From: Halichondria panicea | Taxonomy: Eukaryota; Porifera; Demospongiae; Suberitida; Halichondriidae | Reading direction: 5' to 3' | Assembly (NCBI RefSeq): GCF_963675165.1 | Contig: NC_087381.1 | Coordinates: 4,030,001-4,094,000, forward strand | Length of the DNA: 64,000 bases | Part shown: piece by piece, positions 1-64,000 of the stretch | Position numbering within the stretch: position 1 is the first letter of the stretch | How the letters are laid out: each line of letters starts with the position of its first letter | The notes under the pieces: generated by a model | What the model saw: the letters and a program-made list of their open reading frames with translations, nothing else | The model's database searches: none | What the model was told of the DNA's origin: nothing | Position numbers and translations under genes: made by a program

Positions 1-48
1 GTACCTCAGGCAGAAGTAAAGGTTGAGTGACACTTTGTAGTGAATTCG

Positions 49-136
49 CTAGTAGTTCATCATACTTTTTATGCACTGTACACCTGTCGATTTTCTCTTT
101 TTCTCAACAATCCGTTTAGCCTCTTGCCTTTCCTGC
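49..136 (-). pseudogene. 3' part of a coding exon split by the BEL element
   Basis: Read on the minus strand, this stretch is open from the BEL insertion point to a TAG stop at 49-51. It encodes a lysine/arginine-rich tail that ends in MMNY. It joins in frame with the reading frame at 6333-6537 if the retrotransposon and one copy of its 5-bp target duplication are removed. I do not recognise the protein. The joined exon is strongly charged and probably helical. The gene reads in the same direction as the retrotransposon. The reading of a single interrupted exon rests on frame continuity and the matching target duplication. Confidence 0.55.
132..136. repeat. 5-bp target site duplication, left copy (cctgc)
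   Basis: The five bases cctgc lie immediately outside the left LTR and recur immediately outside the right LTR at 6328-6332. Five-bp duplications are usual for BEL/Pao integrases. Confidence 0.9.
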
Positions 137-331
137 TGTAAATAATCAGAATTCACTCTTACTTAACCGTTCAAACTATTATTATTTTCGTTATACTACA
201 GGATTCAATTAGATTGACTCTTGTTCATCTTTCATTCATTTCTCACAACATGTGTCTGATCATGTGATTACAATACTGATGACATAATGTGTAGTGACAC
301 AATAACTAGTAAGATAACATAATTTCCAACA
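137..331 (-). repeat. 3' LTR of the BEL element (195 bp)
   Basis: It starts tgtaaataatcagaattc and ends ttccaaca. It matches the right LTR except for about 22 bp present only there, which are small tandem copies around the words tgtagtg and gacacaata. Confidence 0.93.
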
Positions 332-343
332 CACTCCCCCCGT
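332..343 (-). other. Polypurine tract
   Basis: On the minus strand the bases directly before the 3' LTR read as a purine run around ggggggagtg. This is the expected position for plus-strand DNA priming during reverse transcription. Confidence 0.7.
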
Positions 344-399
344 TGACCAAACATGGTCAACAATCGGGATAACATAATCATACGTTCAGTTCATTAAGT

Positions 400-1164
400 T
401 CAATCGTCTTCCAGTTCATACATACAAGCCTTCCTGCGTTCATCAGCTTTTTGGGCTGCAACGCGTGTTGTTCTTTGTCGAGTTTCCACAGGATCTTCCG
501 TGACCACGTCAGCTTCTTGTTCGGTGTCAGGTTCCTTGGCATCGTTAGTCGGCATCTCTGATCCATTGGGACATCTCACTTCTAAGGGGTATAGTAGTTG
601 GATCGGTCGATGCAGCAGAGTCTGTTGGCGACCTCTCGTGGCCATCTTGACTGTGGCACCCCTGAATTGTCCATCTCGACCCTTCATGAGTTCCTGTATC
701 CTCCCGAGCTTCCAAAGTCCACGGGGTAGGTGTTCGTTGTGTACGATCACGATATCTCCAATCGACAGGTTGTGGTCTCCAGTATTGGCAATTTTCTTCA
801 CAGAATTGTAATGGGCTACCCTTAGTTCTGCTAAATACTCGGTTCTCCATCTATTCCAAAAGTGATTCAATGTACTGCTGAGATGCTTAACGCGTTTCGC
901 AAGTTGTGTAGCATTGATTGAGAACTCTTCATCCTCGGTAGAATCACATAGATATCCAATGTGGTCGGGTAAGTTTAGAATTCGACGTCCCACAATTAAA
1001 TGAGAAGGAGTGAGTGCTTCCTCCAAATCGTTGGCCGAGATGTATGACAATGGTCTTGAGTTAATAACGGCTTCGATTTCCGTGACTGCAGTGAGGAGTT
1101 CATCTTGCGAGAGGTGGGCTCTCCCTATCACTTTTCGTAGGCAACGTTTTGTCGATTTGACCAT
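400..1164 (-). CDS. BEL pol: end of integrase core and C-terminal DUF5641-type domain
   Basis: This frame continues the integrase from the block at 1128-2147 after a one-base frame shift. Its start includes the motif INSRPL typical of the end of a retroviral integrase core. The remainder, with words such as LPRGLWKLGRI and a closing HRPIQLLYPLE, matches the C-terminal domain (DUF5641 type) that follows the integrase in BEL/Pao elements and may bind DNA or chromatin. The stop lies about 60 bp before the 3' LTR, as expected for the end of pol. The family assignment is from remembered motifs. Confidence 0.85.
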   Translation of the reverse strand: MVKSTKRCLRKVIGRAHLSQDELLTAVTEIEAVINSRPLSYISANDLEEALTPSHLIVGRRILNLPDHIGYLCDSTEDEEFSINATQLAKRVKHLSSTLNHFWNRWRTEYLAELRVAHYNSVKKIANTGDHNLSIGDIVIVHNEHLPRGLWKLGRIQELMKGRDGQFRGATVKMATRGRQQTLLHRPIQLLYPLEVRCPNGSEMPTNDAKEPDTEQEADVVTEDPVETRQRTTRVAAQKADERRKACMYELEDD

Positions 1165-2147
1165 TCTCTCGAAGACACCTCCCCACCATGGTAGCGTTCA
1201 ACGTTGAACACCCATTCGCAGCTTAGTTCCGCTAAGTGTTCCTTGACAGTACCGTCCTGGAAAATAGCCTTCATATACTTGGCTGCTGCTTTGAACGTTT
1301 TTCCGTTGTCAGACAAGAACTTTCGGGGTAAACCTCTTCTGGATGCAAATCTCTTCAAACATCTTAAGAACGTTAACGTGGATTGGTTTGAGACGATGTC
1401 CAGATGTACAGCTCGAGTGACTAAGCACGTAAACAGACAGATCCATACTTTGTCGGGTGTAACCGAACCACGGATGCTCAAAGGGCCAGCAAAGTCGACA
1501 CCAGTGTACGAAAAGGCTGGATCTTCCTTCACTCTGAACGTGGGTAGAGGTGGTGGTGGTGTAGTCTTGAAGGGTGCTCCTTCGAATCTTCTGCACAGAA
1601 CACATCGGTGAATGATGCACTTCGTTAGACTTCTCCCTTTCGGTATCCAGAAACTTCTCCTGGTCTCAGTCAGTGTTTCCTTCACTCCGTTATGGCAAAC
1701 CCGCTCATGGGCTCTTCTCACAATCAGTTTAGTCAGAGGATGGGTTCTGGGTAGGAGTATTGGGTGCCTGGTAGCATACGGGATTTCTGCATTGGAGAGT
1801 CTTCCTCCACAACGCCATATTCCTTTCTCGTCTTTGAAGAGGTTTAGCTGTTTCTCCTGAGCCTTGAAGTTTTTCTCTTGGACCAACTGTCGCTGTGCGG
1901 TCGTTATCCACAATCCTTCCGCATGGGCTAGCTCTTCTGGGGTCAGGTTGGCTGAGATGTCAATGTAACTCCTCTTGAATACTCCAACTGCTCTCAGGAC
2001 TTGGGCCGTTACTCTCAACAGTCTTGACAATGTACCAAAACTCTCGCAGTCCAACAACTCACTTATGCTGCCCTCGGAGTCAGTCGCTACAAGGTTGAGC
2101 GATCTCAGGGCACTTGTCTTCAGTTCTGCAGAACATTCTTCTGGCAT
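1128..2147 (-). CDS. BEL pol: integrase (zinc-binding domain and catalytic core)
   Basis: This block inserts the DNA copy of the element into the genome. An H2C2 zinc-binding domain is visible (RRAHERVCHNGV, then CIIHRCVLCRR), followed by the rve core with its first acidic residue in YTGVDFAGPL and the second in FLSDNGKTF. The third catalytic residue lies beyond the frame shift near 1190, at the start of the next block. The start of this block overlaps the end of the RNase H-like block, again out of frame. It is part of one pol polyprotein, not a separate gene. Confidence 0.88.
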   Translation of the reverse strand: MPEECSAELKTSALRSLNLVATDSEGSISELLDCESFGTLSRLLRVTAQVLRAVGVFKRSYIDISANLTPEELAHAEGLWITTAQRQLVQEKNFKAQEKQLNLFKDEKGIWRCGGRLSNAEIPYATRHPILLPRTHPLTKLIVRRAHERVCHNGVKETLTETRRSFWIPKGRSLTKCIIHRCVLCRRFEGAPFKTTPPPPLPTFRVKEDPAFSYTGVDFAGPLSIRGSVTPDKVWICLFTCLVTRAVHLDIVSNQSTLTFLRCLKRFASRRGLPRKFLSDNGKTFKAAAKYMKAIFQDGTVKEHLAELSCEWVFNVERYHGGEVSSREWSNRQNVAYEK

Positions 2148-3153
2148 CAGATGCGTTTTCGCTTCTCCGCAAGGTGTGTTGTCTGCATCTAGCCAGCCAC
2201 TCAGGACCTCTTCGCCACAGTTGATTCACTGACAATTCCAATGGTGGAAGTCCTCTCGAAGGTAGGTCGGCAGGATTAGATATTCCTGGGCAGTGTCTCC
2301 AGTGATTGGGGTGGACGTTTTTCCGAATCTCATTAACCCTGTTTTGTACGAAGGGTTTCCACTCTTTGCTGATGCCACGAATCCAATAGAGTGCAACTTG
2401 TGAATCCGTGAAACACGAAATCTCTAATTGAGATAGGGTTGGCTGGAGACTGTCTGAGACTGCTACAATCAGTTTGGAAAGAAGGAAGGCTGAGAGGAGC
2501 TCCAAGCGTGGTATAGTCTGAGCTTGAAGTGGTGCAACTCTCGTCTTGGAAACGACAAAGTGGACGGTCGTGGTGGCCTCTGTCCTCAGCACCAAATAGA
2601 CCACTGCAGCGTAGGCTCTTGTCGATGCATCACAAAATCCATATAGAGTCATGGAGAGTGGAGTACCATTAACATTGTGGAAGTAGCTTCTGGGTATCGA
2701 GACCGGACCACCTTCCCTGAAATCGGCCACCAAGTCCTTCCATTCTTGCATCAATTCCTCTGGTAAGGTACTGTCCCACTCAACTTTGTTCTGGCATAGC
2801 TTCTGGAACAGGATCTTGAACTTGATAGTAACAGGTGCTAGAAATCCCAATGGGTCGTAAAACTTCCCAATCAGGCTAACAACGTTCCGTTTGGTTGGTC
2901 GCAGACTTGTCGCGAGTTGAGCCAACTCCGAGACGTCAAAAATGAGGCAATCGGCAGTGGGGTTCCAGAGTACTCCTAGAATCTTGTTCTCTTCGACTCC
3001 TTCAGTGGGTGAACATCCGAGCGTAGCCTTGGCATACGTCTCGTCCTTATTCTCTTCAGTGGGTGAACATCCGAGCGTAGCCTTGGCATACGTCTCGTCC
3101 AGGCAGCTTTCTTGGGGTTGGGATTTTGTTGGTTGGATCTTCTGCACAGTCAA
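2080..3153 (-). CDS. BEL pol: RNase H-like / Pao A17 region
   Basis: This block continues pol after the reverse transcriptase. It contains FYDPLGFLAPVTIKFK, a hallmark of the region after RT in BEL/Pao proteins (the Pao retrotransposon peptidase family, A17 in Pfam). RNase H-like words follow (YGFCDASTRAYAAVVY and CFTDSQVALYWIRG), and the block leads into the integrase linker. Near its start the sequence carries an 18-codon in-frame tandem duplication (about 3001-3108), so the peptide DETYAKATLGCSPTE occurs twice. A frame shift near 3130 separates it from the RT block. Confidence 0.88.
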   Translation of the reverse strand: MTVQKIQPTKSQPQESCLDETYAKATLGCSPTEENKDETYAKATLGCSPTEGVEENKILGVLWNPTADCLIFDVSELAQLATSLRPTKRNVVSLIGKFYDPLGFLAPVTIKFKILFQKLCQNKVEWDSTLPEELMQEWKDLVADFREGGPVSIPRSYFHNVNGTPLSMTLYGFCDASTRAYAAVVYLVLRTEATTTVHFVVSKTRVAPLQAQTIPRLELLSAFLLSKLIVAVSDSLQPTLSQLEISCFTDSQVALYWIRGISKEWKPFVQNRVNEIRKNVHPNHWRHCPGISNPADLPSRGLPPLELSVNQLWRRGPEWLARCRQHTLRRSENASDARRMFCRTEDKCPEIAQPCSD

Positions 3154-3808
3154 TACGTTGCTGTAGCTCTCTTGAGTTGGTCAGGAATTTCCTGAGGTTG
3201 AATCCTCCGTGACGAAACATATCCTTAGCTTGGACGTATAGATCAAACGCTGCTTCTTCCGTTTCTGCACCTGTGACGATGTCGTCAACGTAAGTTGATT
3301 GGAGTAGGCGTCGAACGGTGCCCTCGTTGGATTCCAAGTAACCTTCCAAGTGAAACTTGATCGTGGCATTGAGTAGGAAGGGGCTTGAGGATACGCCGAA
3401 CACAACTCTGGCAAATCGGAACACTTGTAACTCTGGATTGTCCTTGGTGATATCGTCTATCCAAATAAACCGCAGGACATCACGGTCACTGTCGTTAACT
3501 GCTATCATCAGAAACGCCTTTTCGACATCAGCTGTCAAGGCAATCGGATATGATCGGAATCGCAGCAATAAGTCGAGAATCAGTTGGTTGAACTTCGGAC
3601 CTTTGTGCAAGCATTCATTCAGTGAGGGGCCGTCGGACTTGGCTGAAGCATCGTAAACAATGCGTAATTTCGTAGTAGTCTTGTCACTGCGCACGACGGC
3701 ATGGTGAGGCAGGTAGTGTACCCGTTCCGGGTCCTTGCCTCCGATTTGGACAGTCTCGATGACTCCCTTTTCCAGTTGCTCCTTGATAGTGCGGTCGTAC
3801 CGTTCCAA
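3056..3808 (-). CDS. BEL pol: reverse transcriptase
   Basis: This is the RNA-dependent DNA polymerase domain. Recognisable motifs in order are LRIVYDASAKSDGPSLNE, the core around ALTADVEKAFLMIAV containing the first catalytic Asp, VVFGVSSSPFLLNATI, and STYVDDIVTG with the catalytic YVDD box. The motif order and the 'YDAS' and 'FGVSSSPF' words are typical of BEL/Pao rather than Ty3/gypsy. The gag-protease frame ends about 20 bp upstream, so a frame change between gag-PR and RT is needed here. Confidence 0.92.
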   Translation of the reverse strand: MERYDRTIKEQLEKGVIETVQIGGKDPERVHYLPHHAVVRSDKTTTKLRIVYDASAKSDGPSLNECLHKGPKFNQLILDLLLRFRSYPIALTADVEKAFLMIAVNDSDRDVLRFIWIDDITKDNPELQVFRFARVVFGVSSSPFLLNATIKFHLEGYLESNEGTVRRLLQSTYVDDIVTGAETEEAAFDLYVQAKDMFRHGGFNLRKFLTNSRELQQRIDCAEDPTNKIPTPRKLPGRDVCQGYARMFTH

Positions 3809-3829
3809 TATTGCTGGATTCTGCCGGAG

Positions 3830-5947
3830 TCAGCATAGCATTCCTCGCATTCGTTTGAGGCTTAGTTGGTAGTTGTCCGGTAGAGGATCGTGGAACTCCT
3901 TCCATGGGAGCGACACCTTGTACCGTCCCTCGTGGAAGGTGATGTCGCTAGCAAATTCATCGTACAGGGTCTTTTCTTCCTTGTTTATGCCTAACGACTT
4001 GAGCTCCCAGAATGATCGTAACTGCTCGTCCAGCGCCGTGGACTCAAGTTCCTGGGTTTCGGCTCTGAGTACATGTGTGGTCGTCAGATTCATCGAGCAT
4101 TGGGCTTGGTCTTTTGCTGGTGTAGGGCCAGACAGTACCCATCCTAATTTGGTGTGAATGGCGGTAGGTCCACCTTCACTCCTACATACACTTCCCGTTA
4201 CTAGGTCCCAGTAATAATCGGAGCCGATAAGGACATCAACCTCTAGACTGGACCTCCCATCGGAATAATCGGCAAAATCTAGTCCCATAAATTGTTGGGT
4301 ATTCTCAAAACAAGTAGTAATGTGCTGACCAACTAAGGGTCCACATATGGTTGGGACAACATACAGTGACAACGACATGGGTGGATATCCTTTCAAGCAC
4401 ATTCCCACATTCACAATCGTACATACCTTCGCTTGTTCTCGGTTGGATCCAAAGGTAGCAATGGAAAGAAGTTGTTCTCCACTAGGCTCCAATGCCAGCA
4501 GATTCTTGGCTCGTTCAGTGATGTAGGACTTCTGGCTGCCGCTGTCGAATAAGAGTCGAACTTCAATCGAGGTCTCCGATTTCGCAGGGTTGTGCACGAT
4601 ACTACGAGCGGTCTGTAATAGGATGGCATTTCCTTTGTCAGAGCATAAAGCGTTGTTGGCCAAAGTAGGTGTGTACGGGGTTGCATCGGGACTCAGCGTT
4701 GTTTCAGGTTGTACTGTGTGGGGTCGAGGATTCAGCTCAGCGACTTCTCGTTCACAAATTGACGTGTGATGCCGTCCCTTGCATTTTAGGCACTTGCTTG
4801 TGGATCGACAATTGCGGCCCATGTGGCCCTTGCGTAAGCAGTTGAAGCAACGACCACTATCTCTCAAAGTTTGTTTGCGAGCGGTGAGGCTGATTACAGT
4901 CTTGCAGTCGGTCGACGGGTGGGATTGCTGGCAGTAGCTACAACTTACTCCAGCTCTTGGTTCCTGCGCCCTTGACAATAGGGCAGAGGAAGTTTGACGG
5001 CCTCGATCTTGATTTCGGCGTGGTGGTGTATGGAAGGAGTTGGAGTTGGAGTTGGAAGCTCTCTCTCTAGCGACCAGTTCTTCTTCGAAGGGTTTAAGTA
5101 AGCTATCCATGTTCAAATCTGTGGATGCGACCTTACGGCTGACAATGAGACGTAGATCGGTAGGTAGCTTGGTTAGCAGCACAGAGGAGAGCATAGCCCC
5201 ATACGATTCTGATTCCACTCCTAGGGACTTCAAACTTCTCATGTGTGATTCGGTGCTGTCGTAGAGTCGTCGCAGATCCTTCAGGTTCTGGTCTGATGTC
5301 ACAGCCTCCACCGTCAACAGTGTCTCCATATGCTTCGAGATTATCAGTAGTTTATTGCCAAACCTTTTCTGCAGGATCTCAATCGCTTCTTGATAGTTAA
5401 CGGACGACAGGGTGAGTCCGGAAATGGCATCATACGCAGTTCGTTCCACCAGGGACCTCAGATAATTGAACTTGTCCGTGTCTGTTAGCCCATCGTTATT
5501 GTGAATAGCGGACTCATATGAGTCCCAAAAGGTTGGCCATTTCATCAGGTCACCATTAAAGTGTGGAAGTGTTAGTTTGGGCAGTTGAACTCTCGCCCCT
5601 CGTTCAGGACCTCGAGTGGCCGTAGGTGGGACAATCCCTGGTGCTGTAGCAGTAGGTTCAGCTCTTTTGATTCGTGTCAAGGCTTCATATATTCGCTCCC
5701 GATAGTCATCGGCTTGTTGGATTTCATCATCAAGGGTTTCCTCTGGGGTAAGTTCAATAATCTCAGTATCTAATCCCTTTAGTGTTTCCAACTTTTGTTC
5801 GAGGGTCTGCTGAAGTAGAGACAGTCGATCTGGGTTTGGGTGTGTTTCTCCAAGAGCAACAGCCAGTTGACCCAGAGTGCGCGTGGCCGACGCCTTGTGG
5901 CCAGCGCGTATTCTTCTCTTCCTTGTTGAGACTTCTGTGTCGGTCAT
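3830..5947 (-). CDS. BEL gag and aspartic protease
   Basis: This is one long open frame for capsid and protease. I place the start at the ATG at 5947 (MTDTEVSTRKRR), because the open frame upstream runs into the 5' LTR and primer site. Roughly the first 350 residues are a DUF1759-type gag (LPKLTLPHFNGD, then WPTFWDSYESAIH). A zinc-knuckle region follows (CSYCQQSHPSTDC and CFNCLRKGHMGRNC). Next comes a retropepsin-like domain with the catalytic word LLFDSGSQKSYI, and the frame ends close to the RT block. No stop interrupts the roughly 700 codons. Confidence 0.9.
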   Translation of the reverse strand: MTDTEVSTRKRRIRAGHKASATRTLGQLAVALGETHPNPDRLSLLQQTLEQKLETLKGLDTEIIELTPEETLDDEIQQADDYRERIYEALTRIKRAEPTATAPGIVPPTATRGPERGARVQLPKLTLPHFNGDLMKWPTFWDSYESAIHNNDGLTDTDKFNYLRSLVERTAYDAISGLTLSSVNYQEAIEILQKRFGNKLLIISKHMETLLTVEAVTSDQNLKDLRRLYDSTESHMRSLKSLGVESESYGAMLSSVLLTKLPTDLRLIVSRKVASTDLNMDSLLKPFEEELVARERASNSNSNSFHTPPRRNQDRGRQTSSALLSRAQEPRAGVSCSYCQQSHPSTDCKTVISLTARKQTLRDSGRCFNCLRKGHMGRNCRSTSKCLKCKGRHHTSICEREVAELNPRPHTVQPETTLSPDATPYTPTLANNALCSDKGNAILLQTARSIVHNPAKSETSIEVRLLFDSGSQKSYITERAKNLLALEPSGEQLLSIATFGSNREQAKVCTIVNVGMCLKGYPPMSLSLYVVPTICGPLVGQHITTCFENTQQFMGLDFADYSDGRSSLEVDVLIGSDYYWDLVTGSVCRSEGGPTAIHTKLGWVLSGPTPAKDQAQCSMNLTTTHVLRAETQELESTALDEQLRSFWELKSLGINKEEKTLYDEFASDITFHEGRYKVSLPWKEFHDPLPDNYQLSLKRMRGMLC

Positions 5948-6092
5948 TGCACACTTATGTGCGCAGACAGCAGAGTAATCCGTTGAGTAGTCTTCGCAAC
6001 TTGTTCTTGCACACTTTCGTGGGCACCAATTAGGACAGTAGAGTGATCCGTTGAGTAGTCTTCGCAAACTTGCTTTTAGACTTCCGATTCCA

Positions 6093-6110
6093 ATCCGGTT
6101 CGAAGGACCA
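6093..6110 (-). other. Primer-binding site, tRNA-Tyr type
   Basis: Directly inside the 5' LTR, the minus strand reads TGGTCCTTCGAACCGG. The first 11 bases are complementary to CCA plus the acceptor stem of eukaryotic tRNA-Tyr (5' end CCTTCGA), and the match continues into the T-stem with one mismatch. The tRNA identity is from my memory of the tRNA-Tyr sequence. Confidence 0.75.
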
Positions 6111-6327
6111 TGTAAATAATCAGAATTCACTCTTACTTAACCGTTCAAACTGTTATTATTTTCGTTATACTACAGGATTCAATTAGATTGACTCTTGTTC
6201 ATCTTTCATTCATTTCTCACAACATGTGTCTGATCATGTGATTACAATACTGATGACATAATGTGTAGTGTGTGTAGTGACACAATAAGGTGACACAATA
6301 ACTAGTAAGATAACATAATTTCCAACA
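6111..6327 (-). repeat. 5' LTR of the BEL element (217 bp)
   Basis: It has the same TG...CA ends as the left LTR. Its extra length is explained by two short tandem duplications near 6260-6300. Confidence 0.93.
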
Positions 6328-6332
6328 CCTGC

Positions 6333-6537
6333 ATAAATTTGTTTTGCAAGAACATGTTCATTCTTTTTTCTGCTGTTTCTAGTCCTTCAATTTGCTGGCT
6401 AAATTCTTCCCTTTTTTTCCATCGTTTACACAAGTTGTTTTCAAAAAGAATCACGCTTTTGTGCTGCCACTATTGCCTTCTTTTTATTTTGGTATTGTTG
6501 TCGTCTTCTTTGCTTTGACTTTATAGACCGCTGTCCT
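6333..6537 (-). pseudogene. 5' part of the exon interrupted by the BEL element
   Basis: On the minus strand, after a splice-acceptor-like ttgtag near 6538, the frame codes for a basic, glutamine-rich stretch (KQRRRQQYQNKKKAIVAA). After a one-base shift at a run of T it continues with a lysine- and glutamate-rich helical segment (KRWKKREEFSQQIEGLE) that reaches the BEL target site. The frame continues into 49-136. It may be the last exon of a coiled-coil nuclear protein. The family is not recognised. Confidence 0.5.
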
Positions 6538-6540
6538 CTA

Positions 6541-7105
6541 CAAGGTGACACCTACAGGGCACGAAAACAGTAACATTGTAACAATTGTAAATACACTTAC
6601 TTGATCTTTTGGCCTTGAACTTTTGGCCTTGAATGCTTTGTGGAGGAGTCTGATCAGTGAATGTATGATCTGTAATATTCAACTTAGTGCCTGCTAAGGA
6701 TTCAGGGAGAGGAGAGGGGAGAGGGCAACAATGAAGGGGCCATTAAATACATACTCTGCATAAAATAATAATTATTAATTATGATAGAATGTAGGCCTAC
6801 GTATGTCTGCTCACCATCATTTCTGCGTCTTGATGGTCATATCCCTTGCTCATCAAAATATTGAAGCAGTGATCAGATGATCCTGGGTCTTTAGATGGGC
6901 TGCTCATGATCTGAAGTAGCAAAATACAAATCTTGATGCGCTTTAATTCATATCTGTTCACATGCGACCTCTGACCCCAGATTGAGATTTGATGGCAACC
7001 AATCAGTATTTAGTGGAATCCCAGTTCAGTACAGTGTCTAATATCTAGATACTGATATAAGTCGCATATCATATTATTGAGCCCTCTATTGAAAATAGTT
7101 AGCTA
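6541..7105. other. Spacer with no recognised gene
   Basis: AT-rich sequence with no convincing open frame, terminal repeats or RNA gene that I can identify. Confidence 0.5.
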
Positions 7106-7109
7106 GCTA

Positions 7110-7345
7110 GCTGCAGGAATGTGTCGGCGATCTTGCCTCACGGCGGTCTTGTCTTGTAGGCAGGAATGTGTGTGTTGTGTTTGAGTGTTTCCTGACCGGC
7201 GATCTTGCCTCACGGCGGTCTTGTAGGCAGGAATTGTGTGTTGTGTTTCTGACCGGCGATCTTGCCTCATGGCGGTCTTGTAGGCAGTCTTGTAGGCAGG
7301 AATGAATGTGTGTGTGTTGTGTTGAGAGTGTTGTGTTGAGAGTTT
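7110..7345. repeat. Minisatellite, about three units of 50-70 bp
   Basis: The words cggcgatcttgcctca and ggcggtcttgtaggcagg recur near 7130, 7195 and 7250, each followed by a GT-rich tail (tgtgtgttgtgtt). The units vary in length. Confidence 0.8.
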
Positions 7346-7680
7346 GCTGCTTATAATAGTTGTGGTTGATTATTTTACATGTATACGCTATACTTATATA
7401 TTATGCTTATGTAGGAACCAAGAACTTTGAATTGAGCTCAAGCCTGCATGCTGAGTCTACAGTGCTGAGTCTACAGATCATTGTAAACAATTGTAAACTT
7501 CATATGTCATTGTAAACTATGTGTAGATTTCTTCAAGTGTTCAGTGCAGAACACTCCACATATCAGACAAGGCTATGTACACTGCATAGTGCTATGCCCC
7601 ATTTACAAAATTGTACACTACTGTACACTAGGACATCTGGCCCTGTGATATGTGTATCATTAGTATCCATTTACTCTTAG

Positions 7681-7824
7681 GAACCAAGAACAGCTGAACA
7701 GACCAGGAAAACGCGAAAACGTTATCGTGAAAACAACCCATGGAAAAATCGAAACAAACAATATCAGCAAAATGTACAAGAAAAGGCACTGAGAAAAGGA
7801 TACTTGAAATGTGCAGAATGGTAA
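7681..7824 (+). CDS. Possible terminal exon of a small basic protein
   Basis: A pyrimidine-rich acceptor (ttactcttag) at 7680 is followed by 47 open codons and a TAA. The peptide is strongly basic and glutamine/asparagine-rich, beginning EPRTAEQTRKTRKRYREN. It ends just before a 13-bp word that is repeated in tandem (gtgcagaatggta). The composition looks coding, but I cannot name the family or find the upstream exon. It could also be a relic of a transposon gene. Confidence 0.3.
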   Translation, partial: EPRTAEQTRKTRKRYRENNPWKNRNKQYQQNVQEKALRKGYLKCAEW

Positions 7825-8036
7825 TGTGCAGAATGGTAGTTATATTGAAGGTGGATCAAGAGGTGGGGTGATGGTACGTATGGCAATGGAAGCAAAATCA
7901 ATCTGACGATCCACCACTATGTCATGCTCCATGAATTTATATTGTGATCTGATCGATAATTGTACTATACATAATTATGTTTCACAATGTTTTAATAATA
8001 GCACAACATAATTATAATGCACGATAAAAAGTAATG

Positions 8037-8266
8037 TTATTTAATTCGAAGCAATGGTGCTACAACATACACCGATAAATTACCAAATGTTTCAATGCAT
8101 CTGGAATAGACTACACGAGATTTTATGCTTGGTGACTTGACAGTTGTCCAAACCTGAACAGGATTACCATACCACAACTTGCACGGATGCCAACCAACCA
8201 TACATGTACACTCCAGAAAGTACTCAATTTCCGCCAAATGAATCACACCAGAACGATCCACTAACA
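8037..8266 (-). CDS. Probable 3' exon of a decayed gene
   Basis: On the minus strand an acceptor-like gtctttag precedes 76 open codons ending in a stop. The peptide has the composition of a folded domain (SGVIHLAEIEYFLEC, HPCKLWYGNPVQVW and SRVVYSRCIETFG). I have a vague memory of similar C-termini in uncharacterised repeated proteins of sponges and cnidarians, probably transposon-borne, but cannot name the family. No upstream exon is visible on this strand, because the next 250 bp lack a matching frame. Confidence 0.4.
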
Positions 8267-8513
8267 CTAAAGACGATGTCGAGATCCTTTTGCGCCGATT
8301 ACAAAATTACCAATAGCTAACGTCTTGCTATGTTTGCAAAGAGGTAACCTACTATTAGTCCTATTAGTCCTACGTGCGAGCAAAAACCGTATGCTAATAC
8401 CGGATATACTAAATATAGCTATCCGTGCACCTTGGATGTGGGCTTGGATGTTGGATGTACACAGAGATACTAAGAATTTACAGCCTTCTTTCCCGGGTAA
8501 AAAAGTGCTAAGC

Positions 8514-8715
8514 ATGGCTGCAAGGGCTGTTGATAGTTCGTCTCCTGCTCCTGTCAAGAAGGGTCTTAAACGTGCTCGACCATCTCGATGCAGTAAAGAG
8601 AAAGCCAAGTAGTTCTATGGAGGATATGAGTATGGATATAGGTAGCCTTGAAGATCAAGATATAGATGTACTACTACTTGAAGTTACAAGCATACCTACG
8701 TCTCAAGTGAATTAA
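8514..8715 (+). pseudogene. Small exon with nuclear-localisation-like start, broken by a frame shift
   Basis: An ATG at 8514 opens a frame with a basic cluster (VKKGLKRARPSRCSKEKAK) and then a stop. One frame over, the sequence continues with an acidic, methionine-rich stretch (SSMEDMSMDIGSLEDQD). The two parts look like a basic and an acidic half of one N-terminal exon separated by a frame shift or a short intron. The open frame runs into the hairpin element that starts at 8702, which probably truncated it. Function unknown. Confidence 0.35.
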
Positions 8716-9226
8716 GGACTGGGTCCTTCAATTATTGCTGATTCAGCTAAAACGAAGCTCCGCCCACGCTTTTTACCAGCAATTGTGCATAAAAATGGAT
8801 CTCAAACTGCTTAAATCTTTAGCTCTAATTCCGGAGTCCTAAACGCTCCTTGAAGCACTTACTTTTTAGTGTAGTAGCTAGTTCTAAGGCTAGTACAAAC
8901 AGTAATATTCGCTCCTTCAACTAAAGGTGAGATATTCTATAAAACATAGTTTTCTAACTTAATTTTTTACATGTAAAAGCTAATAACTTACTCTACGTAG
9001 TGCAGACGGCTCCTTCCGAATATTACTGTGTGTACTAGCCTTAGAACTAACTACTACACTAAAAAGTAAGTGCTTCAAGGAGCGTTTAGGACTCCGGAAT
9101 TAGAGCTAAAGATTTAAGCAGTTTGAGATCCATTTTTATGCACAATTGCTGGTAAAAAGCGTGGGCGGAGCTTCGTTTTAGCTGAATCAGCAATAATTAA
9201 AGGACCCAGTCCTTAATTCACCTGAG
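8702..9226. mobile_element. Foldback MITE, copy 1 (525-bp near-perfect hairpin)
   Basis: The two halves are inverted copies over about 230 bp each, meeting near 8960. The ends read CTCAAGTGAATTAAGG on the left and, reversed, CTCAGGTGAATTAAGG on the right. The same family occurs at 43100-44160. No coding capacity is seen. A 2-bp GT lies on both sides, so the duplication may be 2 bp. Alternatively the active ends are the TTAA words at the inner border. Confidence 0.9.
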
Positions 9227-9549
9227 GTGGCTACATCTACCTTACCTGTATTGATTTGTAGCTAGAGTGTTAATATTATTATGACAGTATACTAGTCATA
9301 TTCATGCAGTAGAAAATTTTTTTAAGTACGTGCTTGGTACTTGGTGTATATATGTATCTATTTATCGAATAGTTATAGCTTTATCATCTCACAGATGAAA
9401 TGGATGATAATTTGCATACGTTGTTGAACGAGAAGTATTAGCTGTTTGAAAACTGTTGACGAGTGCTGTGAAGATGGAGAAAAATGGATGATATACCTAC
9501 CATTATTTTTAACAGTTGTTTATTTTCGGTTCAAAACCCTTGCATATGT

Positions 9550-11880
9550 ATTGTTAACAAAGATGGGGCACATCGTTATCTGCCAAGATATTTTACAGTA
9601 CTGTTGCTGAAGGGATGTACAATGGTCCCACGGATATTGAAGAATATTAAAATATCCTGAGGAGGTTCGATTTGTTACTAAGAATCTTCGGATGCCCTTT
9701 GAAAGAATCATGCTCTTTATGGCATATTCCCGGCATATTCCCAACAATATATTCCCAGCAACATTAAACAGCAACGTGATAGTATCGCCTTTAATTGCTG
9801 TAAGGCATGTAAGGAGCTACTACATAGCATAAATAAGCTATCGTTAAAGTCTAGGAGTACAACGAGTACAACCACTGCTCTAATTATCCCATAGCAAAAT
9901 TGTTCCCATAGCAAAATTGTCCCCTGTAAGCCAAAAAGTGCGTCAATAAGACTATCATTGAACGAAAGGACATGTCTCACAAATTGTCTAAACTCACAAA
10001 TTGTCTAAATTGCAACCATTTGACTGTGAAGTTAACGAAAAGCAAAGTGCTGAATTACTGCAAATAGTCTCTGAAATCGACAATAATGGTTCAAAAATAA
10101 TGGTTCAAAAGTCATCAATGAGCTAATTGAAGAGCTAATTGAAGAGACAATATTTTAAGAGAGGCATGGCACCAGGACGTCATAGAGAGATTGCAGTATG
10201 AAAAAGATCAGCATAATTGCAGTAAGAGCTGTTGTTTCAGGGCAAATAAAATCACATACCTATCTCTTCTAGTTTCCAGGGCAGGGCAACTAAAAGCAAA
10301 GGTAACAAGTGGAGCAAAATAAGTATAAGGATGGGAAGTTCCTGAGTATTGGTTTTCTCGTTGCAGCTCTGGCAGTGTACTGTCGTAGTCCGGCAGCATA
10401 TGCAGCCCTTTTGAGTTTCAAGATGGTGCAACTTCCGTGTGTCCGTACTGCAAATTTGGAAGGTGCTGGTGATTGCACACCAAGGATTAAATTGATCAGG
10501 ACGCGCCATGTTAGAAAAATGTTAGAAAAATGTTAGAAAAAAATGAAGCTTCCAAGAAAACAGAAAACAGGTATGATAAAGTTGCTTAAACAATTAACTG
10601 TGTTTTAAAATAGTGATAATCGATGAAGTTAAGGTGTGTAGTTAATATCAGAGCCCTTAATATTCACTATATTATTCTAAAATTACAGGTTGGAATGAAA
10701 CTAATCTGGACTGTGCGATACATTGTGCGATGTTTTGTGGAGAGATGCCGCATTACACCAATAGCAAGCCGTTTACACGTTGTTCTCATGGATTCAATTC
10801 ACCAGTTTCATGTATGCGGTTTTGAGACTGATGCGGTTTTGAGTCTTCTAATATGACGATGGATGAGTGGCTCTAAACGTGGAGCATACGGGTGTGTTAT
10901 CTCGTGTGTTAAGTTATCTCGTGTGTTAACGAGATATGTTTATGTACAATATTTTATTTTTCAGTTTTCTTGATGGTTCTGAAAGCATTCAGCCGTCCTC
11001 TCCTCTCTCCATACACTGGAAAACTAGTACATTTTATCATTTGCCCAAGTCATCAGGATGTATAATTATTGTATGGTCGCTACCAAACACACGCACAAAA
11101 CACAAAACACACGCACACGCGCACACGCACATCCACACACGCACATCCACAGTTGAAAAATATGGTATCCGCACTGTTTCAGTCAAGATCACCGGAAAGA
11201 GGAGGAACGAGAGATTTTCAGATTGGGGAAGTAAACTTCGGTTGGTCTGTGCTTGAAGATTTGTACTCAAGAGAAATGTGTCGAATTCAAAGTGGTCAGT
11301 GTTCAAGAGTGCCCAAGCTAAAAAAAAGTCACATAGTTCGAGAATCTTGGACCCGTTTGAATGTGCAGCGTTATGGAGGTAAATTGGAAGTAATTATAAG
11401 TACATGCTTGCATGTCCCCCGTTTAGCAAGACGAAGTACTGGCTGAGTTGCGCGAGTATGCTCGCAGTAGTCCTACACCGAAAGATGCTAAATCAGTGGA
11501 AGCATTGATTCAATACCTGGAAGCTCTGAATAAGTTGTTTGAGAAGTCTTTGTTAGGCAGGAAAGTAAATGTTTACAACTGTCCAGAATGTCAGTACGAA
11601 GGGTGTCTCTACAGAAGATGGAAGGCAACAAGCGATGGAAAGTATTAAGTTTTATAACTTATACCTTTTATTTAAAGGCCACTTAATCCTGGATATTTTA
11701 TCAACCCAAGACGAGTGCCGTTGAGACTATTTTTGGGCAACTGAAACACACAACTAGTAGTAATCTAACGGCTGCTAATTACGAGATGGCAAAAGCAACT
11801 CTCCTCACCAAGTCTGCTTGTGTTTCCCAAGGTAATGGAACAGCTATTAAGACAATCTGAACTAGCCAAAAAGAAGAAAT
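9550..11880 (+). pseudogene. Decayed DNA transposase, P-element/THAP9-like
   Basis: Only scraps of frame survive. The best is at 10350-10450, reading ALAVYCRSPAAYAALLSF followed by QLPCVRT, which resembles the helix region before the catalytic core of P-element/THAP9 transposases (a 'SP.AY..LR....LP' pattern). A second scrap at 11439-11600 (LAELREYARSSPTPKDAK, then YLEALNKLFEKSLLGRK) has a helical C-terminal look. Many stops and at least four exact tandem micro-duplications interrupt the region. The assignment is from memory of the motif and is weak. Confidence 0.35.
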
Positions 11881-11992
11881 AGTATGTTGGAATTCATTTC
11901 TAATTGACATTTCTAATTAATAATTTTTTTCAATGCATACACTTTTAATTCATCCCTTAACGATACACTACCATCTATTACTTTACTGTTTT

Positions 11993-13269
11993 CTATGCAT
12001 GTATACTGCGTAGAAATTCATTGCATCTTGCATTAAATACTTTACTAGGTTCAATAGGGATATTGTCATCGATCTCGGCTGCAACGTGTATAAATTCATG
12101 GAGCAATGGAGCAAAATTTGGTTGGAGTTAATTTCTGTATTAGCAATGTCAAAAAGTTTATCCCCATGCTGCCGATAACGTTTATTGTTCAACTGTTCAA
12201 CTATCTTGATTTCTAAAGTATTCATCCATGACCAAAAGATAGGTTTGAAGAATGTTAGACCTCCTCGATCCAAGTACTGAACAACAAGTGCTTATCCGAG
12301 CTAGATAGTTTCAATGCATTAGAAAAATCTAACTGTTTGGTAATCTCATCCAGTCGCATTTCGTTTTTATTCACCTTTTCTTCTGCCTCGCGTTGTAATC
12401 CCTTCAAACGATCTAATGTTGACTTCAATGCCCAGCCACTTCAATGCCCAGCCACAAATTCTATGCACAGCTGTACTATCCGAAGGCTTAACATCATAAT
12501 ACCATAATGATCGTTGGAGATAGTACTAGCCATTTCTTGTCGAACGCCACAATGAATGGAGTTTAAAACAATTGCAATTACAGATTGCTGTGTTTCATAG
12601 AAACCTGAACCAAAGTCTTGTCTTTTCTGTTTTTTTCTCCTCACAAGTAAGAGACCAAGCCACCTTAAAAAAAGTTCAGATTCTTTGGCTGCAAAACTTC
12701 CACATACCTGGTACAGCTTTAGGTACTCATCCACAGAATACTTGATGTAACCTCGCTGGGCAAACATTCATGTACTCCCACAATTGAATCTTTTTAGAAA
12801 AGCTCCCCAGACAACTCTTTGTCAACTTGAATAATCACATCCTTGGTTATTTTACATACATCAACATTTACATCAACATTTGACACTGTCGCTTTCTCAG
12901 TAGCTGTTAATAGCACAGTTTTGGTTCCATTCTTTTTACGCTTCTTTATAGCTTTAGCCTTGTTTATAGGCCCTCTCTTACTTGTTTGGACTCTCGCTGA
13001 ATTTACAAGTACATCTACAGCTTCAGAACTTTTTAAAGCTGCAACAAATGGGTGTACAACACATAGCTAATATATCACATGGCATGCAAGCTAGATCAAC
13101 ACACATCAGGCTAGATTAACAGCAATATTAGACTACATGCAGCTGCCAATTAGTGACCAGGTCCTAGTCCTAGCTAGCTAGCCGGATAAATAGCGATATC
13201 GACTATTAGCTACTACTCACCTCTCTTTCTAGTAGTTTTCACCTCTTCTTGGACTAGTCCTACCTCCAT
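11993..13269 (-). pseudogene. Unrecognised spliced gene, broken by micro-duplications
   Basis: Read on the minus strand, exon 1 starts at the ATG at 13269 (MEVGLVQEEVKTTRKR) and ends at a good donor (AG|GTGAGT) at 13221. Exon 2 starts after ttgttgcag at 13038, in phase, with a lysine-rich NLS-like stretch (GPINKAKAIKKRKKNGTK). A central part of about 110 codons follows (GYIKYSVDEYLKLYQVCG, then RWLGLLLVRRKKQKR). The C-terminal part has a coiled-coil look (STLDRLKGLQREAEEKV) and ends at a TAG at 11993. Exact tandem repeats of 16 bp (12424-12455) and 8 bp (12098-12113) break the frame. No family recognised. Confidence 0.45.
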
Positions 13270-14160
13270 CGCATAATCAGAAACGGTTTAGAACTTTTGC
13301 GCCTCTCACGTGCAAATCTATTGCGTATTTTTGTATGAAGCTATATTTATGCTCGTGGGCTGTTGCATGGCCTCTTCTCTTATACGCCCTTGGTAGAGGC
13401 AGCCACTAAGTCATGATGAACACCTTAAAAAGTAATCCGCCATGCTTGCCTCTACCAAACTAATGTTGTGGACTAATGCTGTGGGTGCAGTTAGCAAACA
13501 TCATCTCTGCCTGACGGTTTGTTTGATTAGTCTCAAATTGTCTGACTGTACGAGCTTAATCACAGAGCTTAATCACATGAGGGCCACTTAAAAACACTCC
13601 ACTTAAAAACACTCTTGCAAGCTTCTGTCCTTTGACCTCCCACACGAAACTCTCGCCAGCCTACACTCACAGCTCATCACTTCATGGACGAAGGCGAAGG
13701 CGAACACCACTGTCTACCAGAACTTTCAAAAAAACTAAGAATTCACCACCACGTAATATTTGCTCTGTACCAATAATATTGTTGAGCATCTTTATTATAC
13801 TCAGGTTTATACTCAGGTCAGTTATTTTCAGGTCAGTTGTCCAGAGGCATCATGTGTTTGACGTTGAGCATGCGCATTAGATTGATGAAGCAGTATGCCA
13901 GCACCTTACTCTCTAGACCTCAGGTGGCGGATGGTGTGGCTCAATTTACATGAAAGAAGGGCAGCACAGACCCTGTCCATTTCAGAGAGAACGGTTGTCT
14001 AACCAAGTTTCAGCCACTTGCTCACGTCCTATTGGAGATCCTCAAACTACTATCTGAAACCCCTAGTAACCCCTAGTACGTCTAAAAGAGCAAGTTGTAT
14101 GGCAAGTTTTGAGTCAGCACTATACAACATGCATGCAGCGCCCTAAAGTATAATTATGGG
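13270..14160. other. Spacer with no recognised gene
   Basis: Short open frames only, none with a recognisable composition. Contains a 15-bp exact tandem duplication at 13585-13614. Confidence 0.5.
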
Positions 14161-14189
14161 ATATACCATGTCGCTTTACAGCAGTCAGA

Positions 14190-14600
14190 TGAGTTGAGAG
14201 CAAGATTTATGGCTAAGATTTCTACGTACGATCCTGGAACTCTAATTTGGAGTGGTCATGATAAATGAGAAAGTATGGCTACAGTATGCCCTGAGGGGTA
14301 CGTCCTATTGAGCTTGTCCGAGGAGTTAGCCATGATGGAATGCAGGATGTTTTCTTAGCCCAAGGGAAAATCAATGGGAAAGATTTGGTCATTTTGTTGA
14401 GGACTACTACTGAGTTGTTGACATGACAGGGGCACATTTAGTATTTTTACCCACATACTCACCTGACCTTAACCCTGCAGAATTAGTTTTGGTAAAGTTA
14501 AATCAGACAACAACACACTTTTCCATTCCAGACACTGTGGTTACGATGTGGGAATTCTATTACAAATTTGTAAAGTGTGTACCGTCGTGATTGACTTGCA
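14190..14600 (+). pseudogene. Tc1/mariner (IS630-type DDE) transposase relic
   Basis: Scattered plus-strand frames keep the C-terminal landmarks of a Tc1/mariner transposase. The clearest, near 14450-14490, is FLPTYSPDLNPAELV, the motif holding the last catalytic Glu. Upstream words (SGHDK, then RPIELVRG) fit the middle of the catalytic domain. Stops and frame shifts are frequent and no terminal repeats are evident, so this is a dead fragment. It resembles the transposase at 61534-62547 in type but is clearly diverged. Confidence 0.6.
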
Positions 14601-15079
14601 CTAATTTTACTTATGGTGCACTTCCCGTCAGATATGCTTAGGTGAGATAGCATTATTTGAAAAATATCGGTATCGGTAGCAAGGACGACATATGTCGTCC
14701 AAAACCCTCATTTAATAGTTTTGTTTCGCTAGTGATTACCACTTAACACTACGTGCATGGTTACACTTTTTTCCCTACGTTTATTTACACCATGCACACT
14801 CTTGTGTGTATTGTTCTCTTGTGTGTATTGTTGTAAGGAAATCGATTTTTAACATTGGTATAGTGTAATTGATATTCAAATAAGTATACTAGTTATGTAC
14901 TGTGCAGATCTGTCCAGATCTGGACCCTCATGGCAAAAAACTCATAAATTATTTCAAGCCACTATAATTATATCTTTTTCTGTTGCAAGTCATCATCAGA
15001 ACAAGTCGTCATCAGAAGCTTGATGAAGCTAATGTGTGCTAAGCTGGAAGGTACGATGAACTACTGCATGTAGGCATTC

Positions 15080-16070
15080 CGGAAGTGAAATTTTTTCGAA
15101 ATATTTTTATCCGCATAATTGTTCGTGGCACAAAGTTGTAGAGGACTTAAAGTGTTGTTGAAGGACCTCAAAACGCTTTCTGGGGTTATCAAAGGTGCTG
15201 ATTAACGAGGTAAGCTTTGTTTCTTCCCTTAGTGAACGCTTTTACCTGATGTTTATATGAAACTGTGGAGATATTCTGAATGCAAAAGAATGGTACTCTA
15301 TCTTTCTGAAAGAAACACATACATAATTAAACCATCATTAGATACATAGCCTGGCATGCCTAAATCATTCTGGGAGTGTACATATTTGACGCTAGACAAT
15401 AAAAGGTCTGTTTACATAGTGACTATTTGTTTAGATAGGTTCTAATTTCCGATATCAAGGATCTGCACCCGTCCCACATAACTGTAGAAGACTCAAGTGT
15501 AGTTTAAATACCTCAAAATTTAAATACCTCAAAACGCTTTCTGAGCTTATCAAAGGTGCTGATTAACGAGGTAAACTTGATTTTTTTATATGATACTGGA
15601 GATATTCTGGTAAATTTTGGTACTCATTCTTTTTACATGCATGTAGTTAAACATACATGTAGCCTGACAGTGTTATGCTTATGTCATTCTGGGAGTGTAC
15701 ATGTTTGACGCTAGACAATAAAAGTTCTGTTTACATAGTGACTATTTGTTATATAGGCACTAATGTCCGATGTCTAAGGTCTGTACCTGTGGCACAAGAC
15801 TGTATATAGACGACTCAAGTGTTGTTTAAATTATCAAGGGTGCTGATCAACAAGGTAAGCTTGATTTTTTCCCCTTGGTGAATGTTTTCACTAGGTTTTT
15901 ATATGACACTGGATTTATTCTGTGTGCAAAATTGTACATAGTTAAACCATCATTAGGTACATGTATACACATAGCCTGTTATGCTTAAGTCATTCTGGGA
16001 ATGTACACTGTATATACAGCTACACAATTAAAGGTCTGTTTACATGTGACTATTTGTTTATATAGGCACC
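15080..16070 (+). repeat. Three tandem exon-intron units upstream of the 16-kb gene
   Basis: Units of roughly 310-350 bp repeat at about 15090-15430, 15430-15760 and 15760-16070. Each carries the words aaaggtgctgattaacgagg|taag (exon end and donor), cattctgggagtgtaca, then ggtctgtttacatagtgactatttg and an acceptor-like tatag. The sequence after the acceptor resembles the coding start of the next gene (ggcaccaatgtctgat) in each unit, more decayed in the earlier ones. They look like successive duplications of a leader exon with its intron. Confidence 0.8.
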
Positions 16071-16071
16071 A

Positions 16072-19000
16072 ATGTCTGATTTCAAGGATCTGTACCCCAC
16101 CCTGACGTCTGTGGGGCTAACGTCTGAGCGTCTCTTGGCAGTAGCAGATGATTCTGACCAAGGATCAGATATTGAAGCTCTCAATGTGCCTGCATCACAT
16201 ATAACAAACCAGTTTGTTTTGGAGCTGTATAACTTCATGAACAGAAATTCGCCCTGCACTTTCTATGTGCTGTGGTGTTGGATGTCATCCTTGTTTTCAG
16301 CCAAACGCGAGCAAGAAGAATTTCCTACCATCAAATCGATTCGGCAAAGTGTGCTTCGCTTGTCTGCAAAGTTTATGAACCTAAAGAAAATGCCATCCTC
16401 CAGTGACAAGGTCACCATGATTGCTGAGTTTAAGGCTCACTTATACTCCTTACCTCGGGTCTTTGTTTCACAAGGCAAAGTTGTTGTTTCCACTGATACT
16501 GGTGGTGAGGGCAGTAGTTGCTCATCATGTGCAGAAATGAAGAATGTTGTAAAACAATCAAGACAGAAAATGTACGCTGCTCGAAGGAATGGACAAAAGC
16601 GAACTAAAAGGAGAGATGATACTATTAAGGATCAGGCCCAAGAACTCAAGAAAGACAAGAAAGCTATAGACATGCTCCAGAAACAGGCCACTAAGAGTGC
16701 CAAACAAGTGACTTCACTCAAGGCAAAGGTTGATCGACTGAGACACCGGGCTTCCTATTGGAAATCAAAGTTCTCAGAAATCAGTGGAGGTGAAAACTGT
16801 GAGGAACTGGATGAACTAGAACGAGAGTACGGACAGAAACAGAATCTACTTGTAGAAGAAGTCAGGAAGCTTGAATATGACAATGCTGAACTAAAGGACA
16901 AAGTTGATGAAGTGATGTCAGACAATATTGTCACATTCGAAGGGGGGAAATACACCAATGATGTCCGTGCTTGTTGTTATGAATTGCTTTCGCTTAATGT
17001 TGGTGTCAACAATGTCCGGTCAGTGATTGAGAGTGTACTGACAAATCTAGTGCACAAGAAAGCTGACCGTCTACCCAAAAGAACTGCAGTCTGCCAGATG
17101 ATGCTCGAGTGCTTGACAGTCGCTCAAGCACAACTAGGTGAACAACTGGGCTCTGAAGATGGTGAGCACTACACACTACAAACTGATGGTACGACCAAGC
17201 ATGGCCACCATTTTTCCACATTTGATCTGGCCACTTCAGAAGAAACATACACTCTAGGGCTGCGACACGTGTTTTCAGGGTCAGCACAGACAACATTGGA
17301 TACTTTCCGAGAGATTCTTGATGACTTAGATGTCTTGATGACTTAGATGTTGTGAGACAGGAAATTGGGCAGTCGAGCGTGTCATCAAAGATAGTATATA
17401 AGTTGAAGAACACCATGTCTGATCGACATGCTGCCGAAAAGCTCTTCTCTACTCTGTTATCTGATTACCGAGCTAGTATCCTACCTGACATTGTGGACAA
17501 TTGGGACGATATGACTAGTGGGGAACAAGAACAACTTACCCGGATGAATAACTTTTTTTGTGGGTTACATTTTCTGATCGCCTTAGCAGACTCAGCAGAA
17601 GAGACACTAAAGGTATGGGAGGCTGCAAACAGTGAGGAAGAAAGCACCCCAAATTCGAGGAGCTCAGGAACACAAAGGCTCATACGGACAGCATGCAAAG
17701 CATTCCACCACCGCGGGTCTGAACAGTCTGGTTGCTCCACTCATTTCAGAACCTTCTTACGACAGAATGGAATAGCAAGGCTACCACTAGCTTCCTTTAT
17801 TGGCAATAGGTTTAACATTCTATTCTATGATGCTGCAGGAGTGTTCTTCTTGAAGTCACACATGACAGAATATTTGTTGAAATACCATGGGGCAAATCTC
17901 AACCTACTCCTGCAAGCTGTTCTGAAAGACCTCAAGTCACCACTTCATATCGCAGGGTGCAAAGCTTTGGGAATAATTGACAAGTTGGTTAGTGGTCCTT
18001 TTTGGCGCTACTTGCAGACCTCTACATTGTCAATCCTGAAAATGGGTGAAGTCTATACCAAGATGAGAGACAGGATGCAAAAGTGGAGTGACGACGCTCA
18101 GTGTGTTTTAGACAACGAAGCCATTTTGTTCCCAGAGACCACATCGTTTCAGGACGAAGTGATGGATGCATTGTACGCTGAGACAGAGAATGATGCACTA
18201 GTTCAGGAGTTGCTTCAATTGTTATTTAAGAGCTTTGCCCTAACAATGGAACGACTAATGCCTGACCACTTACCTGGAGGTGAATTCCATGCTGTATCAG
18301 ATCCTGTCATTGTGGCACAGACATCATCAGTACCTTTGAGTAATGTAATGCCAGAGCGGGATTTTGCCCTTCTCGACAGGTTCATGGGTCAAAAACCAAA
18401 CGCTACTTACATTGCACTGGAGTCTATGATCTTATTCTCCCAGAACAAGACATCTGCTTGGCTCAGACAGAAGAGTGAGGAAGAAAAAGAGACTTCTGAA
18501 TGCTTCTCGTAAACTCTCCAAAGTCCACAAACAAAATTTTCGGAAACGGACTGACGAAATCAAAGCAAAAAGGTTGGAATTGCTTCTGCAAAGAGAACGT
18601 GAGCTGTCAAAGAAACATGAGAAGGAGCTAAAGGACAAGGAAGAGCTAACTCTAAAGATACAAACTTATGGCCTTTGGACCAGCAGTAGTGAGGTACAGC
18701 TACAGTTGAGTAAGATGAAGACAAAGAAATCAAAATTAGAAGGTGTGAAAGCCCAGATCAACTTTCGCCGGAAAGTGCTCAGTCAGCAAAATGAAAAGCA
18801 CCTGTTCCAATTTTCTCATGATCGTCGGCCCTTGACAGTTCAAGAACTGTGTAGCAACCTGTCTAAGTTGCTTCTTCCCGTACCAACACATGCACAGTCA
18901 AGAGTACCTGAACACAGTGATCTTGTGAGAGACCCCGAACTACTTTTGTATAGGCGAGTCAAACATCTGTTCACCGTTGATGGCACTGATGTTTGGTACA

Positions 19001-19125
19001 GTGGAACTGTGATTTCCTATGATGCTGTGTCTAAGCAATTTAAAGTAGCATACGACAATGAAGAAGAAACATTCTCTTTTCCTCTGCTAGATGATTTACT
19101 TTGTGGTGACTTAAAGATTTTATAA
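16072..19125 (+). pseudogene. Large transposon-like protein with Tudor-like C-terminus (two frame shifts)
   Basis: Three consecutive frames (16072-17346, 17352-18512, 18475-19125) form one product of about 1,000 residues with no other stop. The first break is an exact 17-bp tandem duplication (17316-17349) and the second is a one-base shift near 18490. The N-terminal third has a basic coiled coil (about residues 165-300). The central part carries conserved-looking words (LQTDGTTKHGHHFSTF, MNNFFCGLHFLIALAD, FIGNRFNILFYDAAG) that I remember from repeated, uncharacterised cnidarian and mollusc proteins and that may hold an RNase H-like core. A second coiled coil precedes a C-terminal Tudor/SH3-like domain (DVWYSGTVISYDAVSKQFKV). 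Probably the transposase of a DNA transposon, superfamily not recognised. Confidence 0.65.
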
Positions 19126-19884
19126 TGCATAGTCATGTCTTTTGTCATTTTTATAATCTATATTTCTGTGTCTTTTGTCATTCTTATGATATAATCTGAT
19201 TCTCCTGTCTTTATTCTCTATGTGTGTCAAATTTGATGTTATAAAACTCAATACAACCTTAGAAATATGTCTTTAACTAAAGCCTACAGTTGGAATTCAA
19301 TTGGAATGTGCGGTTTGTGCCATTTCCTGTGTTCTAATTTAAGGAAATTGTGGAGAAATTTTACAACACTTATAGTGTGCTAATCAAGCTCTAACTCTGC
19401 AACAGTTGAACCAATCGCTACTTGTCATATATCATTTTGATCAGAAAAGACTGTAGAATAAGCTAGTGAGCAAAGCTATTGCATGCAGTGTAGTTTGAAT
19501 TTCCTGCGAAATCACTACTGCATGGTATAATGTGTATAGTATAATTGTGTTTACTGTCTCCTATAGGTACGTCAGTAAAACGTGCTCAAGTTTGCAGTGA
19601 CCCTTTGAAAGAAGAGTTGTTACCAACATAATGGTTTCTATTTTTAGGTATTTTTGGTTTTCTCTAGGCAGACTATCTCAGCAAACGCCCTGAAAAAAGT
19701 ACTTTTCAAGTAGGTTGAATACATTCAAGGTTGAATGTTGAAGTGAGTACTCACACCACTAAACCACAAACCTGACTAAACCAAAACCTGATATGATCTA
19801 TCTACATGTGTAGGTGGCTGTCACAGCCTGTCACATTATGCAGCACTAACTTTAGATGTGTGTGGGTGTGTGGGTGTGCATGTG
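19126..19884. other. Spacer holding one arm of a long inverted repeat
   Basis: No gene seen. Bases 19698-19778 (starting gtacttttcaagtaggttg) are matched in inverted orientation at 23168-23245, about 3.4 kb away, over roughly 80 bp. This is probably a pair of copies of one small repeat. Confidence 0.6.
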
Positions 19885-19888
19885 TTAA

Positions 19889-20790
19889 CCCTTTCCCGGC
19901 TTTAATTAAAAAAACAAAATACAGAATAAATACATATTTTTCTACAATGCATTGAAATCACTTGCAACTATTTCCTACAGGTAGCCCAGATCCTGGGGGT
20001 ACCATGACATCATCATCGTTACCTAGCAACTGACCACCCCCCACTAATTAACGATTTTTTACACATTTCACATTTCACAATTATGAACATAAAGAATATT
20101 GTATGAAGGCATGAAGTAACTAAAAACACTAAGTAAGTGTTCTCAATGTTCTCACGGTGACATGGTTCAATCAGGATCAGCAGAAACTTCTCTGCGAGGT
20201 CGTATCGGCAGACGCTCTTTTCCCGGGAAATGTTTTCTTCACCTGTTTTCTTCACCTACACACAGGTTTACAAGTTCAATGGTGGCTCATGATGTCCACT
20301 TGTGTACTAACTAGACTAAGCATACCATACTGAAGCTATCCAGACTACATATGATACTCCATAGTTTCTTACAAGGTCCAGGACTTTGGTTCATGCTCAG
20401 GAGCTTCTTCCTCCGGCTCTTCAGGCTCTATGTTTATAGCTTGACCTCTGAGAAGTAGTTTCCTCTCTTGGTATGATCCCAGTCACTATCCTCTTACTCA
20501 ACAAGGCCATAAGTATCGTTATTCTCACTGTCTAGCTGCCCTAAGTACAACCTCGCTGAGGTTGTACTACAAAGATCTTGAAGCCATTATCAAACGGTCA
20601 CTTTTCTTTCGACAGTACTGCACAAAGCGTACCTCGAGGCAAGATATTAAAGATACCATGTGAAAGAGCAGCCCAATGCGCATGTGCTGGTACCTACAGC
20701 GTGCGCATAGCTCCAACACAGCGCCCACAACGATTTTTTGAAAATTATCACTACCGCTGCCGTCATATGACGGCTAAAGCCGGGAAAGGG
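19889..20790. mobile_element. piggyBac-type non-autonomous element, copy A
   Basis: TTAA occurs on both sides (19885-19888 and 20791-20794). The element begins CCCTTTCCCGGCTTTA and ends with its inverse. TTAA duplication and CCC ends define piggyBac-type elements. The interior has no intact gene. An inverted copy lies at 21403-22158 and a worn copy at about 56490-57110. Read in reverse, the interior resembles a short acidic first exon, so it may be a deleted derivative of a coding element. Confidence 0.85.
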
Positions 20791-20831
20791 TTAACTAAAA
20801 TTTAGCTGCTATTTTCAACATTATTATTACA

Positions 20832-21185
20832 ATGCCTAAAGCATATTCTACACTACTTAGCAAACAGCTATACATCAGCAAAAGGAGAATTGTTAATTTA
20901 TTCAGGACAAGTGGAGCAAAGGCGTTGAGTGATTTTGAAACAGTCCTCCTTAAGAGAGCTCCACCCTATAGGAGTTATGATACAGTACAAAAAGCCAGAT
21001 ATATGTGTGCAGGCCTGACCATTTTGCGTCATAACTCATGCGATCAGACTCGCATCTATGGCAAAAGAATTGGTGTGTTGTCATCGCGTGTCGCGTGGTA
21101 TGGAAGACGCACATTTGTTCAGCGTACTCTACTGCCAATTATTCAACCATTTGATGGACAAAATCCTCGATCTATTGTAGTTTAG
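20832..21185 (+). pseudogene. Internally deleted Tc1/mariner transposase relic (117 codons)
   Basis: The frame starts MPKAYSTLLSKQLYISKR, resembling the N-terminus of Tc1/mariner-type proteins. It ends with RTLLPIIQPFDGQNPRSIVV and a stop. The last words match the stretch just before the second catalytic Asp in such transposases (...PFDG.NPRS.V.LDN), so the protein stops before the active-site residue. The piece lies between the inverted elements A and A'. The middle is shorter than the family norm, suggesting an internal deletion. Confidence 0.5.
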
Positions 21186-21402
21186 TTTTGGACTTGTTTT
21201 TTTTTTTCTACCACCGTATTCCCCCGCACCGTATTCCCCCGCAACACACACACCTAGAATAATTGTAGCTCATGCATTCGATATCGATAGTATGCATGAG
21301 TACATAAGACATGCAGGATAATTTAAGATAATTTAACTAGAATCTAGTATAATGTACACTATAAAATAATCGGAGGTTTCACATAGATAGGAATCTGCTT
21401 AA

Positions 21403-22158
21403 CGGCTTTAGCCGTCATATGACAGCAGCGGTAGTAATAATTTTAAAAAAATCGTTGTGGGCGCTATGTTGGAGCACCAACACATGCGCATTGAGCTGCT
21501 CTTTCACGTGGTATTTTTAATATCTTGCCTCGAGGTACGCTTTGTTCAGTACAGTCGAAAGAAAGGTGACCGTTTGATAATGGCTACAAGATCTTCGTAG
21601 TACAACCTCAGCGAGGTTCTAGGGCAGCTAGACAGTGAGAATAACGCCTTGTTGAGTAAGAGGACAGTGACTGGGATCATACCAAGAGAGGAAACTACTT
21701 TTCAGAGGTCAAGCTATAAATATAGAGCCGGAGGAACCAAAATCCTGGACGTTGTAAGTTACTATGGATTATCATAATTATGTCTGGATAGCTAGTCTAT
21801 TAGTACACAAGTGGACATCATGAGCCACCATTGAACTTGTAAACCTGTGTGTAGGTGAAGAAAACGTTTCCCGGGAAAATGCCTCGCAGCATGTCACCGT
21901 GAGAACATTGAGAACACTTACTTAGTTACTTCTTCATGCCTTCATACAATATTGTTTATGTACATAATTGTGAAATGTGTAAAAAAAATCGTTAATTAGT
22001 GGGGGGGTGGTCAGTTGCTAGGTAACGATGATGATGTCCCCCAGGATATGGGCTACCTGTAGGAAATAGTTGCAAGTGAATTACAAGTGAATTACAATAT
22101 GCATGGTTCATGAGATATGTATTTTTAAAGAAAGTATTTTGTTTTTTTAATTAAAGGG
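21403..22158. mobile_element. piggyBac-type element, inverted copy A'
   Basis: An inverted, diverged copy of 19889-20790 flanked by TTAA at 21399-21402 and 22159-22162. Each end has lost about 8-9 bp of the terminal repeat: the left starts TTAACGGCTTTAGCCG and the right ends TTAAAGGGTTAA. The transposase recognition sequence is therefore damaged at both ends. On the plus strand near 21579 a short frame (MATRSS, a stop, then YNLSEVLGQLDSENNALL) looks like the acidic N-terminal exon of a transposase. Confidence 0.8.
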
Positions 22159-22241
22159 TTAAGCATTGATTTGTTCGAGTCTCTCTGTTTCTTAAAGTCA
22201 TCTAAACTTATGGCATGCAAATCTATGCAGATTATGCTTAA

Positions 22242-24831
22242 CCCTTTAACCGCCACGGGCCACGATCGTGGCCCGCAATAAGTGATTTTTTTTGCGAAAT
22301 TCTAATTCTGCGATACTTAGGAAGTAGCTCAAACTACGCACTACGCACATCCCTGTATAGAGGAAGAGCTGTAGAATCATGTGCAATTTAGTCTAGAATT
22401 TTCCAAGCCACGTTGCTAGCATCTTACCCTAGCATCTTACCGCACCTTACCGCACGAAGTTTATAGCTATGGCTAGATTGTTTACTTGTGCCGATGTGCT
22501 TGAACAGCTTGAGGACGCGATGTATCCTCTGGTGGGAGAGGGGATAGTAGGATACCTCCCAAAGGCTACCAGCAGACGCTGATGTACTGTCTGGGACTGC
22601 ATGACATGGACCTAGACGGACCAGGACGGTGAAAGTGGGCTGACTATAGTATAGCTAAAATAGACTTAGCAGTAATGAACAGTCTTTATCCACCTTCTCT
22701 CTGATGTCAAGATATAATTATCTTAGCACTGTTACATGTGAAAATCAAGCTTAGTCAAGCCTTTATGCTGATCCATGAAAAAAATTTTTTGGATTTTATC
22801 TCACTGCTGGCCAGGCATTTAAAATGATAAAAACAGGTGGGCGCAATAACCGTGGTTGCTATGGCAACACATGTTTCTACCGGTTTGAGAGAATACCTTC
22901 ACATTGATACTCATAGTTTTCACAGTTTCCGCTGTGGCCGTGTTAACGGAAGCAGCGCGGTGAAGTCATAGTCCACATTCATCATACTGCCATTTCAGTT
23001 CTGTAGTCGGCATCCATAGGTAGGTACAGGTATACAACAGATCACTTGCAATAGCACAGCACTATATCTACCTATTAAAGATGGCTGCCGTCATGTGCTA
23101 GGACTCGGACTCGGACTCATGCATCATCATGCATCGACAGCCACGCTGCATCGACAGCCACGCTTTGTGGTTTAGTGGTTTAGTGGTGTGAGTACTCACT
23201 TCAACATTCAACTTTGAATGTATTCAACCTACTTGAAAAGTACTGTAATTATTTTCTTTAAAAGGGTGCAGTCCATAATATAAATTTTATAGATTACGAT
23301 CTTCGAAGATTATTATGCTCTATTTGTATAGCCTAAACTGGGTGAAAATCTACAGAGAAGAGTACCTCTGTAGGAAGCAAAAAGATGAGATTGTTGTGAT
23401 AGTCGACTACCCTTTTTGTATATAGAGAACTATTGGATTAAAACTTTGCTTTCCAATTATTTGTGGATTTTTATTAGCGATGGATTATTGTATATAATTA
23501 CTGACCTGTTATACATTATGTTCACCACCTTTTCACCTTCACCATTTTTTTACTATTATAAATATTATTTGCCAGTGAACTTATTTGCCAGTTGCCAGTG
23601 AACTTGTTATAATTATAGTGAGGTTGATTGATGAAATCAAACAATAATTATTGCATTATGGTGCATTTTTCGGACGTGGCCTATGTTATATAATTAAAGA
23701 GGGTAGTTTATTTTTAAATTTCGAATAAACTGTGGAGTAGTGGCGTTGAACCTACATTTTCATTTTGTATTACGGAATAATTGCTTGTACTTTATATACG
23801 TATATAATTATAATATGACGTCATATTATTGAACGATTAACCCTTTAACCGTCGGAGTGAAATGTCTGTAAATTCTCTATCGAGAATGCCCATACAACAT
23901 GGTGCAACATGTGTTGCCATAACAACCACGGTTATTGTTATTACGCTCACCCGTTTAAATGCTCGGCCAGTTTAAATGCTCGGCCAGCGGAAATCAAAAA
24001 ATCAAAAAATTTTTTTTTATGTATCGGAGCAATACAACCATATACCAAACCATATACCAATAGAATGCCCATACAACATGGTGCAACATGTGTTGCCATA
24101 ACAATCACGGTTATTACGGGTTATTACGCTCACCCGTTTTTATCATTTTAAATGCTCGGCCAGCGGAAATGGATCAGCCTATCATATGGATCAGGCTATC
24201 ATAATGGTATAAAGGCTTGACTAAGCTTGATTTTCACATGAATGTAACAGTGCTAAGATATCAATTTGAAGTACAATACGTACATGTATTACTATATCAG
24301 TGAACGATCTATGAAATTTACAAGCTCACATAAAGACTGTTCATTACTGCTAATGCTATACTATACTTACTACTGATATTCTAGCTATACTATACTACTT
24401 GCCAGAGTCACATTGCCAGAGTCACACAGTGAGCCCTCTCCTGGTCTTTCACCGTCCTGGTCTAGCGTCTAGGTCCATGCCCAGACAATTCATCAGCGTC
24501 TGGCATAAATCTGGTAGCCTTTGGGAGGTATCCTACTATCCCCTCTCCTTCATAGGCACTGTCATCAACATCTGTCCTCAAGCTGTTCAAGCCATCGGCA
24601 CAAGTAAACCATCGGCACAAGTAAACAACCTAGCCATAACTATAAACTTCGTGCGGTGAGATGCAACATTTTAACATAGCAACGTGGCTTGGAAAATTCT
24701 AGACTAAATTGCACGTGATTCTACACAGGGATTTGCGTAGTTCGAGCTACTTTCTAAGTATCGCAGAATTAGAATTTCACAAAAAAAGTCACTATTGCGG
24801 GCCACGATCGTGGCCCGTGGCGGTTAAAGGG
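22242..24831. mobile_element. TTAA-flanked element B with long inverted arms
   Basis: TTAA at 22238-22241 and 24832-24835. The ends read CCCTTTAACCGCCACGGG and its inverse. Right behind each end is the perfect 18-bp palindrome GGGCCACGATCGTGGCCC. The arms (22242-22895 against about 23850-24831) pair over much of their length. The right arm contains an internal duplication (about 23890-24000 and 24066-24170). A third end-like word, TTAACCCTTTAACCG, sits at 23839-23853, so a second element may be nested. No intact gene. Confidence 0.8.
23168..23245. repeat. Inverted partner of 19698-19778
   Basis: About 80 bp (ending ctacttgaaaagtact) in reverse orientation relative to the copy at 19698-19778, with one 11-bp tandem repeat (ggtttagtggtttagtgg) at its start. 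Confidence 0.8.
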
Positions 24832-24835
24832 TTAA

Positions 24836-25072
24836 TCAAAGTGCGACATGCGATATACATGCATGTGTTCCATTTCTTCAAAACTTCAAATCCGTCATTG
24901 TGCACAAGGATACGCATAATAATATACTGAAATGTTGAAAATTTAATGTTGCTTGTTGTCATTATGTTGAAATGTTGCTTGTTGTCATTATGTTACTGTC
25001 ATTATGACAACTCGTAGTCGTTTTTTGTTGCTATACATGCTAATAATTTGACATAACATATAACATGCACCA
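24836..25072. repeat. Left flank repeat D of the 25-29 kb element
   Basis: The 20-mer tgttactgtcattatgacaa at 24991-25010 recurs in the same orientation at 29631-29650, followed in both places by similar sequence (tgctaat.atttgaca). On the right side the unit is tandem with a period of about 240 bp. The large element at 25073-29444 appears to have landed in this repeat. Confidence 0.6.
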
Positions 25073-28000
25073 CACAGAGAAAAAAGATGTGCTAATTTAG
25101 CACGGAAAACCGAACGTCTCCAGTTTTAGCACGTTTGCACATGATGTGCTAAACTGGCACATGTGCTAAATTCTGATGTGCTGAAACAGCTGTGCTGATT
25201 GTATTGTGCTAAATCAATTTCAAACATTAAACAACAATAAAAACAACAATACATCAATACAGTATTGATGATGATATACAAAAAAGGTTTTTTAAACATA
25301 GTTAGTTAACCATAGCAAGTCTGCACTCAGTTCACTGCAATTGTAAGATACTGCCTTTGACTGCGTGAAGTAGAAAAATATGTCACATAAAGCCATAACC
25401 AAGTATAAGAATAATTAAAGTGCGCATAGATTAGGTACATACCATCAGTCATAGCATGCATGAACAAAGTATGCTAATGAAACTTAAAATTATTATAGGG
25501 CGAAATAAGAAAAGCCTTTGCTGTGATCTATGACAAATGCCGAGTGCATGAAAAAGTACATGAACCAAAAGCAAAGAATTGTAGCTACAGAAAGAGTCCT
25601 ATAACACAATAAGAACAAGAGGAAGAGTACGACACTCAAATAACTCAAATAGACTGTACACAGGAGGCAAACTCACTATTGCATGTAACTTGAGATACAA
25701 CAATAACAATAACAATGCTGATAAGGAAAAGCAATGAATAAAATTAGTGGTAACCTCACTAACGTATTCATCCATCATCGCTAAGATTTACAGTTTATAC
25801 AACAGCATGTGATTGTGACGTAGGTTAGACGTAGGTTAGACAGAATGCTTACTACTGCTTAGTGGAGTTGCGTACTCTTCCTAATGAACTCTTAGTAAGT
25901 CGTTTTTACGCACAATTAAGTTTGCGAGACTATGATAATGCAAATGAGTTCTTGTTGTGCTATTATAGAGCAGCATCAATATTCGGGCCCATCAATTATC
26001 TCCTATAGAGAGCATATAGAGAGCAGATTGAGAAGTTGTCTTCCGACAATACTCATTGTAAGGGTTTACTCATTGTAAGGGTTAAACAACAAATATAATC
26101 CAAAGCTTAACACGAAAGTTGCGTTGTCCTATATAAATATATTGATAGAATTGTTAGCTTAAGAAGAACAGCTATACAGCTGCAAGGCCGGCAGACAATA
26201 TGCTACAGGTGGCAGTATAGATTTGCATTAATTAGGAGGGTGTGTGGCAATCGAAAATCGTTTGCGCGTAAGGATATTGGGATTTCCGTAGCAGCAACTT
26301 TTAACACTTACAAAGTGGTAAATATAAAGTCCCCGTTACATACACTGATAGAGTACATACACTGATAGAGCGCAAATTAAACGCTAAAAAGGACGCTCAA
26401 GATAAGAGCTTTTTTCTGTTGTTACATTTTACTTTGGCCACCCATGCAGCTATGGTTATCACGACATTTTGCAGCTTGCTAGCTTTGCTACATGTAAGTT
26501 AGCTATATAGCAGTTATGCTAAGATTATAGTGCAGTCAATGGTGCGTTCTATTCTTTGTTAGATCTATGTAAAACTATAGGCTTATAGCTAAGCATAATT
26601 TAGCTTGGTATAACCGTTACTAGAGGATTGTCGCTATGCATTCAAAAACACAGCACACCGCATTTGTAATTTGCAATGGTAATAGCAACGGTACAGTAAA
26701 ATACGCACTATTAAAACGGAAACGCTTTAAACGTACTACGTGCACAGAATGGGATCATTTATTATAATTATTAACCGCTATATACGTATAATTATAGGCA
26801 GATAGCTATACTTTAGAGGGGCTTTAAGTCAGTGTTGCTTTTTGGGCAAAGCCACTATACCTAAAACATTGTGGCAATACAGCAGCATAATAATAATACA
26901 TACCTCCAATTGTGTCGATACTTTACAGTGGTCTGGTCATACAAGGGTGTTCAGTATAATGCTCTCTCCAACACGTGTCACTTTCAACATCATTCTGCAA
27001 TTTTTTTTTCACATCAATTCTTACAACAATAATTATAGTATCTCCAAAAAAGTACGACCACCATTTTGAAAGAACTTTAGACGTGAGAGGGAATTGGGTG
27101 TATTTTTGCGAATGGCGTGGTTTCACTCTGTGATTATGTGGCAGTTGGCGTCTGACAACTATAATGTGTACGTGTACGTGAAAAGCAGTAGATCTAGTAT
27201 GTACAATGTATAATAATAATTATAGTAATATTGAAACATAGCATCAAGTATGTACAGCATATAGCTAAGTAGCTAGTCTAGCTACAATACTCGAGGTGAC
27301 TAAGCAGGGTTTTATCTAGTTGGGGGGGGGCCCAGAATGCTCAGCTTCCCCCCCTCAAAACAGAGGGGAAAATAGGAAGAGAAATAGAGGAGAGAGGGAG
27401 TTTGAGTACTAACCCAACATTATCTAGATCGACATGGTCTTTAAGCCAACCATGGCTAAATTAATCATCCTCTAGCAAAGCCAGAGGATGATTAATTGGT
27501 CATCATCTAGTCTTACCACAAATCTATCCATTGCTTTTGTATATAATTAGAACATGTGGTTTCTAGTGTTCTATACACTATAATTAGCTACCAAGTTACA
27601 TGGAGTTGCCTGTCAATGCACATTGCTAAGAGTACATTGCTAGGCACCAACAATAAACAATATAGGGAGGGGGGGTGACCAGAAGTGGGAGTGGCCTAAA
27701 ATTGTTCACACTAGCGCGCAGTTCTATTTCAAACTTCCCCCCTAAACTTTAAATCCTAGATGAAACCCACTAGGATTGTCTCTTTGTTTTGCAAAACGTA
27801 TACTTGCAACGGTAAATTGCAACGCTTTTAGTACAGTTTTAAAATTATAAACGTACTGACGTACTGCATAAATGAACTTATATTGACCGCTTACTGCATC
27901 TATACAATAATAGTGCAACGTACACTATGACAAGTACAGTTGAAAACGGCAGTGGAATGGAACTAAGCTTTATGGGAACTAAGCTTTATGTGTTTAAAAA

Positions 28001-29444
28001 TGTGTTTAAAAATAGCGCTCCGGACATTCACCGGGACCAGAGTAGCCTCACAGTAAACAAGCCAGAACTCAAGCGTGGCTGTATAGTGCGCATGCGATGT
28101 ATCAAGCTTTAAAATGAAACTGTATTTAGCTAGCTTCAATGCATGTGTACAAGGTTTAATTTATACTTCTTAGCTTTTACCCAACTAAGCTTTTTACCAT
28201 TTGAAAATATGTCACAATAATTAACTTTTTTTGTTGCGGCTATCTATCCTAGCTAGCTGTAATAGCTGTAAACGCAGTGCCATGGCATCCAAGTGAAAAT
28301 ACACACACAAACAAACACACTTACTATACCGTCTTTCTTCTAATTACGGTGCCACTAAAGATTTTCAGTGGCGCACAAATAGAACAAGAAAAAACCATAA
28401 CTCTAGTTTGGCACTTATAATATTATTTAGAGTGGTGCTTAGCAACGTAGAGTACTATAGTATAGCTGTTTCAACGAGGCTATCAGATCAGTTGTACATG
28501 TAGCCTCGAATTAAGGATGCGTTCTAATTATGTAAGCGCTAGCAACTAGCCGCTTAATTGTTTGTGAACTTGGCCCTTCAATTAGAGTGGCGCTGTAAGA
28601 AAGACAGTAACTCGTGGTTGGCTTAACTCCAGTTTAATAACTCACTTATTGTGCTATGAAACTTGGGCAATAGGCTTCAATTGGTTTCCACTTTGTTTGA
28701 GCCCCATTCAACCTTTTACTTGCTTGTCCTTCCTGCATATTATATTGTAGAGTTATTACAGGGTGTCATACAGGATTTTGAAGTAGAGGGGGGGAAATAT
28801 AAGGCATTCTTTTAAGCTAAAAAAATCAACTGCATGTTATTTCAATACCCTGGTTAGTATAATTATATGCAGGCTATGGACACTCCAGTCATACAACATT
28901 ACTATTATAATACCTGAATGCAAATTTCAGGGGGGGGGGGGGATTGGAGCCAGAGGGGGATACTCCCCGTGTCCTGGTACAATAATTATTATACGTGCAA
29001 TTACATTGTACAGCATTGTTCAGCATGTTGAGGGAAACTTACCTAGTTCCACAGTTTTGTCAAACAGCTCTTAAACCATGTCTAAACTCAACTTCTTTTT
29101 TTCTTTGTAAGAACAGCAAATTTAAAAAATCTTTGTTGCTATGCAGCTGCAGCTGCACATCTGTTGTACTGCATGCCCTTATTTGGTACTGAAAACAGCA
29201 CGCTGTGCTGAATTAGCATGTGTACCTGTTTCAGCACACCCATTACATTTAGCACAGTCCATTTAGCACATGTAATCGAACATCAAAATTACAAGCTATG
29301 AAAAAGCACACCAATACAAACACATAGGCTGTGCTATATGCCTACGAAACAGCACATGTAGCGTGCTGAATCACTGTTTAGCACACCACGGTGCTAATAT
29401 AGCACACGCTCAGGGTCTAAAACAGCACACCTCTTTTCTCTGTG
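25073..29444. mobile_element. Large element with TGTGCT-rich ends, CACTA-like (non-autonomous)
   Basis: The ends are inverted: CACAGAGAAAAAAGATGTGCT on the left and its near-inverse on the right at 29420-29444. Within about 150 bp of the left end and 260 bp of the right end the word TGTGCT/AGCACA recurs more than a dozen times. Such subterminal arrays are typical of CACTA/EnSpm and some hAT elements. The CACAG start favours CACTA. A clear 3-bp duplication is not seen, only CA on both sides. The 4.1-kb interior holds no gene I can support. Confidence 0.65.
27305..27770. mobile_element. Possible hAT-like MITE
   Basis: The left end reads CAGGGTTTTATCTAG and the right end, reversed, GGGTTTCATCTAGG, about 465 bp apart. 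Both are followed inward by C- or G-rich runs. The flanks share ACTA(A/G)G. Only about 14 bp of terminal repeat is recognisable, so this is tentative. Confidence 0.4.
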
Positions 29445-29760
29445 CATTTCTTACTATGACATAATTGTAAAATTAACAATATAACGTAACTTGACTGGGA
29501 ATTGGTGTAGTAACAGAATTTGTTATAACTTGATAGTGTTGATAGTGTCAAGGTTACACTATACTTAACACATGTGATGGTTATGTTACTAAAATGAAAT
29601 GAATAATGTTATTCTGGCTTAATGACAAAATGTTACTGTCATTATGACAACCCAACATGAACTTTGTACCTGCTAATTTGACAAACTATTTGTTACTGTG
29701 ACATAATTGTATATTTAACAATACAACGTTAACTTGACCAAACAAATTTGATAGTAAAGG
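29445..29760. repeat. Right flank repeat D, two tandem units
   Basis: The words tgacataattgta and ttaacaatataacgt recur about 240 bp apart (29457 and 29698). The 20-mer at 29631-29650 is shared with the left flank of the 25-29 kb element. Confidence 0.6.
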
Positions 29761-29797
29761 GAAGGGAAGGATTGGAAACAGGGATTTCGCGCGGCCC

Positions 29798-30364
29798 ATG
29801 CGTGTCGCACCGGAGGAAGTACAGCTTGGTGCTTTTATATTGGAAATTCTTTGCAAGAATGGCTACTGGGTATATGAGTGTAGTAGTACTACTATGAGTG
29901 TCTCTCCGTGTAAGTTTTACAAAAAGTCACCTAGCTACTATAATCAAGTGTATGGTAGTAGCCTCAACCCGTACCCCATCATGCCCATTTCCTTGTACTT
30001 TTTGCAGCTGCTATGATGACATGTTCCACTTGGCTGGGACGACAGAGTTCAGCCACTCGTCTCACGAGCAACAGTTTTGCTCCACTTTTGTTTCCTCCGT
30101 TGATATGAAGTCCTTTCTGGCAGCGATACTACAATGCTATTGTTCAAATTGGAAAGATTTTTTGAAGGAACTACCCAGTGTGTTGGAGACCGTTTATTCA
30201 ACGAATTGGTGAAGCTGGCAAGTCCAATAGATAAGCAGGACTGTAACAAATCTAAGGTGGCACAGCAAATGATTGGGTCGATGCCATTCCCGTGTAAACT
30301 GTTTGGAGTTACGAAAGCATTTAACAGTAAAACGATGTTTTGCAGACATGCAAGTTCGTTGTAG
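29798..30364 (+). pseudogene. Unrecognised decayed coding region
   Basis: A first frame from the ATG at 29798 (MRVAPEEVQLGAFILEIL) runs to a possible donor near 29908. A possible acceptor (ttttgcag) at 30008 leads to a second open stretch (CYDDMFHLAGTTEF). After a frame shift near 30140 a third stretch follows (LFNELVKLASPIDKQD), ending at 30364. Each piece has a protein-like composition. The opposite strand is also open for 109 codons over 30049-30378, so the strand is uncertain. No family recognised. Confidence 0.25.
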
Positions 30365-30553
30365 GCAATGGCCAACAATTACTAAAAACTATTTGCAAGT
30401 GCTTGGGTAGAGAATTACAAATCTTCAATGAACACGGCACTGAGGAAGAAACTGACTTCCTCTGCGTAGTTAAGGCCCGGGTCTGGCTGTAAATACCAAA
30501 ATTTAACACTATGTTCCAATATACAGTGTATGGCTGCATCAAAATGATCCAAA

Positions 30554-31098
30554 ATGAAGCTCAATGTTTTCTTTTTCCAAAAAACTAATTAGCTTAATTC
30601 AATTATGCTAATTAGCCCCAAAAATGGTGATGACGTCATGCCACTTTTAATAAGAAGAACTACAAATAAGAAGAACTACAAATGCGGACTACAAATGCGG
30701 CCATGAAGATGCTACAAGGCTAGATGAACTTATCATTGCTAGGTACTAATATCCGGCGGTGGAAGAGTAGGAGTCTTGAGCATAGCCTACCTCTAGAGTG
30801 GCTATTGCACATATTGACTTCCCCCGCTGGAAATATAATCATGACAACCTACTCTATCTTTTGAGGGCCTAAACATTTTGAGGGCCTAAACAACTAGTCT
30901 TACCTTGTGCAAGTCCACCGCATTTGTTGCTAAAGATTCTGTACAATAGCTAGCTAAGCAAGTACCTTGGCTTCTTCTTGACACGTGACATCAATTGCAA
31001 TGAATAACATTAATATTGATTATGAATCTCATTAACACTACATAATCTACATCATCTACATTATAATGAATAAAATTAATCTTATCAGTGCCGCCTTA
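30554..31098. repeat. Dispersed repeat E, copy 1 (about 545 bp)
   Basis: Strong similarity in the same orientation to 48778-49266: shared words include tgaagctcaatgttttcttt, gtgatgacgtcatgccactt and gaatctcattaacactaca. Non-coding. The copy here ends cagtgccgccttaag and serves as an unoccupied reference for the insertion site of the 5.8-kb transposon at 49267. Confidence 0.85.
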
Positions 31099-31269
31099 AG
31101 TCTACCCGTGTAGTAAGTATCCTGTACATGTATAGTATTATTATAATGTGTGGCAGATGTGATTGTTGAACTATGATGTAAATATATGTGCTGTTGTATT
31201 ATTCAGTTGTGTTATTAATTCAGTTGTGTTATTAATACTATACTGAACTTAGCTCTAACAACTGCTACA

Positions 31270-32440
31270 TGGTGGCAGCCAATTGAAAAAGCGGACACCT
31301 GGAAAAAAAGATTTGAACAATTTCGAATAGCATCAGGCCTCTCGGGTGGCACGGAGCCTAGACAAGTTAGCACACTATTGTACTGCCTAGGAGAAGATGT
31401 CCTAAACTCTACTAACATCACAGACGCAGACCCATCATACAAGTACGGAGAAATGTAATATTCGAACGAGCCAGATTCAATCACAGAAACCAGCTAGACG
31501 GAGAATCTATTGAGGAATACCTCACAGCTCTTTACTCCTTAGTTGAAAACTGCTGTCAGAACGACTTGAGAAAGCAAGGACGAAGCTGTCGCTATACAAG
31601 GAAAGCGGCCAAGAGTCACCCTTCCTTATCGAGTCCCATACTATGAGTGCGGTAACCACAAGTAGTACCACTATCTCTTCGAGATATCACATTTAAGCTG
31701 GATACTGGAGCAGCTGTCTCAAGAGGAGGCCTACGAGCCCCAGACTGAGTTCTCTATGGACCAGCTAAGCGGTCTCACAACAGACTGTGTTTGTGGTACG
31801 AGGATTATCAGCGTAACTGGTGACATCCGTTCTAAATTTCCGAAAGTGTTCACAGGACTAGGGAACATGGGAGATGAGTATGCTATTAAGATGAGTATGC
31901 TATTAGCTCAAAGATGGGGCTGTACCACAAAATGTAGCATTCCCCAAGGTGAAGGAAGAACTGCTTAGACTCAGAAATCAAAGAGCCCATACAGTGGTGC
32001 TGGTCGTGGTGCCAAGCATGTCGAATCTGTGTGGACCCACTTAACGTCAACGTTAGGAGAGAAGCTTACCCATTCCAAAGGTCGAAGAAACCTTAGCCCA
32101 GCTAGCCGGTGCTAAGATCTTTAGATAGCGGATTCGGATTCTGGCAGATCCCGCTAGCTGAATAATCACTACGTTTATCACACCTCCTTCCACTCCATTG
32201 AGGATCCATGGAGTGGGAAGGAGCCCTGTGTATGATGGACGATGTTCTCGCTCGTCTGGTCGCAGTTATGACACGAATAGAAGCAGCTGGTGTCAACACT
32301 AAATTGTGAGTTAAACAAAAAGCGAGTAAAATTCCTGGGCCACATCATTGATCAAGATGGCATCAGAGCGGGCCCTGACAAAATTGCAGCTATAATCAAT
32401 ATGGAAGCGCTCCCAGAGTTTCCAATGTCCCAGAGTTACA
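31270..32440 (+). pseudogene. Ty3/gypsy retrotransposon, gag to RT part (decayed)
   Basis: Plus-strand scraps in the correct order are a gag start (WKKRFEQFRIASGLSGG), a gag middle (DGESIEEYLTALYSLVEN), protease (ITFKLDTGAAVS near 31690-31720, with the catalytic DTG), pre-RT (KFPKVFTGLGNMGDEY), RT scraps (ICVDPLNVNVRREAYP and GFWQIPLAE) and thumb-like KFLGHIIDQDGIRAGPDKIA. Frame shifts, stops and deletions are many. The bases tggtggcagcc at 31270 may be the primer site after a 5' LTR, whose start I cannot fix. The frame stops at ...NVPEL, where the CACTA element begins, and resumes at 44566. Confidence 0.8.
32438..32440. repeat. 3-bp target duplication (aca), left copy
   Basis: aca at 32438-32440 and again at 44563-44565, directly outside the CACAGC ends. 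Three-bp duplications are the rule for CACTA/EnSpm elements. Confidence 0.85.
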
Positions 32441-32640
32441 CACAGCAAAAGCGCTAGTCATAAACGGGCAACGTGCACGCACACGGGGTATTATACGGGT
32501 CCGTTAACGTATAATACGAAACCCACGCACTCCCGTAATGGGACCACTTTAACGGCACCTTGTAACGGTAGCCGTCTTTTGCACGTCCCTGGCCGTTCTT
32601 CTCCCGTAGCAAGACTCTAACTAACCGTGAACTTCACCGT
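32441..32640. repeat. CACTA left end: terminal and subterminal repeats
   Basis: The CACAGCAAAA terminus is followed by repeated ACGG/CCGT words (for example tacgggtccgttaacg). Such clusters are usually transposase-binding sites. Confidence 0.75.
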
Positions 32641-32929
32641 TAAGCCTAACATTGTAGTTTACCGTCTCTGTGTCGTCTTGAATTTTGCTAGATCTATATT
32701 TAGAACAATTATTATTAAATACTGAATTTAATCATGCAGTTCAAAGTGCAAGAACACTGAAGATCAAGAATGGATGTAAATTGAAACACAAGCTACAAGA
32801 CGAAGACTAATAAAATAAGACAATATCACAAGTTATAAGTTCATTACTCTGTATTCCAAGATTGTTTGTGGTGTATACTACTGTTGTTACTGCCTCATGA
32901 GATTTTAGCAAAGTATCTACAAAGCTGGA

Positions 32930-33500
32930 GTGTGACTGTGACTGTCCATTTCTTCAGAGTCAAGGTATCTACAGAACGGAAGAACACAGACTAACTATAA
33001 TAATGTCTTACGCATAATTAGTGTGGTTGCTCTTGTAAGACTGTCCATTTCTTCAGAGTCAAGGTATCTACAAAACGGAAGAACACAGACTAACTATAAT
33101 AATGTCTTACGCATAATTAGTGTGGTTGCTCTTGTAATGTGGTTGCTCTTGTAAGACTGTCCATTTCTTCAGAGTTAAGGTATCTACAAAACGGAAGAAC
33201 ACAGACTAACTATAATAATGTCTTACGCATAATTAGTGTGGTTGCTCTTGTAAGACTGTCCATTTCTTCAGAGTCAAGGTATCTACAAATCGGAAGGATA
33301 CAGTGTTAAAGCAACTATAATATAATCATCATACGCACATTTATGTTGCTCGCGGAGCTATAGTGCGACTGTTCATTTCGCACTTACCTTCCTAGTCATC
33401 GTATCTACAAAATGGAAGAATAATAAAGCAACTATCTGTTATGAATATGTGGTTGCTCGTGTAAGTTAGAGTGCAACTGTCCATTTTCACATGGATGACC
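32930..33500. repeat. Minisatellite, about 105-bp units, 4 good and 2 worn copies
   Basis: Units start actgtccatttcttcagag near 32938, 33043, 33155 and 33257. Worn units follow near 33367 and 33474. Each contains aaggtatctaca and gtgtggttgctcttgtaa. Internal to the CACTA element. Non-coding. Confidence 0.9.
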
Positions 33501-33879
33501 ACCTACATGGATGACCACCTACCGTATATCTCGTTGCGTATGCGAGGCATAATTATGGCAATTAAAATCTCTTACGCATGTTTGAGCACTTCACATCCTA
33601 GTTCATACACTGGTTCCCAGGCCCAATTTTAAAGCGAAAAGTGGTACGTACACAGCACTAGGTCATCGTGTTTCTTGTAAGTTGCCTGCTCCTCGAAGTT
33701 GCCTGCTCCTCGTTTTGGTGTTCATTAGGCAGAGGAGCCTGCAATGAAACATGTTTACAGTAAACACATAAACAGCTAGTGGACAATAACATAGCAATGT
33801 ACTCTAATGTGCACTTCACAATTACTCACAATTACGCTCTCAGTCAAAAAAACACCATATAACACAACTAGGTCCACCT

Positions 33880-34700
33880 GTACATACAACGACAGGTCCA
33901 CCTGACGAAACTTGACAGGCTGTAGCCAAATTAAAGAATAAAACGTGAAACATCCTGACAGACACAAGGACCCAATGTACACACTACAACACAAAGCACA
34001 AGTGTAACTAAATGGACGGGCCACCTGACGAAAGATGACACATCTTGACAGGCTGTTGCCAAAGAATGAAACATTCTGACAGACACAAGATTCTGACAGA
34101 CACAAGGACCCAATGTACACACTACAACACAAAGCAACAAGCGTAACTAAAGCGTAACTAAATGGACGGGCCACCTGACGAAAGATGACACATCTTGACA
34201 GGCTGTTGCCAAAGGATGAAACATCCTGACAGACACAAGGACCCAATGTACACACTACAACACAAAGCACAAGCGTAACTAAAGCGTACAAATGGACGGG
34301 CCACCTGACGAAAGATGACACATCTCGTAACTAAAGCATACAAATGGACGGGCCACCTGACGAAAGATGACACATCTTGACAGGCTGTTGCCAAAGGATG
34401 AAACATCCTGACAGACACAAGGACCCAATGTACACACTACAACACAAAGCACAAGCGTAACTAAATGGACGGGCCACCTGACGAAAGATGACACATCTTG
34501 ACAGGCTGTTGCCAAAGGATGAAACATCCTGACAGACACAAGGACCCAATGTACACACTACAACACAAAGCACAAGCGTAACTAAAGCATACAAATGGAC
34601 GGGCCACCTGACGAAAGATGACACATAATTATATATTGACAGGCTGTTGCCAAAGAATGAAACATCCTGACAGACACAAGTACAAGGACCCAACCAAACA
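33880..34700. repeat. Minisatellite, units of about 120-150 bp, 6 copies
   Basis: Each unit starts with atggacgggccacctgacg (about 34012, 34162, 34291, 34346, 34465 and 34594) and continues with gatgacacatcttgacagg and acaaggacccaatgtacac. The 34291 unit is truncated. Long minus-strand frames through the array are repeat artefacts, not genes. Internal to the CACTA element. Confidence 0.9.
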
Positions 34701-35045
34701 CAATAATAATTAAGTCTCTTTTAGCTAGATCTTGACTACGGTACCTCGGGAAAAAACTCACTGAAAAACTGCTGTATCTCCTTCACAGACCACATCTTGT
34801 TGGAAGCGCTGCAGTACAGAGTACTTACTCCGTGCTGCAAGTACAGTGTGAAGCTAGCTAGACAGAGCAGCATAGTCGAGTCATCAGCAGCTGGAAGTGC
34901 ACGTGATTTCGTGTACGCATGCGCAAATAACTATGATAGAAGGTTCAAGTAAGTGTAAATAGTTCATAATGTAATGTTACATTCAGGTCCATGGCTGTAG
35001 TATTACATACACAAGATATAATTATATACAAAGACAAGTCTTAGT

Positions 35046-38000
35046 CTAGTATGCATCTTCACTCGTCACTGAAATCGCTTGAAGTATGTCGGCAGTATTA
35101 AGTTGACGGCGAGCCGGGTTAGAGCTTCCAGCTAACGTAACCCCGGTAGAAGTAACTGGCTCCAAATCGCGTGGCAATGGGTTTGCATCTTTAGCCTGTT
35201 GGTGTAAAAACGATTGATCAATAGCCCAGACAGGCGCATTAGGTGGGGGTGATAGTTTGGATAGCGTTGAGTCGAGTCGTGTCTTGACTTGGATTGGCCC
35301 TTTGATGGCTTGCACAGACTTTTCAGCTCTCTTGTCCAGTCGGCCAAGAAACTTGTTTAAGTCTGTATGTATTAATAGCCATCTTTCTGATTGTCACTCC
35401 AAACCCAACATAATGCAACTCTTGCCGGACAATTATAATTACCAAACTCAGCATAACATGATTACCTTCTGATCTCCATGGCAGTTTATGCCTCCTTACA
35501 ATATCTCCACCTTTAGATTCTGTTTCTTCTGTCATAAAGTTTTGATCAATTTCTTCCCATAGGCTAAGTTCTTGATCACGCTTGAGGTACTATTACATGA
35601 TGTGCACGTACATTTATCCAATAAATAAGGTAATAATAGGCTTGCCCTTTTTTGAAAAGCTTTCCGCTGGCCTTTTTTCCTATTTAATTTCACTTTCTCC
35701 AACCGCATGGGTTGACTATCATTGTATATCCTGCGCCGAGACTCAAAGTATCGATAAACAGCACCTGTATCCCGTTAATACACTTGAAATTAAAGAGTAG
35801 AGTAACCTACACAGCCAAAAATCCACGGGGCGTGTCAGGTCCGTTACATGTCCGTTACAGGACGTTTACCACATCCTGATACGGGACCGTTGGGTAGACA
35901 CTAAGAAACAGGCCGTTCACATACAGCCTGTAAACAGCCCGTACAAACGGCCTGTATTCAGCCTGTATCATACCGTTCTCATGCACAATTTAATAAGCTA
36001 GTATCATGCTTCAAAAGGTCACAATTCAAAGACAAAGAAGACAAGAACAAGATATATATATATATATTAATTTCTGTTCAGCTACATTATGTCTCTCATT
36101 ATCATGTCTGTGTCTTCACATCCCCACGGTGGCACTGCAGAAAAAAACAACCAGTTGAACCGTACGTTAACGCCACATAAGTATACTAACTTACTGTATT
36201 TATATTCGTCTTGTTTTTGTGCACAAAGATAGACTCTGAGGAGAAGAGGCTGGGAATTATACAAAAAATACACCACTGCTTACCGGCGTACTATGAAGTC
36301 AGTGAACAGCTTGAAGGGCCGTTCTTCATCTCCGAGATAGCTCACCAGCTGTACACTAATTCACATAGATTAAACTAAGTTGCTTACCAGGCAATTGTTG
36401 CATTCTCTTTATCATTCGTCTAAAAACTTCAATCTATCAGCCACAACACATACAAAATAATGGCACTTACCTAACACACCCAGACTCCAACTCGGCATGC
36501 CAATAAAGAAATCTATTAAATAACATGTGTAACGAGTGCTAAAGATGAAAACAATAAACAAACCTTGAGTTTTTCAACATCTGGAAAAGAGTTAGAAGAT
36601 TAAAAGAAGAACACACCACTGTGAATAATCTTACCGGCGTACTATGAAGTCAGTCAACAGCTTACAGTGTGCTGTACACATTACAAGGGCTCTTTTTCAT
36701 CTCGAACATATCTCGCAACTGTACACCAATGATACGCTATTCACACAGATTACATAGTTGTTGAATTTTCTTACCAGGAAACTGTTGCTTTATCTTTAGT
36801 TCATTCTTCTGACAACATCTAGTGTCTACAGAAGTAATAACGTATCACAAAACACAATAGAACAGTGGCACTTACATAATTAGTCCAGACTTCAACTCGG
36901 CAGCATTATCTAAAGTCAATTTGATCGCGTGTTTAATAAGAGAATGCTAGTGAAAGAGAACAACAAACCTGGGAGCATTCTTCAACACCTCTTTATCAAT
37001 AGTGAACAGATGGGAGCCTACGATGAGGAGGATTATTTCAAAAAGGAAGCAAAACAAAACGTTTACCTTGTAAAATTGGCCAGTGTTCCAGCTTCAAAAG
37101 TCCATAACAACGTGCAAACCTGAATTTATAAACATACAGTAGAGGTGAAATTTACATACCTTTGCTGCCAACTACACTAGAGGTCAAATTCACTACAGAT
37201 TTGAAATAGCTGTGGAACTAGAGGAACACAAACTGCTATGAGAAAGTTCAATAAAAATAATATAACTGTTTAATATAATAACATGCTGCTACAGCTTCAC
37301 CTTTTTCTGTTCACAGGTAGACTAATAGTAATGGACTGTATAGTCCTCTTCAAGTTGTCTTTTTGGACCAGCAGCTCCTCTTGTGACAAGCAGCAGGATT
37401 TTTTCTCATCTGTCTGTCTCATTATCTTTTTGTAGTCAGGTGATGTCATCCTGCCCCAAGCTAGCGCATGCGCATAAGCTACACAGCTGCAACAGCCCGT
37501 ACACAGGACGTGGGTGCTACGCCCTAATACAGGCCCGTATCCACGGGCTGTAAACAGGACGTGGGCTAACGTCCTGTTTACAGCCTGTGAGAACGGCCTG
37601 TATACAGGACGTCGGTGGGCTACATCCTGTATACAGGCCGTTCACGGGCCCGTAACGGCCCGTTTTCAACTAACGGCCTGAAACGGACCCGTGGATTTTT
37701 GGCTGTGTATAAATAAGCTTGCATGCATGCAGAGAAAATTACGTTTTATAATGTGAGAAGTGTACTTGTCTTCATGCTCGCTCTTTATCTGTTGGATGAC
37801 AAAGTCTGCTACCTTTTGGTTCTGATCACTGCTGTACCTATATGCATGTATGTATGTATGTATTGCATGTATCAATTGGCATATTAATCTCGTTCTCAGA
37901 AGCCAAGATATCTCTAAAATAACGGAGACAACTTGGGAACAAGGCTAAGCATAATAATAATATTATGCGCTATAATATAACTTTTGTGCACTATAGAGTA

Positions 38001-38465
38001 TATAAGTACAGTATACAGAAGTCTTCAGCTGTAAATAACCCATGTGCAAAGTCACAAGTTCGGCTCACAACAAGGACTGGCAAGGTGGAGGGTTTGCCTA
38101 TTGCTGTTAGTCCTCGTGCTACCATACATTAGTTTGTATAGTAAGTAATTTACTATACGCTTACATCTCAGAAGCATTAAACTTGTCATCGTGATCAGTG
38201 GTTTGTTTTTTGACCATGACCTAAAAGAAATTTAGATTCTGTTATATACATAGTGGAACATTATGCACTTACAGATAATGAAGGTGGAACACTTGCACGT
38301 TGTTTATGACCAGAGCTTTGACTAGCCAGATCTACAGAGGTCCTTTGAGATTCTTTGAGATTCTTTCATCTCCGCTAGATCAAGAGAAATTGCTTCCACC
38401 TCTAATGCAAGCTTTTTTGTAGCTGTTTGCTGTTTAATCATTACTTGCTGGGTGGAAGTTAGCAT
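35046..38465 (-). CDS. CACTA accessory gene, multi-exon, unknown function, split by a nested element
   Basis: Exons read on the minus strand: 38465-38273 (MLTSTQQVMIKQQTATKK, coiled-coil-like, donor SLS|GTAAGT), 38220-38165 (after tttcttttag), one near 38112 (LTAIGKPSTLPVLVV), about 37840-37765 (SSDQNQKVADFVIQQIKS), then after the nested element about 35770-35650 (YFESRRRIYNDSQPMRLEK), 35600-35475 (LWEEIDQNFMTEETES, HKLPWRSE) and 35370-35046 (LNKFLGRLDKRAEKSVQA, ending SVTSEDAY). A 10-bp exact tandem duplication (38344-38363) breaks the first exon and its removal restores the frame. The basic region followed by the acidic MTEE...LPWRS block suggests a nuclear DNA- or chromatin-binding accessory protein. 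No family named. Exon borders are approximate. Confidence 0.55.
35810..37707. mobile_element. Nested CACTA-like element inside the accessory gene
   Basis: Inverted ends CACAGCCAAAAATCCACGGG (from 35810) and its inverse (to 37707). Both subterminal regions (35815-35985 and 37485-37690) are arrays of short words such as cctgtatacaggacgt, acggcctgta and cccgta. A perfect 3-bp duplication is not evident (cta on the left, tat on the right). It lies between exons of the accessory gene, presumably in an intron. It carries its own exon-like pieces but no transposase, so it is non-autonomous. Confidence 0.75.
36080..37449 (-). CDS. Multi-exon gene inside the nested element, with duplicated exon-intron block
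   Basis: On the minus strand an ATG at 37449 opens a clean exon (MTSPDYKKIMRQTDEKKS, then QEELLVQKDNLKRTI) to a donor AAAAAG|GTGAAG at 37301. Smaller exon-like pieces follow, each ending in a GTAAG donor, near 37070, 36880, 36790, 36490 and 36400. Two blocks about 350 bp apart (from 36281 and from 36631) share the words taccggcgtactatgaagtc and a pair of donor-containing pieces, so the region has been tandemly duplicated. The product is unknown and may be a captured host fragment. Only the first exon is well supported. Confidence 0.35.
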
Positions 38466-38490
38466 AGACAAAATCTTTTTTTTTCTTTAG

Positions 38491-39251
38491 TTAGGTTGCA
38501 ACTGTATCGTGGGATTAAAGTTGCTGTCAAGGAGTTTCGGCCACATACCATTTGTGAAGATGTAAAGTACGAAGCAACCATTCTAGCTACACTTAATCTT
38601 CCCTACGTGTTTGGAGTGTGTACAAGATCACGCCCGCACCGTATTGTTATGCAATTTCACGGAATCGATTCTGAAACAGTAACTCTATACAGAGAACTAT
38701 CGGAGCATCCAATTGGCATCACACAACCAATGATGTGGCTTGTTATTTGTGTACAAGTGCTCGAACCAGTACAATACATCCATAGCCATAAAATACTCCA
38801 CAACGATATTAAGAGTAACAATATTCTGATCACCACAAGTCCATTCGGAAGCTCATCTGGAGCATCTATTGCAGCCACAGGACCAAGCGCACTGATTGAT
38901 GTTAGAGCGTATGATCGTCACATTGTACTAATTGACTTTGGAAAAGCTACCATGGAATCCCAAAGTAGGCGCCACCACCTTTCTGAATCTGAAAAGGTTG
39001 AATACTTAGTAAAGTTCCCCCATATTGCCCCAGAAGTTGTGCATGGAGAAAGCAGGCAGACTACTCGTAGTGATATGTTTTCCATCGGGAATGTTTTGCA
39101 GAAAATGTTGGACTATGATTGCTTTCGTACTTTCCCTAACAAAACAAAGGAAGAAATACTTAAAGTCACTAACTGTCTCAAGTCCATTCGTTGGGAAAGA
39201 CGACCATGTGCTGAGAGAACGATAGCAATGATAGATAAATTGATGGTATGA
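38491..39251 (+). CDS. Protein kinase domain carried by the CACTA element
   Basis: About 250 open codons follow a strong acceptor (ttttttttctttag). Kinase landmarks appear in order: the VAVKEF lysine, an αC-like glutamate (KYEATILATL), the catalytic loop HNDIKSNNILI (HxD with Asp, Lys and Asn), DFG in LIDFGKAT, APE in HIAPEVV, the SDMFSIGNVLQKML helix and the C-lobe Arg (ERRPCAERT). The glycine-rich loop and first strand are absent. There is no ATG, and the space upstream is occupied by the first exon of the opposite-strand accessory gene. So either an upstream exon lies further away or the kinase was captured mid-gene, beginning at an intron. Stop at 39249-39251. The gene is convergent with the transposase (257-bp gap). 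Substrate and subfamily are unknown. Confidence 0.8.
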
Positions 39252-39507
39252 TCATGCAACGTACGTAAGCATGCTTCTATACATTTTAGGCTATGCATGC
39301 ATGTCATATATGCACACGTACATATAATTATATATATATTATGATTACGTCTAGAAGTGTACGACGAATTCTTGATTCTTGTTACTTTCATATCCATGCG
39401 TGCAAATAATTTCCCCCATCATGCATGCATGCATGTGATATCCACAATTCGAGCAACAAATGCATGTAATCATAATATAGCACAAGTTAACTATAAAAAT
39501 TATAAAG

Positions 39508-42500
39508 TCAAATGCTGTATTTTAAAGGAATTGGAATCGCTAGAAACACAGTTTCTTTATGCGTACGAAAATCAACTAGCAATTTTGCGTGAGCACACCT
39601 ACAAGCAATTCGCTGTACAGGCATGAAACAACAAGCATCTGGTGGTTCAGTAATATCTGTACTTACAGTAGCAGATATCCCATACCAAGCAGCATGAGGG
39701 TGAAGCTTTTTCCAATGAACATAGCACAAAATATGGCTAAGCTGTTTAACAGTACCACATGAGGTCTGAAGCTTGATTGTATGTTTAAGATACTGTTGAA
39801 CAAACTGTTGAACAACACCAACCCTCATCCGCCCGTAGTCAATTACTTCAAGATTGTCACCAGTACCAGGCCAGTAACACATTACAACGGATGATGAATG
39901 GCTATTTTGACCTTTCTTAGCAGAACCAACAATATCACCAGCAATCTCAATACGTCCAAATTCCTTGTAAAACAAGGGAAAATGAACAATGTTAGAACCT
40001 GGATAAAGCTGTTCATATATTTGTCGTAGTTGTTTGGAATGAGTCGATATTAGAATTTTCTCTTGAAATGGTGGTAGCAGCTTGATTAGTGACTGCTGAT
40101 CGTTAATACAGAAGCTCTGTATGCCGGAAAGCGGAGAGGTTGCCATGCTTAGGCAAGAAGAAACATCTGCTTCATTTATACAACCACCATCGTAGTACAC
40201 AGAAGTTGAATTTCGTTCTTTGCTGACAAGTAACATTAAATTTAAAAATTCTGGATCACTCGGTAAAGGTAGATGATTCAAGTCTTGTTCTTGGCAAAAT
40301 GTTTGCATTAGTTGACTTTCGATAGATCGGCGATTCGTGTGCACTGAACCTAATATACCATTATACCTTTCAAATGCGTAACACCAAAAGGCTTGGGGAG
40401 GTCCAAAATCTAGTATACACTGTTTGAGGTGAAGGTGCAAATGCATGTTTGGCGTGCATGCTTCTGAGCCATATAATTTCTGGAATGATTGACAAAACTC
40501 CAGCAAATAATGGTCTGCTGATACAACATCATGTGTTTTCAGGATTCGCTTCCTCAGTATCGAGCATGCTCTCACGTACAGTAACCAAGATCGCAGATTT
40601 GAATCAGGCAGAACTCCTTTGAGCAAAATTGGAGAGTAAATGGTTATCCAGTTACTCCACTGGTTTGCTGTGAATCCACCATATCCTGAAGAGACATTTC
40701 CTGAAGAGACATTATACGGAATCCTGTTGGAATGTAGAAGGCTTTGATCTTACTCTCAATCTCTGCTAGATGCTGCTTACTAAACAAGCCCTGGTCAAGC
40801 CAAACCTTAAAGGAATGCTTTCCTGTTCCTAGGAACAGATTATGCATTGGGTCTATAACTGTATATCTAACAGGATCAAAGTAGGGTAGTGTTAATAGAA
40901 TTGAATAACGAACGCCTGAGGCTGACTCGAGCCTTTGCACAGCAGTTGGAGTTACTTCCTTGAGTACTAGAGAGCATTTAACTCTGTGTTCTTCATTTGT
41001 TCTCGGAGTCCAATTTCTGCGATCGTAACCAGAGAAATCCTGTGTTGTCTCCTACCGTGTTAAATTGTTTCAAACATTTATTGCAACCTAGTTTAGCATT
41101 ATGACCAAGGAAGCCACATACTTTTCTGCTTGCTGGAATGTCACACATGACACACAAGAAAGTGCTGCTCTGACTCGAATATTTGCAACTTCGAACCGTC
41201 AATAGTTACGGGCAACAGTAAGCCATTCCATAGTTCATGTAGTTCTTCGACTAGTGGTGTAAGATATGAGTTCATATTAAGCTTCGGTTCTTTTGGACCA
41301 GTATAACTCCAACCAGGATCACATTCTCGTGTCTTCTCGTGGTAGATTTTGAAGTGTTAGATATATTGCACCTGTTGAGTAGATAGATCGTTTGTAGGGC
41401 TGAAACCAGTCGACATTCATTGTGAGCAAATATGAGTGTGGAGTATCCAAAAATCGATTAAGTTCAACTTCAGTAAATTGTTTCCACACTTGTCCATCAT
41501 AGATATCAGCAAGAATATCATTGGCCAAGACAGCCATTCGACTCCTCCATTGTTCGCATTTTTCGATGTAATCTGGCTTACTGAGAATGTGGCATAAGCT
41601 TTTCTTGAGAGATCTATATGGGTAAACTTTGATTGGTGCTAGAATACACTTTTTATGCCTTCTCTGCTGTTTCAGTAGTAGCGCACCACAGGCTTTTCTC
41701 TTTCTTACATGGGGATGATTTGGAGTGGCAACATGGCGACATGTTTTAGATTCTGTTTTACCATTTGCTAATGTACGAACGCAATCACTAAATTCATATA
41801 TCACACTGCACTGAGGGCAAACTACATATTCAATGAAACATTTCTTCTCGAGTCCAATGATTTTTTCAACTGACATTAAGGTAACAGGAATTTGTTCCGA
41901 AGCTTCAACAATTTTTGCACAATTATAAGTGCTACCCAAGAGCTTGACAAAGTACTTAATGCATTTTACGATAAACACCGTTGAAGAAGCTGACACTCTA
42001 AATGCTGCTTTCCAAAATAACAGGAGCAGAAGAAAGTAGTACACAGGTTGTGATACCATTTGACATCCCTGTGGAACATGTACATCTGTTTCTGAATCAT
42101 CATCTGAAGTCCACACTTCCTCCAGCCTTATATCCTACAGAAAATATATTGTGAGAGAATGTATAAATATTATTGGTGCTCATAATTGTGACAGGCTCTG
42201 GGAAAACAGACCAATTGGAGCAGATATTGGTATTGAGCAATAGCCAGATTTATAGACTACAGTGTATAATCTCAAAATTTTTTTCTTGGCTAATAGTTAT
42301 CTACAGTCTTTCTACTACCTCTCTGCAAAATCTGATGCTCTGAATCCGACTCTTTCCATCAAAGCGCTTTGTCTAAGCAGCCACCATTACCTTACTTTTC
42401 CCAATTTAGCAATCTTTGAGTGGGCGTTTCTCAATACTGCTGTTTTACAACTTCGAGTTTCCAACGCGCATAACTCAGGGATGGAACGAGGTATGTGCAA

Positions 42501-43069
42501 ACTAAGCATATCAATGCGTAGGCAATTCTTTGCTCTATCATCTGGTATATAGATCGCAAAAATTATAGCTTGCGCCAATTGGTCTGTTTTCCCAGAGCCT
42601 GTCACAATTAATGCATATGCATGACTGTGTGTGTGTGTGTGTTTTGTGACAGAGGGTGTGGTCTATATAATACTTACGTCATGCGTGTATATTTTATATG
42701 ATATGCATGCATGCATTTAATTACAAGTAAATCACAAATGCATATCTATCACTGACATGTAGTTCATTGTCATCATCACAATCTGAAGAATCTGTGGCAT
42801 CAAAGAATACCCTATCCTCGTCACCCAAGTTGGCTGTTGAACGGGTACAGTTGGACTCTGCATGAATCCAGTGAAAAAAAGCCAGGGGCCCTATTAATAC
42901 AGTATCGGAGCCTTTCAGTATACTCACCTGCATCAATATCAGTATCTTCTGTCTGTTCAAGAGTCTCATCATCAGTGTTACAGTCTTGCTGCACTTCTAG
43001 ACCAGGCCTGCCATCACAAACAGTCTTAGTAAGCCATTGCTTGGTAACTTTATTGTAAAAACTAGACAT
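39508..43069 (-). CDS. CACTA transposase (tnp2 type), with frame shifts
   Basis: Exon 1 is 43069-42928 (MSSFYNKVTKQWLTKTV, donor GCAG|GTGAGT), exon 2 is 42857-42757 (acidic, DATDSSDCDDDNELH) and exon 3 starts at 42134 after tctgtag. Exon 3 carries Cys pairs (EYVVCPQCSVIYEF) and then the catalytic core: LLTMNVDWFQPYKRS (first Asp), CDIPASRKVCGFLGHNAK, YTVIDPMHNLFLGTGKH (second Asp) and FWCYAFERYNGILGS (Glu). This order fits the tnp2-like DDE transposase of EnSpm/CACTA elements. Frame shifts lie near 41340 (next to a 10-bp near-duplication), 41030, 40720 and 40630. An in-frame 15-bp tandem duplication lies at 40685-40714. The stop is at 39508. The product cuts and joins the element ends. Confidence 0.85.
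42184..42609. mobile_element. Small MITE in a transposase intron (TIR 35 bp)
   Basis: The ends aattgtgacaggctctggga and their exact inverse (35 bp each) lie 426 bp apart. TA flanks both sides, as in Tc1/mariner-type MITEs. It fills most of the intron between exon 2 (42757) and exon 3 (42134) of the CACTA transposase. Confidence 0.85.
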
Positions 43070-43099
43070 ATGTCGGTAATAACTAGACTTCGACAGATA

Positions 43100-44160
43100 C
43101 TCAGGTACATTTAAGGACTGGGACCAGCAATTATTGCTGATTCAGCGGAAACGAAGCTCCGCCCACGATTTTTACTATCAATTGTGGAGTAAAAATGGAG
43201 TTTTGCTGCTCTAATCTTTAGCTCAAATTCCGGAGCGTAAAACCTTAGTTAAAGTGTTTACTTTTTAGTGCAGTAGTTAGTTCAAAGCTATATGCAGGCA
43301 CTACCGTTAGCGCCTAACAGTGGGATCAATGAAAAGTAGGTTATTAGCCTTTACATGCAAAATATTAAGCTGAAAAAGTACTTTATTTAGAAAATCTCAC
43401 CTTTAGCTGATCCCACTGTTAGGCGCTAACGGTAGTGCCTGTATAATTATAGCTTTGAACTAACTACTGCACTAAAAAGTAAACACTTTAACTAAGGTTT
43501 TACGCTCCGGAATTTGAGCTAAAGATTAGAGCAGCAAAACTCCATTTTTACTGCACAATTGATAGTAAAAATCGTGGGCGGAGCTTCGTTTCTGCTGAAT
43601 CAGCAATAATTGCTGGTCCCAGTCCTTAATGTACCCATAGATTGAAGAGAGAGGGATAGGAAACGGAGTGGTGCACGTGATGATTTTACATTGAATCTGC
43701 ATTGGAGCCTCAAAAATTTTCCGCGCTACGCCCTATGAACGAAGCTATTAAGCACACTTTTGCCGGGTAACTCCCAAAGCTGTGTTTCCTCGAGACATAA
43801 TCTCTTTCAGCAACTTAAAACACGCCTAGTCCATGAGCCACGTGTAGTACTTGCTAATAACTGACCACACCCAGTAAAAAGAGACTTTCCAATAAAGTTA
43901 TATGTTCCCAAGGCTGTTTTAGAGCTATTGGAACATGTAACGTGTAAGCGTGCTGGTTATGACTACTACAATAGGTATAGACCTTGAAATATAAGTGAGT
44001 TGCACGGACTAAGCACAGTTACTTGTAGTTTATTATGCACTGAGTGTAGAAATAGATATTGTTGTGATGGCCTCGATTAAACCGCACCGTAGCGCGGATG
44101 TTACTCGAGATACAAACCGTTTCCTATCCCTCTAACTCTTCAATCTATGATGTACCTGAG
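43100..44160. mobile_element. Foldback MITE, copy 2, interrupted
   Basis: Same family as 8702-9226: inverted halves beginning AAGGACTGGGACCAGC pair over about 250 bp. The outer ends are CTCAGGTACATTTAAGG on the left and CCTGAG at 44155-44160 on the right, with TA on both sides. The right end is interrupted just before its terminus by the element at 43636-44149. It sits 30 bp upstream of the CACTA transposase ATG. Confidence 0.85.
43636..44149. mobile_element. Element X (514 bp) nested in foldback MITE copy 2
   Basis: Terminal inverted repeat of about 31 bp starting CATAGATTGAAGAG and ending with its inverse. A 7-bp direct repeat ATGTACC flanks it (43629-43635 and 44150-44156). Removing it restores the expected right end of the foldback MITE. 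No coding capacity. Confidence 0.85.
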
Positions 44161-44329
44161 TACTGGTCACAGTGGGGACACAGAACACTAGCTCTTACTC
44201 TTTTACTAGATGGTTCTAGATCTACAGTAACATCATCAGTAGAAATGTTCTCATTGAAGGTTGCCATTATTTTTATAACAATAGTAATGCACAATAACTT
44301 CAGAATAACGTAATGTACAAATAATATTA

Positions 44330-44562
44330 TTATCTAGCTAGCTATATCTACAACGGCGTTCGTTTGAGCCCGTTTTGAGAGCTAGTTTCATGGTTGGTCA
44401 GCTCCGAGATCTTCGCAGCTTTGAACGGTGCCCGTTAGCTCCTCCCCCATGAAAACGGGTCCACACCCCATGCCCGTTCCGTTTAACACCGTATTTATAC
44501 TGTTTGTGCGATACCTAACGGTCCTCCCGTGACACCTGTTTTTGGCACGGGTTTTTGCTGTG
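44330..44562. repeat. CACTA right end: subterminal and terminal repeats
   Basis: Rich in cccgt/acggg words (for example acggtgcccgttagc and ggcacgggttttt), ending TTTTTGCTGTG, the inverse of the left terminus. Confidence 0.75.
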
Positions 44563-44565
44563 ACA

Positions 44566-45190
44566 CTCGGCATGGCTAATCACTCTCCCAAGTTAGCATA
44601 ACTAAGCAGCATTCTTGGAAGAACAAGCTTTCAACCAAATCAAGAGAGAGCTGACTCAACCCACAGTTTTGGCCTTATACGATCCAACTGCTCCAACAAA
44701 AGTCTCAGCAGACGTCTTACAGAAAAACAATGACCAGTGGCATGCCATGACAGATACGGAAAGAAGATACACTCAGGTGGAGAAGAAGCTCTGGCTGGGC
44801 TTGTGATCGCTTCACATCCTGGGACACGCTTTTGAGATACACAAACCACTTGTCCCTATCCTCAATACGAAGAACTATCTTCAACCGAGATCCACGTACC
44901 AGGAAAACTGCAGATGCACTCTCAAGGGCACCAGTTAACCCCGGGAGCGACCCAGAACAGCTAGAACAGGAAACAGAGTTCTATACAGCAATGGTTGTGA
45001 AGACATTGCCAGACATTGCCAGCAAGAAGACATTGCCAGCAAGAAGACATTGCCAGCAAGGACATTGCCAGCAAGTACAAAGAGGCTCGAAGAGTTCTAA
45101 GATCGAGATCAAAGCATACTGCCTCACACACTGGCCAGAAAAGATAATCCCTTACTGGGAAGTCTATCCATGATGATCTGTTGCTTTACA
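44566..45190 (+). pseudogene. Ty3/gypsy retrotransposon, continuation (RT end and RNase H)
   Basis: Immediately after the CACTA duplication the frame resumes with LGMANHSPKLA, the continuation of the RT thumb left at 32440. Next comes the RNase H region: EEQAFNQIKRELTQPTVL, SADVLQKNNDQWHAMTD and ADALSRAPVNPGSDP. A run of direct repeats of about 18 bp (gacattgccagcaagaa, 45003-45073) follows, and the frame then decays. Internal deletions are obvious because the RNase H catalytic stretch is shortened. Integrase is not recognisable beyond this point. Confidence 0.8.
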
Positions 45191-45825
45191 ATCATCAGCT
45201 AGTGGCAGAGACCCTGACTCAGGGGAGTGTAATTGATTGCCCTACTACCTATACTAAACGGAAAGCGACTTGTGTGATTGCTGGTACCATGGAGGCTTTA
45301 CGGCCACGAGCTGCAGGCACCTGAGAAGTTATTAAGCGAGGTATTTTCGTAACAAACGACTGCAAGACTCCGTATCTTCTGCTGCAGCTTGCAGCAACTG
45401 AATGAGCAAATGCGCCACTTCTATTTGCACTCTTTAACAAGACAAATTATTTTCGTCATCATCAATCCCATAGCTTGAGCATTGTCTTGCTTGGCAAATC
45501 AGTATCAGATCGTAGGGTTTGCAGGTGTGTAGGTGTGCGCACACCGTTATCTGTGGGGGCATTCTCATTCTGGACAAACGTGGCTAGAAGCCTATAGATG
45601 CTGTTAGCATTGTAACAGTTGAGCAGTTATAGCTGACTGACACACACACAGTGTGACACACAATTATTGTCTAAGGTGTCGTGTCGTCTCTTCCAACATT
45701 AGCCTGACTATGCACATCAGGTATTGCATTAGCAATCATTTGGTAACACTTTACGTACTTTAGTTAACACTGTTTAAGAGCTCTCTATACAAAATCGTTG
45801 TCGCTATCTAGGCAGAGACTCTGCG
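45191..45825. other. Spacer with no recognised gene
   Basis: Probably the remainder of the gypsy element (3' part and LTR), but I see no motif or LTR pair that fixes this. Confidence 0.4.
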
Positions 45826-48760
45826 CAGTGGCGTAGCCAGGGGGTGGCAAAGGGGGCAACTGCCCCCGGATCTCTACTACCAGTCTCAAGCCAGCTACCT
45901 CTAGCTAGCTACGTAGCTGCTAGCAGGCTAGCTACGTTCTTTGTGTGATAATAGCTACACGCATGTGCAAACAAATATGGGTGGGGCATGGTGGGTGTGA
46001 TTGCATGCACAATATTTTGGGTTCATGTGATGCTCACATTTGGCCACAAGTATGCAATATTGAGTCCATGTGGCACACTGCTGACCAAGAATCACAAAAT
46101 ATTCACCATGTCTCAAACTCTGGATAAATTCTTTAAGAAAGCAACAGAAGCCAATTCTCAATCAAAGTATTTGACACTTTAAAATGTAAATGTATGAAAA
46201 TGTAAATGTATGATAATAGTATTAAATTATTTATAATTATGCTAACTTTTAATAAATGTCCGACCACAGCGCTTCTGGCAATCGAACCACCTCTTCGTCA
46301 TCGCCACTTGTGATCAATCAGATTTAGACTCTGATGGCGACTCTGATTGACCTTGATTTATCTTCCGACGTTCCTCCATCCCCAAAACAACCACGCTTAG
46401 AGGAGAAAGAAGTATCAATATTGATGTAGCAGATGTAGCCGAGAGAAGAAGTGTCTTAACTGAGACCGAGAAGTACGACTTCTACTGTAATCATGTTTCA
46501 CCTGGCCAGGATTACAAATTTCCAAGGGTAAATTCACGTAGTTTTCGATATCAGTATCTCCAAAGGTACAAGTGGTTGATATACAGCCAAAAGAAGAACG
46601 GTGGGTACTGTCTCCCTTGTGTACTCTTCTCCAGAAGTATAGACTGTCGCAAGGGTAAGGGAACATTTGTAGAGATGGCATTTACAAATTTCAAGAAGAC
46701 CTACGATATTTGTGATGTTCACGCCGAGCGACAGTATCACAAGGAGGCTGTTGTGATTTGTGATGCCTTCATCGAGAGGATGAGTGGCAGACAAGAGAGT
46801 GTGGTAGTTCAACTAAGATCCGAATTACGAGACACTATTCAGAAGAACCGACAAAAACTCCATTCAATTGTGGAGACAATTGTCTTGTGTGGTCGACAAA
46901 ATCTAGCCCTTCGTGGTCATCGTGATGGTAAGGTGTACAGTCAGCAAGCAGAAACCATGGCAACTTTAGGGCTTTGCTAGATTTCTGAGTATCAGCTGGA
47001 GACACCACCCTTGGAGAACATCTAGAGAAGGCCGGTAGGAATGCCACTTATACATCCCCTGACATACAAAACCAGATCATCAGCATCCTTGGTGACCAAA
47101 TCGGTGAGAAGATCTTAAGGAAGGTTCGTAGCAGTGCCTGTTATACTGTGATAGCAGATGAGGTCACTGATTGCTCCAACAGAGAACAACTCTGTATTGT
47201 CCTGAGGTATGTTGACCCAGGGTCTTGTTTGATCAGCGAGGATCTTGTCACCTTTTTGGAATGTGACAGTGGTGTTGCATTGGCCGACAAGATTCTCAGC
47301 TTCGTCACACAGCTTCGTCACACATCACTTGGATCCATCCAAAATGCGTGGTCAGGCCTATGATGGAGCTAGCAGCATGGCTGGCAAGACAAAGGGGGCT
47401 GCTGCTCGGATTTCTTCTCAATACCCTCTTGCTCTATACACTCATTGCGCTTCACATTCTTTGAACCTGGCAGTTGTGGCTTCGTTGGAGGAGACAGCTG
47501 TTCGTAACATGATTGGTGTTGTGAAACGATTGTGTATATTTTTCTTTGCTCACCCTAAACGCCAGATGAAATTGGAAGAGGCCATAACACAGCCAGCTCA
47601 AAGATCTCTGTAGGACCAGATGGATTGAGAGACGGTACTCCTCCATTGTCGCTTGCTTTGAGAGCATTTCAGCCGAGGGTTCTCGCATGTGGTCTCCAGA
47701 CTCAATCAATCACAGATGCAACTACTCTTTTGCTGGCTATCACCAATACAGAGTTCATTAGCGCTCTTGTAATCACCCACAAGTGCCTCCAGTACCTAAG
47801 GGGCCTCACTGTTAGCCTTCAGGAGGAAGCCAAAGACATTGTTCAGGCTGTGTCTGAGATCAAGACCTTGACATCATCGCTCAAGGAAGTGAGAGAGAAC
47901 GATGACTCCTACCATAGTAAGTGGTTTGAAACAATTTCAGCTATATGTAGCGAAGTAGGGACAGTACCAGCAATGCCGAGGATTTGTAGTCGTCAAAGGC
48001 GAGCACACCAGCAATCAATCCTTCTGAGTACTACAAAAGAACAATCACAATTCCTTGCTGAGCTCGACAGGCGCTTTACATCACACCAAAAAACAGCTTT
48101 ACAAGGTCAATACTTAGTGCCATCAAATACTTAGTGCCATCAGTGTTGGTAACAGAGGACTGTGGAGAGGGCATCGATAAAAGTGGGAGACCTTTATGCC
48201 GTAGACCTTTCAGACGTGTCATCCCTCAGTGCTGAGATCCACACTTGGTACATTAAATGGAAATCTGATGAGAAAGAACATGGTCTAAGTGCACTACCCT
48301 CTACTCTCTCTTCAACAATGCCCCGAATTTCAAACTTCTACACCAACATCAAAGCTCTAGTCACAGTTCTCTGTACTCTACCAGTGACCTCTTGCACTGC
48401 TGAGAGGTCTTTTAGTGGGCTCAAGAGAGTAAGATCTAGCATGAGCAATGAACGCCTCACAAGTTTGATTCTACTTCATGTTCATCAAGACATACCAGTG
48501 ATCATAGAAGAAGTCATTGATGAATTCTCAAGACGTCATCCCAGGCGTCTTCAACTTTCTTAGTGACAATATCTATGCTAGAATCTAGCCTCCAATGTTA
48601 ATGATGCTGACAGGAAGTGAACTTTAACCGCAACTAATTAAAAGGGGTGTGGCTTCCGGTCAAAAATTTTCGGGCGCTAGCGTGCCCAGGAAAAACCTAG
48701 CTGGGCAAAGCCCAGCTAGGTTTGCCTCCCCTTCCCACAAATCCTGGCTACGCTCCACTA
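45826..48760 (+). mobile_element. hAT DNA transposon
   Basis: The left end is CAGTGGCGTAGCCAGGGGG, a very typical hAT terminus. The right end, reversed, is TAGTGGAGCGTAGCCAGG. The transposase lies in plus orientation inside. An 8-bp duplication is not seen, so the outermost bases or flanks have changed. The right end abuts repeat E copy 2. Confidence 0.85.
46257..48563 (+). pseudogene. hAT transposase (ZMYM/DUF4371-like), frame-shifted
   Basis: The coding order is clear although spread over several frames. There is a TTF-type zinc region (YDFYCNHVSPGQDY and KKNGGYCLPCVLFSR), then the catalytic half with CYTVIADEVTDCSNREQL (the first acidic residue), MRGQAYDGASSMAGK and LYTHCASHSLNLAVVAS. An insertion domain follows (FISALVITHKCLQYLRGL). 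The C-terminal dimerisation region is VTSCTAERSFSGLKRVRSSM with the stop at 48563. Frame breaks coincide with exact tandem duplications of 13 bp (47298-47323) and 17 bp (48109-48142). A separate small exon-like piece, MSQTLDKFFKKATEANSQSK at 46109, may be the true start. Confidence 0.85.
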
Positions 48761-48777
48761 TGTTCATACTGCTGTAT

Positions 48778-49266
48778 TGAAGCTCAATGTTTTCTTTTTC
48801 CAAAAAACTAATTAGCTTAATTCAATTTGCTAATTAGTCCCATAAAAATGGTGATGACGTCATGCCACTTTCAGAAAGAGAAGTGCAAATACGGCGTTGA
48901 AGATGCCAAGATCCCAAGATCAAGCACAAGGCTAGATGAACATCTCATAGCAAGGTATTAGTATCCTTGATGGGAAGAGTAGGAGTTATTGTATACGCAA
49001 AATAGCCTACCTGGCTGCCAGAGCTAAAGAAAGTTTTGGACATTTTTACTTCCCATCAAGGAAACATAATCATAACAACATACTCTATCGCTACCGTTGC
49101 ATCTATAATAGTTCTAGCAGCTAGCTAAGCAAATACATTGACCTTACGACGTCACATGCAATGAATAACATTAATAAACATTATGAATCTCATTAACACT
49201 ACACGATCTACATGATCTACATAAAATGTTGGCAATGAATAAAACTAATCTTATTAGTGCCGGCCT
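48778..49266. repeat. Dispersed repeat E, copy 2
   Basis: Same repeat as 30554-31098 and in the same orientation. It is cut at tgccggcct by the transposon starting at 49267 and its last bases reappear after 55087. Confidence 0.85.
49258..49266. repeat. 9-bp target duplication (TGCCGGCCT), left copy
   Basis: The same nine bases follow the right end of the element at 55088-55096. The empty version of the site is seen in repeat E copy 1 (about 31088-31098, gtgccgccttaag). Confidence 0.85.
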
Positions 49267-49453
49267 TAGCCTCGAGACCAGGCCCCTTGAGAAGAGGGCC
49301 TGGTACCTATTGCATGTGTGATAGTGCACATGCGCAAACTGAGTCTCCCAGAATATGGGGATTCGTTTACCTTAGTAAACTATCGTAAACTTATACCGTA
49401 AACTAGTTTTTACTGGGAAATCTATTCCGTGATATTTACTAGATCTCTATGCA

Positions 49454-51179
49454 ATGGCGTCAACCGAGTTTTGTCAAGCTGTGGCTTATGCCCTAAATTG
49501 TGTTGGTCAAGAAGGCCTCACACTGAAGTCGAAGCAAGAAGAGGCTCTCATCCACCTCTACGATGGTCGGGATGTGTTTGCTTGGTTCCCTACAGGCTAT
49601 GGCAAGTCTCTCTGTTTCCAACTTCTGCCCTTCATGTTTGATTTCAAACTAAAGTGGACAGGCTGTCCAAGAGTTGAGAGAAGTGTTGTGCTGGTGCTGT
49701 CACCACTAGTTTCTTTGATGGTAGACCAGGTGTCAGGCCTGCAGAAGAGGGGTGTCTCTGCTGCTATACTCTCTGGCAACAAAGGTAAGCAGCTAGAACA
49801 GCCATAATACTCAGACTTCTTTTGATTGACAGAGTACATATAGAAGGTAATGGCTCTAGGATCTAGAAAGATAGCTAGAAACTGATGTGAACACCGTTTA
49901 ATATAGCATGTACATGTCCAGTCTGTATAATTATGTAATTGCTTGCGTTGCTTGCGTTGTTCATAGATGTCGAGAAGGATCTCTTGGCTAGTGAGAGTGA
50001 CGTTTCCTCGGGTCGGTTCTCTCTCCTCTATAGTGCTCCCGAGGCCATCCTAGACAAAGAAGCATGGAAGCAGCTCTTAGTCCAACGTCCTCTTTGTAAC
50101 ACTGTAGTAGCAGTCGCTGTTGACGAAGCACACTGTGTGTACAAGTGGTAAGAGTCATTTAAATACACATGTACATATACAGTGTTACTGTCAGTAGCCT
50201 TTAAGTTTTAATACACGCACACGTCAGAATAATATACACATAATTACATGTATTGTATATACCATGCATATACATACCTGTACAATTTACGTTTAACGGG
50301 TACCATACATGTTCCTCTCAGTTGTGTACAATGATTTGCACAACTTACAGGAGTAAAGACTTTCGTCCTGCCTTTGATCGTATCTGTGACCTGCGAGCAT
50401 TTGTGCCTCCCGATACACCATTTCTGGCTGCGACTGCCACTGTGACCAAGAGGATGAGGGACAATATTGTTCAGAAGCTTGGCATGGCAGGCTGCTATAT
50501 GGCATCTGAGTCTCCCAACAAGCCCAACATCTGTTATGAGGTTGTACGTAAGACATCTATCGAGGAGGACTTTGCATTCGTTGTGGCAGACTTGTGGGAG
50601 AAGAACATCAAGGCTCGACGCATAGTTGTCTACTGCCAGTCGTTAAACATGTGTGCGAGTTTGTACGAGCACTTTAAGTACACTCTCAAGGATGCGGGCT
50701 ACTACCCTCCAGGAGCTGAACAGATCAGTGACAACAGAATGTTCGGGATGTTTCACTCCTGTACTGACGAACACAACAAAGCAGTTATCATGGAGAGTCT
50801 TGGGAAGCCTGATGGTGTTGTCAGAGTTCTGTTTGCGACGATGGCTATTGGTATGGGGGTGGACTTCAAGAACTTGGACTTCATCATCCACTATGGTGCC
50901 CCTAGGTCATTGGAAGACTACTTTCAAGAGAGCGGCCGAGCTGGTAGAGATAATCAGCAGTCGTTGGCTCGAGTGTACTGGAGCCCAGTTGAAGCTCCTG
51001 TATATACCGATCTGACTATCTCAAGGAATTTGGAGTTACGAGCTGTGAGAGAGTATCTTGAGAACACGAAGCGTAGGAGATTCGTGCTGCTGAAGTATTT
51101 TGATCCAGCTGTTGCCTGGAACATGGAGTCTCGTGACAAGAGGTGGTGCTGCGACAATTGTCGATCCGTTGCTAAGTGA
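49454..51179 (+). CDS. RecQ-like DNA helicase (3 exons)
   Basis: Exons 49454-49784, 49967-50147 and 50351-51179 join in phase to 446 residues, with good GT-AG borders (AAAG|GTAAGC, TTCATAG|, GTG|GTAAGAG, CTTACAG|). Superfamily 2 motifs are all visible: Walker A in FPTGYGKSLCFQLLP, motif Ia LSPLVSLMVDQV, DEAH box in VAVDEAHCVYKW continuing SKDFRPAF, motif III FLAATATVTKRM, motif V MGVDFKNLDFIIHYG and motif VI QESGRAGRDNQQS. The C-terminus has one pair of zinc-site-like cysteines (WCCDNC). No HRDC domain. It would unwind DNA 3' to 5' and probably assists transposition of its element. The frame has no stop or shift. Confidence 0.93.
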
Positions 51180-51241
51180 TGAAAATGATGGGGGTAAGTA
51201 ATGTACAGGGTATTAGAATTAGCTACATGTAGTAGTCAGAA

Positions 51242-54200
51242 TCAGGCCTCAATACCATCATATTCAAAAATATCTGAGGCTTGTATATCATCAAGTCCGT
51301 ACGTGGCACTATACACGTCCGCATCCTTGGTGTCTGAGTCAAAAATATCTGAGGCTGGTATATCATCAAGTATATCATCAAGTCCGTACGTGGCACCATA
51401 CACGTCCTCATCCTCGGTGTCTGAGTCAATTCTCATAGCGGTTTCGCTCCTTGTGTATTCTTTAGCCTTCCTCTTGATCCATGTGCTCATTTTTTCTCTG
51501 TTTAATTGATGCAGGGGGTCTGGGGAGAATTTAGGGAACATTCTGTGAGACCGGTTCACAATAACGCTGAGGACCTCAGCCTTCTGAAGCACAGCTACAA
51601 CTGTCTTGACGTCCTTCTCATCTGACCTCGTGCTGTGAGCTGTTGCTTCACGGTGGATGTTAGTCTGCTTGTCAAAGGCCATGGAGATTCGATGAAGAGA
51701 CGATACGGATCGTGCTGCCCAAGTGCTGGCAGTCTTCGTAAAGTTGGCACCCATGTTCGAGATGATGTTCTTGTAAAGCTTGTTTATGTGCTCATTGTGG
51801 AGATCACATGGGATGTTCCGTCCTAGGCCGCCATGAGTGTTGATGAAGCGGCCCCAGGTCAGCTGATGAGAGAGGTATGGCTGGAGAGTGGCAAGTTGAA
51901 ATTGAAGCCTAAGTGCCTCTAGTGCATATTTTGTCTTTTTCTCAGCATGAAAGTGGAGCATTAAAATCTTCCACAGCCTAATAACACGCTCACCGTCTCC
52001 TTCTTTCCAGGCATCCACAAACAGCAGTACTAAGGAGGCGAAATGACATAGCACTCGAGCATACCCGTGCACTTTATCTCCACTGTCTATCACTGTCTAT
52101 CACAGACTCTCCAAGCAGCGCCTCAGGGATCACTGTGAACTCCTTCACCACTGTCTGGGCCACACTACTCAGCAGAGATTGGTTTACCTCTTTGTCTTTG
52201 ATCTCATCATCGGGTCCTATGGTGTATGTTAATGTAAATGTTATTTTATCGGTATGCTGTGTAAGCAATAATTATGTTACCTTCAATGTCAAATTCCTTA
52301 CAGCCTGCTAGGAAGGCAGCTTGACATGTGTGCATGTCATTCTTCGGTTTCTTCGCCTTGGAGCATCCAATGCGAGCAAAAAGACTGCTGAGAGTGCCGT
52401 AATCTTCTTGGCTGTCCTTGTGCAGCTTCTGCCAGATGAGCTACATGTAAAAAGGTAACATATAATATGCTTGCGTGCTTCATGTACATACACTCCTGTT
52501 AGTATATACACTGGTATATAATACTGTACACACGAAGTCAATTAAGTTACTGTAATTATATGTATTATGGTGGGCTTTTAATAATAATTTATCACACGTA
52601 CTTTAAACTTACAATCATCATAAAGTTCATCACACAATGCCAGTCCTCAATGCATGGCTCAAGTTGTTCAATCCTCCCTCCAGGAGTATTGGAGCCACTG
52701 CACATGACGTTTGGCACCCTGCTCTCGCTCTGCTCTCGCTCACATGTGAGGTGATCACCCCCAGACAGGGCCGTGTGCTTGTGGTCTGATCCCAGGTACG
52801 ACACCATTGTTCTCATTATTTCTATCATTTCACTACTCACATTCTCATTGTTGTGCAGTACATCCAATACAACCACCTCTGACCTTACTGTCATCTCTTC
52901 ACTGTATTGATGTGGGATGTGCTTAGTGACCAACCTAATCGCACAGTATTCGACTGACCAGTACTTCTAAGTCTCCTTGGATAACAATGATGTCTTCTTT
53001 GGATGGCAGGAAGCACTCGACAGTCTCTGTGCAAAGCATAGAACGAGACAAATCAGCGATAGGAGCAGGAGGTGAGACACGGGCCTTGACAGCAAATATA
53101 CTAAACATATGCATGAGCTTCCCATGATGGTCACTTGCAATGTCTCGTACATTGACTTGCTTGTCGACATTGTCCCCCACGAACTTCACAAATGCCCCGT
53201 CCTTTAACCACTTATCAAGCACTTTAGTGTGACCTTACTGATCATATTCACACGCTTCAGTATTGCGTTGTAACTGAGGGTCACGTTGATGTGGTTGAGC
53301 CTAGTCCAAGCCTAGAAATTAACAATAATAATAATATTTTTTTATCAGGCTGCATTGAGGGGGGTATTTTTCTCACCCCCCCGGGCCCCCTAGGATACAT
53401 TAGTATAGGCATTTGTACTGCTTACAATGTATAGTTCTAATGACTTGTGCACCAGAATTGATCAAAGGCCTAATTTTTACAGGGGAGCATGCCCTCGGAC
53501 CTCCCTATTATAAATCACACACAATCACACACAATACACAATCACACACAATTACACACAGACCTTCTTCTGGATGTGAGTAGAAAAGAGGGCACTCGAC
53601 AGATTGAACCCCACACATCGTTTTGTTGCGTTCCTTCAAGAGGATAGCCACCGCTGTGCTTAGTCCTGGGAACTGTCGCTCTCCCTTCTTCAGCTTGTTC
53701 CTCTTGGACGAGTGGGTGATAGCACAATCAATAATGTGGTGGAGAGTTGGTGCTTTGGTCTCAAGCTCAGTGACTGTTTGTCTCCAGGAAAAGCTTTCTG
53801 CTTGCTCAATGGTCATGGACCGGAACAGTGACACAGGTTGTGAACTCTTGCTGCACAACGAGGCACACTCATCATCTACTATTCTCGAGATACGAGACAC
53901 AGCTTCGTCCCTGAGCTGAGGGTATGAGAAAACAGCCCTACAAATTGACTGCAGGTTCCCCCCTGTCAGTGCCTTTGCAATCTTCTCAAGCTCTGGACGA
54001 ATGGATACTGTACATATCGCCCTCTTGCTTGGTGAGTACACCGATATCTGTAATAGCACACATTTATATAATTATTTTAGCTGTACTTACTACATGTACG
54101 TGCGTGTACCTTGACTGACTTCATGTCAGTAGCAGTGGTATTGGTACTCTGGGGAGTGCACTGCATTCCAGCTATAAACAAAAAATTCTCATTGTGATAC

Positions 54201-54910
54201 AGGACATTTTTTACCTCTACGTATAAGTGAATGAATATGAGTCCCACCCTTGAATCCCAGCCTTAATTTACATGACCCAAAGGGATTACCGAGTATACTA
54301 AAAATTATAGCACTAAACACTCTGCAGATATACCATTGGGTTGCTGAGTATTGGCAGTCTGGCGAGAACTCTCAACACGAGTAGCTGGAGGAACGTTGCT
54401 CATGTCTCTCAAAGACGCACCACTCCGATCAGTCACTATGATGATCGAAATCACTATGTTTTATCTTACTCTCGTCCTGGACACGGAAACAGAGCCTCCT
54501 ACCAGACGCTCCAACAGTCTGCTGCTTTGCTGTTGGTCTGACTTGTTGTGTGTGTGGAGATACTCCAACCCCACTAGTGTCCTTGGATCTCTTTCTTGAA
54601 GCGTCTTGAAGCGTGAGTGCTCTTGGGGCTGCCGGTGACGCCTGTGAGAGGCCTGGGTAGAGATGTCCTATTCTTCTCATAGCTAGCCTTGGCTAGAACT
54701 CTAAAAGACTCAGCTGATACAAACTTCCTGTTACAAGGCCTGCAAATGTGCTGTGAAAGACCATCATTTGCAATGACTGGCACATCTATGACCCTGCTGA
54801 TCTGCAAGACCTGAGTCTGAGGCTATACATTCTCTGGAGAATAATGATATGCTTTGTTTAGTCAAAGAAGTGCTGCAAATCCTGCACAGTGCGGTTTCTC
54901 TGGTAGCCAT
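51242..54910 (-). CDS. Zinc-finger / DUF6589-type protein, probable transposase
   Basis: Read on the minus strand. The start at 54910 gives MATRETALCRICSTSLTK, then GLSQHICRPCNRKFVSAE, a C2...C2 zinc module like a ZAD. Exons: 54810-54334, 54171-54110, 54047-53564 (ALTGGNLQSICRAVFS), 53311-52613 (DNVDKQVNVRDIASDHHG and ALSGGDHLTCERE), 52440-52281 (LIWQKLHKDSQEDYGTLS) and 52216-51242 (HQLTWGRFINTHGGLGRN, CDLHNEHINKLYK). The C-terminal half matches what I remember of DUF6589, common in cnidarian and fungal repeats. An acidic tail holds a 75-bp-type internal repeat. Exact 10-bp tandem duplications at 52081-52100 and 54594-54613 break the frame and removal restores it. Further shifts lie near 53225 and 52940. 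Confidence 0.75.
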
Positions 54911-55096
54911 AGCTGGGAAGTCTATTTAACCACGATTTCGTAGGAACCATGCGGTATAACGTATTCTTATTTTGTGTATTTTCCGTTTTATATCTTGTTA
55001 AATAAGATGCACTACGGCTGAAAGTGTGCACTATCACCCATGCAATAGGTACCAGGCCGTATTTTAATCGGCCTGGTCTCGAGGCTATGCCGGCCT

Positions 55097-56215
55097 TAAC
55101 TGCGCAGAGAGTAGGTGATATTGGACGCTTTTGGCGCGCCATCCGGAGAGTGAACAGGCTGCCATAATTATATGATGCACTACATACAATTGTACAGATG
55201 AAGACTCACCTAGCCGGTACCTCTCTTGAAGGTAATTTTTTCTTTCATGACATGGTAACAATCTAATATTGTTACTATTATGCTCATAGCTGATCACATG
55301 GAAATTATTGTAGGCAGAAAGCTGTTTATCCTTATTGTGACTTGGTTAATGGACAGCTACAATGGTGGAGACATCGAGATGGTCAGCTCGTTAACATCAT
55401 CTATTAACATCATCTATTTAGTAGTTCTTGGTAGTCGCCTTGAAATATTTCGTTACGTAGTAGTTTCAGACTATCAATGATGTTTTCTTCCCACAGCGGT
55501 GTGTCATAGCTGACACGTATACTTGCACAATTGACCTGGGCAAACAGTGGCAGGTTTTCAGAGGAGAGGGGAGTGAACAGCAAGCTGAAGCTAGCAAGTA
55601 TTAAGCTAGCAAGTATTGTGCACTTCTATCTAGCTCCCCCTCGGCCACGATACAAACAAACCGGTCCTTTCTCAACAGAACGCAAGTCATTTTCGTAGGG
55701 GTAAGCGCTAAAACGTTCGATCTGCAGTTTCACGTGTTTTGATCCAGTTACATGCACAAGGCATTGTTTCCAATCTTTTTTCTGACGGAACGCTGTCGAT
55801 ATCTAGCGACCTTATTTGCCAGGTGCCCTGACAACGAACATTGAAAGTCAGTTTCAAGAGCCGGAGCATCTCGGAGAGCCACAACTGACTGTTTTTACGT
55901 GACATGGTGGGACTACACCAGCTCGCATCATCAGGGCCCCCCTGGCATTCTAGATATGGCAAAATTACAAGTTGGAAGTTGCGAAATAACAGTTGACCTA
56001 TCTCGGAAATAAATATGCATCCAGCAATAACTGACCACAACTACTTGTAATAATTGTCATCATCCCCTCGTATTTAATAACATCTTCATTATTAATTATT
56101 AATCATATATTAGGATGCATGGGTGAGTATGATCAGTTTAGGTGACCAATTATCTCGTACTTTCGACTCAATAATTATTTGACCCTGGGTGCAGAGTGAT
56201 GTCGCACAGCATCCT
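55097..56215. other. Spacer with no supported gene
   Basis: A 110-codon minus-strand frame at 55708-56040 has no recognisable motif. Otherwise low-complexity and AT-rich. Confidence 0.4.
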
Positions 56216-56219
56216 TTTA

Positions 56220-56405
56220 CTACATATCCGATCCTAAGTAGCCATCCATAAAATTTGGATCCACAGGATTCCCAGGTTCGATACGCAGTTCCGCGACACC
56301 AGCATTACGTTGAGTTTTGGTCACATAACGAAGTTGACCGTAGCTAGTTTGTTGCATAACGGCGGCGAGTAGTAGAAAAAAAAGTCGAAGTAAAGACACG
56401 CACAA
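56220..56405 (-). CDS. Possible small secreted peptide or first exon
   Basis: A 61-codon frame starting MCVSLLRLFFLLLAAVMQQ has a textbook signal-peptide profile: a hydrophobic leucine core followed by polar residues (TSYGQ). A hydrophilic remainder ends in GYLGSDM. It may be a complete short secreted peptide or the first exon of a longer gene, but no donor is obvious before the stop. There is no family resemblance I can name. It lies between repeats. Confidence 0.3.
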   Translation of the reverse strand: MCVSLLRLFFLLLAAVMQQTSYGQLRYVTKTQRNAGVAELRIEPGNPVDPNFMDGYLGSDM

Positions 56406-56489
56406 CAGTTTGTCTATGTCACATTATTCACTCACTCACACAGGTGGAAGTTGTTAGAGTGACTTCGAAAAAACATGTAAATACATGTT

Positions 56490-57110
56490 TTTCTCGTATC
56501 TCATGAACCATACATTTCCTATTTCCTACAGGTTATCTTGACACCATCATCGTTACCTAGCAACTGACCACCCCCAACTAATTGTTGTCTCAATGTTCTC
56601 ACGGTGACTGCAGAAACTGGTCGTATCGGCAGACGCTCTTTTCCCGGGAAATATTTTATTTTCTTCACCAGTGGCTACAGACCAGGAATTTCTTCCTCTG
56701 GCTCTTTATTTTCTAGAGCTGGCCCAGTCACTCCCCTCTGACTCAACAAGGCCATAGGCATCAAAATTAATTATCCTACAAAGATGTTGTAGCGATTAGT
56801 AATTGGTCACTTTTCTTTCGACAATTCTGTACAAAGCATACCTCGAGGCAGCACAATGAAAATACCACCACATGAAATCATTGCGCGGCGTGTGCATAGC
56901 TCCAACACAGCAGTAGCCATGCCGGCCATTGTGACGAAAATTAACACCAGCCACGCCACAGTTATATGAACTCGTATATATGAACTCAGATGGACCAACC
57001 AGATTCTGCTAATCACCAAACAATGTTCTAAATTACGTTTCTCTAGTGGTCATTTGTTGTGCACGCTGTATGCTTTAATATGCGTACCTCAAGCTAGAAA
57101 ATATAGAGCC
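56490..57110. mobile_element. Worn copy of piggyBac-type element A
   Basis: It shares with 19889-20790 the words tcgttacctagcaactgacc, atcggcagacgctcttttcc and cttttctttcgacaattc, in the same order and orientation. The ends are no longer recognisable. Confidence 0.75.
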
Positions 57111-57179
57111 GAGGAAGAAGCTCTTGCGATGTTTTAATTTGGACTTACTTACCATGTGTTAGAGACCCTGCTGTATTCA

Positions 57180-57830
57180 ATGGGGAACTCGGCGGCATGT
57201 TGACTCCTCGAAGCATTGCCCGACCTGTGTTCCCTACTCTCTCTGCGCACTATCAAAACCAAGGTGTAATAAAACCTGTTACTTTTCTGAATGGGCTGCC
57301 CCAATTGTACCGGTGGTCAAGCATGAAGGCAACTACAAGCTGACGGTGAACGCTGTAGCAAAGACTCCCTCGAATCAAAGACATTTTTGCATCTCTCGTG
57401 GAAAGACCCTCACACAGGTCCCCCTAACTGAATACCAGCGTCTACCTTTTGGCACTCCTGGGATTTTCCAGCGCACTATGGACCCTCGTGGAAGTTTTTC
57501 GGCGCCCAGACAAGGGCCGGCTCAAGCGAACGAATTTATGTTGCCCTACCTGGGACACCGCATCTCTTCTGCTGAAGGGTTGCAACCGACTGACAGCAAG
57601 ACCCCTCATTCCTCGGGTTACTAAACTGTTCTTGCCCCCCTCCTTCCGATTACGTCAGGAGGTGCTCCTGACCTTCAGCTGACCTCTGATGACCAGATGA
57701 AGCCATATGGCATTGGCGCAGCACACATGCCCAATTGCTCGCACCTTACCTGAAGAACTATCATTTGAGGAGAAACTGAAAACTGAAAACTGTCCTCATC
57801 AAGCGCAGGTGAAGACAGTGGGACGGGTGA
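57180..57830 (+). pseudogene. Ty3/gypsy RT fragment with internal deletions
   Basis: Plus-strand scraps in RT order: QGVIKPVTF, then WAAPIVPVVKHEGNYKLTVN, VPLTEYQRLPFGTPGIFQRT and LGHRISSAEGLQPTDSKT. The catalytic YxDD stretch is missing, lost in one of at least two deletions. It is a different lineage from the gypsy at 31270-45190 (the motif words differ). Confidence 0.75.
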
Positions 57831-57839
57831 GAATAAAAA

Positions 57840-57912
57840 CAATAATGACATAATTATAATAATTATTATAATAATTATTATATTATTTTTTATAATTATA
57901 TATTTTTTTCAA
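57840..57912. repeat. AT microsatellite (taattataat type)
   Basis: About 70 bp of taataattattat repeats and poly-T. Confidence 0.85.
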
Positions 57913-58469
57913 GCTGATGCAAGGTCAGCTCACCGACCCTGAGACGGGTGAGCGGTGGTGCAGAGGTACCGGTGGTGCAGAGGTACAGTAGATGAGCAGT
58001 GCAGGGAAGGAAGATCGGGCATATTACGTATATGCTCAATCAGAGGCCGCTCTTGTATAAAGGCCGTGCACGTGGCAGCCAAATAAATTATTACTAGCAG
58101 CTAGCTACATGTACGTAGCTATGAGTAGCAGCTTGTTAGTGCTTCACAAAGACTTTCTCATGGCAGAGTTCAGGTGAAAACAACTTTTGATGACAAACTA
58201 AATTATCTGGAGCTAATAAACGCCGCTCTTGGAACAGTGGCCCCAGTGGCCCCTCTTGCCTCCTCTTCCAGCAAAATGAAACATTTAGTAGCTGATCAAG
58301 CATATACGGTATATATCTTTTAAGTTTTAATGTTATACAAGATGCAGCTAACTCGGCTGGCACACTGTCCCATGTGTTATACACCACATCTCTGGGTCTA
58401 TCTCTGATTCTTAATTAAGAAGGTACAATTTAATTAAGAGACTGTGCAAACATTGTATTCTTTTTAGGC
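57913..58469. other. Spacer with a possible LINE tail on the minus strand
   Basis: On the minus strand, 58387-58310 reads MVYNTWDSVPAELAASC, which resembles the 'VWNSLP...' end of LINE reverse transcriptases. Too short to be certain. Confidence 0.25.
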
Positions 58470-59078
58470 ATGAAGGGAAGATACCTGCTGACGAGATCTG
58501 GGTCAAGTTGGGTGGAGATAAGGGAGGAGATAAGGGAGGAGGGAGGGAGTTTTAAGATGGTGTTTCAGATATGTAATGTAGAGCATACCTGTGCTTTTTG
58601 TGGACGATTGCACTACAGAGGTTCGAAGATGAGGTACAGAGCAAGACATGGAGGCAGAATATTAAACACTGAATGTTTTATAATTGTAACGTGTACAGAG
58701 GTCCGAGTATTCCTTAGCGGGGATTATGAGTTCCAATCAAGCTGGCGCTGTGCTAATGCCTCTCGCCATGTTTTTGCTTCGCTTTTGCTCAAAAGTATTA
58801 GAGTGTTATCTATAATGAACTATATAAAGTCACTGAGAAGAAAAGGCTTATTTACATGCATCTATTGTTGTTGTAGAACCAATCTAGCAACACAAAAATG
58901 GACGTTACAGAAGTTAACTGATTATATTACACTACGTGAGGCCAGTTCAATCCAGTGTGTATCCAGGGCAACCATGTCGCACCCTCCCATGTCAGCCATG
59001 TATATCCTCTGTGAGAACGCAAAAAAATTATGTCCGAAGTATTTTCACCTTATTTTGGATATCAGTTGTTTTATGTAG
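58470..59078 (+). CDS. Open frame of 202 codons, unrecognised
   Basis: It starts MKGRYLLTRSGSSWVEIREE after a GAG-rich stretch of direct repeats (ggagataaggga). It is unusually rich in Cys, Arg and Ser (for example CIYCCCRTNLATQ) and has a hydrophobic middle. No motif is recognised and the composition is not strongly protein-like, so it may be a chance frame in decayed mobile DNA. No splice context or neighbour helps. Confidence 0.2.
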   Translation: MKGRYLLTRSGSSWVEIREEIREEGGSFKMVFQICNVEHTCAFCGRLHYRGSKMRYRARHGGRILNTECFIIVTCTEVRVFLSGDYEFQSSWRCANASRHVFASLLLKSIRVLSIMNYIKSLRRKGLFTCIYCCCRTNLATQKWTLQKLTDYITLREASSIQCVSRATMSHPPMSAMYILCENAKKLCPKYFHLILDISCFM

Positions 59079-59574
59079 GAGCTCCGTCGCAGTAATAGTG
59101 GATTCATACCTAGACCGAAAAAAGAAAGTGATGTTATTATAAGGTCAGCACAGTGCAATGTGAGTGACTGCAGTGAGATCAGTTCGCTAAAATGATTAAG
59201 CAATGTGTTAAAACTAGAGTTGATTCTAGCAACAGAGACCACTTTAACAGATACCACTTTAACAGATACCAATTAATTTACTAACCAATTAATTTACTAT
59301 GATCATTATAATTATAGCAAACTTATTATGCCGATTCATTCCTGAAGCTTTCTTCAGAGAGAGTGTGTTTTACCTGTTACAAATTCATATCTAATTGTAC
59401 TTAAAACACACTCGGGGCTCACTTCAAGTATTGACGAAGACCTCATTAACCCGAGGCCTCGCGAGCGACTTGTCCTAGAGGGAATGGCGCGCTGCGGCGC
59501 CATGGGTTATACTGTATGTCGTTCTGTGTATTCTGAGTCTACTCACTCGGATGTGATGGCACCGTGTTTGTACC

Positions 59575-59817
59575 ATGGATAGCCTCAACACAACAAGATA
59601 CAGTAGTAATTTTAAATTTAATGTTAATCAAGCTTCGTTGTCGAATAAAAGCGATCAGAAGCTAAAAAGCTCGAACTTGAACATTAGCCTAGATGTACAC
59701 ACGGCTTTAACTCGAGGTTGTAGACTAACTAAACCTCAAATAAATGCAGATGGTTTGCACTTCAGTGCTCTAGCTTTTACATCGCTATCCACAAATGAAA
59801 TAACGGTTCAGCTGTAG
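59575..59817 (+). CDS. Open frame of 80 codons, unrecognised
   Basis: It starts MDSLNTTRYSSNFKFNVNQ. It is serine-, asparagine- and leucine-rich with no hydrophobic segment. It is preceded by the palindrome-like ggcgcgctgcggcgcc. The composition is plausible for a small protein or an exon, but no family or conservation is visible. Confidence 0.25.
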   Translation: MDSLNTTRYSSNFKFNVNQASLSNKSDQKLKSSNLNISLDVHTALTRGCRLTKPQINADGLHFSALAFTSLSTNEITVQL

Positions 59818-60252
59818 TTGCGATTCATAGGAGAACTAAAAAACAGACTGCTCTATTATTATCTGTAGTGTTTAAAGGTCGCAGTTCTTACAGTACAATA
59901 TTCACTAGGTTATGCTTACTTCAAGAAGCACACGTTTGCCATCATTCCCAACCCCAATGAATCCTTAATAAGAGCAGTGTATGGCTTGATCTTATAAGGG
60001 ATTGAACAGACATTGGAAACGTTCATGTTGGGGTTTATTGTGTAAAGGGCCAAGCAACCTCAATATACCCACCACTTCAGCTTCATGGATGGTAACAACC
60101 TCAAGATCAACTGGGATAGCGACAACAACGTCACTCCATTTAGGTGTAAAAAAAGAACAGTATTGTATTTTTCCAAGATCTTGCAATCATTTTGGTGAAA
60201 GTCCAAAAACGTCACTGCGCACGCGCACAGATCTAACACATGTAAACGTACA

Positions 60253-61441
60253 ATGGCTTACAGTGCAAGTGATCGTGAGGCAACAGCTAGGCAACCAGCT
60301 CCAAGCAGAAGAGTAACAGTCACTGTTCTGCCACCAGGGTTTATGAGTACGAGTGGATGTATGCAAACAGTAAGTGTGCACAATTAGATTGTCATGTAGG
60401 AAGATCTATATCTATAGTGCTCACTTAATAGAAACATAATTGGTGACAATAAATACATTATTTTGTGGAGCTAGATCTAAACTATAAGTGCGCTAACTGC
60501 TGATAATAATTGTTTACGTGTAAATGTTTTCATAGGGAAGTACAACTTCTGACACGACTCGTACTCCTGCTCCGACACCACTAACACAATCTCAAATTTT
60601 GTACCGAGTAAAGATCATCAACCCGGCAAAAAAAACAGACATGGTTGTTAGAGACATGAGGACTTTTCATAGCCATTTCTCATCTATGACAGATATGAAG
60701 GTCAGGTTAATGGAAGAATTCAAGAGTCAAGTACCAGCAACAACATCATTTTCAATGGGTTACTTTGCTGGCCGCCCATCTGCTAAATATTGGATTTACA
60801 CAGAAGAAGATTTAGCTTCGATGTATAGCAAGTCTATCACTCAAGAAATTATGTTGTGGTGTGATGGCCGAAATGTTACTGATAGTGAAACTCCAAATCC
60901 TAAGCGGCGAAAGACTGGAGAAGGGTGTTTGTCAAGAAGAGAGGAAAAGGAGCTTGAGGTAGAAGAGTTAACAAAAGAATTGAAGGAACTGAATAAAGAA
61001 AAATTAAATTTAAGCGAAGTGCAGTACCGTCTGTGGGCTCGCATGATTACAACAGGGATCCATTCAAGTAAAGATACACCTCCACAAGTCCCTATGATTA
61101 CTGGTATTACTCCAAAAAGGAAACAAAGAAAGGATGACTTGACAATGTCAGATACTATTGCGAGCACTGCGGCAGCCGTTGTTAAGGCAATAAATTGTGT
61201 TTCTCCAGTCACCCAATCAGCTACTATTCAACAGACTATTTTAGATTCATGTACACCTACCAGACGTTCAAACGATTTATCACAATTGGGAATTCCCCCT
61301 GGTAAAGCCTCTGAAATACGTGGAAAATCCTTTGGACAGCTAAGCACTCTCAAACAGTTGTATGATGACTGTGTCTTAACACAAGATGAGTTTGAAGAGC
61401 AAAAGCGAGATATTTTATTCGGACTGAAAAGGCTTCAGTGA
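60253..61441 (+). CDS. Transposon accessory protein, PB1-like start and SHOCT-like end
   Basis: Exon 1 (60253-60369, MAYSASDREATARQPAPS...) ends at a donor ACA|GTAAGT. Exon 2 (60536-61441) follows the acceptor gttttcatag, in phase, for a total of 340 residues. Residues 55-130 (LYRVKIINPAKKTDMVVRD, MGYFAGRPSAKYWIYTEEDL) look like a PB1/ubiquitin-like fold. Next is a basic segment (NPKRRKTGEG), a coiled coil (EKELEVEELTKELKELNK) and a linker. The C-terminal helix pair LSTLKQLYDDCVLTQDEFEE matches the SHOCT pattern (short C-terminal oligomerisation domain). The protein may be an oligomerising DNA-targeting partner of the transposase. The domain calls are from memory and the frame is intact. Confidence 0.75.
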
Positions 61442-61533
61442 CATGAATATAATGTACTTGCAACTTAGTATGTTGTATAATTATGTTATTTATGCCGTTT
61501 TGTTATTTGTACATAATAATTAGTGTTTGTATT

Positions 61534-62547
61534 CTAGTATATTCCTATACTTGAAATCCAGGCTTGACAATCTGCTACTGTTATTGTTGAAAATGCATAT
61601 AATACAATAGTTTCAATATCATCGATTGCTTGCATTTCTGTTTCCAATGATCTCATCATATACTTGACTTTCGAAAAAGCTAGTTCTATGGGATTAAAAT
61701 CCGGTGAGTACGGAGGCAGGTAATGACTGACCGATCCAGCATCACTGATAACTTGCTCAACTTCAGGCACATGGTGGATGGAACAGTTATCCATGATGAC
61801 AATACTATTTTCGTTAGTACCGTTGAATGGCAAAAGATGAGGAAAAAGGGAAGTGCACACAAAATCATAAAATCATAGAAATGATCACCATTTACACCAC
61901 CTTGTACAATTTCAATCCTATAATTCCATTAATCGACATCGCCGCAATGGCAGAAATATGTTCTCCTCTCACAAACAATTTCTGGGCTTTCAATGGTTTG
62001 CCTCTCAAGCTGTAGCCATACGTGCGTATAGAATCCCTTGCGTCGGTGCCTGTTTCGTTAATAAACACAAGAGAACTCTTTTCATACAAAGAAACATCAG
62101 TTACAAATTCATTTCGGAGTAAATCGTCTCTCTGTAAGGCAAATGTAACCAGCTTCTGCCTTGTAAATCCGCTTTTTTTCAGCATCTTACACACAGCGCT
62201 TTCACTCACATCTAGCCCATCTAGCCCAAGTGTTGACTTTACTTCACTTGTGATTTCTCGGAGGAACATCCCCGGCCTTTGGAGTATGAGATGGATGATG
62301 AGAAGAGCTGCACTGGTTCTGTGATTACCCGAAATGCTCTCTGAACTGGGTATTCTTTTTTGGCAACATCTCCAGTGGTTCTAAAGATGTGCATCACTCT
62401 CCAAACAGTTGACACATCAATGTTGAGATTATGAGCTATCACTGATGGTTTATAAAGAAGAGCCTCACTTTGCCATATGATCCTCCAACGTAGATCTTCA
62501 CTGTAAGCACTAGATCTCTTTGATTCACAAGAAGTATTAGTAGCCAT
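61534..62547 (-). pseudogene. Tc1/mariner-type DDE transposase, frame-shifted and active-site altered
   Basis: It starts at 62547 (MATNTSCESKRSSAYSED, then LRWRIIWQSE), with a helix-turn-helix region (STVWRVMHIFRTTGDVAK). The catalytic domain has SSLVFINETGTDARD, where the first catalytic Asp expected in 'FIDE' is Asn, IVIMDNCSIHHVPEV with the second Asp, and YLPPYSPDFNPIELAF with the Glu. There are 34 residues between the last two, hence DD34E. Frame shifts lie near 62300 and 61935, and an exact 8-bp tandem duplication lies at 61861-61876. The last part is open to the stop at 61534. Confidence 0.88.
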
Positions 62548-62636
62548 TGCTCAAATTCAAACAGATCTACTGCGCATGCGCGTGAACAGAATAAACCTAT
62601 CGTGGGCTCATTTTGCAAGATCTTGGAAAAATACAA

Positions 62637-63029
62637 TACGTGCACCTGGCAAACTTACCTCTACAGTTAAGTAGCACCCGCACCTTGCATGGAGCAGCCA
62701 AGTAGCTCAGAATCAGAAACAGACGATAATTATAGTTAAGCAAGTATTTGGTGATTTTTTACTTACATAATTATAGTTTAGCCAATACAATATAATATAT
62801 AAGAACCAGACAGCCCCTAGTATGATCTTATGACAATATTTAAGCACCAGACAGTCCCGATTATGATCGAGATGACATGGATGAACAATTTGTTATAATT
62901 ATTGACTAACTTTGTATTTTCATAAAACGATAACTACAACTGGGAAGTATAGCTCCTAAAATTTTATGGGGGGTGATCAGTGCCAAAACCCCACCTTTTT
63001 TTATTTAGTACTAAAGTGATTTACATGGT
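62637..63029. other. Spacer with no recognised gene
   Basis: AT-rich. Contains a loose repeat of 'accagacag..cc.g' about 60 bp apart (62810 and 62848). No gene seen. Confidence 0.45.
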
Positions 63030-63320
63030 GAAGTTGTGCATGCAAATGATACACTCTCTCTCATTTGCATGGTTGTACATGCAAATGATATTCTCTTATT
63101 TGCATGGTGAAGGTGTACATGCGAATGATTCTCTCATTTGCATGGTGAAGTTGTACATGCAAATGATACTCTCTCATTTGCATGGTGAAGGTATACATGC
63201 AAATGATACTCTCTCATTTGCATGGTGAAGTTGTACATGCAAACGATACTCTCTATTTGCATGGTGTACATGTGATCTTTTATTTGCATGGTGAAGATGG
63301 TCATGCAAATGCAAATTTGT
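63030..63320. repeat. Tandem array of paired octamer sites (ATGCAAAT / ATTTGCAT)
   Basis: Units of about 55-60 bp repeat five to six times. Each holds ATGCAAAT, then atactctctc or similar, then ATTTGCAT and ggtgaaggtgtac. I count about a dozen intact octamers in alternating orientation plus two with one change. ATGCAAAT is the binding site of POU/Oct factors. Frames through the array are repeat artefacts. Confidence 0.85.
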
Positions 63321-63370
63321 GCAACATAGCTGGGCGTGGCCCGACACCTGAACACCCACGCCCAGCTAGT
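63321..63370. repeat. Perfect short inverted repeat (AGCTGGGCGTGG)
   Basis: agctgggcgtgg at 63329-63340 pairs with ccacgcccagct at 63357-63368 around a 16-base loop. It may be the remains of a small MITE. Confidence 0.6.
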
Positions 63371-63461
63371 CTTACCGGTATATCAAGTGTGTGGGTGCCC
63401 GGACGCGCATGCGCGTGTTAGCAGCCACGTGTACGTGTAGAGCTAGAGCAGAGGGAGAAAA

Positions 63462-64000
63462 GATGTCTACTGATTCCAGAACCGAAAGGCTCAAAAATCT
63501 TCTAGGACAAGCTGTCCAGTGTCTCTCATCACCTGTTAATACTTCTTCATTACCTGTGGAAGCGGGGCCTTCAACACCTGCCGATCAGCGGGGTGCGAGA
63601 CCATTTCAGCCCTGAGGGCAAGGAAGGGGGCTAGCTTGGCAAACAGAAGCTCATAGCGAAAGAAACAGTCTTTTTAACTATCACAGTGGCAGTAAACGGA
63701 GCCGTAAGAGTACCGACAGAAAAGGAAAAGGACCCAACAAAAAGAAGCGTGTTGCAAGTTGGAACCACCCTTTTATATGCTTGGCTAAAGCAGACCAGGA
63801 CAAGACACCTTCTGCCCTTGAGAGAAGCGTGCTCATCAATGCAGGTATTGCGATTTTAATATAATTAGTATACTATTGTCTACAGCTTGTACCATGTGTC
63901 CTGGCCCCACGCCCATTTCCTCTCAATAATTACTCCTGGTTGGGTCTGGTATGAAATTCGGATAGCGATGTGACCTAACGTAAATGCTTTATTCAACCAC
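63462..64000 (+). CDS. First exons of a gene running off the window
   Basis: An ATG at 63462 opens MSTDSRTERLKNLLGQAVQ, with a serine/proline-rich linker. The first frame stops at 63613. Downstream in another frame lies a clean stretch, ERNSLFNYHSGSKRSRKS, then a basic NLS-like GPNKKKRVASW and NHPFICLAKADQDKTP, ending at a donor-like CAG|GTATTG near 63845. From memory the latter part resembles N-terminal regions of repeated, HECT/G2E3-like proteins of cnidarians and fish. A frame shift or small intron near 63620 separates the pieces. The gene is cut by the window end. Confidence 0.45.

Follow-up and report, generated by a model that had tools for sequence, protein, structure and literature searches.

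A family of CACTA/EnSpm transposons in a sponge genome with a protein kinase gene recurrently placed tail-to-tail to the transposase

Cut-and-paste transposons of eukaryotes are usually held to need a transposase alone, sometimes together with a DNA-binding helper. The CACTA elements of plants contain captured host gene sequences, mostly as fragments in single families. CACTA/EnSpm (CMC) elements, including the animal SmTRC1-like elements, possess CAC..GTG ends, target site duplications of 2 to 3 bp, a transposase of the tnp2/Transposase_21 type, subterminal repeats, and an extra protein that is not a transposase (PMC1636069); the SmTRC1 paper does not mention a kinase. Among the DNA transposons of fungi, IS3EU elements contain an alpha-kinase gene in the orientation opposite to that of the transposase, and EnSpm, Plavaka, and KDZ transposons carry a TET/JBP dioxygenase that was proposed to counter silencing (PMC12730594). 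In the literature searched, we found neither a kinase in CACTA elements nor the phrase "transposon-encoded kinase."

The window analyzed here is a stretch of 64,000 nucleotides from Halichondria panicea; Wnt genes present in the assembly support its animal origin. The original prediction described a kinase-bearing CACTA element in this window, an observation that we confirm. The element is 12.1 kb long (32441 to 44562), with CACAGC ends (left, CACAGCAAAAGCGC at 32441; right, GGGTTTTTGCTGTG at 44562) and an ACA target duplication; its features are listed in Table 1. Its main characteristics are as follows. (i) The terminal inverted repeats (TIRs) start with CAC (CACAGCAAAA and TTTTGCTGTG), as in CACTA/EnSpm elements. 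The host retroelement into which the element inserted has a relative at C5:3902290-3902550 that is continuous across the junction and provides the empty site, with one target copy that reads ACG there versus ACA in the window. The TIR match and the empty site bear out the predicted ends. (ii) The transposase pieces between 39508 and 42134 share 35 to 40% identity with a 793-aa relative on C6, which matches PF02992 (tnp2) at 1e-16; the part of the C6 protein homologous to the N-terminal window ORF lies in this match. The pieces alone gave no Pfam match above the cut-off, the C-terminal ORF showing a weak match to DUF4218, and it is the homology to the C6 protein that bears out the predicted tnp2 type. 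By eye, CSRC and HLHAHL can be made out in the sequence of the C6 protein. (iii) The accessory gene with its MTEE..LPWRS block was also recovered, and other elements have accessory genes homologous to this block and to the sequence on either side of it, with 53 to 64% identity to the C3 element and approximately 32% over the MTEE..WRS block to the C1 and C6 elements. (iv) In CACTA/EnSpm elements, a TnpA-like protein binds subterminal repeat arrays. Of the arrays predicted here, those on the left side exist as two long direct-repeat arrays, and they are confined to that side; in the E2 and E4 elements described below, repeat arrays are found near the kinase-side end.

The window element as a whole is a single copy at the DNA level, and a search for further copies retrieved only its nested repeats elsewhere in the genome. 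There are three such repeats, which the original prediction had not noted. The largest recurs elsewhere in the genome in approximately 22 full-length copies, each about 1.9 kb long, at 91 to 96% identity.

Table 1. Features of the window element and kinase-transposase loci in the same genome
Feature	Position	Strand or orientation	Evidence or remark
Target duplication ACA, left copy	32438..32440	.	Sequence; empty site with single target copy
Left TIR CACAGCAAAAGCGCTAGTCATAAACGGG	32441..32468	+	21/28 matches to right end, first 10 bp identical
Subterminal direct-repeat array 1	32909..33420	.	Repeat search
Subterminal direct-repeat array 2	33895..34690	.	Repeat search
Accessory gene in three ORFs (inferred exon limits), with MTEETES..RRHKLPWRS block and C-terminal LNKFLGRLDKRAEK part	35046..35774	-	
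Nested high-copy element, 1.9 kb, CACAGCCAAAAATCC ends, TA duplication	35810..37707	.	Copies elsewhere
Kinase ORF, 262 aa	38463..39251	+	PF00069 at 1.6e-19
Transposase C-terminal ORF, 413 codons	39508..40749	-, convergent with kinase	39-50% identity to many transposase loci
Transposase middle ORF with YTVIDPMHNLFLGTGKH	40644..41051	-	Locally up to 62% identity to relatives
Disrupted transposase stretch, stops and frameshift	41052..41318	-	In-frame translation; C6 relative open across same part
Transposase N-terminal ORF, CPQC zinc-ribbon part and NVDWFQPY	41319..42134	-	34-48% identity to relatives
Nested fold-back repeat, 182-bp arms, 99% complementary	43111..43629	.	Inverted-repeat search
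Nested short high-copy repeat, ~0.52 kb	~43634..44149	.	At least 10 copies at 97-99%
Right TIR	44535..44562	-	Match to left end
Target duplication ACA, right copy	44563..44565	.	Sequence
E1	Window	Convergent	
E2	C1:4737340	Convergent	Tandem duplicate at C1:4777282, also convergent
E3	C3:3776854	Convergent	
E4	C3:3645297	Convergent	
E5	C2:5719132	Convergent	
E6	C7:5148046	Convergent	
E7	C16:3353189	Convergent	
E8	C8:3650073	Convergent	
E10	C14:3917073	Convergent	
C9 locus	C9:3236311	Same strand (exception)	

A kinase domain on the strand opposite to the transposase had likewise been predicted correctly, and the stops of the two genes are 257 bp apart. Both the window ORF and the E2 kinase have the catalytic Lys, the HxD Asp, DFG, and APE of eukaryotic protein kinases (PF00069); in an alignment to intact relatives, the former retains the lysine in VAVK, the catalytic loop as HND, and the DFG and APE motifs. 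It lacks the glycine loop and the coiled coil at the N terminus, which had been overlooked. At the loop position, the window copy reads QNLFFSLV versus GRGSFSVV in relatives; E2 and E7 have an intact loop and E3 a partial one. We considered a spliced upstream exon that restores the loop and rejected it after inspection of the three upstream frames and the alignment to E2, E3, and E7; since the loop sequence was mutated in place, it was more probably lost than supplied across an intron. The original prediction also did not mention the several stops in the transposase stretch 41052-41318. Introns were rejected as the cause of these breaks because the C6 relative is open there, whereas the window contains homologous coding sequence in shifted frames with stops. 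The window copy is thus an old, decayed member of a kinase-bearing CACTA family. Since it encodes neither a complete transposase nor an N-lobe with a glycine loop, it probably performs none of the proposed kinase roles today and is therefore the wrong copy for studying function.

In the same genome, related kinase and transposase genes are neighbors at no fewer than 10 further loci, tail-to-tail at every one except the C9 locus, so that this location and orientation are common to 10 of 11 loci, window included. The distance between the two stops ranges from 140 to 382 bp at the eight loci measured. One of these loci, E2, is a complete element (C1:4723293-4740211) with a perfect 26-bp TIR (CACAGGGCCAGAT) and a TTG duplication. 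Its kinase (C1:4737340-4738449) is an intact ORF of 370 aa that comprises a basic coiled coil and a full kinase domain (PF00069, 1.8e-25), with the motifs IGRGSFG, VAVK, HND, DFG, and APE and an N-terminal helix of ~85 residues; the predicted structure had a mean pLDDT of 53, too weak for a fold search, and only the long N-terminal helix may be used. E4, located on another contig, is the same element, with 95 to 99.8% identity over the transposase and most of the kinase and one end eroded. A nested element of 5 kb interrupts the E2 transposase, E4 and E5 contain frameshifts, and none of the loci examined had kinase, transposase, and both ends all intact. The capture of a host kinase by one CACTA element, neutral ever since, would agree with the single DNA-level copy of the full window element; the other kinase-transposase loci refute this explanation, as does E2, an independent element whose complete ends enclose the kinase, and we give it almost no weight.

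Several lines of evidence bear on selection. (i) E1 and E3 kinases differ by a dS of 2.38 and a dN of 0.29, and other kinase subfamily pairs have pS of 0.73 to 0.88 and pN of 0.31 to 0.50, a second range for pN between subfamilies being 0.24 to 0.46; the resulting omega values are rough, given that synonymous sites are saturated between subfamilies. Low pN against saturated synonymous sites shows that the kinases evolved under purifying selection, and transposase controls showed the same pattern. (ii) In a tree with six sampled host kinases, one branch with 100/100 support separates these from the transposon kinases, which have in common HND, DFGKA, and a YxLSExEKxEY..APE activation segment. 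(iii) The groups in the transposase tree (E1 and E3; E6, E7, and C9; E2, E4, and E5) match the kinase relationships. Kinase matches were to PF00069 and PF07714, and no alpha-kinase family was among the Pfam matches of the window and its relatives. By PDB sequence, the nearest groups were BTK/ITK and other TK/TKL kinases, at a low identity that provides no informative assignment.

A coiled-coil gene without kinase occupies the same slot at C6:6794226, C5:3909026, and C6:6904953, and probably on C8 and at C1:6061, indicating that the kinase is dispensable in some lineages. The YRNL/YRNM likeness is suggestive of a common origin for the coiled coil of C6 and the N terminus of the E2 kinase. Some CACTA relatives thus lack the kinase, and in the transposase tree the elements with kinase need two groups or more, one of which lies within elements that have the coiled coil only. 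In addition, the host genome has tandem clusters of coiled-coil kinase genes on C9, at 23 to 33% identity, and a related kinase resides in a different TIR element. These data would fit a piece of host coiled-coil kinase that entered CACTA elements repeatedly, or hops between families, with no role in transposition and selected only while it was a host gene. We consider this improbable, as none of the sampled host kinases groups with the transposon kinases (100/100 support), tail-to-tail position and spacing recur in diverged subfamilies with different termini, and low pN against saturated pS is found on branches inside the transposon-kinase clade.

The different TIR element, termed the S element, is a high-copy element unrelated to CACTA; it leaves no target duplication. 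Many of its copies retain an intact kinase of the transposon-kinase clade. This retention, and the E2 kinase ORF that is intact despite the insertion in its transposase, could suggest that the kinase serves the host, with carrier elements tolerated or the kinase domesticated at some loci and selection acting at the host level. The chance of this is small: intact S copies are 97 to 100% identical and hence simply young, and most CACTA kinases decay by frameshift along with their transposase, unlike a retained host gene.

The sequences establish that the kinase has a common position and orientation, that it has been mobile within elements with complete ends, and that it evolved under purifying selection between subfamilies. 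We therefore regard it as highly probable that selection maintains the kinase as part of the element. The alternatives left by the original prediction, neutral cargo or functional part, are consequently decided in favor of the latter by the proposed test of copies and purifying selection, but through diverged relatives instead of DNA-level copies. We propose, with reasonable confidence, that the window element belongs to a CACTA/EnSpm lineage with a conserved accessory gene tail-to-tail to the transposase, in many elements a fusion of basic coiled coil and kinase. The element-encoded Ser/Thr kinase would act in trans, the basic coiled coil bringing it into the DNA-bound transposition complex. 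There it could phosphorylate the transposase or the accessory (TnpA-like) protein of the element, or else chromatin or silencing proteins, which would permit or tune transposition or expression of the element. That the target of the kinase is the complex of the element itself, or else the silencing of the element, is somewhat less than an even bet. More tentatively still, the coiled-coil kinase may be a mobile regulatory module of animal DNA transposons, retained in a fixed slot by several CACTA subfamilies, swapped with at least one unrelated TIR transposon, and licensing transposition or blocking host silencing in trans through phosphorylation.

If purifying selection maintains a signaling enzyme next to the transposase, some elements would supply phosphorylation control themselves, directed at their own proteins or at silencing by the host. 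Annotation also calls for caution, as the "kinome" of an invertebrate may include genes that belong to transposons. Comparison with known systems leads to the following conclusions. (i) The family described here shares with CACTA/EnSpm elements, SmTRC1-like elements included, the ends, duplications, tnp2/Transposase_21, subterminal repeats, and an additional protein; the convergent coiled-coil kinase gene sets it apart from SmTRC1-like CACTA. (ii) Plant CACTA elements also contain host-derived coding sequence, whereas the gene described here has kept its position in subfamilies that have diverged from one another, and has done so under purifying selection. (iii) The closest published parallel is fungal IS3EU with its alpha-kinase. 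Both are DNA transposons in which a kinase gene, encoded on the other strand from the transposase, is a recurring part; IS3EU, however, belongs to another superfamily and to fungi and has an alpha-kinase, whereas a conventional PF00069 kinase is found here in an animal. (iv) Since the kinase clade is shared with a second, unrelated element, the data suggest that kinase modules move between transposon families, like the TET/JBP genes of fungi. There, as would be the case here, an enzyme gene is retained by, and swapped between, transposon families, the enzyme being a dioxygenase there and a kinase here.

The CACTA element predicted in the window (E1) is real: its terminal inverted repeats (TIRs) match at 21 of 28 positions (CACAGCAAAAGCGC versus GGGTTTTTGCTGTG), ACA is duplicated on both flanks, and a related copy of its target, a Gypsy-type pol-like frame as judged by eye, aligns continuously over the junction at C5:3902290-3902550 (C numbers denote contigs of the same genome), with a single target copy (ACG). 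Both ends thus delimit a single insertion. Subterminal repeat arrays were found inside the left end only. The kinase does lie on the strand opposite the tnp2-type transposase, and the accessory gene, with its MTEE...LPWRS block, was corroborated by homologues in other elements. E1 is nevertheless an old, broken, and dead CACTA member, since its transposase frame contains several stops (41052-41318), the GRGSFSVV of related kinases is replaced by QNLFFSLV in its own, and upstream of the kinase ORF a coiled-coil N terminus is not recognizable; the Lys, HND, DFG, and APE motifs are retained. The best-preserved relative of its transposase is a 793-amino-acid ORF (C6:6795136-6797514; Pfam Transposase_21 match, 1e-16).

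Features of E1 and of two other kinase-carrying elements
Feature	Location	Strand	Details
CACTA element E1	32441-44562		ends CACAGCAAAAGCGC... / ...GGGTTTTTGCTGTG, ACA flanks
Transposase, three pieces	42134 to 39508	minus	matches to many same-genome loci
Kinase ORF	38463-39251	plus	PF00069, 1.6e-19
Accessory gene	35046-35774	minus	homologues in E3 (C3), E2/E4 (C1/C3), and the kinase-less C6 element
Nested repeat	35810-37707		~22 full-length copies elsewhere in genome
Nested fold-back repeat	43111-43629
Nested repeat	about 43634-44149		at least 10 copies
Complete element E2	C1:4723293-4740211		perfect 26-bp TIR CACAGGGCCAGATAGGGTAGTGTACA, TTG duplication
6.7-kb element, example	C1:11588458-11595168		13-bp TIR CATTGCCAGCAAT

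Among the repeats nested in E1, the high-copy 1.9-kb one (CACAGCC ends, TA duplication) resembles the fungal ESTA group, which is EnSpm-like with TA duplications; the near-perfect fold-back directly adjoins a short, high-copy repeat whose copies are 97 to 99% identical. A further CACTA relative is represented by its right part at window positions 1 to 7647; its inverted C6-type end (CACAGGGCCAGATGTCC) falls at 7647, and fragments of a coiled-coil gene occur at 2-103 and 6329-6551.

The original prediction left open whether the kinase is neutral cargo or a functional part. Apart from the nested repeats, E1 is single copy in the genome; what recurs are diverged loci pairing a related kinase with a related transposase. 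The two genes lie tail to tail in E1, E2 and its 40-kb tandem duplicate (C1), E3 and E4 (C3), E5 (C2), E6 (C7), E7 (C16), E8 (C8), and E10 (C14), with stop-to-stop spacings of 140 to 382 bp (eight loci measured); the exception is C9:3236311, where both occupy one strand. E4, one end of which is eroded, is the same element as E2 (95 to 99.8% identity across the transposase and most of the kinase), and the element has therefore moved together with its kinase. The gene order in E2 is accessory (divergent), transposase, and kinase (convergent), whereas E1 and E3 have the accessory gene on the far side of the kinase; since the termini differ as well, the transposase-kinase arrangement is common to differing subfamilies. 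The E2 transposase is split by a 5-kb element (C1:4731678-4736658; CACTGTAAAAAC ends, 2-bp TG duplication), for which E4 provides the empty site. Genome-wide, most CACTA transposase matches are concentrated mid-contig, each chromosome-sized contig having one such cluster or a few (e.g., C3, 3.6 to 3.8 Mb; C5, 3.9 to 4.2; C8, 3.6; C12, 3.2 to 3.5; C15, 3.1 to 3.4); these clusters may mark centromeres.

Purifying selection on the kinase, which the original prediction had set as a criterion for a functional part, was also supported. Between subfamilies, synonymous sites are saturated (pS, 0.72 to 0.88, versus pN, 0.24 to 0.46; E1 versus E3, dS 2.38 and dN 0.29), and transposase controls gave the same pattern. 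These figures favor constraint, although saturation of dS and alignment of codons via protein preclude a precise omega. Together, these results make the kinase a recurring component, under selection, of a CACTA lineage in this genome, whose Wnt genes mark the host as an animal.

The E2 kinase ORF (370 amino acids) comprises a basic coiled coil of ~85 residues, found also in E4 to E8 and E10, followed by a full kinase domain. Related elements have a kinase-less coiled-coil gene in the slot of the kinase (C6:6794226-6794858, 211 amino acids; C5:3909026-3909488; C6:6904953), with weaker cases on C8 and C1. A second carrier, the young 6.7-kb CATTGCCAGCAAT element (at least 17 copies, 97 to 100% identical), encodes its own coiled-coil kinase of the same clade (28 to 34% identity); no target duplication was seen against paralogous empty sites, and a Pfam search with its other (main) proteins gave no match. 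In a tree of five transposon and six host kinases, the former group together (support, 100/100); common to them are HND in place of HRD, the DFGKA motif, and an activation segment of the form YxLSExEKxEY..APE. Host kinase genes in single long ORFs form tandem clusters on C9 (0.54 to 1.33 Mb) and C3 (0.1 to 1.7 Mb) and are 20 to 33% identical; those read on C9 have a coiled-coil N terminus and are a plausible ancestral type. A host kinase with a coiled coil is the likely ancestor of the transposon kinases. The transposase tree splits the kinase-bearing elements into two groups, E1/E3/E6/E7/C9 and E2/E4/E5/E10, of which the second adjoins coiled-coil-only elements; this topology would be consistent either with an ancestral kinase that was lost in places or with a single transfer between lineages.

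Position, mobility, and constraint of the CACTA kinase are matters of observation. As to mechanism, the putative Ser/Thr kinase would work in trans, its basic coil would bring it into the DNA-bound complex of the element, and it may phosphorylate the transposase, the accessory protein, or chromatin proteins. That some lineages have lost or otherwise lack it suggests that the kinase modulates and is not an essential catalytic component. No CACTA element with a conventional kinase turned up in a search of openly available papers, and a paper on animal CACTA elements does not mention one (PMC1636069). In fungi, IS3EU transposons have an alpha-kinase gene on the strand opposite their transposase, and TET/JBP enzymes, proposed to counter silencing, occur in several transposon lineages, EnSpm among them (PMC12730594).
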